NCBI GenBank assembly: GCA_964017235.1
Contig: OZ024931.1
Span: forward strand, 124,073,530-124,137,529
Direction: 5' to 3'
DNA: 64,000 nt
From: Sabellastarte sp. h YS-2021
Taxonomy: Eukaryota > Annelida > Polychaeta > Sabellida > Sabellidae
Shown here piece by piece: positions 1 through 64,000 of the stretch. Below the pieces are notes generated by a model. It was not told the origin of the DNA. It did not search any database and worked only from the letters and a program-made list of their open reading frames with translations. Made by a program: the position numbers and the translations under genes. Every line of letters begins with the position of its first letter. Within the stretch, counting starts at the first letter, position 1.

Positions 1-934
1 GTGGTTCTTCAGGCATTATTTGACTTTGTCAAAGAATACCCCATGTTCACTTAGTTGGGATAAAGCCATAACTGAACAATATTCATGTACATTTTATCCA
101 TATAAAACTAGAAAAAGGTTTTTGCTAACAAAAACGAAGTGACCCGGATGGAGATGTGGGGTTATTAAAGCTGCAGTAGTTGCGGTATCAGACTGTAAGC
201 ACAACGTAAGCTTTACTGTGTTTTGTATCTGATGGAAAAGTGGATTCTTTAAAACCTGTAGCAGTTGCAGTATTAGACTTTAAGCAGAATGTAAGCTTTA
301 TTGTGTTCTGTAAAGTAGTAAAAGAGAAATTGTAGCTGTAAAATTTACCTGCTAGAAAAAACTGCTTTTGCAGAAATTCCACCTAGAAAGTATGCATCTT
401 GCATATTTGTATTCTGTTGATCTAAATATATGCAGCTTGAGAAATAACAAACTAGTCAATCTAGAGGGTTACAAAATGTTCTAGTATTTGTGGCAAAAGG
501 GAAACTAGAAAGGATGCTTATGGAGAAATTCCACCTAGAAAGTATGCATCTTGCATTTGTGATTCCATAGACCTAAATATATGCCCTTAAATGTGTTTTA
601 AGAAATAACAAGTCAATCTATAGGGCTAGAAAAAAGTTATCGGATTTATTGAGAAAGAAAATTATGAGTTTACATATTGGAATATTTATGAATGACTTAG
701 CAACTGAAATTAAAAATTTAGGCTTAGGAATACTAGTAACAGTAGGAGATCGTTATCTATTTCGTAGTTCAATAATGCACAAAATTAAGACCAAATTAAG
801 ATTTAATAATGCTAATTAAACCGTAATTTGTAAAATATTTTATACATATTGTATATTGAACCTGTAATGAATGAATCCTTGTGGAATGTGACCTGCAACC
901 ACTTTTTTATCTCCGCACATCAAAAAAGCCCTGT
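1..934. repeat. Non-coding, with two small tandem duplications
   Basis: There is no supported gene. Two diverged copies of a roughly 88-bp unit lie at about 167-330 (TAAGCTTTACTGTGTTTTGT and TAAGCTTTATTGTGTTCTGT). Two copies of a unit with 155-bp spacing lie at 371-485 and 526-640, both starting AGAAATTCCACCTAGAAAGT. Confidence 0.6.
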
Positions 935-935
935 G

Positions 936-1817
936 CAGACAAAAAGTGGCTGGACAAAGAGCATTGGTCCAAAAATGACCAGGACAAAACGTAACTGACA
1001 AAAAGTTTTGCACACTGGGACAAAAAGTATTTTATGTTTTTATTTGAAACAAATTGGAACATAATAATATTATGTTAGTACCAACATTAAGAATATATTT
1101 TACATTAATATTCATAACTTTTTACACATACACCAGCTGTCCAACTTAACACAATCTTATAGTATGCCCTACTATCTTGGGGAAGTTTCCATACTTTTTT
1201 CACCATTTTGCATGGTAGCACACATGTACGTTAGTCTTTCTTGGAGATCCTTTGTTATTTTTTTCACTCTTTTTCTTGGTGGTTGTCAACATGGTTCTTG
1301 GATACTTACCTGAGCATACTTTAGAAGAATTTTAATCTTCCTTGGCAAGTCCATATGTTTTGAAACCAGACAAAATTACAATTAACTATTACCTTTCATG
1401 TTTTACCTCTAAGGATAATTACATTTAGCAATCACTAGAATACCCTTCAAAGATGGCCTTAATTACATCATTTCCCCCTTGTCGTTCAAACTATGCTTTC
1501 ATGCTACAAAGACAAGTTTTTGCTTTGATGCCACACACGACAGGGAAACCACAGCCCAAGGACTTATGTTAATCTCCAAGCCCAACATAAGATTCTTTGT
1601 TGACGCCCTTTATATTACATGCCAGTATCATAAATGTTACATGGAAAATATATAACTTACATAAAGATACATAAGTACAAGTAGATACTTTAGTTTATAT
1701 GTACAAAAAAGTTCTAATTAAAAATTGACATACTTTTTGTCCTATGTCTAATACTTTTTGTCCAGTTACTTTTTGTCTGGGAGCAATACTTTTTGTCCAG
1801 TTACTTTTTGTCCTACA
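936..1817. mobile_element. Non-autonomous DNA element with subrepeated inverted ends
   Basis: The left end holds several GACAAAAAGT motifs (936-1030) and the right end the reverse complement ACTTTTTGTC repeated five times (1731-1817), so the ends can pair as long imperfect inverted repeats. The interior has no credible open frame. The exact termini and target duplication are unclear. Confidence 0.5.
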
Positions 1818-1927
1818 ATTGTAGAATGACATTCTAACTCAATCAACACATGCTTAATGACTAGTACACTGACTAGTACTACAAATTTGGCTGTTGAAAT
1901 CATTGATTGCAAAGAATTTATTGCATT

Positions 1928-3652
1928 AAATAATAAAAAAATAAAGGGTATTTTCTGCGGAAGTACAGAAATCAAGCTCAGTCAGTTCGCTGATGACACA
2001 ACATTAATATTAGATGGAACATCTCAGTCCTTGCAGGCTGCTTTAAATGTTTTAGAAGTTTTTGGATCATTATCAGGTCTACGGGTGAACACTGAAAAAA
2101 CTCAAGTGGTATGGATAGGAAAGAAAAAGTACTGTAAAGAAAAACTGTTAAGGCTGAATCTCCAGTGGGATACTATTTGTTTCAATATGTTGGGATTGTC
2201 ACTTTCAGTTGATCTGACAGAATGCACTGAAATCAATTTTTCAAAACAAATAACAGAAATTTGTAAGATTATTAATAACTGGAACAAAAGGTATTTAACT
2301 CCTATTGGTAAAATCACTATTGTAAAGACTTTCTTGTTATCTAAGTTAAACCATTTGATTTTATCACTCCCTAATCCTAAACCCTCTATACTTCAAAAGA
2401 TTAACAGCATATTTTACAGATTTATATGGTCAAACAAACCAGATAAGATTAATCGGGATGTGATGAGACTGGCATATTTGGCAGGGGGTTTAAAAATGAT
2501 AGATATCGAAGTATTTATGAAATCGTTGAAAATTACTTGGATAAGGAGACTGTTTAGATACAACAATGCTCAATGATTAAGCTTCTACAAGCTGAAACTT
2601 CAATTTGTTTAACCAAAATCTCTCACTTTGGACCACAATATTTGTCAGAAATGATAAGAACTTTTAACCCCTTTTGGCAAGATGTCTTTGAGGGGTGGAT
2701 TGCCATGTCAGCTAACTTAAGAATTTACAACAGTATTGACTTATTGACAATTCCATTATGGTATAACCCATTCATCTCAGACCAACCATTATATCTTCCT
2801 GACTGGTACCAGAAAGGAGTTATAACAGTTGCAGATGTTGTATCTTATAACAAGGTGATCAGTTACGAAGAACTTTGTCAAAAGTTTTCTGCCCGCTTTA
2901 ACTATCTGAATTACCTTTCAGTGAAATGTAAAATAAATATACTTTTGACAAAATTTGGGTATGCATTGGAAAATATTATATTGGAGAGGCCATTTGTTCC
3001 TGTCAATCTTAAGTATATTTTAAAAAGCAAAAAAGGGGTTGGAACAATTTATAGAATTTTTCATACCAATTTTCAAAATGATCACAAAATGAAATCCAGA
3101 TGGAACCAAGAGTTTGAAATTTGCATTGACCACGACACCTGGAGAATGTTGTTTTGCATATGTTTTAAAACAGTGACTAATAACAATCTAATATGGTTTC
3201 AGCTAAAATTGATTTATAGGATCTTAGGAACCAATAGTTATCTGCATAAACTAGGCATAAGAAATAGTCCCAACTGTCATTTCTGTCAACAGCCAGAATC
3301 CCTACTGCATATTTTTTATGAATGTCCAAATTCAAGCGAACTATGGAATGACATTGAAAAACTATTGAAAGAGAGGATAAGTTTAGAAATAAAATTTTCT
3401 TGTTTTACAATCATTTTTGGATATATTAATAAAGACCAGAATCATATTCCAATCAATAGCTTGATTCTCGTTACTAAGAAGTATATATTTGATACATCTA
3501 GAGACGGCAAGAGACTAATTCTAAAGTCACTAAAACATAGATTGAATAGCCTGTTAAGAGACGAGGAATATTGTGCCAAATTAAATGAAAAAGAAACAGA
3601 GTTTTCTCACGTTTGGGATAGATGGGCATCTGTATTTAGGAGGGTGCATTAG
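1928..3652 (+). pseudogene. LINE ORF2 fragment: reverse transcriptase C-terminal part and zf-RVT
   Basis: The frame reads through 2576 and contains the RT box C motif FADDTTLILDG. A one-base frame change at the ATGA overlap (2573-2576) then moves to a second frame that continues to 3652. That frame ends with a zf-RVT motif, CHFC then HIFYEC, at about residues 233-250 of its 359. The 5' truncation removes the endonuclease and most RT motifs, so this copy is dead. The codons upstream of about 1928 belong to the flanking host DNA. Confidence 0.8.
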
Positions 3653-3863
3653 AATTACAAAAAAAATTGATCAAAATGAAGATGTATAGGGTATTGCTTT
3701 AATTACTATAATAAATTGTGGTGTGTGAAAAGTTACTCTTGATCCCTATCAGGGATAATTCTTTATGCTTCATTTGTTTTGTGTATTTTTTTTTCTTTGC
3801 CTAAAAGTGACAAGTATGTGTTTAATTTTTTATATGTAAATGTTTTTTTTTGCACCTGTTATG

Positions 3864-3900
<37 letters not shown>
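1928..3900 (+). mobile_element. 5'-truncated Tx1/L1-like LINE with poly(A) tail
   Basis: Target-site duplications AAAGAATTTATTGCATT flank the element (1911-1927 and about 3899-3915, the first two bases of the latter merging with the poly(A)). This places the 5' junction inside what would otherwise look like one reading frame. The body encodes the end of reverse transcriptase and a C-terminal zinc-finger domain, and finishes with an A tail of about 37 bases at 3864-3900. Confidence 0.82.
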
Positions 3901-3903
<3 letters not shown>

Positions 3904-3915
3904 ATTTATTGCATT

Positions 3916-5460
3916 GCATGACCTAACTATAAAACCTGGTTCACACAAATGTAGTAAAATGTAAAAAGTGTATATCATTAATTAATAAGAATATATTACA
4001 TTACATGACCAAACATCAAGTTAGTATTAAAACAGAAATATATAAATCAAAATGTAGAGATAATGTGTAGAATAATGTAGATAATGTAGAGTATAATGTA
4101 GAGAGCTCAGTTCTTAACTAGTTGCTTGAGTAGTTGTATATAAAGGAAATACATCTTTGTCCTTGCAATCCTGAGCAGGTATTTGAATGTGTCCTGAGTA
4201 TATTTCAATTAGACATTGCTGTCAATTAGACATTTTGAAATTTAATGATTAAAAGATCTTAATACATAATTTTAACCCTGAGTTTATAGTTATATAAAGG
4301 AATTATGCCTTTTTTCTTACAATCCTGAACAGGTATTTGAATGTGCCCTGGGTATATTCCACTCAGAAATAGCTGTCTTTGAAATTTAATGATTAAAATA
4401 TCTGCATAATTTTATTCCTGATTTGTCATCAAAGAGAACCAAATCTTTGATGTTTTAATCTTGAATAGTTATCCTATATTAAGATAACTACAATTAAGAA
4501 TCATTCATATAATCCTTATGGGAACTATGAAGAGCACTATTAAGTAAAATTAAACTGGTGTAAACATTTGGACAACCAAAGAAAAAATAAGGAGGCCATT
4601 TTTCCGTCCCCTCAAATTTCAAGGAGGCCAATTTTCTAGGCCATTTTTCTGGGGAACAGACATAAGCCCCCCCACCCGCAAAAGCCCCCCTCACACAATC
4701 CCCCTTTTCTTCAAATGTAGGGCATAAGGCCCCCCCCCCCCCTTTTAAATTTGAGGGGGTAGGGCAAAAGCTCCCCTTCATTTCCAGAGGGCTAAGTCAA
4801 AGTCCCCTGCATTGTAATTGCCCCTGTTTTACATTTGAGATTAAATTCCCTTTGTCAGGGGGCTTTTGGCCATTTTTCTAGGAGGCCAATTTTCTGTTTC
4901 CCACACATAGGGGATTTAGAACAATTCAGTCACTAAATTTCAGGCCTCTTTATAGCCACTGTTTCCTATTGCTTTTTAAAGTAAAGGCGTTTGGGTTTAA
5001 ATTATTTACTGATAGGGGGCATTTTACTTTTATTTTCTATTTAACAATTTCTTAATTGGTTAAGAAAATTATTAGTGTGCAGATGAATAGACTGGAACAG
5101 TGTTACCTGTTTCATTTTGGTGATCTTGTCAGGTGTTTGTTATTTTACAAGTAACTAATAGTATATTATTTAAAACAAATTTCATATTTTTTCTACTGCT
5201 GCTGAGTATCAGTTTTAAACAGTGATGTTTTGTGTGCTTTTGTATGAACATTAAGCTTTTTTGCGAAGTTTTGGTAAAGGCTTGTTTTTTGGCTTAGGGA
5301 TAAAGTCTGCATAATTCTGATAAGTGAAAATCATGTTTTGATATTTAGTTATAATGTGCCCAATGTAGAGAATAATGTGTTGCTGATGCTTATGATTGTG
5401 TGAATGGTAATTAGTGAAAATTAATTATAAAGAAATCTTCCTGTGAGTAAGCCTAATCAA
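3916..5460. repeat. Non-coding, tandem and homopolymer-rich
   Basis: Two copies of a roughly 157-bp unit lie at about 4131-4270 and 4288-4425 (both contain GGTATTTGAATGTG and GAAATTTAATGATTAAAA). A stretch at 4560-4905 repeats GGAGGCCA and holds long C and G runs, including 14 consecutive C near 4729-4742. No gene is seen. Confidence 0.55.
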
Positions 5461-5466
5461 TGTGTC

Positions 5467-5890
5467 AAGTTTAACTGATGTTAGATGAACAGTAAGTCAG
5501 TTGGGGGCTGAAAACCAATTTGTTTCACTGTAAGATGGCCATAGCTTCAGTGATATTGGAACTTCAAGGTGGACAGAAAGTAAGAACGTCCCTTTTTCCA
5601 TCCTTTATAAGTGTGCAAAGTTCAACTGAGGTCAGTTGATCAATAAGATAGTTGGGGGCTGAAATCCCTTTCTATTACTATAAGGTGGCCATAACTTCAT
5701 TCATATTGGGGCATTAAGTTGACCATAAAATAGCAGTGTCCCTTTTGCCATCCTTTATAGGTGTACCAAGTTTAACTGAGGTCAGTTGAACAATAGGATA
5801 GTTGGAGGCCTTATTTCTATGTAAGGTGGTTCAACTTCATTCAGATTGAGAGTTTAAGGTGACCATAATAGCCAGAGTCTTCTTTTTATC
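5467..5890. repeat. Three tandem units of about 143 bp
   Basis: Each unit contains a variant of TTTAACTGAGGTCAGTTGA, AGTTGGGGGCTGAAA, AAGGTGGCCATAACTTCA and CCCTTTTGCCATCCTTTATA. The copies are well diverged. Confidence 0.65.
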
Positions 5891-6344
5891 CACTTCAATA
5901 CCAGTGATAAGTTAGATTTTAAAAATGGAAAAACAAAGGAGCAAGAGAATTTTATTCCAATTTTATTACTTAAACTTCTGCATGTGAAAGATTATCAAAA
6001 AGTAGCTGAATAACTTATTCAAACAAAACACTGAAATCCTGACGGTTTTTGAGATACACATAAGGTAACCATTTTTTAAGAATTTGTGAAAATCAAATGC
6101 CTCCAGTGGTGTTTTTGAAAAGTGCTTAAGATTACCTTAAGAAAAGTTTAAGGTCTCCTCAAAGTATCCCCCAAATTTTTCCCACCCCTATAGTTTTAAA
6201 GAAAAATAAGAAAGAAAAGAATTCTGAATCCCAAGAAGTTATTCAAGGGAGACCATAATCCAACGGCAGTGGCGGGGATCAGTTGAACCTTTGTGAAAAC
6301 AAAATAGCGCCCCTGACGGGCTGCTTAATTATAAAAACTCTTAC

Positions 6345-6520
6345 CCTGGTTTCCTCCGACTGTTATATCCTCTATTTCAGCTTGTATCACATTTCCATCC
6401 GGATCTTTCACACTAAAGCTTTCACTCAGGACTTCCCTGAAGATTGGAGTGAGCTGGGATTCAGTCTCTGTGTCATTTAACAGATTTCCCAGTTCAATTG
6501 CAACAACAAACACCAGGGGG
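6345..6520 (-). CDS. Exon of unknown extracellular segment, part 2
   Basis: This exon runs from phase 2 to phase 1, with acceptor GCAACAG and donor GTAAGAG. It encodes about 59 residues including [27 protein letters not shown] and [13 protein letters not shown]. It joins in frame to the 8.3-kb exon. No cysteines are present, unlike the rest of the protein. The donor shows that the gene continues to the left. Confidence 0.6.
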
Positions 6521-9500
6521 CTGTTGCACCTGGATAAAAGCCAAAGTGTGAATAAAAATTTGGATATAGAGCATGTTGCTTAACAAAATCTGTCACATTG
6601 TCACATTGGCTATTCCAACATAATGATGAAAATCTGGGTGTGTAAGTGTGTATCTGCCCTGAATGTAGTAGAAGATCTGTAAATATTGTAGGATTTAGAT
6701 TTGTTTTTGCAGGTCAATGCAATGGCTTTAAACTAAACTAAATTGTTGTGATGGAAACCAAGCGTGGCATTTGAAAGTGATATAACATTATTTTTCTTGT
6801 GTTTCATTGCTTTGTGGCTATTCTATTTACATTTGAATTACTTTTTGACACCACTAATCCTGTTTAAATTTTGGCCACTGTTTTGATTTATTCTATTCAA
6901 TAATGTACTAATTGAAATGTTTCTTTTGTACAGACAAATGTGACGTGTCCCAACACAGTTTTTCCAATACTTATTCATTTAGAAAGAATAGGGGGTGGAT
7001 TATTGAGTGCAGTATAATCCAAATAATAGCCATAAATAATCACACAAATTGGTTGATGCCTATTGGGGCCAGATAATGTAATTTGAATATCCAGCACAAC
7101 TCAGTGCGCATTCGTGTGGAAGTGCAGGTTGATTCAAATTTTGGTAAACATTACTCTAGCAGAATGAACTGCGTGTTTGTGGTTGTGTCCATCATTTTTG
7201 AAATGACGTGAAACTGGTATGATTTGTCCATCCTTTAGGACTGATGCTTTGTGTTCATACACCCTTTTCCTAAGTGCCTTGAGGGTTTCATGTGGCAATT
7301 AGTTTAACAGGGATGGGTTCGTCATAACTACTTTGTGGTTCAGGGGTGACATTGTCTCTAGACATGGCATCACAGAAGTCAGTTTGACTAGCAGTTGTTG
7401 AAAGAGCACGCATAGTGACAAAACTATGTTTTTAGTGGTGATTTATAATTAAATAAATAATTATAAATACATCAAATAAACATAATTATAAAATTATAAT
7501 AAATAACAACTGCACTAATATATCTGATGATATACCTTAAAAAGGCCCAATTAAGGGCAAGGCAAAGAGTTTTTACTCTACATCTTTTGATATGCAGACA
7601 ATATTGTAGTTACAATAGACTTTTATAGCAAACCACATAAGCCACAAAGTTCATAATAATATGGGCCTTCATACCTGGACACAACCTCCAGAACCACCCT
7701 ATCAACAGGTGTACAGGTGCAGAACCGGCTCTGAACCGGGTAGAACCGGGGGTGCACTACAGGATCCCAAAAAGTACTTCAGGGACAAGAATAAGGCCTA
7801 GATACCTCATAGCCTCTGATGAGACTGAGAAATATGTTGCCAGTCGAAATACAATTGACCCAGAGTTAATTATATCAGGCATATACCACTTTATTACCGC
7901 CTAGTTTGACATATAGCAGGAAGCAGATTTTTTTAACTTAAGATACAGAGCAATAACCAAACTCCCTACAATAGAAATATCAATCTATGGTTAAAGTCTT
8001 GTAATTTTACAGTTTCCTCCAGTGGAACTTTCTACTGGGTTTCCCAGAATAGGACTTTTCACATGTTTATACTGTCACAACTTTATACATGTTTAAGTTA
8101 AATTTTGTAACCATGCATTTCACATAATCCCCAAAAATGATAGACATGCCACAAATTGACTGATTTCAGACACAGGTAATTTGTGAAGTGAATAAATGTC
8201 TGAGCTTTGCGATTATTTCTGTCTTATTTATTGATTAATGAGAGACTGATATTTGAACCTCAAGTTCAAGACAATAATATTTGAAAGAACTGAATAGTAA
8301 ACAAACATACCTGACCCCAATAACTGTCACAATTGCCAAATATCTGACATCTTCTGGCAGTGCATTTATTTTTGCTTTCAGAAGAATTTCTATTTCCACT
8401 GAGCTGCTATCAAGCAGCTCCTCAAGTTGACTCGCACTAAATGTTTCACACTCCACAGATACCTGAAGTTCAAGGAGTTCTTTGTGTCGATTCAGTACTG
8501 CAATAGAAAACATGGCATTACAGATTCACCTATATTTGGTCTTACTGAAGACCTTTCATTGGATAATCTTTATAATGACATCGCAAGTGCCTGGTTTTGT
8601 TATTTCCATGTTCAGTAATTAAATATGTAAATATGCAATTATTGTAATTTTATGACCATATTTGATCAAAATAGTTATGTATTTGAAATAACTAGTTTTA
8701 TAATTGTAAATCAATGTCAAACTCTGTCCAAATAATTACAATTTTGCATTTTTTAAAAATTTATCTGATATATTTTAATGTATGCAATGATTGCTATTAC
8801 ATGCTTTCTTAATAATGAGCTTTTTCTTGGCATCAAACTTTTCCCCTTCTGTGATACCTTTAGAGGATGTTCATTAAAGTATTGCTTTACATAAAAATAT
8901 AAATACACTATCTTATATACAACATATTAATTTAATCAAATTTATCATGTTGGTTGTGAATCTTAGTTCATGAAATGGAAGTTTACTCTCACACTGACAA
9001 ACTGGACTCCCTCCACTCCATTGTCCATCTGATAAACAGGTGATACTTGAGTTTCCCTGTAGAAGATAACCTGTCTGACAGGAGTAGTTTGCGGTAGAGC
9101 CATATGTGGTTGCAGTAGTCTGTATGCTGCCATTGTCTGGCTCTTCTGGTGGATCTTGGCAGTCTACAACTGGACAGGTGTATATTAATATAGGTTTAAT
9201 GCCACTTTAAGAGTTAGTTTACTTTATTTATTTGGGTTTAAAATCACATTAAACACAGTGCTGTACTATTCATATGATGATGGGTAATAGAGTGTTAAAG
9301 GATGGCAGTACATGCTAGGTGGTTTTAAGATTCTAAGAATCATCTGGTAATGGCATACAACAGTCATCTCTCCCACTACTAGTTAGGGGCAGGATTCAGA
9401 GCTACAACTTCAGAGGTGATAGATGAGTCAGTTATTTAACTCAACAGAATTTTTATGCAAGCAAGCAAAATTTTGGAAAAATGTAAAAAAATGTATTAGA

Positions 9501-12500
9501 AATCAAATATTAAATAACTGTTAAAATAAGGAAACCAAGTTGAAAATGAATTCAGTGTAATGAAATGATTTAATAACAGGGTTTAATGAGAGTCCTGGAA
9601 TAACACAATCTCAAGAGATGGGCATTTACACAGCCACTTCAGAGAGTCAGGATTGTACAAGGCATGAAGAAAAAGACTGAGTATGAATCATCAACACTTA
9701 CTTAAGCAGTCACTCCAGTACGACCAGTTTCCTGATGAAGTACAGCTTATAGTCTTAGAGCTTTCTCCTTCTATTTTGTATCCTTCATTACATGCTATCA
9801 TTGCTACACTGCCATAGGTGGTTCCAGCAGTAGCATTCAATGTACCATGTTCAATGCTGTTATTTCCGCAGTCAAGAACTGTTGTATGGAGAAAATAAGG
9901 ATATTTGGATGTAGTTATTCTATATGTTTGGACAATATCCAGTGAAAATCAATATGGCATTATAATTTACTCTCGTGGAAGTTGGTCAGTTTGGTTGCAG
10001 GGATAAATGGCATATGCCAGCTTATGTAATGCATCAATCACCACTGTTAGTGCAGTGATCTTTGACGTTTACGTTCATTTTGTATGACATTCCATTGATA
10101 ATCTGGTGTGTAGACAATAACTTCAGAAGTCTAGTAATTTTAGCATGCAAAGTTATATAGTAAAAATCATTCTAACATGACACGCTTGTGTCCGCGATTC
10201 TGATTTGTCAATTGCCATGGTAAAACCGAGCATAACCTCACGGCTAGTTTTACATAGGTGGGCAATAATCCCACCACTTTTTAATAGTCAAATTATGAAG
10301 AATATCCACTATAAATCTTCATCAAATCAGAATAAAATATAAAATGTCATGTTAGAATCAGAATAACACACTCCTAGCATGGGATTATGCAGGGCTTTAC
10401 AACTCATAGCTCATTAGAAACACTCGGGCTTCGCCTTTGTGTTATGCATAGGAGTTTCTTGTTGTTTACAATTTCTAAGAAAAGGAACTGAAATTTTGTT
10501 AGAATTCTAAAGGCAATTATGGAAAATTGGATGCAATAGCTGTATAGAAAACAGTACTTTGTTTATAAATCATTAACATGAAGTTATTACTTGTAGAAAA
10601 ATTATAGGTTTCAAGAAAATTTTGAAAAATTATTTTTCTTATTCTCAGAATTTTTTCGGAAAAAATGCCATTCTTTTTCCAAGAATGATAATGTTAGTGA
10701 ATATGGATCCAGGACATTGTTTTCTAAAACAAGCTTCCATATATACAGAGAAAAATACTTTGACTTACTTTTGCAAACTATGTTTTCATCAGAACTCCAT
10801 TGCTTATTACTCTGGCAAACCTTCACAGCATTGGCTGGCACGAGTTCATATCCTTCTTTACAGGAAAATGACACACTTGTTTGATACTCTGTATTATTCT
10901 CAGACATCATGCCATTCTCTGGTGTATCGAGTACTGGGCAATGGATAACTGAAAAGTTTAATAACAATAAAAAATTACACTTCCCTCTGTTGTACTTAAA
11001 TGCTAAATCTGTGAATTAGATTGACTTGAATTTGATCACATGAGCATAAGCTTATAATGTTTAGAACTGACCGGATGGCAAGCAAAAAAGTACATGTATA
11101 ATATTTTCATCTCTTTTCTCTGATGAATATTTTTCATCACATTTGTCTCTTGCATTGTTGAAATACTTTGGGCAAAACAGATTGCTAGGAAACATGTGGG
11201 TGTCTCGAGGCTCAGTCCTTTTACAATCTTAATTTCAATTTTTATTGTAGATTCTTGTCACCATGTACGAATTCCTATTATCTCCGTGATTGGCCAGTGA
11301 GGCATGACCTGTCCTTTAGCATCATAACTGGTCACTTTGAATTTAGACGGTGACCTGTGAACATCAAATTTTTCTTCTGCCACCATTTTTAGTGTTTACT
11401 TTTAAGTTTGGTTTTAGTTTTTACAAGTTTTAACTATGAATGAAGGCAGATATAACTTGAGATCGAACAGAGGGGAGTGCCGTATACTAATCCAGCTCCA
11501 ATTGGCGCCAGATGCTGAGTTTTTGATGGCGTCAGGAGATCAAGCAGAATCTTCACAATCTGGGCAAGTTGGTTATACTAATGTATCTGATAGTTCCAGA
11601 TATGATATTGACGTATTCACTTTTATTGACCTTTCTGATCAAAATTTTCCCCCTATGTCCCATGGTTTTGGACCTCTGGTTCAAGATGCAGGATGATTCA
11701 GATGCATTGGGTTCGAACCACAGTTTATTGATCAATCTCATAATAATAGCCACATTTTGGCCCAGCTCAGTGCTCTGGGAACTAGGTTAGATAATGTGGA
11801 AAGTTCTATCAACAAATTGGTAAAAAAGACCAATGATGGTACAAAATGAGAAAATCTAGAGCAAATCTAAAGCAAATGTTGCCCAGACGGGATCTAAGGG
11901 GGTTGGGGCAGTGACTCCTTCTGTTCAGACAACTCATAATATTCCCCCAACCAGTAGGTTGAGGGAGGAGGCCAGGATTCCAGAAAAGGTCCAAACTAGG
12001 ATCAGGCACTTGGTAGATAATGTCAAACCAGATATAAATAAGATTAAGTCCCAAAGGGTTGGGGCAGTTGATACATTTGTCAATCACAAGGTCAGACAGC
12101 CACATGAGTTTGTCTTAACAAAACAAGGATAGGGTTACATAGAACCAATTATCTCCAGTTCAATGGATGGCTGGTTTTGTTGAACTATCAGGGAGGAGTC
12201 AGACATCAGAATTTGAGAACACATGTTAGATTATGTCATTGACAGGATACATCGGGCACATGCCCAAAGACATAGTACCTCTCAAGGTAGCTCTCAAAGA
12301 ACCCAAGACAAACATTCCACTGCAAAAACTACCGCTTGTGTGGATTATAACAAAGGTATTTGTTCACAAAAGCAGACCCATGAGACCAAAGGGGTACTGT
12401 ATAAGCATACATGTGCTTCATAATAGTCCAAAGATGGCAAGTCATACCCTCATCCACAGTCTGTCGTAAGAATACAAAAAATGATTAGCCCTGGACATGG

Positions 12501-15500
12501 CCTTGGGTTCGAGTCATTTCCACAAGTAAAGAACTGTTATAATTCAAATTATTTGGATAATTCTAATTCTAATTGGACTTTTGTAGTGCTTAATCTCCCC
12601 TATTCAAAGGGGACTCTAAGGTGCAACAAAAACAGTCAACCAATTTAAAACAGTCAACTAATTTAAAAGTCAACCAATTTAAATTTATCCCAGTTCAAAC
12701 TAATTTGAATATTGCTAGTTGGAGAAAATACTGGGTGGATTATTCTGACCAGCAGTTGCCGGATCTGATTTGAATTTGGATTCTCTCAGAACTTGACAGA
12801 TCCAGAGATTTGCAGAGTACTCTCGTGAATCATGCTTCAGCTCGGTTGTACCCAGATCATGTTGATAACTAAAAAAAATGTTGATATTACATTCAGGAGG
12901 AAGTTGGTTTTTGAGCTATGCTGGACCCTTTAGATACCAAATCTTTCATATCGTACATATTTCTCCATTTATGACTAGGGAGAAGTTGGATTCGAACTCT
13001 AGAAGAACCATTATGGATCTGAGTTTTCCAAAAGGTTTATCCATTAATGATGGAGTTCTCAAGGACACATACTTGAGTACTGATTTTCAAATGCATTGTC
13101 CATCAGTTAATTCAATTATACAAACTTTGAATGATATAGGCCTTTTGGCTCACATTTTTTAAGCTTTTACAGATCATTTTTTTTGTCTCCGGACTTTGAT
13201 GAAATTTACCTGTGCATTCTGAATTTCCCTCTCTTGCTCTCCAATAGCAAAAAGGACACATGTCCTTCTGCCTTTTTCCCATACATATGTCCTTCTTGCA
13301 TTGGACTTTCAGAAATTGTGGCACAGAGTGATGACTATTTGTCTGCTCACTGAAATAAGCGGCAATGGTCTATGTTACTACTTGGATGGGTGACTGTCTC
13401 AGTCTGGGACCAGCTGTGGGATGCATCTAAGTTTGAATCTGTCATGAGACTTTCGTAAATTCTAGTGCACTACTTGTGTCTTTGATGGCTTTGCGCTTGT
13501 GCTAGGGGACCAAAACACCTTTTGGTCTTGTGAAAGTGGATATTAGCCAAACTTCTGGGCATATGCAGATAGATCCAGGGGACATTGATCTCTTAGGACT
13601 ACATCAGAAGGGAAAGCTCTATCTGGATCTGTCACTCCCATTGGCCTTTCGCTTGGGTGTTTTTTTCTTTATTAAGGTAACATACGCAGTTAGGATCATT
13701 ATGAATAAGAATGGTCATAATGCACTCTTAAATTACATAGATGATCTTATCTATTGCGGCTTGCCCTCCACTATTTCTCGTTCTTATCAGTTTCTTCTTG
13801 ATCTGCTCCAGGAACTAGGACTATATATCAGTAATATGAAACTTTGTCCACCTAGGTCGTATGCCTGGGTATATTATTCAACACCATTAATAGAACTATG
13901 TCAATTCCTGATAGTAAGTTACAGGAAATTTGCAAAGTATGTGATAGTTGTTCGGATAAGAGAATGGTAACCAAAAATGACTTACAGTCTTTACTAGGTC
14001 TGTTGTTATATATCACAAAATGTGTGAAACTGGCCAGATATTTTCTTAACCGGATGTTACAGCTGTTGAGAGATAACACTGATAACCATCGTGTCTTATT
14101 AACAGAGGAGTGTTTAAAATGGTTTCAGATTTTTCTCAGACTCTTACAGACTCTGCTGTTTAAAATGGTTTCAGGTTTTTCTCAGACTCTTACAGACTCT
14201 GCTGTCAGAAAGCACCTATGAGTGTCTCTGTATTGTTAGGTCTTTCCAGGTCCCTTACCTTCCACGATTTTTGCAGAGGTGGGGCCTCTTGGGCCTTCAG
14301 AAGGGGTGTTCCTGTTCAAGATATTCAGACCCAAGGGACCTGGACCTCCAATTTCGTTTGGAGGTACATTACACTGCCCCCTTCTCATTCTTCTCAAGTG
14401 TCTCATGCTTTCAAGTCTCACCTGTATGCCTGACCTCGTCTCCCTACCTCTACTGACCTCTCCCTCCCTACCTCTCCCTCCCTACTGTCTCCCTACCTCT
14501 ACTGAGTGTTTGGGGCCATGTCTTACATTAGCATTCATTTATAACTGGTTTTACACCCCTTCACTCCTTTGTGAGCTTATAACCTTTTGAATTTTACTAT
14601 CTATCAATTTAACCTCATTTTTAGCTAACCCCTTTTGACCTGTTACTTGGGTCTTGGAATTGTGACCTTATTTTTAGTTATGACCTTTCTTGTTGTAACT
14701 CACAATTCCTTGGGAATTTTATTTATCCACTTAACTCTGGGGGTCAAAGTTAGTCATCTGTAGGTTACCTCCACCTTGACCTTGACTAATTCAAACTGTG
14801 ACTTTTAGAGGTATTGTTTTTACCTGTCACTCGGGTTTTAAAATTGTCACCTTACTTGGTAGATTCTTACCTTCTAATATTTCACCTTAACCAATCATCA
14901 TTATTACGTGACAATTTGACCTTGGTGGTCAACATTATTTATATTTTGGGTCATTGGGATTTTGGGGTGGAAATATAGATGCATGATTCATAATGTCACC
15001 TTCTATCAAAGTTATTTTTCGATGTATTTCATTATGTCTTCATTTCATGTGCTTGTTGTATGATAATGTATTTACAATAAATTTAGTAGCCACATTTATT
15101 CTTGTATGATTAACATATATAATCCCATTGCTTGCTTACTGAGGGTACAGGGACTGAGAAAATATAAATGAACCACAAAATAATGAACATGTTGATAAAT
15201 AAACAGAATCGTTATTTATCACAGATATTTTGGAAAAGAAATCTAGAAATAGGACGCATTGGCATGCGTAATGTCTACCCAAAGGGATCCAGCAGGCAAT
15301 AGGATATCAAAAAGAAATCAAAAAGACACTGGGCAAGACATCAGAAACTGATGCTTATTTGAAATTCGAAATGACATCATATGTTAAATGTCAAATAGAT
15401 CTTTAGTAGCCTAGTCTATTTGACATCTCCAAAAGCCATAAAAATGACATCTAGTAGCCGATATAAATTTGATAACAGCATAAGACATCAATATGATCAC

Positions 15501-18500
15501 CCAATTTGGACTGACATCGTGTCTATATGACATCAGAAACTGACATCAATTTGATGTACTGATTTAAAAATCTGATTGACATCATTTCACAAGTGCTGAA
15601 ACAAATTTTCAATAATAAAAATTTTGGTTAATAACATTTTGTTTTCACAGTTAATATCACATTACGTTGCTTTAACTACCATTTATGTACACTTACCCGA
15701 CACAGCTTTAAGTGATTTCCATGTACTATAAAGATTATTCCATGGGAGAAAATGATTAATGTTCTGTGGCAACCAGTTCAAAAATTTATACTATTTGTAA
15801 AGATACAAATTATGGGTACAAAAGTTTGAATATTAGAAGACCTTTTTCTGAACTTTTATCTTTATTTATTCAATCTTTGGCTTGGTTGCAAACACTAAAG
15901 TATACATTTGTTTACAAATCAACATATTACTTGTAAATTTTTGCTGTCACACAGCATTTTAGTTACAATTTTAAACATAATTGTTTTGTCTGTACCAAAA
16001 CTTAATTATTTTTGTCAAAGCAACATCACAGAGACTAGAGGCCAAGTTAGTTAGTAGGTTCAGCATCTAATCACAGGTTGTCACCTCTGCCTAGGTTTGC
16101 CCCTACTCATGTGAAAAAGCTGAGGGCCTGTCCTAATATCACCCTGGCTGGTGTACAGGATGTAAAATCTAACTTTGACTTAACACAGACTAGATAAATT
16201 ATTCAGACTTAAATATCACTTAGACATCCATACGATGCATTTGTAATATTCCTAAAAATGATATAATTTTATAGAATACTGATGTTAATCTGATCTCAAA
16301 TGATATGATGATACTCCACTTGAAATGTTTTAACAAAGTGACATCATATTAATATCACTAAAATGTCAGAAACAATGCCCGAGTAGAATATCAGGTCACA
16401 TCATATTATTTGAACATCATATTTTCATCATTTGACATGACTACAAAAAGTCATGTTGGGATGGTGTCAATTTTATGCCATTGAATAGGATAATACAATC
16501 ACATTGGGTCTGGTTATCATTTTGTCATCTAGTTGATATTGTAGGTATGTTATTGACATAAAGTCATGTCATGTCACATAAACTGGATGTCAGATTTGTG
16601 TCAGATGACGTGACCACCTTAAATCATGTCCGAGTGATAGTTACTTGATGTCATATACTAACATGACCAAAACATGATGTCAAGAATTGGACCTGTGCCT
16701 GCTGGGGAGGTATGAGTTTTGTTTTAAAACTTGGACAAAACTGGCAAGAGTAGATTGCTGAAGATACCCTGTGGATGGAAAATTTTGACGAAATTACTCT
16801 ATCTCACACGGTAAAGGAGATAGAAGCAAATTTGTGTTTTCCATTTTGGCAAAAAATTCAAAATTCAAAATGACTGCCATTTTGGGGGGGAGATAATCCC
16901 TTTTTTCAAAATTGCAAAGAGTAGTTTGCTGAGATATTCTGTGGGTCAAAAGTTTCGACGAAATTACACTATCTTGCATGGTTAAGGAGATAGAAGCAAA
17001 TTTGTGTTTTTCCATTTTTGGCAAAAATTCAAAATGGCCGCCATTTTGGGGAAAAGGAAATTTTTTTGAAAATTGCCAAGACTACATGGCTTAGATACCT
17101 GGTGGGTCCAAAAATTTTGACAAAATCGCTATATCACAAAGCTATCATCAACTAAAAGCTATCCGGGCCAAACTATTGACCCAATTATCCTTCATATAAA
17201 TTTTTGTGAAGATAGAAATCATTGCTTTATTAAAATGTCCAGAAAAGTCAACTCAAAAAAGCATAATAGCTATATAGAACAGTTGCTATTACTCAGCTAG
17301 CTATAAAGGTATTATCACCAAAAGCAATCCCAAGCAAGCTACTGATCGAATAACCCTCCATCCCAAATTTTGTAAACATAGGTGAAATACTTTTCCTTCA
17401 AAATGCTTAAAATAAAAAAAACTACTCAAAGTAGCTATTACACAGTACGTTATATAGCTATTATCACTAAAACCAATCCCAAGCAAGCTATTGACCTAAC
17501 TATTACTCATACCAAATTTAGTAAAGATATGCAAAAGTATACAAAAGTAGCTAAGTAGCTATTACTCAGTTAGCTATAGAGCTATCTTCACCAAAAACAA
17601 TCCCATGCAAGCTATTAACCCAATAAATACCCATACCAATTTGGTAAAGATAGGATAAATACTTTTCCTTGAAATAACCGGAAACCAAGTGTGATGACCT
17701 ACGGCGGACGATGGACGGCGGAAAAAGCAAAAGTAATATGTCCACTCCCCAGTGGGGTGGCCATAACATTGTAAGGCTAATGAACCAGAAAATAGAATAG
17801 GTAGACATATTCTGATGGAAATTGCTGTTATTTGATGCTAAAATAGTATGGAGCAACACTGAATATACAATTGATTAAGACCTTGAAGTAATCAATACCC
17901 TTTATACAACAGCTCCATTAAGATATTTAAGAACCTTACTTTTGCAAGATATGTTTTCATCTGGAAACCATTGTCTATCAGACTGACACTCTTTGCTATT
18001 CTCAGTGGTGTTCAACTCATACCCAGCATCACAGGAATATTTCACTTGGACCTTATACTGTGTTTCCTCTGTTGTTATGTTTCCATGTTCTGGCACTTCA
18101 AGACTAGGACAGTGGATAACTGAAAATTCAGCAAAATGTTAATTAGCCAAGGGTAAAATGTGTTTACATTGTTAAATGCCAAGAATATTTGTTAGGCATG
18201 TCTTAGCATAGTATAATTTTAAAATTCTGTTAAACATGATTGTAGTTCAATTGTTTGTCAAAATGTCTCTGTGACATTGGACCAATATTAAAAAGGGGTT
18301 ATACTGGATAAAATGGAAGAACAATTCCTACTGGTGAGTGTACTAGGCTTCTTGCTTTGACTGTATGTAACTTTAGGGCAAAATACCTGGAAAACATTAT
18401 TTGGCATGACTGTGCAGACAAAGTAACAAATTCAAAGTAAACATTTGTTCTGGGTAGGGTTGTTATAAAAAACCTTTGACAGGATACAAATTCATCTGGT

Positions 18501-21500
18501 TACCATTGTCCACCAGACTGACACACTTTGCTAATCCAAGTGGTATTCAACTCATACCCAACACCACAGGAACAGTTCACCTGAATTAAGGATAGAATGT
18601 ATAACAGTTGTTACCCTTTGGAGAACATAAACATGCATATACAATGTTATTTTTTTCTATTACCCTTACTTTGACAAGCTATATCTTCATCTGGGAGCCA
18701 CTGTTTATTGGATTGGCATTCTTTGCTATTCTCAGTAGTGTTCAACTCATACCCAAAATCACATGAATAGTTCACTTGGACCTGGTATTGTGTTTCCTGT
18801 GTTGATATTTTTCCATATTCTGGCACACGAAGACTAGGACAGTGGATAACTGGAAATTTAAATAAACTTTAAATTACCTTTATCAACAGCAATTTAGTAT
18901 CCATTCTTCGAATTAGTTTTTTTACTTTATTATATAAATATTATGACAAAAACTCCTGTCAGTATAAATATAAAATTGGTACTTATTGATCTTTGTTGCA
19001 ACTGCAAATGCAACTGTGATATTCAAATAGTCAATATATACTTCATGTAATGTGCATCCAAGCATAAAAAAATTCAGGTGGTGTAAAGATTGTTTTCAAC
19101 ATTTTGCATAGGTCATATCACAGGAAGTACTTGTAAGGTTGGAAGAAAGTCATTCAACCCACTTAAATAAGATTTTGAACTATTAAATATTGAGCATCAG
19201 CAAGCAACAACCAATAAAAGCCAGGGCAGAAAGTCAACCCCATGATTTCAGAGATTGGAGGGAATTGTCTGAGCCACTGAGCCTGTTTTGCTAGTAGCTC
19301 AGCTATAGTATTATACATTGTTAATTTTAAGTCTCATTAGTTGAGTCATTGAAAAGTTTGGTGTTTTAAATTACTTAAATCTTTCTGGTTGTGGGTTCAA
19401 ACCCAGCTTGTAACAACCTGTAGTATTTACATATGGTCTATCCTAACATTATCTCAACTGTTGAAAATGAACAGAAAACACTAACTTTGACCACATGTGT
19501 GATGCTTGATCAGCAATGGGCGACTTTTAAAAATTATAAATGATAAAGGTCTGATAAAGGTCTGTGCTCACCAAGGTGGGCATTTCATCAACTAGCTCTC
19601 ACCCTCTCGTTGTGGTTTCGAATTCAGCTCATATGAGCACATGTAGTCACTGAGATTCTGTCCTGACATGATCTTTAGACTATTGAACAGGATTAAGAAC
19701 ATGACCTTTGAGTAACGTAAAGTGTTACTGTGATACTATGGTTAGGATGTTATAGAAATGTTAACCACATTATTCATGTATAACAGTTGTTACCCTTTTG
19801 GAAAACATAAACATGTATTTACATTGTTAATTTTTTCAATTAAGCTTACTTTGACAAGCTATAGCTTCATCTGGGAGCCACTGTCTATTGGATTGGCATT
19901 CTTTGCTATTCTCAGTAGTGTTCAACTCATAGCCATCATTACAGGCATAGTTCACTTGGACCTTGTACTGTGTTTCCTGTGTTGATATCTTTCCATATTC
20001 TGGCACTTCAAGACTAGGACAGTGGATAACTGAAAATTTATTTGAAAATATCATTTTATTATTATTAAATATTTTTGTCTTTTAAAATTTAAATAGACTC
20101 TCTTCAGCTTTTGTCAGGATATGTTCACCATTATTGTTTTAATGTATATTTTAAAATCATTATTTATGATATGTTCAAAGCATTTGTTTGTTTACAATAT
20201 GGTGTCTGATTTATAGGAAGTGATGCATAAAGCATATAGACATAACATAAATAGTTTGTTTCTTTTAAACATACTTTGGCAAGTTACATCTTCTTGAGGA
20301 AACCACTGTCCATCAGACCGACACACTTTGCTATTCTCAGTGCTGTTCAATTCATACCCCAAATCACAGGAATAGTTCACTTGGATCTGGTATTGTGTCT
20401 CCTGTGTTGATATATTTCCATACTCTGGCACTTCAAGACTAGGGCAGTGGATAACTAGAGAATCGATTAGAATGCTACTGAAATGGTACTCTAACATTTT
20501 ACAAATTCAGTAAACTTTGTGAAGCAATTAGGTGATGACAATTACTGAATTAATTGACTTTCGAAAAACATAATAATATTGCAGTAATTGTTGTCACAAA
20601 TAACTCTGAATGATTCAGTTTAAATCATCGTTTTTTAATAACATACACTTGTATCAGTGAATTCAGCTATTTATACAGCAGTGGCAATTTATTTTTGGTA
20701 TTTGTGTGCAAGAACAGCAGTGCATAATATACAAGCAATCAGTGCCTGTGAACAGGCTCTGTGTCAGCTGTGTGTTTTGATTTTCAGAGTAGAAGTAAAA
20801 AGAGAAAAGGACACATTGTACCCTGCAAATGATACTCAGAAGTAAAGTACCAAGTTAACTGTTGAGGTGTAAAAAGTACGTAGAAAACATATTAAATTAA
20901 AAAAAATACTGTCAATGCAATAGTTTTCAAGTTACATTTGATTTTCTTAACAGTGAGAAAGTCCAAGTAGGTTTTGCTCAGCTATGCAATGAACTACAGA
21001 TCTGCAATTTTACTATGGTATAGCTGATTCATAAGTGGCTGAATAACAAATTCAAACAAAATACTATAAATACAATAGTTGTTAAGTTATAACTGATTTA
21101 CTCAACAGTGATAACCTTAAAGTAGCTGTTACTCAGCTATGCGATGAGTTACAGGTCTGCAATTTCACTATGTTATAGAAGACTAAAAAGTAGCTGAATA
21201 ACATATTTAAAGAAAATACTAAAAATGCAATAGTTTTCAAGGTACAAATGATTTACAAATGAATAACATATTTAAAGAAAATACTAAAAATGCAATAGTT
21301 TTCAAGGTACAAATGATTTTCTCAACAGAGAAAAGCTGAAAGTAGCTTTTGCTCAGCTATACAATGAGATACATGTCTATAGCTAACCCAAAAGTAGATG
21401 AATAACATATTTAAACAAAACACTGCAAATGCAATAGTTTTCAAGTTACAGCTGATTTACTCATCAGTGAGAACCTGAAAATAGCTATTACTCAGCTATG

Positions 21501-24500
21501 CAATGAGCTACAGGTCTAACATTTTACTATGTCATAGCTGACCCAAAAGTAAGTAAATAACATATTGTATACACAATTCTCTAAATGCAATAGTCTTCAA
21601 GTTACAAGTGATTTTCCTCACAGAAATTACTAAAAAGTCAGAAAGTAGCCATTACTCACTTTTGCTATCAAAAAAGTAGCCGAATAACATATTTTAACAA
21701 AGTGCTCTATATGCAATACCTTTCAAGTTGTAAGTGATTTAGTGCATGATGTCTCCCAAAATTTCACTGGAAGTGGATTCCTCATTCCATCCATGTTGAG
21801 GATTGCTAAAAATTACTCTTATAGCTGCTCCAGTCATGTTTTTCCTCCTACTGTGAAACAGAGTGGGCTTATGCTATTACTTCTTATGTGTGGTGATGTT
21901 GCCATGAATCCTGGACCAGTTATGCTTGGCTCAGTGAATGTGAGGTTAATCCGAAATAAGGGCCCTCTTCTCCCTGATACAATTGCATCTCACGCCTTTG
22001 ATTTCCTCTGTCTCACAGAAACACACATTCGTACTGTATTATCCTCACATATATCAGTTCTATTAATAACTGGGCTTCAGGGGATTCCCCGTTAGCTCAG
22101 CTGGTTAAAGAGCTAGACTTGTGTTTATTTCTGTGTGTAATCAGAAGGCTGTGAGTTCGAGACACAGCAGAACCAATCAATAATTTCTCCCTTCCCAATA
22201 CATGGTGGAGATGCCTAAAGATCCGTCCCTCTCAAAGCCAAGCAAGTAAAGTGTAATAATGTAGTCATGTAAGACCTGAGGACAGGTCTTTCCTTGGAAG
22301 GGTGGTATGTAATATCCTCACATATATCAGTTCTATTAATACCTGGGCTTCCAGGGATTCCCCTTTAGCTCAGCTGGTTAAAGATCTAGACTTGTGTTTA
22401 TTTCTGTGTGTAAAGGCTGTGAGTTCGAGACACAGCAGAACCAATCAATAATTTCTCCCTTCCCAATACAGTACCACTGATTCTGATAGTTTCCTTTGTT
22501 CCCTCACCCCTGATGGGTTCTTATTGATACATGGGCCACGTTCAACAGGTATTGGTGGTGGTGTTGGTTTCTTCATTCTTGAATTACTTCATCTACGGTG
22601 ATTTCAATATACATGTTGATGAACCTTGCACTGATAGTTACAAATTGGAATCCCTGTTAGAATCATGTAATCTAACACAGTCAGTTAACAATATCACTCA
22701 TTTGCACGGTCATATCCTTGATCTCATTCTTTCCCCCAGTGATCAAGCTATGTGTGTACATGTTGATGTCTGTAAATTCATATCTGACCATGCAGTCATT
22801 AAATGTGCCATAGACTTCCTTCCTCTCTTGCTAACTGCCAAACAAGAATTTCCTATAGGAGGTACCATCGTATAAATATGTCCAACTTTGGGTCTGACTT
22901 TAAAGATATGCCTTTTGTGAAATGTCCAGCAAATTCTGTCTCACTGCTCTATGATCAGCACGTACATGACTTGAGTTGTATCCTTGATAGGCATGCTCCT
23001 CTTGGGTCCAGTCTGAAAACAAAACAGCGTGCTGACTGGCTGTCAGAGAGCTATCGCCTTGCGAAGTCACTCAGATGTCAATTTGAATGTGCTTGGCAAA
23101 AAGATAAAAGTCTATACAACAGGTGTCGTCTTTGGAGTCAAATTCCCTGGTGTAATCGTCTAGCCAACAGGGACAAGACAGTCTATTATAGGAAACTTAT
23201 CTCCGACAACAGCCATGACTCCAAGAAACTATGGCGGGAGTTACACAAAGTCCTACATAGATCCCAATGCACTACTTTGCCCACTTGTGAATCCTCAAAG
23301 TCATTGGCTGATTGTTTTGCTACATTTTTTCAAATAAAATCATGAAAATCCGTGAGAGTTTCCCCTCATCTGAGTCTTGTAACATGGTATATCCCCCCTT
23401 TGACCCTCCTACATTAACAGTCTTTACTCAAGTCACTCAAGATGAAATAAAATAATTAGTAAATTACCCACCAAATCATGCCTGTTGGACCCATTGCCCA
23501 CATTCTTAAATAAGGAATGTATTGACATCCTTCTTCCATCTATAGCCAAATTGGTTAATTGTTCGCTCCAGGAGGGACTAGTTCCAGATGGGTTCAAAAA
23601 AGCTGTAGTCACTCCACTTATAAAGAAGGCCTCGCTTCCTGTTGAGGATTTAAAAAACTACTGTCCAGTATCAGGACTTAGCTTCATTTCCAAACTGGTG
23701 GAACATGTAGTTGCTAAACAGCTAGTTGACCATATTCATCGACATGGCTTGGATAACCCATACCAGTCAGCATATAAGTCAGGTCACTCAATGGAAACGG
23801 CTCTGCTTTCCATCAAAAATGATATTCATTTGTCACTATCCCTGGGTGAAGCTACTGCCTTGGTACTTCTGGATCTCTCGGCCGCCTTTGATACTATTGA
23901 TCATTCCACTCTCCTCAGCTGTCTTCTGGATTGGTTCGGTATTGGTGGCTCTGCTCTCAAATGGTTCTCTTCCTATTTGACGGAATGTTTTCAATCTGTT
24001 AAGATTGGTTCTACCTTGTCTGATTTACAAAAATTGCTGTTTGGCATACCTCAGGGTTCTGTTCTGGGTCATCTGCTATTCTCTCTTTACACATCTCCCC
24101 TTAGTACTCTGATTGGTAAACACAAAGGCGTAAAATTTCATTTCTATTTCGACGATTCACAACTTTATGTCCATTTGTCACACATGAATGCCTCAGCTGC
24201 CTTTGATAAGTTGAATAGATGCCTTCAAGATGTTAAGGAATGGATGTTGACCAGCAAACTTAACTTAATCCAGATAAAACTGGGTTTATACTTTTTGGCT
24301 CCAAGAAACAGAGAGAAAGGTTAAATGTATGTTTCCCAATTGATAACCCCCTTCACCCCACCAAGTCAGTCAGGAACCTGGGTGTGTGGTTTGACTATAA
24401 TTTTTCTTTCTCTAAACACATCCAGAATGTTTGTAAAAGTTGCTTTATTCAAATGAGGGATTTTAGAAATATTAGACAGTTTTCTTGACTCATGATGCAA

Positions 24501-27500
24501 CTGTGTTGGTTGCCAATGCTTTTGTTAGTAGTCGGTTGGACTACTGTAACTCACTTTTCAGGAGTCTCTCCAAACTGAATCTTCACAGATTACAGTCTGT
24601 CCAAAATAGTGAAGCAAGAATTGTTACAAATTCGAGTAAGTTTACTCAGATAACTCCGGTACTCAGGAAACCTCATTGGCTCCCTGTTCAGTTTCGCTCA
24701 GAATTCAAACTGGCTAAACTGGTGTACAAGTTTATTCATACTGGCTTCCTAAATATTTTGCTCCATATCTTTCCACATACCACAATACTTACAATACTAG
24801 ACACAGTCAGAGTGTTGCAAATTTCCTTAATGTTCCAAAGTTTCAACCTAAAATTCACAAGTCACTAAGCAGTTTGGTTTCAGTTTCACCTTTGATGCTC
24901 CCACTGTTTGGAATTCACTCCCTGAAGACATTCGTGTATCACCCACTATTGCCTCTTGTAGAAAGAAGCTCAAAACCTATCTCTACGCAAAGGCTTATCC
25001 TCCTTAGCTCATTTTCTCTTATGGCTTCTCTGTGGTGCCGATCTATTTCTGTCCCTGGACTTTGAATTTTGCATCTTGCTATTGTCTTGTTGCACCTTAG
25101 AGTCCACAACTCAGTGGAGATTAAGCGCTATAAAAGTCAAATTAGAATTAGAATTTCAGGAATTTTAATGTATTAAAATTATTTTTAAAAATCATAAAAA
25201 AATAATTAAGAAAGATCCAGGCCTAATATTCACAACAGGGACTCTAATGAAACATATACTCATATATGAAACACAAGAGAGAAATAACTGCAATAGGCAA
25301 TGAGAAAGTTGTGATAAAGCATTGAAATGTTCACACTTTGGGTGGGGGTACCTCACTTGTAATGACTCTTGGGAACAGACAAATGAACAGATCTGCATGC
25401 CTTGAACAGTTTTTCATCCTCGATGGATAAAGTATCTTATAATTCTGGAGAAAATAATCCTTACTACCAAGGGTATCCAAAATATGTTTGAGTTTTACTT
25501 ACTCTTCAGCAATTTTTAGAGGATTTACCACTTGAGCCAAAATTGATTAAATCTAGAAGTCTAACTGAAATGGGAAAAAGTGAAAGAAACAACTTACATT
25601 TGAAAGAACAATATACACAGCTAGACTCGATAAAGCTCAGTCAAAGTAAACCTTCCCATTTACTTTCATTTACAGAAAGAGAGACATATTTAACAGTAAT
25701 ATTCCACTCTTTGTTTGAATTAAGTGCACACACACAGGCACTCCCCCACCCCAAGACACAGAGACACAGAGACTTTTCTCAGCTGCGTTGTATGTGCACT
25801 GAAGGGGAATTGAGGGGGAGGTGGGTTCTTTCTGCATGAACCTTTCTGCATGGTCCGGCATTACACTGACTGTCTTTAGGCACATCATGTATAGTTAATA
25901 CAGGGCCTTAATATGGCTATGGCTCACTTATGCATTATGCTACAGGTCTGAAATTTTACTATGTTATAGCAGAAACAAAAATGGGTGAAAAACCTATTAA
26001 ACAAAATGCTCTAAATGCAATACTCTTCAAGTTATAAGTGATTTACTGCATGAAGTTTAATGCATTAAAAATTCATAAAAATAGCTCTGAAATTAAGAAA
26101 GATTCAGGTCTGATACTCACACAAGGGAATGTACTTGTGGCCAGTACACATATGCTAAAAGAAAAATCCCTTCAATAGGCAATAAGAAAATTGTGATAAA
26201 GTGTTGAAATTTTCACACTTTGGATGGGGGTACCTCTCTTCTAATGGCTCTGGGGAACGGACAAACAAACAGATCTGCATGGATTTCATAATTTAAGATC
26301 ATCGATAGGTAAGATATCTATTTAAAAGTAACAGCATGTCTCTAGGCCTTGTACTTTTGGAGAAGCTGTTCACGCAGACAAGTACATGGACGTTGCAGAG
26401 TGATGCCATAATGTCAACTGACTGACAAAATTACTTCATTTGTACAATTCACACATTTGTTGTTTCTACATTTAACTCACTTTAACAAGTTATAATTTCA
26501 TATGGCAACTATTGACCATCAGACTGACACACTTTACTATTCTCAGTGGCATTCAATTCATAAACAACATCACAGGAATAGTTCACTTGAATCTGGTATA
26601 GCAGGTATAACAGTTGTTACCTTTCGGAAAACATAAACATGCATTTACAATGTTAATTTTTTCTATTAACCTTACTTTGACAAGCTACATCTTCATCTGG
26701 GAGCCACTGTCTATTGGATTGGCATTCTTTGCTATTCTCAGTGGTGTTCAACTCATACCCAACATCACAGGAATAGTTCACTTGGACCTGATATTGTGTT
26801 TCCTGTGTTGATATTTTTCCATATTCTGGCACATGAAGACTAGGACAGTGGATAACTGGAAATTTAAATAAACTTTAAATTGCCCTAATCAAAAGCAATT
26901 TAAGTATCTATTCCGCAAATTTGTTTTTTTAATACAAAATTGGGATTTATTGATCTTTGTTGTTTGGAATAAATTCCAATCCTCTCACTTAAACTCTACC
27001 TTAAATTGATTGTTCTGCAAATGCAACTGTGATATTAGTGTAATCAATATATAATATAAGCTCTACCCTAAATTAATTGTTCTGCAAATGCAACTATGAC
27101 ATTAAAATAATCAATATATACCTCATGTAACATGCACCCAAGCATCAATAAATTCATGTAGTGTAAAGATCCTTTTCAACACTTAATATAGGTCATATCA
27201 CAGGAAGTATTTGTAAGGGTGGAGGGAAGTCATTCAACCGACTTAAATAAGATTCTGAACTACACAAGAACCAGCATCAGCAAGCCACAACCAACTTTTC
27301 CACTCAAAGCCAGGGCAGAAGGTCAACCCCCTGACTTCAGAGATTGGAGGGAAGTGTCTGAGATACTGAGACTGTCTTGCTAGTAAATGAGCTATAGTAT
27401 TATACATTGCTGATTACAGCCATCAGTAGTTGATTAGTTGACAGGTTTAGTGTTTTAAATCAATAGAATTTCACATTTCTGTTTGTGGGTTAAAACCTAT

Positions 27501-30500
27501 CTTATAGAAACTTGTTGAATTTACAGATGGTCTGTCCTAACATTACCTGGGGCCAGTTTCACGAAGCCTCCTTTAGAAAAGACCTCCTTTAGTAAAGGAA
27601 GATCTTTTTTTCCTTTGGTAAGGCCACCTTAAATTTCAGTTTCACAAAGCCTCCTTTGACTCTCCTTACCAAAGGTCTTTCCTGACACATAAGGACGGAG
27701 CAAATGTCCTTTAAATTTATCATATTTTCTTTGAAGGAGACTTCCTTAAATTTAAGGTAGGTCCTTAGCTTCCTTGAAATTCAAGGGAGTTTTCAATGTC
27801 TTCTTTAAGGAAGGAGGCTTTGTAAAAATGTGTGTTTAAAGGAGGCTGAAATTCAAGGAAATCCTGAAATTTAAGGTGACCTTCATCTTAAGGAGGCTTC
27901 ATGAAACTGGCCCCTGAACTGTTGAAAATGAAAACACTAACTTGTGTGATGCGTGATCCACATGTGTGATGCTTGATCAGAAATGGGCGAGTGTTAAAAA
28001 TTCTGAATGAAAAAGGTCTGTGCTCGACAAGGTGGGCATTTCAACTTCAATTTCAACTTCAATACAATTTCAACTAGCTCTGTCTCTTTGTTGCTGTGGT
28101 TTCAAATTCACCTCATATGAGCATATATATTCACTGAGAATGTCCTGACATGACCTTTGAGCTGTTGAACGGGATTTAGAACATAAACCTTTGAGTAACT
28201 TACAGCATTACTGTGACACTATGGTTATAATGTTATTTAGAAATGATAAAAACATTATTCACGTATAACAGTTGTTACCTTTTGGAAAACATAAACATGC
28301 ATTTACAATGTTAATTTTTTCTATTAACCTTACTTTGACAAGCTATAGTTTCATCTGGGAGCCACTGTCTATTGGATTGGCATTCTTTGCTAATCTGAGT
28401 GGTGTTCAACTCATAGCCATCATCACAGGAATAGTTCACTTGGACCTTGTACTGTGTTTCCTGTGTTGATATGTTTCCATATTCTGGCACTTCAAGACTA
28501 GGACAGTGGATAACTGAAAATTTATTTGAAAATATCATTTTTCTTATAATCATATACTTGTCTTTTTAAATTTAAATAGACTCTCTTCAGCATTTGTCAG
28601 GATATGTTCACCATTATTGTTTTAATGTATAGTTTAAAATCATTATTAAGCATATGTTCAAAGCATTTGTTTGTTTACAATATGGTGTCTGATATTAAGG
28701 AGGTGATACATAAAACATATAGACATAACATAAATAATTTGTTTACTTTGACAAGTTACATCTTCATGTGGAAACCATTGTCCATCAGACCGACACACTT
28801 TGCTATCCTCAGTGCTGTTCAATTCATACCCCAAATCACAGGAATAGTTCACTTTGATCTGATATTGTGCCTCCTGTGTTGATATATTTCCATATTCTGG
28901 CACTTCAAGACTAGGGCAATGGATAACTAGAGAATCAGTTAGAATGTTATTGAAATGGTATTTTAACATTTTATGAATTCAGTAAACTTTGTGAAGCAAT
29001 AAGGTGATGACAGTTACTGAATTAATTGTTTATTTTGACTTTCAAAAAACCTAATAATATTGCTGTAATTGTTTACATAAATACCTCTGCATGATTCAAT
29101 TTAAATCATTGTTTTTAATAACACATACTTGTATCAGTGAATTCAGCTATTTATACTGCAGTCACAACTGATTTTTGATCTTTGTGAACAAGAACAACAG
29201 TGTATAATCTAAATAATACTTCATTTGTTCAATTCATACATTTGTTGTTTTCACATTTATAACTCACTTTGACAAGTTATACTTTCATTTGGCTACCATT
29301 GTCCAGCAGACTGACACTCTGCGCTATTTTCAGTGGTGTTCAACTCATACCCAGCTTCACAGGAACAGTTCACGTTAATATCTTGTATATCATGTATAAC
29401 AGTTGTTACCCTTTATAAAATATAAACATACACTTACAATGTTAATTTTTTTCTATTAACCTTACTTTGACAAGCTATAATGTCATCTGGGAGCCACTGT
29501 CTATTGGATTGGCATTCTTTGCTATTCTCAGTGGTATTTAATTCATAACCAGCATCACAGGAATAGTTCACTTGGACCTGGTATTGTGTTTCCTCTGTTG
29601 ATATGTTTCCATACTCTGGCACTTCAAGAGTAGGACAGTTGATAGCTGACAAAATTATAAATTAAATATAGTACTATTAACTACACTGATATGTTTGACA
29701 TATTTCAATTTGCAGTGAAAATAATGTTGGAATATTAATCTTTTTACACAGTAGTAGTCTTCATACTGCGTTCACAAGTTGGTCCAAATCTCAACTTGAG
29801 ATCTTTAGTGGGGACAGGTCATAGTATTTTGGCAAAGCCTGGGGGTCGATTTATGAAAGATCCTGAGTTTTTTTCTCTTAAATATGAAATTTATTTAACA
29901 TTTGAGATTTTTTTCTTAGTTTGCAGATTAGTTCTAAGACTAAGATTTGACTTAAGGTTTGTTTGTTTACCCATGTTGCAAATAAATTGTGCTCTAGTTC
30001 AAGTACAAAGAGACAAAAACCCTTAATTTTGCCAAAAAAAATCAGTAAATAATAAGAAAAATATTAAAACATTATGTATTATAAAATGGCTTGTCAGACA
30101 TTGCCATTTCGAAATTCACAACTAGAGAAAAAGAACCTCTTACAGAAAAGGTTGGCACTTTAATATTCAGTGTTGCACAGTGGAGAAACAAGTACATGGC
30201 TATGGCTAAAGATTGATTTGCATATTGAGCTGTACGAGCACATCAGTATGCATGCAATTTGTGACTAGCAAATATTATTTGTGATGTTAATGTAAAAGTA
30301 GCACAAAACTATGAATATTCATGTATATTTATGCGATTTACATGCTAGACGTGTGTACATCCCAGTATATGTAATGTATATTTTTGGTGACATTTGCTAC
30401 ATAAATAATAAAATAAAAAACTTAACCAATATAATTACTTTGTATATTTTAGGTTTATTTGAAAAAATAATATATATGTGAATCAAGGGTCTCCCACTAG

Positions 30501-33500
30501 GGATTTTGTGTTTACTTCAACGTAGAGTAAAGTGTGAAATTCATGACACTCCCATTTGATATTCATCTGCATGAAGGAAGATAAATGGCCTAGTATAGCA
30601 ACAAAATCCCACAATGGATAAAAGTTTTTTAATAATTCAGAAAAAGAGGGGTTTCCTCCGTAGTGGTTTTCACCCATTGTGGCAACTTTCTCATTTACAC
30701 ACATCTTACCACTACAGGTTGGCACTGCACTCTCCAGTGTTCCATTAGCCAGACATTTAAGACTGATGCTGTTGTCACGATCATCATCCCCATCATCAAA
30801 CTCATAGCCTGGATCGCAACTGAAGTTCAGTGTGGCCCCTTCTTTTTCAAAAGTCATACTAGTCGGTCCATTGGTAATATTTATCATGTAACAGGTGTCA
30901 TGTGCTGCAAATAATATTAATAATAACAATAATCACTGACTTAGCTTCTCATCACATCAAGGATGATTTCAAGGAACAGATAAATTAAAAATAAATACAG
31001 CAAACATTTATTAGGAACTTTTCAGCAAAAATTCCAAGTAGGCGGGAGATGCAAACTAACAATAAATTCACAGGTGGAGACATGAAACATGACATTTAGT
31101 TATTCAGGCTAATTTTTTTCAAATTATTTTGATTAAATGGAAAAGTGGGATAAAAATAACAACTTTACCAGCTCAAATCCAATACCGTTCACCAGTGGTT
31201 TAATTATTAGTTATAGAACAATTTAAATGGTACTTAATTGATATAGGTGCTCTTGGACACTAGGGAAGACTGAAATAGGTGGTCATCAGATGGTTATCTG
31301 TAGGGGAGAGTTGCTGAGGTTGTGGAAAGCTGAGAAAGAGTGCATAAATCTTGAATTTGCAATTTTAGTTATAGATTGGAAATGGATGAAATTCGAAACC
31401 CCACACAATGTGCTGGCTTGATAAAAGTAATGAGCTGACTAGCTGTATTATTTTGGCTTCAGAATACTAAAGACACAGGTTATAGTTGGTTACAGTAAAA
31501 GTAAGGCTGTACACAACAGTTGAAAAAGCTAAAAGTTACCATAGAGTGTTGTAAGTTGAAAGTAGGGTTAGATTTTGGGCCAGTCACATACACATGCCAA
31601 ATTTGAATTGAAACCATTTTTGAGAAACTGTCTGGAAATGAAAACAACTTAATTTCAATATAATTGTGTTTATAACTAGACTTTAGTGTCACCTTAAAGT
31701 AAAGCACATCTATGTGACCGGTCACATCCAGATACCAAATATAAATTTAATCTGTGAAGTGATTTTTGTGATACTGTCTGTAAATAAAGTGTGATGATTC
31801 CACAGATGAAGTAGATGACATTGGCCTTAGCTATCCCTATGTGCCCCCCAGCATAGAGGTTGGTGACACAAAAATGGAAAACAATGTACTTTTATGTTTG
31901 ACCAAAATCAGCCATGTTGAGGACTTTGGCATTCCATAGCTAACCTTGAAAAAAGAGCCTCAGGGTCATATAGAGAGCATACATATATATTTGACATATC
32001 ATACATAAACAGACATAACCCCCTGCAGTTGGCAACCACCCACAGTTTGTCAGTATCAAAAGGCTGACCAGTTTCAAAGAAAAACTGCCTTTACAGGGCC
32101 ACCTTGTTTTTCTAAATGAGGCCAGAAGTATTCAAAGACAAGCTTTTGTGGAAAAGGACATATCCATTTGAGAGAGTGGTAACGAGAAATTCGCTCTACT
32201 CATTCTGGCAGCATAATGAAGCATAATCCAATGTATCCAGCAGATGCATCCGATGGATACAGTTACACAGTGTTACTCACGCTGACAAATTTCACTGTCA
32301 TTGTAGAGATTTTGGACACATTTGTATTCTCCCTGAAAATATTTGACAACTGCACTTGGACACTGATAGGTTGAAAAGGCTTCAGGGGAAATAGTGCAAG
32401 TGGCATTTCCATCACACATTGATTTTATGTCTGTATTTGAAGCACCATGTACACATTCATCATTCCTGTCAAGTATACAGATATATTAATCTATATAAAA
32501 TTGTAAGAATTCTACAGGGGCTACCATAGCTCCATGAATTCAGAAATATGATTATGCACCTTTTGCACCTTAGAATATGCTAATGATGAGACTGAATCAT
32601 AGAAAAACGTGATTAGATTACAATGATGATATGTGGTAAAAGAGCAAACACAAAGCACAGGTCCCTCCAAAGCAACACATAAATGTATCAATGGTATACT
32701 CTTATTTTTCCATTGGAGAGCTTTACTATAAACCATTCTTGAATCTATACATGCCATTTCGTCCGTAGATGTAGTTACAAGCTCATATACCTTCTCTACT
32801 GTGATATCTTTTTATGTGACTATCTTTCTGTTAAATAATTTGGCTTGTTCCAAATTTGAAAAAAGTAGGGTAATTAATATCCCTGTGTATATAATTCAAA
32901 AACTTTCACAATAAATAAATACAGATGATATTTATCAAGTGTTGGATTCTGAATGTCAGAAGTTGTTAACTTGGCATTCTGTTGTCAATAAAATAAAATG
33001 TAAATATGTCCAAATATGGTATAAGACGGATCCATTATCTTTATCCCCTTACCCTAGGCGTGTGAATTTCATGTAGCTGCAAGTGGCAGGCAGTTGACCC
33101 TACCAGTTAAAGCTGCTTGCTCTATGACTGACAATATTTTGAAGGTAACATTTAACCCAAATCAGACTTTTATAAATGTGAATGTATAAGTATTTACTCA
33201 GGAAAAATGAGCAAAAGATAATATTTTGTGATAAATGTAAAACAGCTGGATATACGTTATAGATGCTCCACATTCAAATGTTGTATCCCATCCATAATTG
33301 GCCCAAATGACAAATATTTCAAACCCAGGACTGCATGTGATTGTGGTGGAAGTATTGGCTAGCTCCGAGAAACAGTCTATTCCACAACGGAAATAATTGT
33401 CATCTGAAACAAAGTAAAAAAATGCATTACTTAACCATAGTTAACTTAAACTTACCAGTGCTCATAGACCAAACTATTACACTTCCCATTTATGTTATTA

Positions 33501-36500
33501 TGTCTCTCTGTAATTCAACATTTGGGCTTCTGAAAGTAATTTGGCAAAGGGATTAAATTAGAAATGCATGAGATGTACAAATTAAAACTGTTTGGGATCT
33601 CCATTACAACCATTTTAATTTTATGATCAGCTTTTATGATGCTGCTAATCAGCTGTCAGATGTCATAAGCCACACACATGTGTACATAAACTAAGAGTGA
33701 GTTAAAAATGGTGGCTTCATATTCAGGGCGTCAAGTTACAAGTGGGTCTCAGAAAATAGGAAAATAGGAATTTCGGGAGTCAAAAAATAGGAATAGAATA
33801 GGAATATTACTGAAAAAATATAGTGAAAATAGGAATCTTTTTTAACAAGATAGTCTCCTAACACCCCTATATCCATCATGATGCACCACATTTCCCTTTA
33901 TTTTGCACTTATCTTAGAACAATGGAAAAAATATAGTCAAAATAATACACGTGTATCTCAAGTAAGCATCATACTTATTGAATTACATCCAAAAAGCTCA
34001 TAAATACACATTCTATAGAACTACATACGTACATGTAACTCAGTTCAAAACTAGACCAAGGACCCACAGATGCAAGATGTATCCACCGGAAAAGGCCAAC
34101 TAACATAGTTTAGAAGAAAAACTGCATTTTTCAATAATAAGTTGAAAGCACTTTTAAGTTTGGCTACCCTCATTTGATCTTGAAGCAGGGGCCCAAGGTC
34201 AAATGTGACCACATCGGAAGACTCACAGCCCATGATTTCCTATAGGTTGGTTTACCATCCCAAACCTCTAGGGCCAATAATAAGCAAATTATAAGCACTT
34301 TTAAGTTTGCCTAACCTTGTTTGACCTTGAAGAGGCAGCCCAAAGTCAAATCCGACCACAGCAGAAGATTCGCAGCCCATGATTTCCTATAGGTTGGTTT
34401 GACATTCCAAACCTCTAGGACCAATAATAAGGGAGATATAAGCACTTTTCATGACTGAAAAGAAACGCCCGTGATGGCCATCATTTTTCAAAATGAGGAA
34501 AAAAATATTTTTAATCAAGATTTTGTAATGATGAACATATCCAGCGAATTTGAGATTTCTACCTAGAATTCCCTTTGTTCTAGAGGCCTGGAGGGCCAAC
34601 AAAACTCCTTGCTGAAAGTCGAAAAACGCCCGTGGCAGCCATCTTGTTCTTCAAAATGAGGCCAAAAATATATTCCCAGCCAAGATTTTATGGTTATGAA
34701 TATAACCTGAAAATTTAAGAAATCTACCTACAATACCCTGGCCTCTAGAGGGGTAACAAGAAAATCTCTACACACTGCTCTCCGGTGGATACAATCATAA
34801 CTAGATTGATGCCAACATATCCCCAGACAGGTCATTTCTCATGCCAAAGGCATTCAGTGGGTATTTTTGCAGCACTCATTTTGTGAAATTCACAATTATA
34901 ATAAACCATTTTTCATTTTTCAATGATGCTGTAAAATTTATACTTCATTATGATTTGAGAAAATTAGTCATTTTCCATGTGATCAACAACATTTAGTGAC
35001 TTAAAATACATTATCATCACCAAAAATAGGAAAAAATAGGAATTTTCCTGGAAAATAGGAATAAATAGGAATTTGTTAAAAATAGGAAATAATAGGAAAA
35101 AATAGGAACTTGATGCCCTGCATATTGCTGGCATATCATTTCAGCAATGGTAGATATTGGGAAACAAAACTGTGAAGGTTGGTAAAAAGTCAGGAAAATA
35201 TCAAGTATGTTTGACTATTGTTGGGAAAATTCTGTGACTTTGCTTTTTGACCCCTGAGATCTCCAACCTGACTTGTGGCCAAAGGGTAGAGGTTGGAACT
35301 CACACCGGACCTATTAATATAAACAATATGTCCAATCTATATTAAAATCATATAAGTCAGGGGGTTATTGGTCAATGCTTTTTATAAAAATGATGAAATG
35401 GAGTTTCTACATGCCTGTCACCTCCTGGCTGTCAGTTTAATTGCCAAAAGTTGGTAGGGTCTGGTATTTGAATCTGTTACCTCCTATCCACAATCCATCT
35501 AGCCATATTGAAACTGTATTATAGTCATATAGTTTGGCATCAACAGTCCTGGGGTCGATTTCACAAAAGGACTTAGCCCAGACTTAGACTTAAATTGAAG
35601 ACTTTTGTCTTAAAATGAGGCTAAGTCTGTGATCTTAGACTTGGAGGATTTCACAGAGCTGCTAAGTCTAGGCTTTGGCTAAGTCTACCCAAGAGTAGGC
35701 TTAACTTTTGTAAACAAAGGCTTAAATATGGCCGCCATATATTTTTCTCACTTCAAAATTTGAAATGCTTGAAAATAAAGAATAAATATATAGAACACCT
35801 CCCTAAATTATTCTTTGGATACGTCTGTGTGATTATAAGGTTTCCCATTTAAAAATACAGCATTTTTTCAAAGATAAAATGAGCTAAACAAGGGATATAT
35901 GGAATCATAGACAAATCGGCCCTTTGCCAAATCGCCCCCCGTCAAATCGGCCCCCAAAATAAAATTACCTGGTCAAATCGGCCCCCTGGAAAATAATTTA
36001 TGGTCAAATCGGCCCCCCAGATATAGATAGATAAATGTACATAAGATTTATGTAATTTTTTTTTCACAATAACCCCCAGACAGTTAGGTTTATCAGTGAG
36101 TTTTATGTATCTCTTCAGTTTACTCTGACTTTCTCATTATTTATATTCAAAATCTTCACAGCGATTGGTATTATTTTATTTTCCACCCAATAGTTATTGT
36201 ATTACTATCATTTTAAAAGTCACAATAATAGATAAAGTATAATTTGTTTAAAATATAAAATAAAAATAATAATTTGTATTAAATTGTGGAGATGTGAACT
36301 TTGGTTCCAGATTAATCATGTAATTCAAAGGGATAAATGCACATTGTTCTCCTTGATGCCCACAAGGAGGGGATATCATATAATCCTCTGCATCAAAGGG
36401 AACAATCAGCTTTTAATGTCTAATACTATTTGTTTGTTTAACATTTTAGCTAGTAATCCCTATATTAAACAAATACTAAAGATCACTAAAGTTATAATCC

Positions 36501-39500
36501 CATCAACAGAAGCTGTGCAGTCAATGTAATTGCACTTTTAATAATTTTCACATAAAGAGGTTTTATTCCACATAGTTGACAAGGAATTGACTGAAGTATC
36601 CTGACATCATTCATATGTGTTAATTACACTTAGTCAAACAACATATAAGCAATTGTCTCTTTTATCATAACAATAGATTGATTACAGCATCCAATTATCT
36701 TTGATGTGTGTTTATCACACTTAGCCAAAATTCTCACCATAAAACATAATTATACAGAATTATCCCCCCTTTAGTCAACATTAACATGGACTAGATTTTA
36801 ATACAACACCATTTCAATTAAGGCACAAAGTTTCTGCTGAATAGGATCCCTTATTTCTCTGTTTTAATAATCCTGAAGAAATATCTTTATAAAACCAGTC
36901 GAATGCTCTCTGCAGGTCTACAAATAAGTTTTAATAACAAAAGTTTTCAACTGGGGGCCGATTTGTCCAGTGGCAAATTTTTATGGGGCCGATTTGTCCA
37001 GGCCTGACTTTTTTAGGGGGCCGATTTGCCGAGGGCCGATTTGGCAAAGGGCCGATTCGTCCAGCTCCCGATATATGTTACCTCTAAAATATTTTGAGTA
37101 GAAATAAAGGGTCACATGACACAGAAAACCACTGTGGTTATATGACAAGCTTGGACTTCGCTAAGCCACCCTTCGTGAAATCCATTTAAGTCCAGGACTT
37201 GGCAAAGACAAATGACTCAGATTTAAGTCCCTGACTTAGCCTAAGTCTGAGACCCTTTGTGAAACCGGCCCCTGGGGTCTCAACAGTTTTTTTTTGCCCA
37301 ACAGTCCTTCAATATGGAATCAGTACACGTGAAAGCATAGGTTTGAGATTAAGATTATGTCTAGAACTATGTCATCAATTATAAAACCAATTTATATTAA
37401 ACTTTTTTATTCCACCTATAAATGTATGCTTTGAACTTTGAACAAAACACTGAGCATCAACAAAATATATTTTCTATAAAAAATTGTTAATATTAAATCT
37501 GGACCATATGGTTAGAACTATCTGTGTAATGAATGCCATCAGTCTGAGACACTTGGATCCTTTAGGGCAGAATAATTTGCAGTGAGTAAAATAAGGCTCC
37601 CCCAACAGCGCAGTTACAACAAATACTTAGTGGAAATCTTACCACAGAAATCCCAGCAGGCAATAGGATGTCAAAAAGAAATCAAAAAGACACTGGGTAT
37701 GACATCCAAAACTCATGCTTATTTGAAATTCGAAATGACATCATATGTTAAATGTCAAATAGATCTTTAGTAGCCTAGTCTATTTGACATCTCCAAAAGC
37801 CATAAAAATGACATCTAGTAGCCGATTATAAATTTGATATCAGCATAAGACATCAATATGATCACCCAATTTGGACTGATTTCATATCTATGTGACATCA
37901 GAAACTGACATCAATTTGATGTACTGATTTAAAAATCTGATTGACATCATTTTGCAAGTGCTTTTTAGAAATACAGTTAAAAATATTTTTGGTTTCAAAG
38001 TTAATACTGTGTTACATTGTTTAAACTCCCAACATACAACTGCCATTTATGCACACTTACCTGACACAGCTTTAAGTCATTTCCATGTACTATACAGATT
38101 ATTCCAAGGGAGAAAATAATGAATGTCATCTGGGAACAAGTTGGGAAAATTTATACATAAATTTATAAATTGATACAAATTATGGGTACAAACGTTTGAA
38201 TATTAGAAGCACTTTTTCTAAACTTTTTTTTCTTTATTTGTTCAATCTTTGGCTTGGTTGCAAACACTAAAGAATACATTTGTTTACAAGTCAACATATT
38301 TATTGAAGGTTTTTGCTGTCACACAGCATTTTAGTTACAGTTTTAAACATAATTGTTTTGTCTATACCAAAAATTAATTATTTCTTTCAAAGCAACATCA
38401 CACAGACTATAGGACAAGTTGGTTAGTAGGTTCAGCATCTAATCACAGGTTGTCACCTCTATCTGGGTTTGCCCCTACTCATGCGAAAGAGCTGAGGGCC
38501 TGTCCTAATATGACCCTGGCTGTTTTCAGGATGTAAAACCCAACTTTGACTTAACACAGACTAGATAAATTATTCCGACTTAGGCATGATTTAGACATCC
38601 AGACGATGTATTGGTAATATTCATAAAAAATGAAATCATAATTTTATAGAATACCAATGTCAATCTGATCTCAAATTATATGATGATACTCTACTTTAAA
38701 TGTCTTAACAAAGTGACATCACATTAATATCATTAAGATGTCAGAAACAATGCCCGTATATTATTCGAACATCATATTTTCATCATTTGACATGACTACA
38801 CAGAGTCATGTTGGGATGGTGTCAATTTTATGTCATTGAATAGGATAATACGATCATGTCATGTCTGGTAATCATTTTGACATCTAGTTGATATTATAGG
38901 TATGTCATTGACATAAAGTCATGTCATGTCACATAAACTGGATGTCAGATTTGTGTCAGATGACGTGACCACCTAATATCATGTCCGAGTGATAGTTAGT
39001 TGATGTCATATACTAACATGACCAAAACATGATGTCAAGAATTGGACCTGTGCCTGCTGGGATGGATGAAAAGGTAGTTAAGGCTGACTGATATTTGTTG
39101 GAATAATTGCACAATATTGCATTAACCATTCCATATTTAGTGTGTGCACGTAATATAATTTCTGTAGAAAATTTTATTTTGAAAAGTAGATTTTGAAGGC
39201 GCTTGCTTATATTTCTTGCTAACAGGAAACAGGTTGTCTTATGTTAATGAAATTAGCAACTGTAGAAAATTTTATTTGGAAAAGTAGATTTTGAAGGCAC
39301 TTGCTTATATTTCTTGCCAACAGGAAACAGGTAGTCTTGTGTTAATAAAATTGGCAAGTCTAACAAGGCCAGGAGATAGTGAAGCAACCATCTGAATTTG
39401 GATAATATGACTTTCTTGTATAAAGACCAATAACCAAGTGATTTCATTTGCTGTTTAATTTGATTGACACCTTGAAAAAGGCTCATATGTACTCACATGC

Positions 39501-42500
39501 ACATGTCAAATTTCCTGCCCATCTGCCTGTCGTGTCCCCAATATCGTGCAGACATGTCACGTTATCATGTAAAGATGTGTAATCTTGTGAGCACTGATAC
39601 TCTGCAACATCTTGGTAGGCTTGAGAGGGCATGGTAGTTATCAAGGCAGCATTGACAACATCTGGCGGCGAGCCACATTCAATAACTGAAATTATGCAAT
39701 AAATTCATTTCTTCCCTCTTCACAATTGATTTCTACTCACTGAAATGTTCAGCCTACGGAGTACACCACTTCATATGAGAAGTAGGCAAAACTAACTAGA
39801 TGTTAGCAGGTCTTTCAGCCAGTTTTAAGAGGTTTATTATTGCTATCAATGTCTTGCAAGGAAACTGATCAATACATAAAATACAAGGAGGAACTCTGTA
39901 AATAAACAGGCTGAAAGTTAAAATATTCAAGTTGATAAAGACGGAGTATTATCTTTTGAACTAGCAGTCAGCAATTGAGAGTAATACCAGGGGTTTTGAA
40001 TACAAATTATTGTAACAATTTCAAACAACTAATGTATTTTTAAATATTTTCCAAATGAAGAAGTGCTACATCTGCAACAGAGTGACTTCAACACAAAAAC
40101 AAGGGTACTCGGTGGCCTAGTGGTTAGCAAGTTTGGCATCTAATCATAGGCTGTCACCTCTGTGGGTTCAAGTCCCACAAGTGACATTGCTGAGGACCTG
40201 TCCCAATATCACCCTGGCTGTTGATCGGGACATAAAACCCCAACTTTGACTTCAACACAAAAACGTTTGTCTTGGGAGTGTGATACATCTGTTTTGGAAA
40301 GACCTGGCAACATTTTTGAGGACCATACAATAATATCTACATTTTATGTACAGAATACCAAAACAATCTTGGCTGGTGTTCACTTGCTTGAAAACAAAAG
40401 GTTTGTTAATCATCTGATAATTTTAACAAGATTTTAACAAAATGAAGATATTTTTCTTTTCTGTAAAAGTAGGACTCTTTGAGGTTATTGTGGGCAAATT
40501 AGTTATGATAGTTTTACTTCATTTATTGTAAATTTATTATCTATCGCTTTGGTTGAATGATGAGTAAAACAAATCCAAAGCAACACTAACAGGGTTGAAT
40601 TATTATTTGTCATAATTGAAGAGTGGTCATGTTGCTCTGTGGCATTAGTGCACATAAACCATGAGCTAGCAAGCTACTGTATTGACCCCTGACAAGAAGG
40701 TTTATATAGTTGACGGGTCTGTTTGTTGGCCAAATAACTCGAAAATTTGTAGACAGATTTGGAGGAGGTTGCTGCTCTATTCGAGTGCTTCTCTAGTTTA
40801 TTTAAGTAACTTAGTACTAGGTTAGTACATCTCTGGATGAAGAGATACACTGTAGAACATCTCTGATGGAACAGGGGACACAGAAAAATAGACAGGAAAG
40901 TTGTTGTCCATAATTAATGGGTGAACACATGTTAACTCGATAAATCGTACAGGTCCATAATTCAAAATAACTCTCTCGATTTATTAAGGTTAAAAATGTA
41001 AATAATCTAGTAATAGACTTATTATTTCAATAAACTTAGACAGATATACTGATTTTTCAACTTCAGCAATTACGATTATATGAAATTCGGAAAACTATAT
41101 TGAATTAAAACTAGTTGATTTATCAACTTAAAATATCAATTACTGTCTTGAGAAATTGAGAAAACTATACCGAATTAAAATTAGTTGATTAGTTGGCTTA
41201 ATAATAAATCGAATATTTTAAGATACAAACCATCAAATTTTCTAGTGTCACCATTCTTCGGGAAGCCACACCCTGCTGTAGTATACATTAAACAATTTTC
41301 ACCAGCATGGTCGTGCAGTACAATGGTGCAGTCTGCTTGATCTGTGCAGTTGGCTAGACACGTAAGCAGTTGCTGTACTAGAGTTAAACCAGATACACTG
41401 AGTGAATACATGGAAGATCCTCTGCAACCTAACTCACCTTTGTCTATGTAACCTTCCAACTCTGAAACAAGAGAGATATTGAAAAGAGTATGGAATGATG
41501 TGTATGTTCTAGAGTAAAAAAATGTGAAATTTCCAACAGTTTGAAATTTTCCAGAGAACAATTTAAACCTGCTTCTGTATCCTTGACCTTTGTAGAATAT
41601 TCTTAACAGATATGTGATTTTTGTTACAATCCCAAAAATTTGCTGTTTCGAAAATGCAATCTTTTCCCTCGTAAATCTGGATCTGAATGTTGGGATGGGA
41701 CTATCAGGTAGCTATATTGTACACCAAAATTCCCTAAAATCAATAATGTTGCTGGCAATTATTTTGAAAATTTTGTGATTTTTTTTGTGATCAGAGGCAA
41801 TTTAGACAGAACTATTTACATTCACTTATGCATAATTACACTCGTTCTATTCCACACTGGGTTCTAATCTAATCTAATGTGGACTTTTATAGCGCTTAAT
41901 CTCCATCACTGATGGACTCTAAGGCGCATCTAACCATAAGCAAAGGCAATTAGCGTTAATCAAGGGACAATAGCCAGGTCGTACCAAAGAGACACAGATG
42001 TGACGGGGGAGGCTATGGTGGGTAGGCTTTTGCAAACAGGTAAGTTTTAAGCTTGCTTCTGAAGGAGGCAACTGATGTTGCACAGCGGACATCTTGAGGG
42101 AGTTCATTCCAGGTCTTAGGAGCATCAAAGGCAAAACTCAGGCCAAAATGTTTGGTTGACTTAAAGACTGATGAATGAAAAGGAGGAACTGTAAGGTATT
42201 GATGATCTGGGTGACTACGCCTAGTACTATAGGGACAACTACTGGGAGACAGAAACGGTCCAAAATAGGAAGGAGAGCCACTATGCAAGAATTTATACAC
42301 AAGTGTTGCAGTTTTGAAAATACATCGGTACTTAACAGGCAACCAGTGGAGTTTCTTTAAGATGGGTGTGACATGAGCATACTTTCTGTGATTTGTAACA
42401 ATACGAGCAAGGGTGTTCTGAATACTTTGCAATTTGTACTGATTGAAACCGGACAAACCTCTGAACAGAGAGTTACAATAGTCCAGGCGACTACTGACCA

Positions 42501-45500
42501 AGGCATTTGCAGCAAGGACTGCAACATTAGGAGTAAGATGCTTTCTAATTCTACGGAGGTCGCGCATCTGAAGAAAGCACGCTTTGCAAGTCCTCTTGAT
42601 ATGCTCGGAGAATGAAAAATCTGCATCAAACCACACACCTAGATTTCTGACAGAATCAACCGGATGAAGAAGGCTACCAAGAATGCTAACAGGAAAATGA
42701 GAGGAAATCATGAGTGTTAGTGAACAGAGCCTTAGTATTGCTATCAATCACTTAGAAGTGGACTCAAACTCTGTAGTGAATACATTGCCAGTGGGACACC
42801 TAATCCCATTACCAAGATCATCAGTGAGACACAGGGGCCACGGTGGCAGAGTGGTAACACTCTCGCCTCCCACCTCTGAGGCCGGGGTTCGATCCCCGTC
42901 ATGGCCTTACGTGGGAAAGCTGATAGTTGCTTGCCGTTGGTTGGCAGTTTACAGTACAGAACCCTAGCGAACTGTATGTACTGGTTTCCTCTGCCCTTCC
43001 AACTACCCGTCGTGATATGACCTGTACAGTGTTGAAAGCGACGTAAAAAACCCCAAATAAATAAATAAAATCAGTGAGACATTCTCACTCCTCCAGGAAA
43101 TCTCTAACAAATAAGTCACTGCCACCTATACCGACACCGAAGACAAGACAGAAAAGGAGAACTGAATCTCCTTTTGACCAAGAACATCCTGACAGAGATA
43201 AATACATGAGTGCCAGCAAACCATTCTCCCTGGTGGCCAAGGGACTAAAGAAACTGACCATACCTCAATTCAATCAGCTGGAATTTAAGGAATGGGCAGT
43301 CTCCTAGTCTATGCAATTTAAGGTGCATACAACCACTCCTAAGCATGAGGAACTTAAAGTGAACCCAGTAAACATGGTAAACGTTTATAAACGTTTAGTA
43401 AACCTATAAACGTTTTTAAAACCAAATATAAAACCTAAATATTGACAATTATTCAATATTATGGGCTTATAAATGTTTCAGCAACATTAGGTTGGTTTAT
43501 AAACGTTTAATAAACGTTTTTAAATGTTTACAAAGAGTGAAGAATATCTTAACCTCGTTTTCATTTTGGATGATGATATCAGCACAGCCATTTTGAGAGA
43601 AACTGGAGAAATATTTCTGTTACTACATCTTGCTGTATCACTGTTGTTTGAAGCCATCATTAAATTATAAGTGGATATATAAAAGTACATTATATCATAG
43701 AATGCACTGTATAAAGTTAAATTAATGAAAACAGGGAAATTATTCATAAAAAATGAAGTTTGTTTACATTCTCCCTTGAATCATGCTGGATACTTGAACG
43801 TTTATAAACATTTATGTATAAATGTTTATAAATGTTTATGCTTAAACGTTGATAGGCGAACGTTTAGGAGCCCATCATTTTAAACCTAAATAAACTGTTC
43901 ATAGTTAGGTTTATAAATGTTTATAAAGGTTTGTAATGTTTGTAATGTTTGATATGCTTAAATGTTTATAGGCGAACGTTTAGGAGCCCATCATTTTAAA
44001 CCTAAATAAACTGTTCATAGTTAGGTTTATAAATGTTTATAAACGTTTGTAATGTTTACTGGGAAGTGGACCATAGAAATTACAGTCAAATGCAAAAAAA
44101 ACCTAACCCACCTTCTTGTGGAAGATCCCAACACTAGATACTTCCTTGTGAAGTCAGAGATCCAGACCATCATGGCTGAACTAGAAACAATTCTAGTACT
44201 GTCTTAGTTCATAGAGATAAAGGAATCTCTCAGCAGTAGATATAAACAAGCCACCTCAACTTTTCCAAAAAGGAAGCTCAAACCCTTGAACTTGAGGACT
44301 GGAAAAAGAGGCGCCCTGCTCCAATCAAAAGGATGACCCCTAAATAAGGGACCTCCAACTGAACTTGAAACTGGTTAAATAAACTTAACCTATATGAAGC
44401 TTTGTTTATCAGAATTAGAGTTTTTCCACACAGTTTTACATAGAAAAGAACACCAAGTCTTTTCAATAAAATAACCAATAGCAATAAAATAAAAAAAACA
44501 TTCGTTTATTCTTGTTTATTGATTACCTAGTTAAAAGGGGAAGGGGGGGGAGCTAGCGGTCCCATTTATTGAACCTGGGGCCAAACAAAAACACAAACTT
44601 TCACATATTAATGATGGAAAGTGTTAAATATACTGACATCTTGAACCAAATGAAGAAGAAGGCTAACATAGCCCGCCCTGGCATTTTGGTCAAAGGCAAA
44701 ACCATGTAAAGTCTCAAAAGAACACACTGTATTAAATTTATCTCATCTCATGTCCTAGCATCTGACAAAGTTTCCATCCAGCAGAGACACCAAACAAATC
44801 GCAGAATGGGGTGGATTTAAAAAAAAAATCCACCGCAGACCATGTCTTGGGTATCATTTAACAAATGACAACGATCTAAAGGATACAGAAACAGAGTTGA
44901 TTGAATTCATGGTCAACAACATGGCAGAAAATGAGAATACTTACAGGGAAACCCACAAACAGCTTGTTGACAAAAGCAGTGGAAGCTCCAAGTAATTCCT
45001 TGGAGGTTTTCCCAAGCTCTTTAGACAAGGGCTACCTACCCCACCCCCCCACCCACCACAAAAAAACCCCTAACTTATGAAAGCATCAACTCCAGGGCTT
45101 AAAAGAATTAGGCAACAACATGTCACTCAAAATACATTAAAAAGGGCATACCATGTAGATCAGTTTACAGTTCTGTAAATCACCCCACCAGTGGGAACAA
45201 TAAACTAGAGGATGAGCATATCAAGAAATATGTCCCTACTATACCATCCTACATATGAGACACTCAAGACTTCATGCTCAAAATATAGGAGCTGGAACCG
45301 ATCCCTCACTCTTATATCTGTTCCTAGCCACCATATTGGCATTCAAAACGTTTATATTCCGATTATACTGATTGAACATATGCAGATTTGTGTGATTCTA
45401 AATCCAATTGCAAAGTTGCTTGGGAAGCTATCGTATAGATTGTAAATCAGAAAGTAATTGGGAAGCTATCAGATAGCAAAGGCATATCTTTCCGCGGCGA

Positions 45501-48500
45501 TACAATGCCCTCTCTTTACCTTTCAATGGGGGACTACAGGTTAACTATTAACTGGGGAATGGAACAGCTCTCTAAAAACTTGCATAGGCCCTTTACCTAA
45601 TTGTAAGCTGTAACTAACCAATAATATTTTGTTTTTAACACCTGTATTTGCTCTTTTAAGCAAAAACCTACAGTTCAATCACTTTCTTTTTGCAACACCA
45701 CAAATTCGACCTGTATATTTAATAGTATTATGCTAAAAACTAGTGAATATATATTATGACCTATAAGATAAGATAAGATAAGATATTTAAAATTTTAAGT
45801 GCAACAACACCAATGTGTTATACTGCACTATAAAAACATTAACTACTATAAATATATTAACTAATATTCACAAACATATATATATACAAGCAATCAAAAA
45901 CTGGCAAAAATACCAAACAAAAACACAAGACTATACGAAATGACTAGAATAAACAATGTAAAAAATCAATCAACAATACATAAACAACAAACAAACTAAA
46001 GACTAGATATTGCAGAATAAATTAACACGAAGGACAAAACACAAAATAAATTAATTAAAACTTTTTAAACAGGCCACATTCTTTTAAATAATTAATGATA
46101 TTAAAAACATTTTCACAAAATAATTTTTGCATTGTATTAATATTTCTATAATATTTAATTCTGGTGTCACGTAGGTCGATACAGTCTAATAATATATGCT
46201 TGACTGTATCGGGACAATGACATGGAATGCACCAGGGCATATCTTCACCTTTCAACAGATAACTATGGGTGAAATAAGTGTGTCCTATACGGGCTCGAGT
46301 TATGACTATTTCCTCCCTACGAGATAAACCTGTCCAAACATAAAAATCTCCTACTGTAGGGTTTATTTGGAATAGTTTATTATCAGGACACGCATTCCAT
46401 TGAGCTTGCCACTTTTGTTTAAAAACACTATTTACATTCACTCTCAAGTCTGTATAGGGGACTTTCAAGTCTAAAACATTAAAATTCAAGGCCTGTTTGG
46501 CAAGCTCATCTGCTTTTTCATTGCCCTTTATGCCTACGTGACTAGGAACCCAAGCTAAAACCACTTTCTTATTCACTGACAAACAATCATTAAAAAGTTT
46601 TAAAATATCTTGAATAAAAGGATGATCACAGTTGTTGCTATCAAGAGCTTGAAGACTAGATAAAGAGTCACTAAATATGATAAAATGATCCCAATCACAA
46701 TTTTTTACAATATTAAAAGCCATTTTCAGAGCCTGTAATTCAGCTGTGAATATACTAGCATTGCCAGGAAGCCTGACTTGGGCACTGAGGTTATTAGATG
46801 TAGCAGCTGCAGCAACCCTATTTTCTGCCTTCGATCCATCAGTATATATAGCCCTATGGTCAGGATAACAACCTTTCAACTCAGCAAATAGACTTTGAAA
46901 AAGACAATCATCACCAAGGTGTTTCTTTTGATGGGTTAGATACAAATCTATGTGAGGCTTCTGTATAGTCCAGGGTGGGTCATCTGGCAATGACACAGTC
47001 TGAATTATATCCAGCTGAGGACAGACCACAGACAAATCTTCCTCTACACGATGCCCAAAAGATCTTATTGCAGATGGTTTCTTATCATACAGATCATAAT
47101 ACTGGGGGTTAAAAACAACATCATAAGCTGGATTGTCAGGATTACTTCTCAATTTCAAAGCATATTGAACACATAACTTATCAAACCTTAAATACAAGGG
47201 TGGTTCATTTGCCTCTACATACAAGCTTTGCATTGGAGAGGTCCTGAAGGCTCCCAGGCATGTTCTTAGGCCCTGGTTTTGAATGGGTTCCAATTTCTTA
47301 AGATAAGACTTACGAGCGGAACTAAAAACAGCACAACCATATTCCAATCTGGAACGAACAAATGAACGATAAAGTCTCATTAAAACACTTCTATCTGCTC
47401 CCCAATCCATTTTGGCAACTACTTTCAGTAGATTCATAGCTTTTTCACATTTCTGGCGAACATAATCTATATGTGCCTTAAAATTAAGTTTTCTGTCAAA
47501 GATAACACCAAGGAACTTAGTTTGTGAAACAACAGGGATTTGTGAATTATATATTGTCAATGTTGGGTCTGGATGAAGTTTTCTTTTATTACAGAAATGC
47601 ATGCAAACAGTTTTGGTTTTAGAAAATCTAAAACCATTTTCATCAGCCCATTTCTCTACTTTATTCAAACACAATTGAAGTTGCCTTTCTATTGAAGCCA
47701 TATTTCTAGAAGAACAAGTGATTGAGAAATCATCAACAAAAAGAGACTTTTCAAAGCTAGCTGGAATCACATCAGCAATACTGTTAATCTTTAAAATAAA
47801 TAATGTAACAGAGAGGATGCTGCCCTGGGGAACACCCATCTCTTGCCCATGTATATCTGAATAAACAGATCCTAAACGAACTCTAAAAACTCTGTTTGAT
47901 AAAAAATTCTGAATAAACATGGGCATTCGCCCCCTTAGGCCTACTTTATGTAGATCTCTTATAACGCCATACTTCCATACTGTATCGTAGGCTTTTTCTA
48001 AATCAAAAAATACAGAGACTACATGGTTGCCTTTTAAAAAGGAATCTCTAATAAAAGATTCAAGTCTTATTAATTGGTCTGTTGTAGTTCGACCTTTTCT
48101 AAAACCACTTTGATATTTTGTTAAAATATTATTTTTCTCAAGGAACCAAACTAATCTAGTATTAATCATTCTTTCCATGGTTTTGCATAAACAGCTCGTC
48201 AGGGAAATGGGGCGATAATTGGACGGGTTTTTTGGGTCTTTGCCTGGTTTAGGAATAGGTAATACAGTGGCCTCTTTCCAGCATTCAGGAATTTCACCTG
48301 AAGCCCATATATCATTAAATATATCAAGTAACACCATAAGTGAGTCTCTTGGTAAATGTTTTAGCAGCTGATAATGGATCTCATCTGGACCAGTGGCTGT
48401 GTCATGAGACTTATTCATAGCATCACATAGTTCTCTAATGGTAAATGGTACATTGTAGTTTTCAGAGTTGTCTGTGTCAAAATCCAAGTGTTCTTTTTCA

Positions 48501-51500
48501 GATTTCTCTTTATATTTTTGAAACTCTGTACGGTAATTGTTGCTGCTAGAATTCTTGCGGATTTCTTCGGCCAACCTATTTGCTATATCAACTCTTTCTG
48601 TTATTTTTGTCCCATCATTATTTTCCAGATGGTGTATTGTGGTGTTACTTTGTTTGCCACTTATTTTCCTAATCATTTCCCATACCTTCTTTGCTGGTGT
48701 CTTTACATTTAGTTTTGATACATATTCATGCCACGATTTCCTTTTACTTTCTTTAATTATTTTACGAGCATTAGCTCGACAGGTTTTATATTCATTTATG
48801 TTATCCGATGTAGGATTTATACGGCATTTATCCATTGCATTTTGACGAGCCTTAACAGCTTTTTTGCATTCACTGTTGAACCATGGTTTGTAGCTACCAG
48901 TGGACTGTCCAGTTGACTTTGGCACACATTTTGTTGCTATGTCATTTAACTTATTTAAAAATGCAGGAAATTTTTCTGTAGAGTCAGTAAAATTATGTCT
49001 ATTAATATCCAGAGAACACTGAAGTTTGAATTTTGGCCAATCAGCCTTTTTAAGATTCCAACGAGGAACATTGTCCTTAGGCATACTCTTAACTATATCA
49101 ATTAAAATAGGAAAATGGTCACTACCACACTGATCTGAATGGACCTGCCATGTAAAATCAAGAAAAACAGATGCAGAACATAAAGACAAATCTATTGAGG
49201 TGAATGAACCTGATGCAGGATGAAAGTAGGTAGGTGACTTATCATTAAGTAAACAAATATCAGAGGATTCAAGGAGATGTTCCACCTTATAGCCTAAACT
49301 ATTAGACGAGGAACAACCCCATAAATCACTATGTGCATTAAAATCTCCAATAAATAGAAAAGGTGCAGGTAACTGGTTGACTAGATTATCAATATCACTT
49401 TGTGCAACATTAAAACGTGGTGGAATATATACATTACATACAGTTATAGTTTTATGTAGAGATACTTTTACAGCAACTGCCTGCAGTTCTGTATCTAACT
49501 CAAGTACCTCATGGGGTATACCTTTCTTAACAAAAATAGAGCAGCCACCAGTGGCTCTCCCATCTACTTCAGACATACAAGTTTTAAAATAATGATCAAA
49601 TCCTCTAATATATACATTATCTGAATCTTTAAAATGAGTTTCCTGCAATGCTAAAATGTAGGGTCTAAAATTGGAAATTAAATTTTTAATTTCTTCAAAA
49701 TTTGGCCTAAAGCCACGACAGTTCCACTGTATTATACTTTTATTTTTGTTTGGTTCCATTATTTAGACTTTTATTACCACTCCGCCCTTGTGAACTTGTG
49801 ATTGGGGATTCTTCGACACTCATGTCACTGTCACTATCACTTAAAACATCATATTTATTGTGTTGTTTAATAGGGTCATTAGATCCCTTATGTTGTTTAG
49901 TCAAATATACTTTGCTCTGACTTATTTTCAGCTTAATGGGGTCATTTTGAGATGCACTTGTCTGACTCGATGCACTGGTTTTATTCACTTTATTTATCTG
50001 TTTCTCAACTGCGCACTTTTTTGGTTGTTTTGTGCCTTCTGGCCAAGTCATTTCTGTTTGTGTTTCTACGTTCACTGTTTTCACCACAGGTTTAGTTGCT
50101 GCAGCTGCTTGGGCATAGGTTGATTTCACAGAATTAAATATATCCATTTGTTTCTTGGCTTCTGTATATGAAATCCCTCTTTCTGCCTTAATCCTTTGAA
50201 TTTCCTTTTCTTCTTTCCATTTTGGACATTCTTTATCATTAGATGCATGCTTTCCTTGGCAATTTACACATTTTGCTTCATTCTTACATTCTTGAGAGTC
50301 TGTATGATCTTCATGCCCACATTTAGTGCAAACTTCATTCTTTCTACAGTTGAATTTAGTGTGACCAAACTTTTGACACTTGTAGCATCTCACAGGATTC
50401 GGGATAAATTGTGACACAGCCACTCTGTAGTAACCCACCCTGATGTATTTTGGTAAGGTCTGGCTCTGAAAGGTCAATATAAATGTCCCTGTTGGTTTCC
50501 TTTGTCCATCTCTGAATACCGATATCCTGTCCAGTTTTATGACCCCTTCATCTTTAAGTCCTTCTAATATTTCCTCATCAGAACATTCTTTTATGTCTGG
50601 GCATCTAATGACCCCTTTCTTTGTGTTCAGGCTGTAGTGTGGTGATACAGTGATGGGGATAACATTGTCCATAGTCAAGTGCAGTTTGGTCGTTTTCAGT
50701 AGTTTGCTGCTTTGAGCTTCCTTGTCAACTTCAACTAAAATGTCTCCATTTCTTAATTTTCTTATATTGAAAGGATCAGATCCTAAAACAGCAACAATGG
50801 CCTTGTTTACAGCAAATGGCGACAGCTTAGTCAAGGGTCTCTCATTGTCTGTGCCTTTTATCAACAAAAAACGTGGCCATGAACAAATTGGTGCAGAATC
50901 CAAGCTCGTAGTCAAGATATCAATTCTAGTTCGTTTCCTATCGGTCATTTGAGAGTGTTGAATAGCCATAGTAAAATAATAATTATTCATTGCCAATGCT
51001 CTCCACCCACCCTTCGAGCCCAACAAGGGGATATCATAATCGTGTGGAGCTGAGCCCTGCACACTGATATCAGAGATACATTAACAATATACTCAAAGAC
51101 CACAAAAGTGAACCTTGATTGACCTGTTAAGCAGCCGCCTTCTAGATACTCCAAACAAAAGCACAAACCAAACACCAGCATAATACAACAATCAAGTACA
51201 ACAGTATAAACCATTAGAAACAACAAGCCATCACTAATTTGGAGCACTAGGGCTTGGCACTACCAGCCGATTGATTAAGCCAGGCCATCTTAACCTTCCG
51301 ACTAAGTGAAATTGAGGCCAAAGCTGTGTATTGCCTCCTCAATGCCGCAACAAAGAATTGGCTCAACAGCCAGGACCCTCTCTTCCACTAACACGGATCG
51401 CAACCCACGGCAAACAGGCTGCCCCCAATTAGTCGCCTCTTACGACACGCAGGAGGATACGTTGGGCCTATTCTACTTCCCCGGACCCACAGGGGGATAT

Positions 51501-54500
51501 TATGACCTATAACTGATATAACAAAGTATATTATGAAAATGACCAAAAAAAAAAACTGGGTAGAAGACAAAGATCAAGGTCATTGCTAGGGCGTTACTCT
51601 CATGGATTGTCAATACAGACACTGGTCAAAGAAGAAAATTGACTTGTGAAAATATAGTTCTTTCAATAATTCTTTGTTAAATTAAATAATAAGACCTAAC
51701 CATAAAATCACCACTATATATGTTTGCACCCTTAAAGATTTAATTTGTGTAAGTCTAATAAATAATAAAAATATAATAAATAATGTGAATATTATTATTA
51801 AAATCAAAAGAAATCTCAAACCAAAAGGCACATCTTTGTATAAGATTTGATACAATAATTATTTTGTTAATTATACAAGAATATAAAATCAACATAAATA
51901 AATAACAAATAAATAGACTGCATATGTTGTACTTGGACCCATATCAGTATTATATAGAACACAAGTCTTCCATTGCAAGTTAATCCCCCACACAATAGTG
52001 ATCACCACTTTGGGGACGGATTCCAAATCTTGCAAGGGGAGTCAAAATATTTCAACCCCCATTGCAATATTTTACCCCCTAGTGACAAATATGGGGGAGT
52101 CATTATCTCGCGCTACACCGGCACTAAGGGCTTTGTTCAAAGACATGTTCACACCAAACCGATCCAGTCCGATACGCTAAGATGCAAGCCATTTCCTGAA
52201 CAAAATCTGGGGGAAAAGAAATTCAAAATAAGTCCAGAAAAAAGGGAATTTTTAGTCATTTATCTTTCCACTAGGCACTGTATTGGGTTCAAGTACAGTG
52301 GCATACAGAGCGGGTAGTATGTTTTCACTCTCTGACACCACTTACACCAATACTTACTCATGTAGGTTGTTTTAGAAGCCTCACCCACCAGACTACACTG
52401 GGACTCATTGTAGAATGAACAGTCAAAGGTATTAGCAATAGAGACAAAGAAGTCACAATCTTGGTCATCAAGGCAGATGAAACCACAATTGGCAGCATTA
52501 TTTCTGGTAGTGCTGTAAGGATCTCCAGAACAGGTGTGGTCTACGAATGTTGCATACCCATCTATCTCTGCAGCATATCAAAAATCAACAATTTTGGTTG
52601 AATTATTTCTGTAAACTATTCTGGTTATGTTTAGTAAAATTTAATTGCACCCAAGTTCCCATCCCTATGAAATGTCTCCTTATACATGTTGTGTCTATTG
52701 TATATTTTGAATAACCCCAAATATATACTTGATATTAGACGCAAATATGTATATACACTTGTATTTACATGACACTTATTCCACAGTCATATCAAGAGAT
52801 TCTACCGTTAAGCAGTTTAAACTGGGCGATGCTTCAGGATGCCTTTTGTAGAAAGATGTGGTAAATTGTGCACGCGAGATGAAGTATATTATATATATTG
52901 TTCGGAAGCTTTTTATACAAAAATTTTCTTCTTAAAAATACACCCAATTTAACCAAAATGTTGAGAAATCATATGGTATATGAAAAATCAGTACAGTGAA
53001 TCTATTGGATTGAAAAGTCTATTTTTATTCTAGTTTTATTAAAAATACTGACACGTCCATCGGGGGATTGGCTAATTAATATTGTATTCTCGATGTTTTA
53101 TATGGCTGTATGTTACAATTCATTACAAAAAAAGAAAGAAAACTGTTATGATTTTCAATATATACTGATGTGTGACATTTAAGATTTAATATTTGAATTC
53201 TGCCATATAAAACATACATATAATAAAATGAACAGAGCTAATTGATGTTGGATACTGAGGATGCGTCCTAAAAATGGGTGCCTTTTGGTCAAAGTTCTGA
53301 GGCTGATAACATGGAAGTCAGCCTAATGTTTTGTTAGACTTTCACCAAGTCCTTTTGTCTTTTGTGTAATACATGGGTACTTTATGACATTTGGAGAAAC
53401 AGCTAGCCCTGGTTTTTCAGAGACTATCCCCCTCGTTACTCCAGAATGCTTGTGGTATAATCAACCCCTAAAAGTTTCCAATTTAAATTGAACTGTTCAG
53501 GTTACTGATGGATACAAATACAAAGACTTGAAGCAAGTGTCATGTTTTGTGGAATGTTGTATGTTAGTGAACTAGCCAACTAATTGAACCATGAACTTAT
53601 TGAAGTAGGTATTATATAGTAAAACCACAAGATGAATAGGATCATATTTTTCCAATTTCAAGTTTTGATATCGTAGCTGAACCAAAATGAACAATCATAT
53701 ATGATCGTATATGATCAGTGACCCAATAAATACTAGAATTTCCGCTTTTGCAAGTTTGAAAAGAATCGTTTTGTAAAGGTTAAAAAACCATTTATGATAG
53801 AAGGTTATCAAAATGTTTTATCTATACCATGTATAACAAATGTTAAAAAAAACTACACAGATGAACATTAGAATGTCTTAGAAATGTTACATCAGCATTG
53901 CTTACCAATATTAACCTTAACTGGTGTCAGAGGTCAAATTAAATCTGTTTTTGGTCCCGTAAGGAAATATTATTTTATGTCTAAAATTGTGAGTTTTAGT
54001 GGCTTAACATTCTGCCCCCATTAAAGTCAACACCTGATCCTCTTTTTTCCCCAAAATTTCATCAAAAACTGCACTAGCAATACAGACTGCACGTCTGGTC
54101 GTGGGTTCTGTATGTTTTCTCCAGTCCTGTCTGTTTGTCAGTATGGCCTGTCGGGACCTGCTACGGCTACGGGACAACAGCTGTGCAATAAACGTCCCCG
54201 ACCCTACATCTTGTCGGGTTAGTCACCACGTCCTGTCTGTAAGTGTACCGTCTTGTCGGGGATTTCTTAACCGATTTCTTTTCACGTATTTTTTTCTATG
54301 ATCCTACGACTGTCAGAACCGACCCTAGAGTTGTAGGGTCGGATACAGGGTTGGCTCCAGTGGAACACCTGCATTAGGCATTGCATATGGGGTAATTTTT
54401 GACAAAGTTCTCTAAAATTCACTAATACCGCTCACCGTCATCTTTGTTTGCAAATATTTGAAGGTAAATGTTTATTTAATAAGCATTCTGAAAATATGGA

Positions 54501-57500
54501 TACTTAAACTGTTTGTGCTAGAATGTTGTCAAAACCTTTGATAGAAAACAGTCCAAAAATGTTTTAAAGTAATAGGTATGAAAGCCAGTTGCTATGGAAT
54601 GTGTGTCAAACGTTTTCAGAGCAAACATTCACAAAACATTGCCAACAAATGTTATTTAAACATATTATGCATACTGTTTATCACACATTTGATGATGACA
54701 GTTTGAAAAACATTTCCAGTATAACGTTTATTTCTTGAGCTATATATTAAATGTTTAAGTACGTTTCCAGTCTTCCATATTTTTGGTATATCAAAGTTAC
54801 ATGGATGTTTCACCTGGAATGTTTCAATGTCATCCAGAGGATGCTAAAGTCACCTGACAGAGGCTATTGCAAGCTGTCTGTGAGTACTTGCAATGCCCTG
54901 TATCTCCTTTGTTCTTAGTCCTAGATATTAAGGATGTGCAGACAAATTATGGCAGATACCATGTGGCCTGAATGTTTTGTTTGGTTCACATTTGACCTCA
55001 GACACTCTCCAGTCCTATTTTGGTCCTTTTATGGTCCTTGATACTTATATATCATCTATAGTTCCGTTATTATTGCTTTCAGTGGTTTGTGATGTGAAAA
55101 CTTATACAAAACCACATTGCATTTGGTGGGGTCACGTTAGATTTTGGTCCCTCCCTTCAAACGTAGTCCTTTATATAACAGTTTTTGGTTTGGGCTTTCC
55201 TTTTTAACATTTACTACCGTCTTCAGTTTTATATAACTACAGAAAAGTTACTTATGGTAACCTTCTATGGTGTCCGTGAATTTGACTGGCTAATCATAGA
55301 AATATTTCATGGGTAAAATCAGCATAACCTGTGGTTTCCCATTATCGTGCATATTGGCCTCTGGACAATAATCCATTTTTGTCTTGAAAAAGTAGACAAC
55401 AAATGCAGTGTAATATTTATAAAATTTAAAAACTTGTGTTCGCCTTCGGGGTTTACAACCTCAAATCTGGTAAAATTCTGCGTATACCATGGTTTTATCT
55501 TGGTTACTCCCACAATGTTATTAGCTGGGATACATGGTGTAGTACATGTTATGTACTAATATGACTAGTTATAGCTGAATGTTACTCAAATGTTTGAATA
55601 ATTAACTCCAAACATGTTAATTGATATATCTAAATCTATCATTGGTTGTGTTGCCCAAACTGTGATCCTTGTCTCTGTGTGCCTTGTGTTTCCTTTGTTA
55701 TTGGCCTAGAGGTAAGTCGATTTATCAAGTTACAAAGTCCACACATCAAGCTAGCTAAGCTGATTTATTGAATTTTTCATATTGGCCCTTCTACTCTTTC
55801 CTACAAAGCTGCCCACAACGAATGATTAAAAAGTGACAGGAAATTGTATTTTCTATCAAGTACATGTTAATGCATGTTTAAATTTAAATTCTGTGAAAAA
55901 GAATGAAAGCTATACCATGCCTAGACTTAAATGATTCTTTATGTTGAGAACATATACCTCAAGATCAACTATTTGTGTTCATATGCAATAACAGTCACCT
56001 ACCTGCCACAGAACTATGTATATTTTGAATAGAAACACTGAAAAGATAAAAACCTCATTTTTCGACTTTTAGGTGGCCTTAACATCGGCGGCAGTGGCAT
56101 TGGCACCTCCAAATTTAATCACTTGTTACTTACGCAAATTAGCATTATCTGAAAATTTCAGCAAAATTCATCTGTAAGTTAGATGAGAAATACCCCATTT
56201 TTGTGAGTTTAAGGTGACCTTAACATGTTAAATGTTGACAATTAAATGTCAGAAGATAACAGAAATGTTCTCCCAGGCTGACCTGTGTAATATACACATG
56301 TTTACTAGAGAAATTATAAAAAGACAAACAAATTATGTGACGTGAAGGTGGCCATAACTTGATAAAAATGGAACATTTAAGGTCACCATAAAGTCAAATT
56401 ACATATTTCTGATACTGTGGCATTTACACCAGGTATGATACACCAAAATGATTTCGAGTTATGGGACAAAACCTCATTATTCGATTTTAAGGTGTCTCTA
56501 ACACTGGTGGTGGTGGCATTGACAACTACATAATGTAATCACTTCTTACTTAAGCTATATGGACACTATCTGAAAATTTGTAGAAAATCCATTCGTAACT
56601 TTTTGAGTTATGCTGTTGACTAACAGACAGACAGACATACAGACAGACAGACAGACCCCAATGTTTTACATAACCTCTGCTGGTGGAGGTAATAATGTCA
56701 GTGTAACTGGAAAAACACCACAACTCCACCCATTCCACAGAAACCCTTGTTGAAATCACAATGCCCCCATGTATAGTGGCCACAACAAAATAGCATTTGG
56801 GGACCTTAAAGGGTCAAGTTATGGTTGATAATAACACTTGTATTAATGAAATTTCAAACATCAATTATATTTATAAAATTACTAAAATTTCTTGACGGGA
56901 GTAGGGATTCTCTCTTATGCCCCTGTTCCACCAAAGGACTAAGGCCCGATCCTGTCGGCGACCCTTAATCGTGGACAGTCGGTGAAGAAAATGGTAAAAT
57001 GGGCAGGAATACTGGATCGGTATCAAAGCCTGGGATTAAGTACAGATCGGCCTCAGGAATCCTGAGGAGGCCCCAGGCGGCCCCAGACAGTCCCCGACTG
57101 GTCTGGGACTAAGAACCGATTTAGCCAGTTTTCTGCTCGGTTTGAACCACAATCCTGTCATACACATACCGACTGGGTCCCAGGACGCCTCAGGCCTCCT
57201 GGGACTAAGCCCCGACTAACCCCCGATTAAGTCCCGGCGTCCTCAGGTGTCCTCAGGCCTCCTCAGTCTTCCCCAGACCAATGTGGCCGATTCTTGTTTT
57301 GCAGAAAAGCTGGATTTTCTGGGTATATATATATAAATTCCGTGATCTAATTATCATTACTTTTATGGGAACACAGCAGGATGCCACCTTTTAATGGAAG
57401 ACAGCTTCAGCAACAACTTAGGGCTTTTTTAGTTTTTATTCAGTTACAAATAATGATGTATTTGCTATTTCTACGTCGACCACAGCAACCACCACAAGCA

Positions 57501-60500
57501 GCACCTCCACCACCAGCCATACAGAGACCTAGAAGAAGGCACAACATGTGGGTCAGGCCATGGCTACTGCAGAGAGAGGAGAGGGGGCCTACCACAACAT
57601 TATGGCTGAACTGTATGCCACAGACATTCCAGGATTCACCAACTACATGAGGATGACCCCAGAATTCTTTGAAATGATAAAGACCAGACTGGAACCACAT
57701 CTAGCCAGGCAGGCCACCAACTACAGAGCTCCAATCAGTGTTGGGGAAAGGTTAGCCCTCACCATCAGATATCTGGCCACTGGAGAGTCTTACACATCAT
57801 TATCAGTTCAGGGTTGGAAGATCCACCATTTCCAAGTTTCTACCAGAGGTCTGCAGGGCCATCTAGGATGAGTTCACCAGAGAGTACTTCAGATGTCCTA
57901 CTACTCCAGATGAGTGGAAAGAACTGGAAAGGGAATTCAGGATCAGGTGGAATGTTCCACATGCCCTGGGTGCCCTGGATGGCAAGCATGTGGCCCTGAA
58001 GAAACCCAAGAACTCTTTTCCATAGTAATGTTGGCCTTGGTAGATGGGCAGTACAAATTCAGATGGGTGGATGTTGGTACAGCTGGATCTTGCTCAGATG
58101 CCCAGATATTTAATGCCTGTCAGCTGAAGAGGAGGATTGAGGATGGCAGGATAGGCTTTCCTGACCCAGCTCCTATAACATAGGGTGGTAGAGATGTCCC
58201 CTACTTCATTTTGGCAGATGATGCCTTTGCCCTGAAGACCTGGCTGATGAAACCCTATGGCAGACGGATGTTAACCAGAGAGGAAAGGATTGCCAACTAC
58301 AGAATATCAAGGGCCAGGAGAGTTGTTGAGAATGCTTTTGGCATCCTGGTCTCAAGATTCAGAGTGATGTTGACTACTATTGAATTACCCCCAGAAACAG
58401 TCAGGGATGTGGTCATGACCTGTGTGGTTCTGCACAACATACTGAGAAGCCAGTATCAAGGTCAACATGGTGGTCAAGAGCCTGGAGATGATGAAGATGA
58501 TGATGTGCCTGGTGATTGTCGACTGATTGGTGGTGCTGCTGGTGGTGGTCCAGACAGAAACCCTGCTAGAGAAGCCAAAAGACAGAGGGATTACCTCAAG
58601 GACTACTTCAATAATGAGGGAGCAGTGGCCTGGCAAGATGGCAGAATATAACTGCTGCTGCAGTAACCAGTCCTTTTCAGGACTAATAACCAGTCCTTTT
58701 CAGGACTAACGAACAGTCCTTTTCAGGACTACCAAATATTCCAAAAACAATTAATCAGCTATGCTTGTTCAAAATAACCCAAACATTACCAAACATAAGT
58801 CACGCCACCAACAAACAGACAAACCCCATGCCTAACATATTTCACCCACCCAACAAACAGACAAACCCCATGGCCAACATAATTCACCCACCCAACAAAC
58901 AGACAGAAATAAATGCCAGTCATCCAACTAACAAACAGACAAACCCAGTGCTACACATAATTATCAAAAGAAACACACAAAACCAAACATAAGTTCCTAA
59001 ATGGAATAAATATTGCATATATTTTGAAAGCTACATCCTAATTTTACTTACATTTGGTTTTTTTTTTGAAAAATATTTGAAACAGAAATGTTTTCCTGGA
59101 AATCTTAAAATTAAAATCTTTTGCTCCACTTCACAAATATTTAGGAAATATAACCACCAAACTGATTTTCTTTACAATGATGGGGGTTATGTTTGCAAAA
59201 TAGTTTGTCAGTTCTTTGGTTTGGGTTCTGTTTGCTATTGGGTTTGTCTGTTTCTTGGTTGGTGGTTATGTTTGGTATTTGGTTGTGTGTTTGTGGGTTG
59301 GTGGTTAGGTTTGGTATTTGGTTTGTGTGTTGGTGGTTCGGTTTGGTATTTGGTTTGTGTGTTGTTTAGTTGGGGGTTAGGTTTGGTATTGGGTTTGTGT
59401 GTTTGTGGGTTGGTAAGTATGTTATAATGCCTTTTAACTCTAGGGATGATGGTGTTGGACTTTTTTATTAAAGATTTTAACCAATCCCATGGATTTTAAG
59501 CTAAAATGGGCTGATTATTGGCCATATTGGGAGTTTATTTTAATATTTTTTTCTATGTGGCCTTTTTTGGTTTTGTGTGGTACCATGGGTTATTTGTTTC
59601 ATGTTTGGGGTGGTGTAGGTGTTGGACTTTTTTTGTGATAAGTATTTGTACTGAACTGTTATGTTTTGGAAGGGAATTGGAATAACTTGCAGCTAAATAA
59701 TTGTTTTTGGAATATTTGGGTGGCCCTGAAAAGGGCCTGGCAGGTCAAAGACCCACCCTGACTGGATGGCTACTGAGGAGGCTGCTGCTGTTAAGGCGGT
59801 GCTGTAGTGGTGATAGTGAAGAGTTGCGGCTGCTGCTGCTGTTGAGGCTGCTCAATGATCTGTGTAGATGTCAGATCTGGTAGCTGGCTTAGTATTCCAC
59901 TTAAGTTGTGTCTACTGCCCTTGTCCTGTACTGTTAGAACTGATGGAGGGTTTCCAAAGCCAAGGGGGCTTTGTGTCTAGTAGACGTAACTGCTGCTAGC
60001 TGCTGCTTGGGTGAAAGTAGACGCCTGTTGAGTGGTTGTTGGCAGTATCCCGACCCTCTGGGACTCCGTGGTAATAGTGGCTGATCTTCTGGCTAGTGGT
60101 TGACGTCTACGGTTGCACTTAATGCTTTCAATATCTCTAAAAATTCTGCCCTTAAGGTCCTCAAATTCCTCTTGGGTCATCTTTTCAGCCTCTGATGCCA
60201 CGTAGTCAAAGAAGGGCTGCCTGTCTGACTTCTGCTGCAGGAAACCTGAGATCAATGTCCTCATCTGGTCAAAGTGCTCAAGTATCTTGGAGTCTGTTGA
60301 AACTGGTGTAGATGTGAATATAGGTTGACTCCTACTCTCTCTGAGGACACTGGACTCGAGGTGTTCTGTATCAGTAGTAGACCCACGAGATTCGTCCTGC
60401 TTGCTGGTATTTGGACTGGCCTCGAACCCTGAACTTCTGCTGGCCCCCTTTCGTCTGATATGGGTCTTAAGGAAACCCATCTGTTGGTAGACCAAGGACT

Positions 60501-63500
60501 ATCTCTTGGTCATCTCCCTTGGGGCTTGGCCAGATTGTAGTTTTGACAGCTTGCCATAACGTGTTCACTAGGATTCGAACCATCTTCTGACATCAAAGGG
60601 CTGGAACTTCAGTTCTGCAGAGATTTCTGCCCAGAGAGCCTCCTTCTTCTGTCTGTCGTGGAAACGTGCATGCTCCTTGTCGTAGAGCTCTGGATGCTCC
60701 TTCACAAACTCCACAATTGCAGTTTCTTGGCTGTCAGTGAAAGTGGAACAGACCCTGGCTCTCTTGGCTGCCGAGTGACTCTCTAAATCCTCCTCACACC
60801 TCTCTTCTTCTTCGTAAGCTTCCTCAGTAAGTTCCAATCGCTCCTCAGTCTCTTGTGTACCCTCCTCTGTACCCTTCTCCGTCCTTTCCTCAATCCTTTC
60901 ATCCACCTCTCCACTTTCCTTCTCCCTCTCCTCTTCCCTCTCATCCATCTTCTTCTTTCCTCTCTTCCTTCCTTTCTCTTTCCTCATAACTCCAGTCAAT
61001 AGCAATAAAAAAAGTAAAAAAGTAAAATGTGTCTCCTAACTGTAAAATTTGCCTTAAGCTCAAGTATTATATGATATTTAAAAAACTAAAAACACCTACA
61101 AAACAGTGACACACGTCTCTCAGTAGCCAAACAGTCAGTAACAACGAGAATGTGTGCGCGGTCGCTTATATAGTCCCAGACCCCCTCATTGCCTCGTTTT
61201 AATTTCCGACGCGCGGAAAACAGTCGGCTCTTAATCGGTTCTTAGTCCCAGGCCTCCTGGGGCGTCCTCAGACTGTCGCGGACTAAATTTGTGTTGTCCC
61301 AGGCGGCCTGAGGACGCCAGCTTGGATCGGTTAGGGTCGGCTTCTCTTAGTCGGGGCTTAGTCCCAGACCCAGATTTCTTAGTCCCAGGACACCTGAGAC
61401 GGTCTGAGGCTTCCCGGGTCTAATGAAACCGATTCCCTTTCACACACATGAAACTTCAAAGATCTGTTATGAGTCGGGGACTGCCAAACATGCTTCCTGG
61501 GACTAAGGTACGGAGGTCTGGGACTAAGGGTCACAGGATGCCTGGGACAACATAGGACTGTGTAAATTTGGGTCTGAGGAGGCCTGAGGAAGCCTGGGAC
61601 TGGACATTTTGTTGTCGGCGGGAAATGAGAATCGGTTTGAGTCGTGAGAAATATCAAACATGTTTGATTTCTCTCACAGCCAAAACCGAAAACTACTGAC
61701 CCTTACAGGACGTCTGGGACTAAGCAAATATTTGAAATCGACTCCCAAAAACCCTTAATTGGGAAGCTTAGTTGTGTGGTGGGACACGATGGAGGAACTA
61801 AAAGTAAAGACAAGTATCAACCAAATAATTTGATACTGGGAAAAGGGCAAAATTCTCAGGATATGTTTGATATTTTAGAGAATTTGCACAATGTTTCAAA
61901 TGCATTAAACTTGCTGGAGTACTGATTTTTGGAAAAACCGAGTGCCATGAATGCCACAAATCAATAAAGGTTTGAAACAGGTGGAAAAAATAGAATTTCA
62001 CACCTTTCGGCAAAATGATTTAAGCCCCAGTCACACCACAAATGATACATCCTGCTGTTAGAGGTTTTACTCAGTGGTGGAAATGCTCCCAAGGATGGCT
62101 CATATCTCCAGGATTTGGTGTATCCAGCACAGGCAGCATAATCCATGGTTATATGCGCTGCTCGAAACACACCATTCCTTTAACTGCTGTCTGAGGTTCC
62201 TATGCGAAGTTGTAACACATTGGCCAAACGTCCATTTACTTCTACTCGGCTCATGCTGCCGTATTACACAGCAAGATGACTTAGTCACAACCTTACATAC
62301 ACCATGGACTACACCTTCAGATACCATAGCAAGAAATTCATCTGCACATGCTTGCATTCCTCTGCGCATGCTCACGGTGACGTGGTCAGAGGAGGATAAT
62401 TTAAACATTTAAAACTTTTGAAGAATGTGCAAGGTAATTGATGTTTCACCACTACGTCATAAGGTCGCATGCAAAACCTTGGACAGTAGCTGAAGGCAAG
62501 GGGCTTTTCACCCAAAGCCAAAACCGCAGGACGTACCGCTTGTACTTTGACTGGGGTTTTAGACAACAAATGATCGCCTGCCTGTTCAAACTAACCTACC
62601 CCTAGCCTTGCGTAAGGCTGACAAAATCTGTGTAATTAAGGGAAAATATACAGAACAAAAATGTTTAGTTTGCAAAATGTGCTCTTACATTTACATGTAC
62701 TGAATGTTACACAAGCATATGGCTTATACAGAGGTGCTCAGCGTATATCTCCCAACATGTATTGGTGCTTTATGAATACCAAATATCTGTGTACATGTAT
62801 GAAAACATATTATACAAATTTGAGCCTTAAGGAAGGTTAACCCCTTTCTTTTTCCCCCGATCGGACTCAAACATGGAACTGGACTGTTTCTGGTAACTGG
62901 GTCCATTTTGGACATCAGGGGATGTCTACAACAATTCGAAACTTTAAAATACTTCATTGTAACTGTAGAAAAATTTTGTCGTCTCATAAGCTTACTTGGA
63001 TCAAAAGTTTGATTTGAATAATTCCTTGAATCTACATTAGATCTTTTATTTTCAACAATAAGTATTCCACATTATATAGGAACACACTGGTATAAAATTT
63101 GATCTAATAGTATGCCCTATCTATTTTTAAAACAAAATACCATGAAGTCACTGTGAAGCTTATATTCTTACAACATTGGTATCAAGTAGGAATCTACACT
63201 CCATCCGACTTACTCAAACAAGATAGGAATTTCATGGAGTAAGGCCAATCTAAAGCAGTCAATTGTACAAAGTCAAACCATTTTTGGGAGGAATACTTTA
63301 GAATTTAAAAGGTTTCTTGATCAAATTCAAGTTTTTATGAGTTTCCATGTAAAAGATAAATCCTTCCACTACATTTGAAGGTATTGCTTAATCATTCCAA
63401 AGGAAGTCTCTCATTTAGAAAACATTAAATCAAGAATGTGATCATCATGAAGTGAGGAAGTAATGGAATGCATCTCTAAATACTCACTGTAGTAAAAGTG

Positions 63501-63927
63501 ATTAGGAGAACATTCATAATGTATGTTTTAAAACCTTTAGAAGAAATGCTTTTATGTGGTTTCAGTACAGAATCATTGACTACTGAATTAGTAGTAGAGT
63601 TTTACTTAACAAAATGAACAAACGTAGTACTGTGTATACGTGACTCCAATGACACGCCAGCTGACACATTGAGTCAGCTTTTCACTTCTTCTCCAGGTTT
63701 ATTAACTTGGACTACAACAACCAAATAATGTACAGTTAAATATAATCATTCAGAAGTTTTCTACAAACAGGGATTTTTTTAGTGTTTTTCTTTGTGCCAT
63801 TACTATTTGTATATTTCATTTGTATACTTTTGTGCGTAAACAAACTAATAAAACAATACTCACCATCACCATGTGAGAGTCTAATTAAACCCATTAATCC
63901 TAATATAACAATTCCCCAGAAAGCCAT
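6345..63927 (-). CDS. Multi-exon secreted or membrane receptor: signal peptide, 2 PAN, 13 CCP and 1 rhamnose-binding lectin domain (3' end off window)
   Basis: Gene-level entry; the exons are listed separately. Twenty exons can be joined on the minus strand with canonical AG/GT borders and fully consistent phases, giving 1,186 open codons and no stop. Domain order is signal peptide, PAN, PAN, CCP, SUEL-type lectin (two exons), CCP x12, then a two-exon segment of unknown fold. Most domains are single exons that begin and end in phase 1, the classic arrangement for exon shuffling. CCP and SUEL lectin domains are extracellular disulphide-bonded modules used in recognition and complement-like proteins, and PAN domains bind protein or carbohydrate, so an extracellular recognition protein is likely. 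That function is inferred from the domains. The last exon seen ends with a good donor, so a transmembrane segment or further domains may lie left of the window. No poly(A) signal or promoter was identified. Confidence 0.72.
6521..8310. other. Intron, no recognised feature
   Basis: This is the intron between the two exons of the unknown C-terminal segment. It is AT-rich, with a low-complexity TAATTATAAATA stretch near 7440-7505. I see no repeat or gene I can name. Confidence 0.4.
8311..8497 (-). CDS. Exon of unknown extracellular segment, part 1
   Basis: This exon runs from phase 1 to phase 2, with acceptor TATTGCAG and donor GTATGT. It encodes about 62 residues including [32 protein letters not shown] and [10 protein letters not shown]. 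Alternating strand-like and helix-like stretches suggest an alpha/beta module, possibly SEA-like, but I do not recognise the family. Splice signals and phase continuity with the CCP exon upstream support it as part of the gene. Confidence 0.6.
8993..9169 (-). CDS. CCP/Sushi domain exon, last recognised CCP
   Basis: Fifty-nine codons, phase 1-1, acceptor TGTCCAG, donor GTGAGA. It encodes [27 protein letters not shown] and [10 protein letters not shown], a canonical CCP with the NGS-type turn and GQWS motif. Confidence 0.88.
9702..9878 (-). CDS. CCP/Sushi domain exon
   Basis: Fifty-nine codons, phase 1-1, donor GTAAGT. It encodes [29 protein letters not shown] and GNWSYWSDC. The four cysteines and tryptophan fit a CCP. 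It is not close to the repeated set. Confidence 0.86.
9879..10768. repeat. Intron with a small inverted-repeat element (10169-10358)
   Basis: ATTCTAACATGACA at 10169-10182 is matched by its perfect reverse complement at 10345-10358, delimiting a 190-bp MITE-like segment. The rest of the intron is unremarkable. Confidence 0.5.
10769..10948 (-). CDS. CCP/Sushi domain exon, divergent
   Basis: Sixty codons, phase 1-1, donor GTAAGT. It encodes [36 protein letters not shown] and [10 protein letters not shown]. It is clearly homologous to the repeated set (same length, IHCP start) but older. It is separated from the 17.94-kb exon by a 7-kb intron containing a DIRS element and a DNA element. Confidence 0.87.
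11436..12423 (+). pseudogene. DIRS ORF1 (gag-like) remnants
   Basis: A short frame starts [16 protein letters not shown] at 11436 and is followed by frame-shifted pieces. Near 12330-12420 a frame reads [19 protein letters not shown] and ends HTCAS, resembling the cysteine/histidine finger in DIRS gag-like proteins. No intact protein remains. Confidence 0.5.
12563..12632 (-). mobile_element. 3'-end fragment of an L2/CR1-like LINE
   Basis: The sequence TTCTAATTCTAATTGGACTT followed by a GTGCTTAATCTCC stretch and GACTCTAAGGTGC is the reverse complement of the 3' tail seen on the LINE copies ending near 25.15 kb and 41.86 kb. Only the last 70 bp or so is present. Confidence 0.65.
12960..13970 (+). 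pseudogene. DIRS reverse transcriptase, split by an insertion
   Basis: The first part (about 12960-13160) encodes [20 protein letters not shown], then KGLSINDGV and a [12 protein letters not shown] stretch. The second part (13530-13910) encodes [20 protein letters not shown], then the YIDDL catalytic motif. In DIRS elements these blocks are contiguous; here they are separated by about 365 bp of foreign DNA at roughly 13163-13528. Confidence 0.75.
13163..13528 (+). mobile_element. Insert with 5S-rRNA-like segment (possible 5S-derived SINE)
   Basis: This segment interrupts the DIRS reverse transcriptase. At about 13350-13400 it reads AATAAGCGGCAATGGTC and then GTTACTACTTGGATGGGTGA, matching the internal promoter half of 5S rRNA (TAAGC box, GGTTAGTACTTGGATGGGTGAC). 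It is too short and diverged to be a functional 5S gene. Confidence 0.5.
13898..14221 (+). pseudogene. DIRS RNase H region with 44-bp tandem duplication
   Basis: The frame encodes [29 protein letters not shown] and [10 protein letters not shown], typical of the region just after reverse transcriptase in DIRS elements. At 14117-14205 a segment of about 44 bp (AAAATGGTTTCAG to ACTCTGCTGT) is duplicated in tandem, and the frame ends soon after. Confidence 0.65.
14218..14433 (+). pseudogene. DIRS tyrosine recombinase, C-terminal remnant
   Basis: Encodes [20 protein letters not shown] followed by [19 protein letters not shown], which matches the H-x-x-R ... W/H ... Y region of DIRS recombinases. 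The arginine of H-x-x-R is cysteine here, so even this remnant could not be catalytic. The N-terminal recombinase half is absent. Confidence 0.65.
14434..15288. other. No gene; possible DIRS 3' non-coding region
   Basis: A C/T-rich stretch repeats CTCCCTACCTCT near 14440-14505. It is followed by T-rich DNA rich in TGACCTT and TCACCTTA motifs. I could not match it to a terminal repeat of the element upstream. Confidence 0.35.
15289..16705. mobile_element. 1.4-kb DNA element, copy 1
   Basis: It begins CCAGCAGGCA and ends TGCCTGCTGG (inverted ends). The interior is crowded with TGACATCA/TGATGTCA motifs in both orientations and has no long frame. A nearly collinear sister copy lies at 37652-39061. 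A tRNA-like SINE segment is embedded at about 16041-16185. Confidence 0.75.
16041..16185 (+). mobile_element. tRNA-derived SINE embedded in DNA element copy 1
   Basis: The segment runs from GTTAGTAGGTTCAGCATCTA through CACAGGTTGTCACCTCTG and GCTGAGGGCCTGTCCTAATA to the tail GATGTAAAATCTAACTTTGA. It aligns with the SINE at 40101-40246. The same insertion is present at the same place in the second copy of the host element. Confidence 0.6.
16735..17138. repeat. Three tandem units of about 165 bp
   Basis: Units start near 16737, 16907 and 17070 with variants of AAAATTGCAAGAGTAGATTGCTGA and share GACGAAATTACTCTATC and AAAATGGCCGCCATTTTGG. The third unit is incomplete. Confidence 0.65.
17139..17690. 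repeat. Four tandem units of about 125-165 bp
   Basis: Each unit holds a variant of ATCACCAAAAGCAATCCCAA, then GCAAGCTATTGACC and TTTTGTAAAGATAGG (near 17145, 17310, 17458 and 17585). The array ends at ACGGCGGACGATGGACGGCG, after which the sequence is unique. Confidence 0.65.
17940..18119 (-). CDS. CCP/Sushi repeat exon, proximal single copy
   Basis: Sixty codons, phase 1-1, donor GTAAGG. It carries [20 protein letters not shown] and [10 protein letters not shown]. It has the same architecture as the block exons but lies outside the two duplicated three-exon blocks. Confidence 0.9.
18476..18585 (-). pseudogene. Dead CCP half-exon, copy A
   Basis: Only the second half of a CCP exon remains ([24 protein letters not shown]). 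A TAA stop follows the conserved tryptophan codon, and the donor is destroyed (AGGTTTT in place of AGTAAG). The first half is missing from just upstream of VNCSC, and no acceptor is present. Confidence 0.75.
18670..18849 (-). CDS. CCP/Sushi repeat exon, block A member 3
   Basis: Sixty codons, phase 1-1, acceptor TTTCCAG, donor GTAAGG. It carries [24 protein letters not shown] and [11 protein letters not shown] dead half-exon follows 85 bp further along the gene. Confidence 0.9.
19850..20029 (-). CDS. CCP/Sushi repeat exon, block A member 2
   Basis: Sixty codons, phase 1-1, donor GTAAGC. It carries [13 protein letters not shown] and [10 protein letters not shown]. The usual NYS sequon of the other copies is NYA here, so one predicted glycosylation site is lost relative to its partner. 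Confidence 0.9.
20275..20454 (-). CDS. CCP/Sushi repeat exon, block A member 1
   Basis: Sixty codons, phase 1-1, acceptor TCTCTAG, donor GTATGT. It carries [16 protein letters not shown] and [10 protein letters not shown]. The unusual acceptor is shared with its block B partner, which supports common origin of the whole block rather than convergence of exons alone. Confidence 0.9.
20886..21740. repeat. Tandem array of about six 140-155-bp units
   Basis: Units repeat AATAACATATTTAAACAAAA, AATGCAATAGTTTTCAAGTT, CAGCTATGCAATGAG and TTTTACTATGTTATAGCTGA. One unit is partly duplicated at 21198-21262. A further unit occurs beyond the LINE at about 25915-26046, so the LINE inserted into this array. 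Confidence 0.7.
21742..23345 (+). pseudogene. LINE endonuclease region with 2A-like N-terminal motif
   Basis: The first frame reads [20 protein letters not shown], then [12 protein letters not shown] and [11 protein letters not shown], the start of an APE-type endonuclease. GDVAMNPGP resembles a 2A ribosome-skipping motif (D-V/I-E-x-N-P-G-P) with the glutamate changed to alanine. After the SINE interruption (22060-22475) the frame resumes with [11 protein letters not shown] and ISDHAVIKC, covering the catalytic GDFN and SDH boxes, then shifts frame near 22860 and runs to a stop at 23345. Confidence 0.7.
22060..22475 (+). mobile_element. tRNA-derived SINE present as a tandem duplicate inside the LINE
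   Basis: Two copies of a tRNA-like head lie at about 22089-22175 and 22363-22440. Each has a box A (TAGCTCAGCTGGTTAAAG) and a box B (GAGTTCGAGAC). Each is flanked by the same sequences (ATCCTCACATATATCAGTTC before, ACCAATCAATAATTTCTCCC after). The whole splits the endonuclease coding region of the LINE. It is too diverged in the stems to be a tRNA gene. Confidence 0.6.
23485..25010 (+). pseudogene. LINE reverse transcriptase and C-terminal region
   Basis: The main frame (23485-24324, 279 codons) contains [31 protein letters not shown] and the catalytic YFDD ([11 protein letters not shown]), in the usual order for L2/CR1-type enzymes. A frameshift near 24300 then moves the C-terminal part to other frames, with [13 protein letters not shown] and [10 protein letters not shown] typical of this clade. 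The copy is not functional. Confidence 0.8.
25165..26285. repeat. Dispersed direct repeat and remaining array unit
   Basis: A segment of about 240 bp at 25165-25405 recurs at 26048-26285 (both hold AATAGGCAATAAGAAAATTG-like and CACTTTGGGTGGGGGTACCT-like sequence, ending AACAGATCTGCATG). Between them lie unique DNA and one unit of the 20.9-kb array (25915-26046). Confidence 0.6.
26481..26600 (-). pseudogene. Dead CCP half-exon, copy B
   Basis: A CCP remnant ([20 protein letters not shown]) with TAG at the tryptophan codon and a second stop (TAA) replacing the usual CAA just before the donor. It has lost the same N-terminal half as copy A and is followed by the same flank (TATAACAGTTGTTACC). 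Confidence 0.75.
26676..26855 (-). CDS. CCP/Sushi repeat exon, block B member 3
   Basis: Sixty codons, phase 1-1, acceptor TTTCCAG, donor GTAAGG. Characteristic residues are [24 protein letters not shown] and [10 protein letters not shown]. It differs by about four residues from the partner exon at 18670-18849. It is separated from member 2 by a 1.4-kb intron that holds a MITE absent from block A. Confidence 0.9.
27550..27913. mobile_element. MITE with 25-bp inverted ends and CTG target duplication
   Basis: The left end GGGCCAGTTTCACGAAGCCT and the right end AGGCTTCATGAAACTGGCCC are inverted repeats. CTG flanks both sides (27547-27549 and 27914-27916). The interior is built from AAGGAGGCTT/AAATTTAAGG motifs. 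The paralogous intron in block A (near 19450) lacks it, showing the empty site. A 3-bp duplication fits a PIF/Harbinger-type origin. Confidence 0.8.
28334..28513 (-). CDS. CCP/Sushi repeat exon, block B member 2
   Basis: Sixty codons, phase 1-1, acceptor TTTTCAG, donor GTAAGG. Characteristic residues are [16 protein letters not shown] and [10 protein letters not shown]. The partner in block A is the exon at 19850-20029, with about six residue differences by my reading. Confidence 0.9.
28747..28926 (-). CDS. CCP/Sushi repeat exon, block B member 1
   Basis: Sixty codons, phase 1-1, acceptor TTCTCTAG, donor GTAAAC. It differs by about four residues from the exon at 20275-20454, its partner in block A. 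Characteristic residues are [16 protein letters not shown] and [10 protein letters not shown]. The flanking introns are also alignable with block A. Confidence 0.9.
29268..29375 (-). pseudogene. Dead CCP half-exon, copy C
   Basis: A CCP remnant ([17 protein letters not shown]) with a TAG stop directly after the conserved tryptophan, though the donor AGTGAGTT is still intact. It is truncated at about the same point as copies A and B and shares their flanks. Confidence 0.75.
29466..29645 (-). CDS. CCP/Sushi repeat exon (outermost copy of the repeated set)
   Basis: Sixty codons, phase 1-1. The domain starts [16 protein letters not shown] and continues [13 protein letters not shown] and [10 protein letters not shown]. 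All four cysteines and the tryptophan are present, with two sequons for N-glycosylation. It is preceded on the map by a dead half-exon (29.27 kb), as in the two duplicated blocks to its left, so it looks like the start of a third, partial block. Confidence 0.88.
29646..30709. other. Intron, no gene; relic resembling the 35.55-kb element
   Basis: The segment near 29835-29970 reads CTGGGGGTCGATTTATGAAA and continues with TAAGACTAAGATTTGACTTA, similar to the left end of the element at 35552-37271, but no matching right end is visible. The rest is AT-rich and unrecognised. Confidence 0.35.
30710..30904 (-). CDS. CCP/Sushi domain exon with acidic insertion
   Basis: This exon has 65 codons in phase 1-1, with acceptor TTTGCAG and donor GTAAGA. 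It encodes [22 protein letters not shown], an aspartate-rich insertion (DDGDDDRD), LKCLANG and VPTC. The four cysteines fit a CCP, but the conserved tryptophan is replaced in the LESAVPTC stretch. The acidic run may bind calcium or simply be a loop. Confidence 0.78.
30905..32280. other. Intron, nothing recognised
   Basis: This is the intron between the lectin and the following CCP exon. I see no convincing repeat, gene or element here. Confidence 0.35.
32281..32465 (-). CDS. SUEL/rhamnose-binding lectin domain, second half
   Basis: This exon runs from phase 2 to phase 1, with acceptor TTGACAG and donor GTGAGT. It encodes [16 protein letters not shown] and ends [12 protein letters not shown], matching the family pattern (C-x-G-x2-C-x-I, then KYL-x-V-x-Y-x-C). 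The DPC motif is degenerate (YQC) and KYL is KYF. Sugar binding is therefore plausible but may be altered. The fold is well supported by cysteine spacing across both exons. Confidence 0.75.
32466..33255. other. Intron inside the lectin domain, nothing recognised
   Basis: This phase-2 intron splits the SUEL domain. It is AT-rich and has no feature I can name. Confidence 0.35.
33256..33403 (-). CDS. SUEL/rhamnose-binding lectin domain, first half
   Basis: This exon starts in phase 1 and ends in phase 2 (donor GTATAT, weak). It encodes RCGIDC, then [17 protein letters not shown], matching the beta-strand and ANYG region of SUEL (sea-urchin egg lectin, D-galactose/L-rhamnose-binding) domains. 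The usual YGR triad is YGW here, so the arginine normally seen in that sugar-contact motif is replaced. The odd phase-2 junction joins in frame with the next exon, which supports the split-domain model. Confidence 0.72.
33724..35120. mobile_element. Non-autonomous DNA element with CATATT target duplication
   Basis: The left end CAGGGCGTCAAGTT is inverted at the right as AACTTGATGCCCTG. CATATT occurs immediately outside both ends (33718-33723 and 35121-35126). Both ends carry many ATAGGAA repeats in the same direction. The interior holds tandem repeats: two units of about 150 bp at 34130-34440 and two of about 175 bp at 34444-34770. No open frame is credible. Confidence 0.75.
35552..37271. mobile_element. 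Outer DNA element of a nested pair, CTG target duplication
   Basis: The left end GGGTCGATTTCACAAAAGGA is matched at the right by CCCTTTGTGAAACCGGCCC (inverted), with CTG outside both ends (35549-35551 and 37272-37274). Arms are rich in GACTTAG/CTAAGTC motifs. The ends and the duplication resemble the MITE at 27550-27913, so both probably belong to one superfamily. Confidence 0.7.
35910..37062. mobile_element. Inner nested element with repeated AATCGGCCC ends
   Basis: The left arm (35910-36018) contains four copies of AAATCGGCCC or a close variant. The right arm (36950-37062) contains the inverse GGGGCCGATTTG repeated five times. The outermost pair is GACAAATCGGCCCTTTGCC versus GGCAAAGGGCCGATTCGTCC. 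The core is AT-rich with no gene. Confidence 0.7.
37652..39061. mobile_element. 1.4-kb DNA element, copy 2
   Basis: Ends are CCCAGCAGGCA and TGCCTGCTGGG. It is collinear with copy 1 at 15289-16705, including the TGACATCA-rich interior and the embedded SINE (about 38414-38556). Copy 2 has a small deletion near 38755. Confidence 0.75.
38414..38556 (+). mobile_element. tRNA-derived SINE embedded in DNA element copy 2
   Basis: Same position and orientation within the element as the SINE in copy 1, with the tail GGATGTAAAACCCAACTTTG. It belongs to the same family as the SINE at 40101. Confidence 0.6.
39162..39356. repeat. Tandem duplication of about 97 bp
   Basis: Two copies of a unit starting CTGTAGAAAATTTTATTTTG and containing AACAGGAAACAGGT lie just upstream of a CCP exon border, inside the intron. 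The short minus-strand reading frame over it is incidental. Confidence 0.65.
39497..39685 (-). CDS. CCP/Sushi domain exon (N-terminal to the lectin)
   Basis: This exon has 63 codons in phase 1-1, an acceptor ATTTCAG and a donor GTGAGT. The segment starts [13 protein letters not shown] and shows the four CCP cysteines and the conserved tryptophan before the last one (GRWAGNLTC). It is divergent from the repeated CCP exons at 17.9-29.6 kb, so it is not part of that expansion. Confidence 0.8.
40101..40246 (+). mobile_element. tRNA-derived SINE with 18-bp target duplication
   Basis: A tRNA-like head with box A (GTGGCCTAGTGG) and box B (GGGTTCAAGTCCC) is followed by a tail ending ACATAAAACCCCAACTT. 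TGACTTCAACACAAAAAC is present on both sides (40083-40100 and 40247-40264). Part of this flank resembles the tail of the embedded copies, so the true duplication could be a few bases shorter. Confidence 0.75.
41231..41461 (-). CDS. PAN/Apple-like domain exon 2
   Basis: This exon has 77 codons in phase 1-1, an acceptor TTGTTTCAG and a donor GTTTGT. It encodes [12 protein letters not shown], then [11 protein letters not shown] (again C-x3-C-x5-C) and CLMYTTAGC, closely paralleling the preceding PAN exon. The similar spacing suggests the two exons arose by duplication. The donor has a weaker +3 base than its neighbours. Confidence 0.7.
41862..42715 (-). mobile_element. 5'-truncated L2/CR1-like LINE fragment
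   Basis: The open frame (start codon at 42747, stop at 42013) encodes the C-terminal part of a LINE protein: [32 protein letters not shown] and [10 protein letters not shown]. The 3' end (GAGATTAAGCGCTATAAAAG reversed, then an ATTAG repeat) matches the LINE at 21.7-25.15 kb. The frame is open for over 230 codons, so this fragment is younger than that copy. It lacks endonuclease and RT catalytic motifs. Confidence 0.8.
42720..43360 (+). pseudogene. Unidentified coding relic split by a SINE
   Basis: A frame reading [18 protein letters not shown], then [10 protein letters not shown], is interrupted by a SINE and resumes in the same frame after it ([20 protein letters not shown], then [15 protein letters not shown] and [12 protein letters not shown]). 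The target duplication encodes the overlap SVRH. The protein is basic and proline/serine rich, and I do not recognise it. A stop follows at about 43305, and weak continuation appears after the MITE ([19 protein letters not shown] near 44110). It could be a transposon ORF or a processed host gene. Confidence 0.45.
42832..43069 (+). mobile_element. tRNA-derived SINE with 12-bp target duplication
   Basis: The head has box A (GTGGCAGAGTGGT) and box B (GGGGTTCGATCCCC). The tail is GTTGAAAGCGACGTAAAAAA followed by CCCC and an AAATAAATAAATAAAA end. ATCAGTGAGACA flanks it on both sides (42820-42831 and 43070-43081). The tail motif GACGTAAAA-CCCCAA is shared with the otherwise different SINE at 40101. 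Confidence 0.85.
43364..44063. mobile_element. MITE-like element built of AAACGTTTATAAACG motifs
   Basis: The ends CCCAGTAAAC and GTTTACTGGG are inverted repeats, and the adjoining sequence (ATAAACGTTTATAAA type) is near-palindromic. The right half has a tandem duplication of about 110 bp (43842-44050; both copies include GGCGAACGTTTAGGAGCCCA). No target duplication longer than 2 bp could be assigned. Confidence 0.65.
44064..45750. other. Intron, no supported gene
   Basis: Short relic frames occur (for example [19 protein letters not shown] near 44110 and [18 protein letters not shown] near 44620), possibly from the unidentified relic at 42.7 kb. All are broken by stops, and nothing else is recognised. 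Confidence 0.35.
46055..49759 (-). CDS. LINE ORF2: APE endonuclease, reverse transcriptase, RNase H
   Basis: Uninterrupted 1,234-residue protein. Residues 1-230 form an APE-type endonuclease with WNCRGF (about 13), LQETHF (40), GDFNAH (138) and SDHFPIL (216). Reverse transcriptase follows at about 480-760, with [30 protein letters not shown] and the catalytic FVDD (675; V in place of the common A). RNase H spans about 970-1080, with [19 protein letters not shown] and [10 protein letters not shown], so all four acidic catalytic positions are present. A C-terminal CIPCHC-HILLDC zinc-like motif lies near 1180. The ATG overlaps the end of ORF1 by 20 bp, implying coupled translation. All catalytic residues I can identify are intact. 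Confidence 0.93.
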   Translation of the reverse strand: MEPNKNKSIIQWNCRGFRPNFEEIKNLISNFRPYILALQETHFKDSDNVYIRGFDHYFKTCMSEVDGRATGGCSIFVKKGIPHEVLELDTELQAVAVKVSLHKTITVCNVYIPPRFNVAQSDIDNLVNQLPAPFLFIGDFNAHSDLWGCSSSNSLGYKVEHLLESSDICLLNDKSPTYFHPASGSFTSIDLSLCSASVFLDFTWQVHSDQCGSDHFPILIDIVKSMPKDNVPRWNLKKADWPKFKLQCSLDINRHNFTDSTEKFPAFLNKLNDIATKCVPKSTGQSTGSYKPWFNSECKKAVKARQNAMDKCRINPTSDNINEYKTCRANARKIIKESKRKSWHEYVSKLNVKTPAKKVWEMIRKISGKQSNTTIHHLENNDGTKITERVDIANRLAEEIRKNSSSNNYRTEFQKYKEKSEKEHLDFDTDNSENYNVPFTIRELCDAMNKSHDTATGPDEIHYQLLKHLPRDSLMVLLDIFNDIWASGEIPECWKEATVLPIPKPGKDPKNPSNYRPISLTSCLCKTMERMINTRLVWFLEKNNILTKYQSGFRKGRTTTDQLIRLESFIRDSFLKGNHVVSVFFDLEKAYDTVWKYGVIRDLHKVGLRGRMPMFIQNFLSNRVFRVRLGSVYSDIHGQEMGVPQGSILSVTLFILKINSIADVIPASFEKSLFVDDFSITCSSRNMASIERQLQLCLNKVEKWADENGFRFSKTKTVCMHFCNKRKLHPDPTLTIYNSQIPVVSQTKFLGVIFDRKLNFKAHIDYVRQKCEKAMNLLKVVAKMDWGADRSVLMRLYRSFVRSRLEYGCAVFSSARKSYLKKLEPIQNQGLRTCLGAFRTSPMQSLYVEANEPPLYLRFDKLCVQYALKLRSNPDNPAYDVVFNPQYYDLYDKKPSAIRSFGHRVEEDLSVVCPQLDIIQTVSLPDDPPWTIQKPHIDLYLTHQKKHLGDDCLFQSLFAELKGCYPDHRAIYTDGSKAENRVAAAATSNNLSAQVRLPGNASIFTAELQALKMAFNIVKNCDWDHFIIFSDSLSSLQALDSNNCDHPFIQDILKLFNDCLSVNKKVVLAWVPSHVGIKGNEKADELAKQALNFNVLDLKVPYTDLRVNVNSVFKQKWQAQWNACPDNKLFQINPTVGDFYVWTGLSRREEIVITRARIGHTYFTHSYLLKGEDMPWCIPCHCPDTVKHILLDCIDLRDTRIKYYRNINTMQKLFCENVFNIINYLKECGLFKKF
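49740..51062 (-). CDS. LINE ORF1: nucleic-acid-binding protein with three zinc knuckles
   Basis: A 440-residue frame. The N-terminal half includes [19 protein letters not shown] and NGDILVEVD, consistent with RRM-like folds of I/Jockey ORF1 proteins. From about residue 224 three knuckles follow: [29 protein letters not shown] and [15 protein letters not shown]. The C-terminal third is lysine and serine rich and probably disordered. The true start may be a later methionine ([13 protein letters not shown], about residue 33), as the first codons overlap what looks like 5' UTR. The protein would package element RNA. Confidence 0.9.
   Translation of the reverse strand: MQGSAPHDYDIPLLGSKGGWRALAMNNYYFTMAIQHSQMTDRKRTRIDILTTSLDSAPICSWPRFLLIKGTDNERPLTKLSPFAVNKAIVAVLGSDPFNIRKLRNGDILVEVDKEAQSSKLLKTTKLHLTMDNVIPITVSPHYSLNTKKGVIRCPDIKECSDEEILEGLKDEGVIKLDRISVFRDGQRKPTGTFILTFQSQTLPKYIRVGYYRVAVSQFIPNPVRCYKCQKFGHTKFNCRKNEVCTKCGHEDHTDSQECKNEAKCVNCQGKHASNDKECPKWKEEKEIQRIKAERGISYTEAKKQMDIFNSVKSTYAQAAAATKPVVKTVNVETQTEMTWPEGTKQPKKCAVEKQINKVNKTSASSQTSASQNDPIKLKISQSKVYLTKQHKGSNDPIKQHNKYDVLSDSDSDMSVEESPITSSQGRSGNKSLNNGTKQK
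51063..51496 (-). promoter_or_regulatory. 5' UTR / presumed internal promoter of the I/Nimb-like LINE
   Basis: This is the 5' end between the target duplication and ORF1. It contains GTCGTAAGAGGCGACTAA (51430-51447 region, minus strand), which can fold on itself (GTCG...CGAC) and which I recall as recurrent near the 5' ends of invertebrate LINEs. Elements of this group use internal promoters at the 5' end; none is directly demonstrated here. Confidence 0.45.
51513..52357. other. Intron, no supported gene
   Basis: A 114-codon plus-strand frame (51973-52317) has no recognisable domain and lies antisense to the host gene. I do not regard it as a gene. The rest is AT-rich. Confidence 0.4.
52358..52567 (-). 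CDS. PAN/Apple-like domain exon 1
   Basis: This exon has 70 codons in phase 1-1, an acceptor CTGCAG and a donor GTAAGT. The encoded segment begins [13 protein letters not shown] and has six cysteines, including the C-x3-C-x5-C core ([11 protein letters not shown]) typical of PAN/Apple modules. It lies immediately after the signal peptide in the spliced product. PAN modules are extracellular and mediate binding to proteins or sugars. A small Apple-like variant is the best reading; a divergent unrelated cysteine module cannot be excluded. Confidence 0.7.
52568..56925. other. Intron 1, distal part; dispersed and simple repeats only
   Basis: A GC-richer stretch at 54090-54375 has the perfect hairpin CCGACCCTA-gagttg-TAGGGTCGG near 54321. 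Two related segments of about 150 bp lie at 56050-56200 and 56465-56615 (AAAACCTCATTTTTCGA-like start, TTTAAGGTG). A GACA microsatellite lies at about 56622-56657. No exon is recognised. Confidence 0.45.
57381..58651 (+). pseudogene. Harbinger transposase (DDE_Tnp_4 / HARBI1-like), broken
   Basis: Starting from [16 protein letters not shown], the reading frame shifts near 57585, continues with [20 protein letters not shown] and [18 protein letters not shown], shifts again after about 57810, and passes a TAG near 57865. DDE landmarks survive: [34 protein letters not shown] and [13 protein letters not shown] further stop lies near 58180. The product is a nuclease that would cut element ends; this copy cannot make it. 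The C-terminal 146-codon frame (58211-58651) is intact. Confidence 0.82.
58669..58730 (+). terminator. Three tandem histone-mRNA-like stem-loops after the transposase
   Basis: AGTCCTTTTCAGGACT occurs at 58669-58684, 58692-58707 and 58715-58730, a 23-bp period, starting 18 bp past the transposase stop. Each forms a perfect 6-bp stem with a TTTC loop, the shape of the metazoan histone 3' stem-loop, including G-C at the second pair. The third copy is also preceded by AAC and followed by ACCA, as in histone genes. Whether it acts in 3' processing is unknown. Confidence 0.6.
58786..58990. repeat. A/C-rich tandem array of about 46-bp units
   Basis: About four units hold variants of CAACAAACAGACAAACCCCA, then TGCCAACATAATTCACCCAC. 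The open frame across it is an artefact of the repeat. Confidence 0.7.
59210..59425. repeat. G/T-rich tandem array, complementary to the A/C-rich array
   Basis: Variants of TTGGTTTGTGTGTTGGTGGT and TAGGTTTGGTATT repeat about four times. The reverse complement resembles the A/C-rich array 220 bp away, so the two could pair as a long hairpin. Confidence 0.65.
59750..61005 (-). pseudogene. Harbinger second ORF: MADF/BESS-type DNA-binding protein, broken
   Basis: From 61005 the protein has a charged, glutamate-rich N-terminus, then a MADF-like domain starting [20 protein letters not shown] and [10 protein letters not shown]. Three in-frame stops follow (two adjacent at 60568-60565 and one near 60510). 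The same frame continues as [12 protein letters not shown] and KTHIRRKG and then to a BESS-like stretch ([20 protein letters not shown]), ending at 59977. A Gln/Pro-rich tail ([19 protein letters not shown]) lies in another frame near 59800-59880. In active elements the partner protein helps the transposase reach the nucleus and bind ends. Confidence 0.72.
61791..63863. other. Intron 1, proximal part; no supported gene
   Basis: A 102-codon minus-strand frame at 62100-62408 and an overlapping plus-strand frame have no domain I recognise; the region may be an old transposon relic. The remainder is AT-rich and unremarkable. Confidence 0.4.
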
Positions 63928-63944
63928 TCCTATAAGTTTCAGCT
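63864..63944 (-). CDS. Exon with start codon and signal peptide
   Basis: A splice acceptor (TTTTTGCAG) lies just upstream at 63945, so a further 5' UTR exon is probably outside the window. The ATG is at 63927-63925. The first 20 residues ([20 protein letters not shown]) are a convincing signal peptide: a hydrophobic core with a small residue at the cleavage site. The donor is GTGAGT at 63863-63858, leaving phase 1. The frame is open upstream of the ATG (LKLIG), but the signal peptide starts cleanly at this Met. Linkage to the PAN exon 11 kb downstream rests on phase match, strand and the absence of another candidate exon between them. Confidence 0.65.
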
Positions 63945-64000
63945 CTGCAAAAATAAACCTTCAGATTTATAGCTGTATACTTTTCCTTTTGTTGTCATTG

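Follow-up and report, generated by a model that had tools for sequence, protein, structure and literature searches.

Host histone 3′-end processing signals on both genes of a PIF/Harbinger transposon clade in Sabellastarte

Replication-dependent histone mRNAs are described, in the available part of PMC10388802, as the one kind of metazoan mRNA known to lack poly(A). Why, then, does a DNA transposon of the annelid Sabellastarte sp. h YS-2021 carry three stem-loops of the histone type directly behind its transposase gene? The locus lies in a stretch of 64,000 nucleotides of contig OZ024931.1 (positions 124,073,530 to 124,137,529), here called the window, and all unprefixed coordinates are positions within it. 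A preliminary description of the window had left two answers side by side: that the element borrows the histone 3′-end pathway, or that a coincidental palindrome had been amplified in tandem. The observation behind it is confirmed and was understated: a clade of Harbinger elements carries complete host histone 3′-processing signals on both genes. From this it seems that the DNA-replication-linked mRNA pathway of the cell was borrowed by a jumping gene, and to the reading that both element genes would use the host histone 3′ processing pathway we assign, from the sequence evidence set out below, a probability of about 0.88.

The element and its two genes

The stem-loops belong to a PIF/Harbinger element of about 4.9 kb (56918-61787, with no strand assigned), whose boundaries come from a blastn comparison between the window element and copies fetched from this genome, and from reading the ends of those copies. 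The left terminal inverted repeat begins TGCCCCTGTTCCACCA at 56918 and is preceded by TTA (56915-56917); the pair of terminal repeats is TGCCCCTGTTCCACCA and TGTGGGTGTTCCACCA, the right end of the window copy being slightly damaged and its right flank lost. Among 16 copies compared by eye, the 3-bp flanks are identical in 10 (TTA or TAA in nine, ATA in one) and differ or are unclear in six. Terminal inverted repeats with a 3-bp TTA/TAA target duplication place the element in PIF/Harbinger.

The two genes are convergent. The transposase gene (DDE_Tnp_4; 57381-58651, plus strand) and the second gene, for a MADF/Myb-like DNA-binding protein (59770-60987, minus strand, with a lower end that is approximate and taken from copy L013), are both broken in the window copy, where they persist as pieces of open reading frame, those of the MADF gene lying at 60568-61035 and 59977-60498 on the minus strand. 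Both frames are open in three of 20 loci examined (L013, L015 and L019). In L013 neither frame contains introns, the transposase running to 443 codons (PF13359, E 2.4e-32) and the MADF protein to 488 codons (PF10545, E 2e-11), and the stop codon is separated from the stem by 17 nt in the transposase gene and by 32 nt in the MADF gene. The element is an autonomous-type PIF/Harbinger DNA transposon, of which the window copy has decayed.

The likeness to PIF/Harbinger elements with a MADF/Myb-like second gene extends to the DDE_Tnp_4 transposase, the MADF protein, the terminal inverted repeats and the 3-bp TTA/TAA duplication; the difference is that here both genes end in histone-type processing signals. 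In Harbinger, the MADF protein moves the transposase to the nucleus, according to the available part of PMC9710019. The words ‘stem-loop’ and ‘polyadenylation’ are absent from the main text, as far as available, of two Harbinger papers (PMC9179366, PMC9710019), and of the open-licence PMC papers listed on the subject, none reports by its title or the opening of its abstract a transposon that carries a histone stem-loop.

Upstream of the transposase gene lies a TATA-like box, TATATATATATAAA (57324-57337, plus strand), and a TATA-like run with small changes is found there in all 18 aligned copies, the window included. The MADF gene is preceded by TATATA (61167-61172, minus strand), a stretch covered in 17 of the 18 aligned copies and unchanged in 15 of those 17. 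TATA-like boxes are a trait of histone genes, and the TATA-like run before both genes is histone-like but not specific. The spacer between the gene ends (58761-59690) is occupied by short tandem repeats, with units of about 39-42 bp rich in CAAACAGACAAACCC and its complement, which are themselves inverted.

The remainder of the window holds a number of other features. A non-LTR retrotransposon on the minus strand (46055-51080) has two open frames: the first, of 446 aa, shows CCHC-like motifs to the eye and no Pfam match, and the second, of 1235 aa, contains endonuclease, reverse transcriptase and RNase H domains. At 43386-44057 palindromic repeats of the AACGTTTATAAAC type are densely arrayed, one unit of 116 bp having 97% matches, and at 35912-37057 CAAATCGGCCCCC repeats and inverted copies lie about 1 kb apart and resemble the ends of another mobile element. 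A series of sushi-like exons on the minus strand (8913-9206, 10611-11015, 20192-20506, 28658-28978 and 30483-30932, the Pfam check having covered 30486-30932) perhaps belongs to one host gene; those at 20192 and 28658 are closely similar by eye.

Stem-loops and the downstream element of host histone genes

Right after the transposase frame, AGTCCTTTTCAGGACT (AGTCCT-TTTC-AGGACT) occurs three times, exactly and on the plus strand, with a period of 23 bp (58669-58684, 58692-58707 and 58715-58730). The preliminary description had these three copies and their spacing right, as it did the fit of the 3′ flank ACCA in the third copy only; the transposase stop ends at 58651, so that 17 bases, rather than the 18 then given, precede the first copy. 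Within the window, four matches to AGTCCTTTTCAGGACT with up to three mismatches were counted against 0.74 expected, and four was reached in none of 100 shuffles. Copy 3 matches the Rfam model RF00032 with 30.6 bits (E 7e-6 in a search of 5.2 kb), short of the gathering score, which is 34; copy 1 reaches 16.1 bits (E 1.9), and for copy 2 no RF00032 match was listed up to E 10. Copies 1 and 2 have no downstream element of their own. The last transposase-side stem-loop, which adjoins the downstream element, is alone the likely cleavage signal, and copy 3 is accordingly the presumed processing site in the window.

The MADF gene ends in a stem-loop of different spelling, GGCCCTTTTCAGGGCC (GGCCCT-TTTC-AGGGCC; 59737-59722, minus strand), followed by ACCCA. 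Its RF00032 match (59742-59697, minus strand; 35.8 bits, E 1e-6) is the sole match at gathering level to Rfam in the whole 64-kb window; the preliminary description had missed this stronger signal. A 6-bp stem, a 4-nt loop and an SLBP-type sequence are found at both gene ends, over the gathering score on the MADF side and at 30.6-33.8 bits, under 34, on the transposase side. Separated by about 930-960 bp, the two gene ends are inverted copies of one another, but their stems, AGTCCT/AGGACT and GGCCCT/AGGGCC, show paired differences at positions 1 and 3. Tandem amplification of a chance palindrome would not account for the stem-loop at the end of the convergent gene, which is spelled differently and is followed by the same downstream element.

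The host’s own histone genes provide the comparison for that element. Of 382,297 first-look candidates in an RF00032 search of the genome, 75 were scored, and each of them exceeded the cut-off (one control genome, Lactococcus lactis, matched below it); an array on contig C4, with a repeat length of mostly 1932 bp, holds 32 of the 75 scored matches. Twenty of the 75 places were fetched: four are histone genes, 11 contain the C-terminal part of a MADF protein from Harbinger families, and five had no tblastn match and resemble other MADF-gene ends by eye. The histone genes, identified by tblastn with histone protein sequences, are H3 (L053), H4 (L065), H2A (L064) and H1 (L057, from the C4 array). 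All four have GGCTCTTTTCAGAGCC, then ACC, then a downstream element, which reads TTCCAAAAACAATTA in H1 and H3, TTTCAAAAACAATTA in H4 and TTTCAAGAACTTTTATTT in H2A; the distance from stop to stem is 33 nt in H3 and 47 nt in H4. In the H1 gene (L057 444-482, within C4:31445260-31445860), which lies in the array of 1932-bp repeats, a second hairpin, ACTTTACTTTTAAAGT, stands exactly 23 bp upstream of the histone stem-loop; this is also the spacing of the transposon’s tandem stem-loops.

After both element stems, TTCCAAAAACAATTA occupies the same position as in host H1 and H3; the downstream element begins some 9-13 nt beyond the stem. On the transposase side, the ACCA flank and downstream element (58731-58760, plus strand, with TTCCAAAAACAATTA at 58739-58753) share 20 identical bases with host H1, 17 with H3 and 12 with H4; on the MADF side, the ACCCA flank and downstream element (59692-59721, minus strand, with TTCCAAAAACAATTA at 59712-59698) share 18 with H1. 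The preliminary description had judged a downstream element not obvious. These runs, being identical with the host histone genes, show that it is present, in the host’s own spelling.

Other element families carry other histone versions. The H2A-type element CAAGAACTTTTATTT is found in one of them; the family B version reads CCAAGAACTTTTATTT, that of family C is close to it, and family B shares a run of 15 nt with H2A. In 1000 shuffles for each comparison, none reached the shared runs of either gene end of the window element with H1, H3 and H4 (12-20 nt) or the 15-nt run of family B with H2A. Comparisons across types are not significant (5-6 nt for the window element against H2A, 5 nt for family B against H1, H3 and H4), and the 8 nt shared by family C and H2A was reached by 22 of 1000 shuffles. 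Copy L011 has an H2A-type downstream element at its transposase end and one of the H1/H3/H4 type at its MADF end, a mixture that would fit separate captures.

Retention of the signal among copies and families

The exact 16-mer AGTCCTTTTCAGGACT occurs 6306 times in the 1.79-Gb genome, and not once when read backwards. One hundred listed places fall into 64 loci, with one hairpin in 33, two in 26 and three in five, at a spacing of 23 or 25 bp with one exception of 46; if the listed places are typical, there would be about 4000 loci genome-wide. A transposase or MADF protein match was obtained in 39 of the 40 loci fetched from these 64 (L010 gave none at E 1e-3), and the loci include families with little or no nucleotide similarity to that of the window (e.g. 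L011, L024, L031, L032, L034-L038, L047 and L048). The first 20 loci were fetched by the plus-strand hairpin alone, and 19 of them (all except L010) have a stem-loop at the opposite gene end too, with all six pairs in 16 of the 19. The MADF-side loop is TTTA in L009, L011, L039, L040 and L047, and the distance between the two stem-loops ranged from 678 to 1375 bp across 20 loci measured.

Between families, the stem-loop signal is the best-conserved DNA. Blastn of L011 against the window element (E 1e-10) returned only two blocks: coding sequence, at 69.7%, and 57 nt around the MADF-side stem-loop, at 89.5%. The corresponding values for L031 are 64.0% for coding sequence and 84.2% for the signal, and in L047 the coding sequence is at 68.3%, the transposase-side signal at 92.9% over 56 nt and the MADF-side end at 72.8%. 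Relatives of the transposase were sought in collections of prokaryote and viral contigs and none was found there, a result from which, given the collections searched, nothing follows on spread among animals.

A sample drawn independently of the hairpin came from a PF13359 search of the same genome, in which 150 of 10,138 first-look candidates were scored and one control genome, Bacteroides ihuae, also matched. Twelve close relatives of the window transposase were chosen by DDE score and open frame, and all 12 carry the stem-loop with an adjoining downstream element, in two to four tandem hairpins each, the last stem being fully paired in every copy. Their RF00032 scores are 30.8-33.8 bits, below the gathering score of 34, and TTCCAAAAACAATTA is exact in nine and has one change in three. 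The last loop of L094 is TTTA, and the first of the two hairpins of L095 has a GTTC loop. In 18 other DDE_Tnp_4 places, picked by hand over the higher scores, the 450 nt after the domain held no RF00032 match up to E 1, and 14 of the 18 held A(A/T)TAAA. With 12 of 12 against none of 18, the signal belongs, among the elements sampled, to one clade and not to DDE_Tnp_4 elements generally.

The preliminary description had proposed looking for covarying stem-loops in other copies. A filter that demanded four or more of the six pairs, TTTC or TTTA in the loop, a flank reading (A/G)(C/T)C and, at the position of the downstream element, CAA(A/G) passed 89 rows. Manual removal of 11 that had no downstream element reduced these to 78, of which 49 are distinct over 26 nt (four histone, 45 element); 40 loci in the set had been chosen by exact match to the plus-strand hairpin. 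Among the 49, standard pairs make up 98.3% of pair cells against 89.5% when shuffled, double-changed cells number 42 against 16, and the covariation score is 0.373 against 0.195, none of the three being reached by 500 shuffles; the test is limited by relatedness and row selection, since the choice of many stems by exact match or by the pairing filter had partly selected for good pairing. The number of pairs changed on both sides (three against 2.3, reached by 168 of 500 shuffles) and of further pair types (six against 6.4, reached by all 500) gave null results.

Taken pair by pair, 1, 3 and 4 change on both sides, 5 is invariant and 6 is broken in one of the 49. The 5′ G of pair 2 is unchanged in 48 of the 49 stem-loops, and this base, G7, is required by SLBP according to the available part of PMC10388802. 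Element stems differ from histone stems by paired changes, with the loop, the ACC flank and the G needed by SLBP nearly always kept, and the hairpin is retained in other copies and families with changes on both sides of the stem.

Processing pathway, alternatives and consequences

The elements resemble replication-dependent animal histone genes in the TTTC-loop stem-loop, the ACC flank and the host-specific downstream element, as well as in the short distance from stop to stem, the absence of introns in open copies and the TATA-like boxes. They differ in that they encode a transposase and a DNA-binding MADF protein and no histone, and in that the histone stem GGCTCT is replaced by AGTCCT or GGCCCT, some loops are TTTA, and the transposase-side stem-loop is repeated one to four times across copies. 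The retention of the hairpin and the matches of 12-20 bases between its downstream element and those of host histone genes support the first answer of the preliminary description, namely that the element borrows the histone 3′-end pathway.

Some of the machinery can be recognised in the genome. Two SLBP-domain matches, 11 kb apart on contig C6 and one of them with an in-frame stop, together cover the model and would fit two exons of one gene. The U7 snRNA model RF00066 had no match in this genome, nor in the control genomes. A U7 pattern, composed of the complement of the downstream element and an Sm site of the U7 type, gave six matches against four in the reversed control; none is U7-like, all six being flanked by what looks like repeat sequence and lacking a good 3′ hairpin.

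The evidence from poly(A) hexamers is mixed. A(A/T)TAAA follows the MADF stem-loop in all 20 loci examined and the transposase stem-loop in 12 of them, and its presence keeps polyadenylation in play. An alternative is therefore that the stem-loops bind SLBP for stability, export or translation only, and that transcripts are polyadenylated further downstream. Against this, the transposase strand is free of A(A/T)TAAA across the whole 0.8-1.4 kb between the stem-loops in the other eight loci, among them two of the three in which both frames are open. The histone downstream element is needed only for U7-dependent cleavage, and in both genes, and from family to family, it is kept together with the stem-loop, so that the alternative seems to us improbable.

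Chance is ruled out as the source of the palindrome by the shuffles, by the RF00032 match at gathering level and by the host histone downstream element. One might still suppose that the hairpins act as DNA and only mimic histone stem-loops, as palindromic sites for the element’s own proteins or as terminal inverted repeats of a nested insertion; the inverted arrangement of the two ends, roughly a kilobase apart, and the tandem duplication of the transposase-side palindrome would suit such a role. Yet conservation of the loop TTTC and the flank ACC on one side only is not what one would expect of DNA-level features, nor is a match to host histone downstream elements or a position near both stop codons in families otherwise as dissimilar as L024 and L011. 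Such a role is very improbable, and a nested MITE insertion between the genes, considered as a source of the inverted repeat, is rejected on the grounds of the asymmetry of loop and flank, the histone match and the stop-codon position. Equally hard to credit is the idea that histone 3′ ends were acquired by ancestral recombination and have since been passively inherited without function. That so few loci have both frames open would agree with it, but stem changes are compensated, the signal is conserved above coding DNA in L011 and L031, and it is present in every one of the 12 copies chosen by an open transposase frame.

The preferred reading is that both genes enter the histone 3′ processing pathway. 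Each gene ends in a 6-bp stem whose loop is TTTC or TTTA, followed by the flank ACC and by TTCCAAAAACAATTA or the H2A-type CAAGAACTTTTATTT, the transposase-side stem-loop having been duplicated in tandem. SLBP would bind the stem-loop and the U7 snRNP the downstream element, and transcripts would be cleaved after ACC(C/A)A and not polyadenylated. We infer element mRNAs that are non-polyadenylated and linked to S phase, and that may be exported, translated and destroyed like histone mRNA. With such handling, the transposase and its MADF partner would appear together and mainly in S phase, as in the early embryo or the dividing germ line. S phase is when cut-and-paste elements could gain copies, and transposing during replication would presumably be of advantage to the element.

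Taken further, this Harbinger clade would make mRNAs that are non-histone yet by design non-polyadenylated, processed by SLBP and U7; transposition would be confined to S phase, and the thousands of copies might compete with histone genes for SLBP and U7, a wider proposal towards which we lean with some reserve. A selfish element appears to have adopted the histone mRNA pathway for both of its genes. If this is true, transposition would be tied to DNA replication through an RNA signal, the altered stems and loops (AGTCCT, TTTA) would provide natural SLBP and U7 substrates for testing recognition rules, and cell-cycle control of cut-and-paste transposition would become directly testable.
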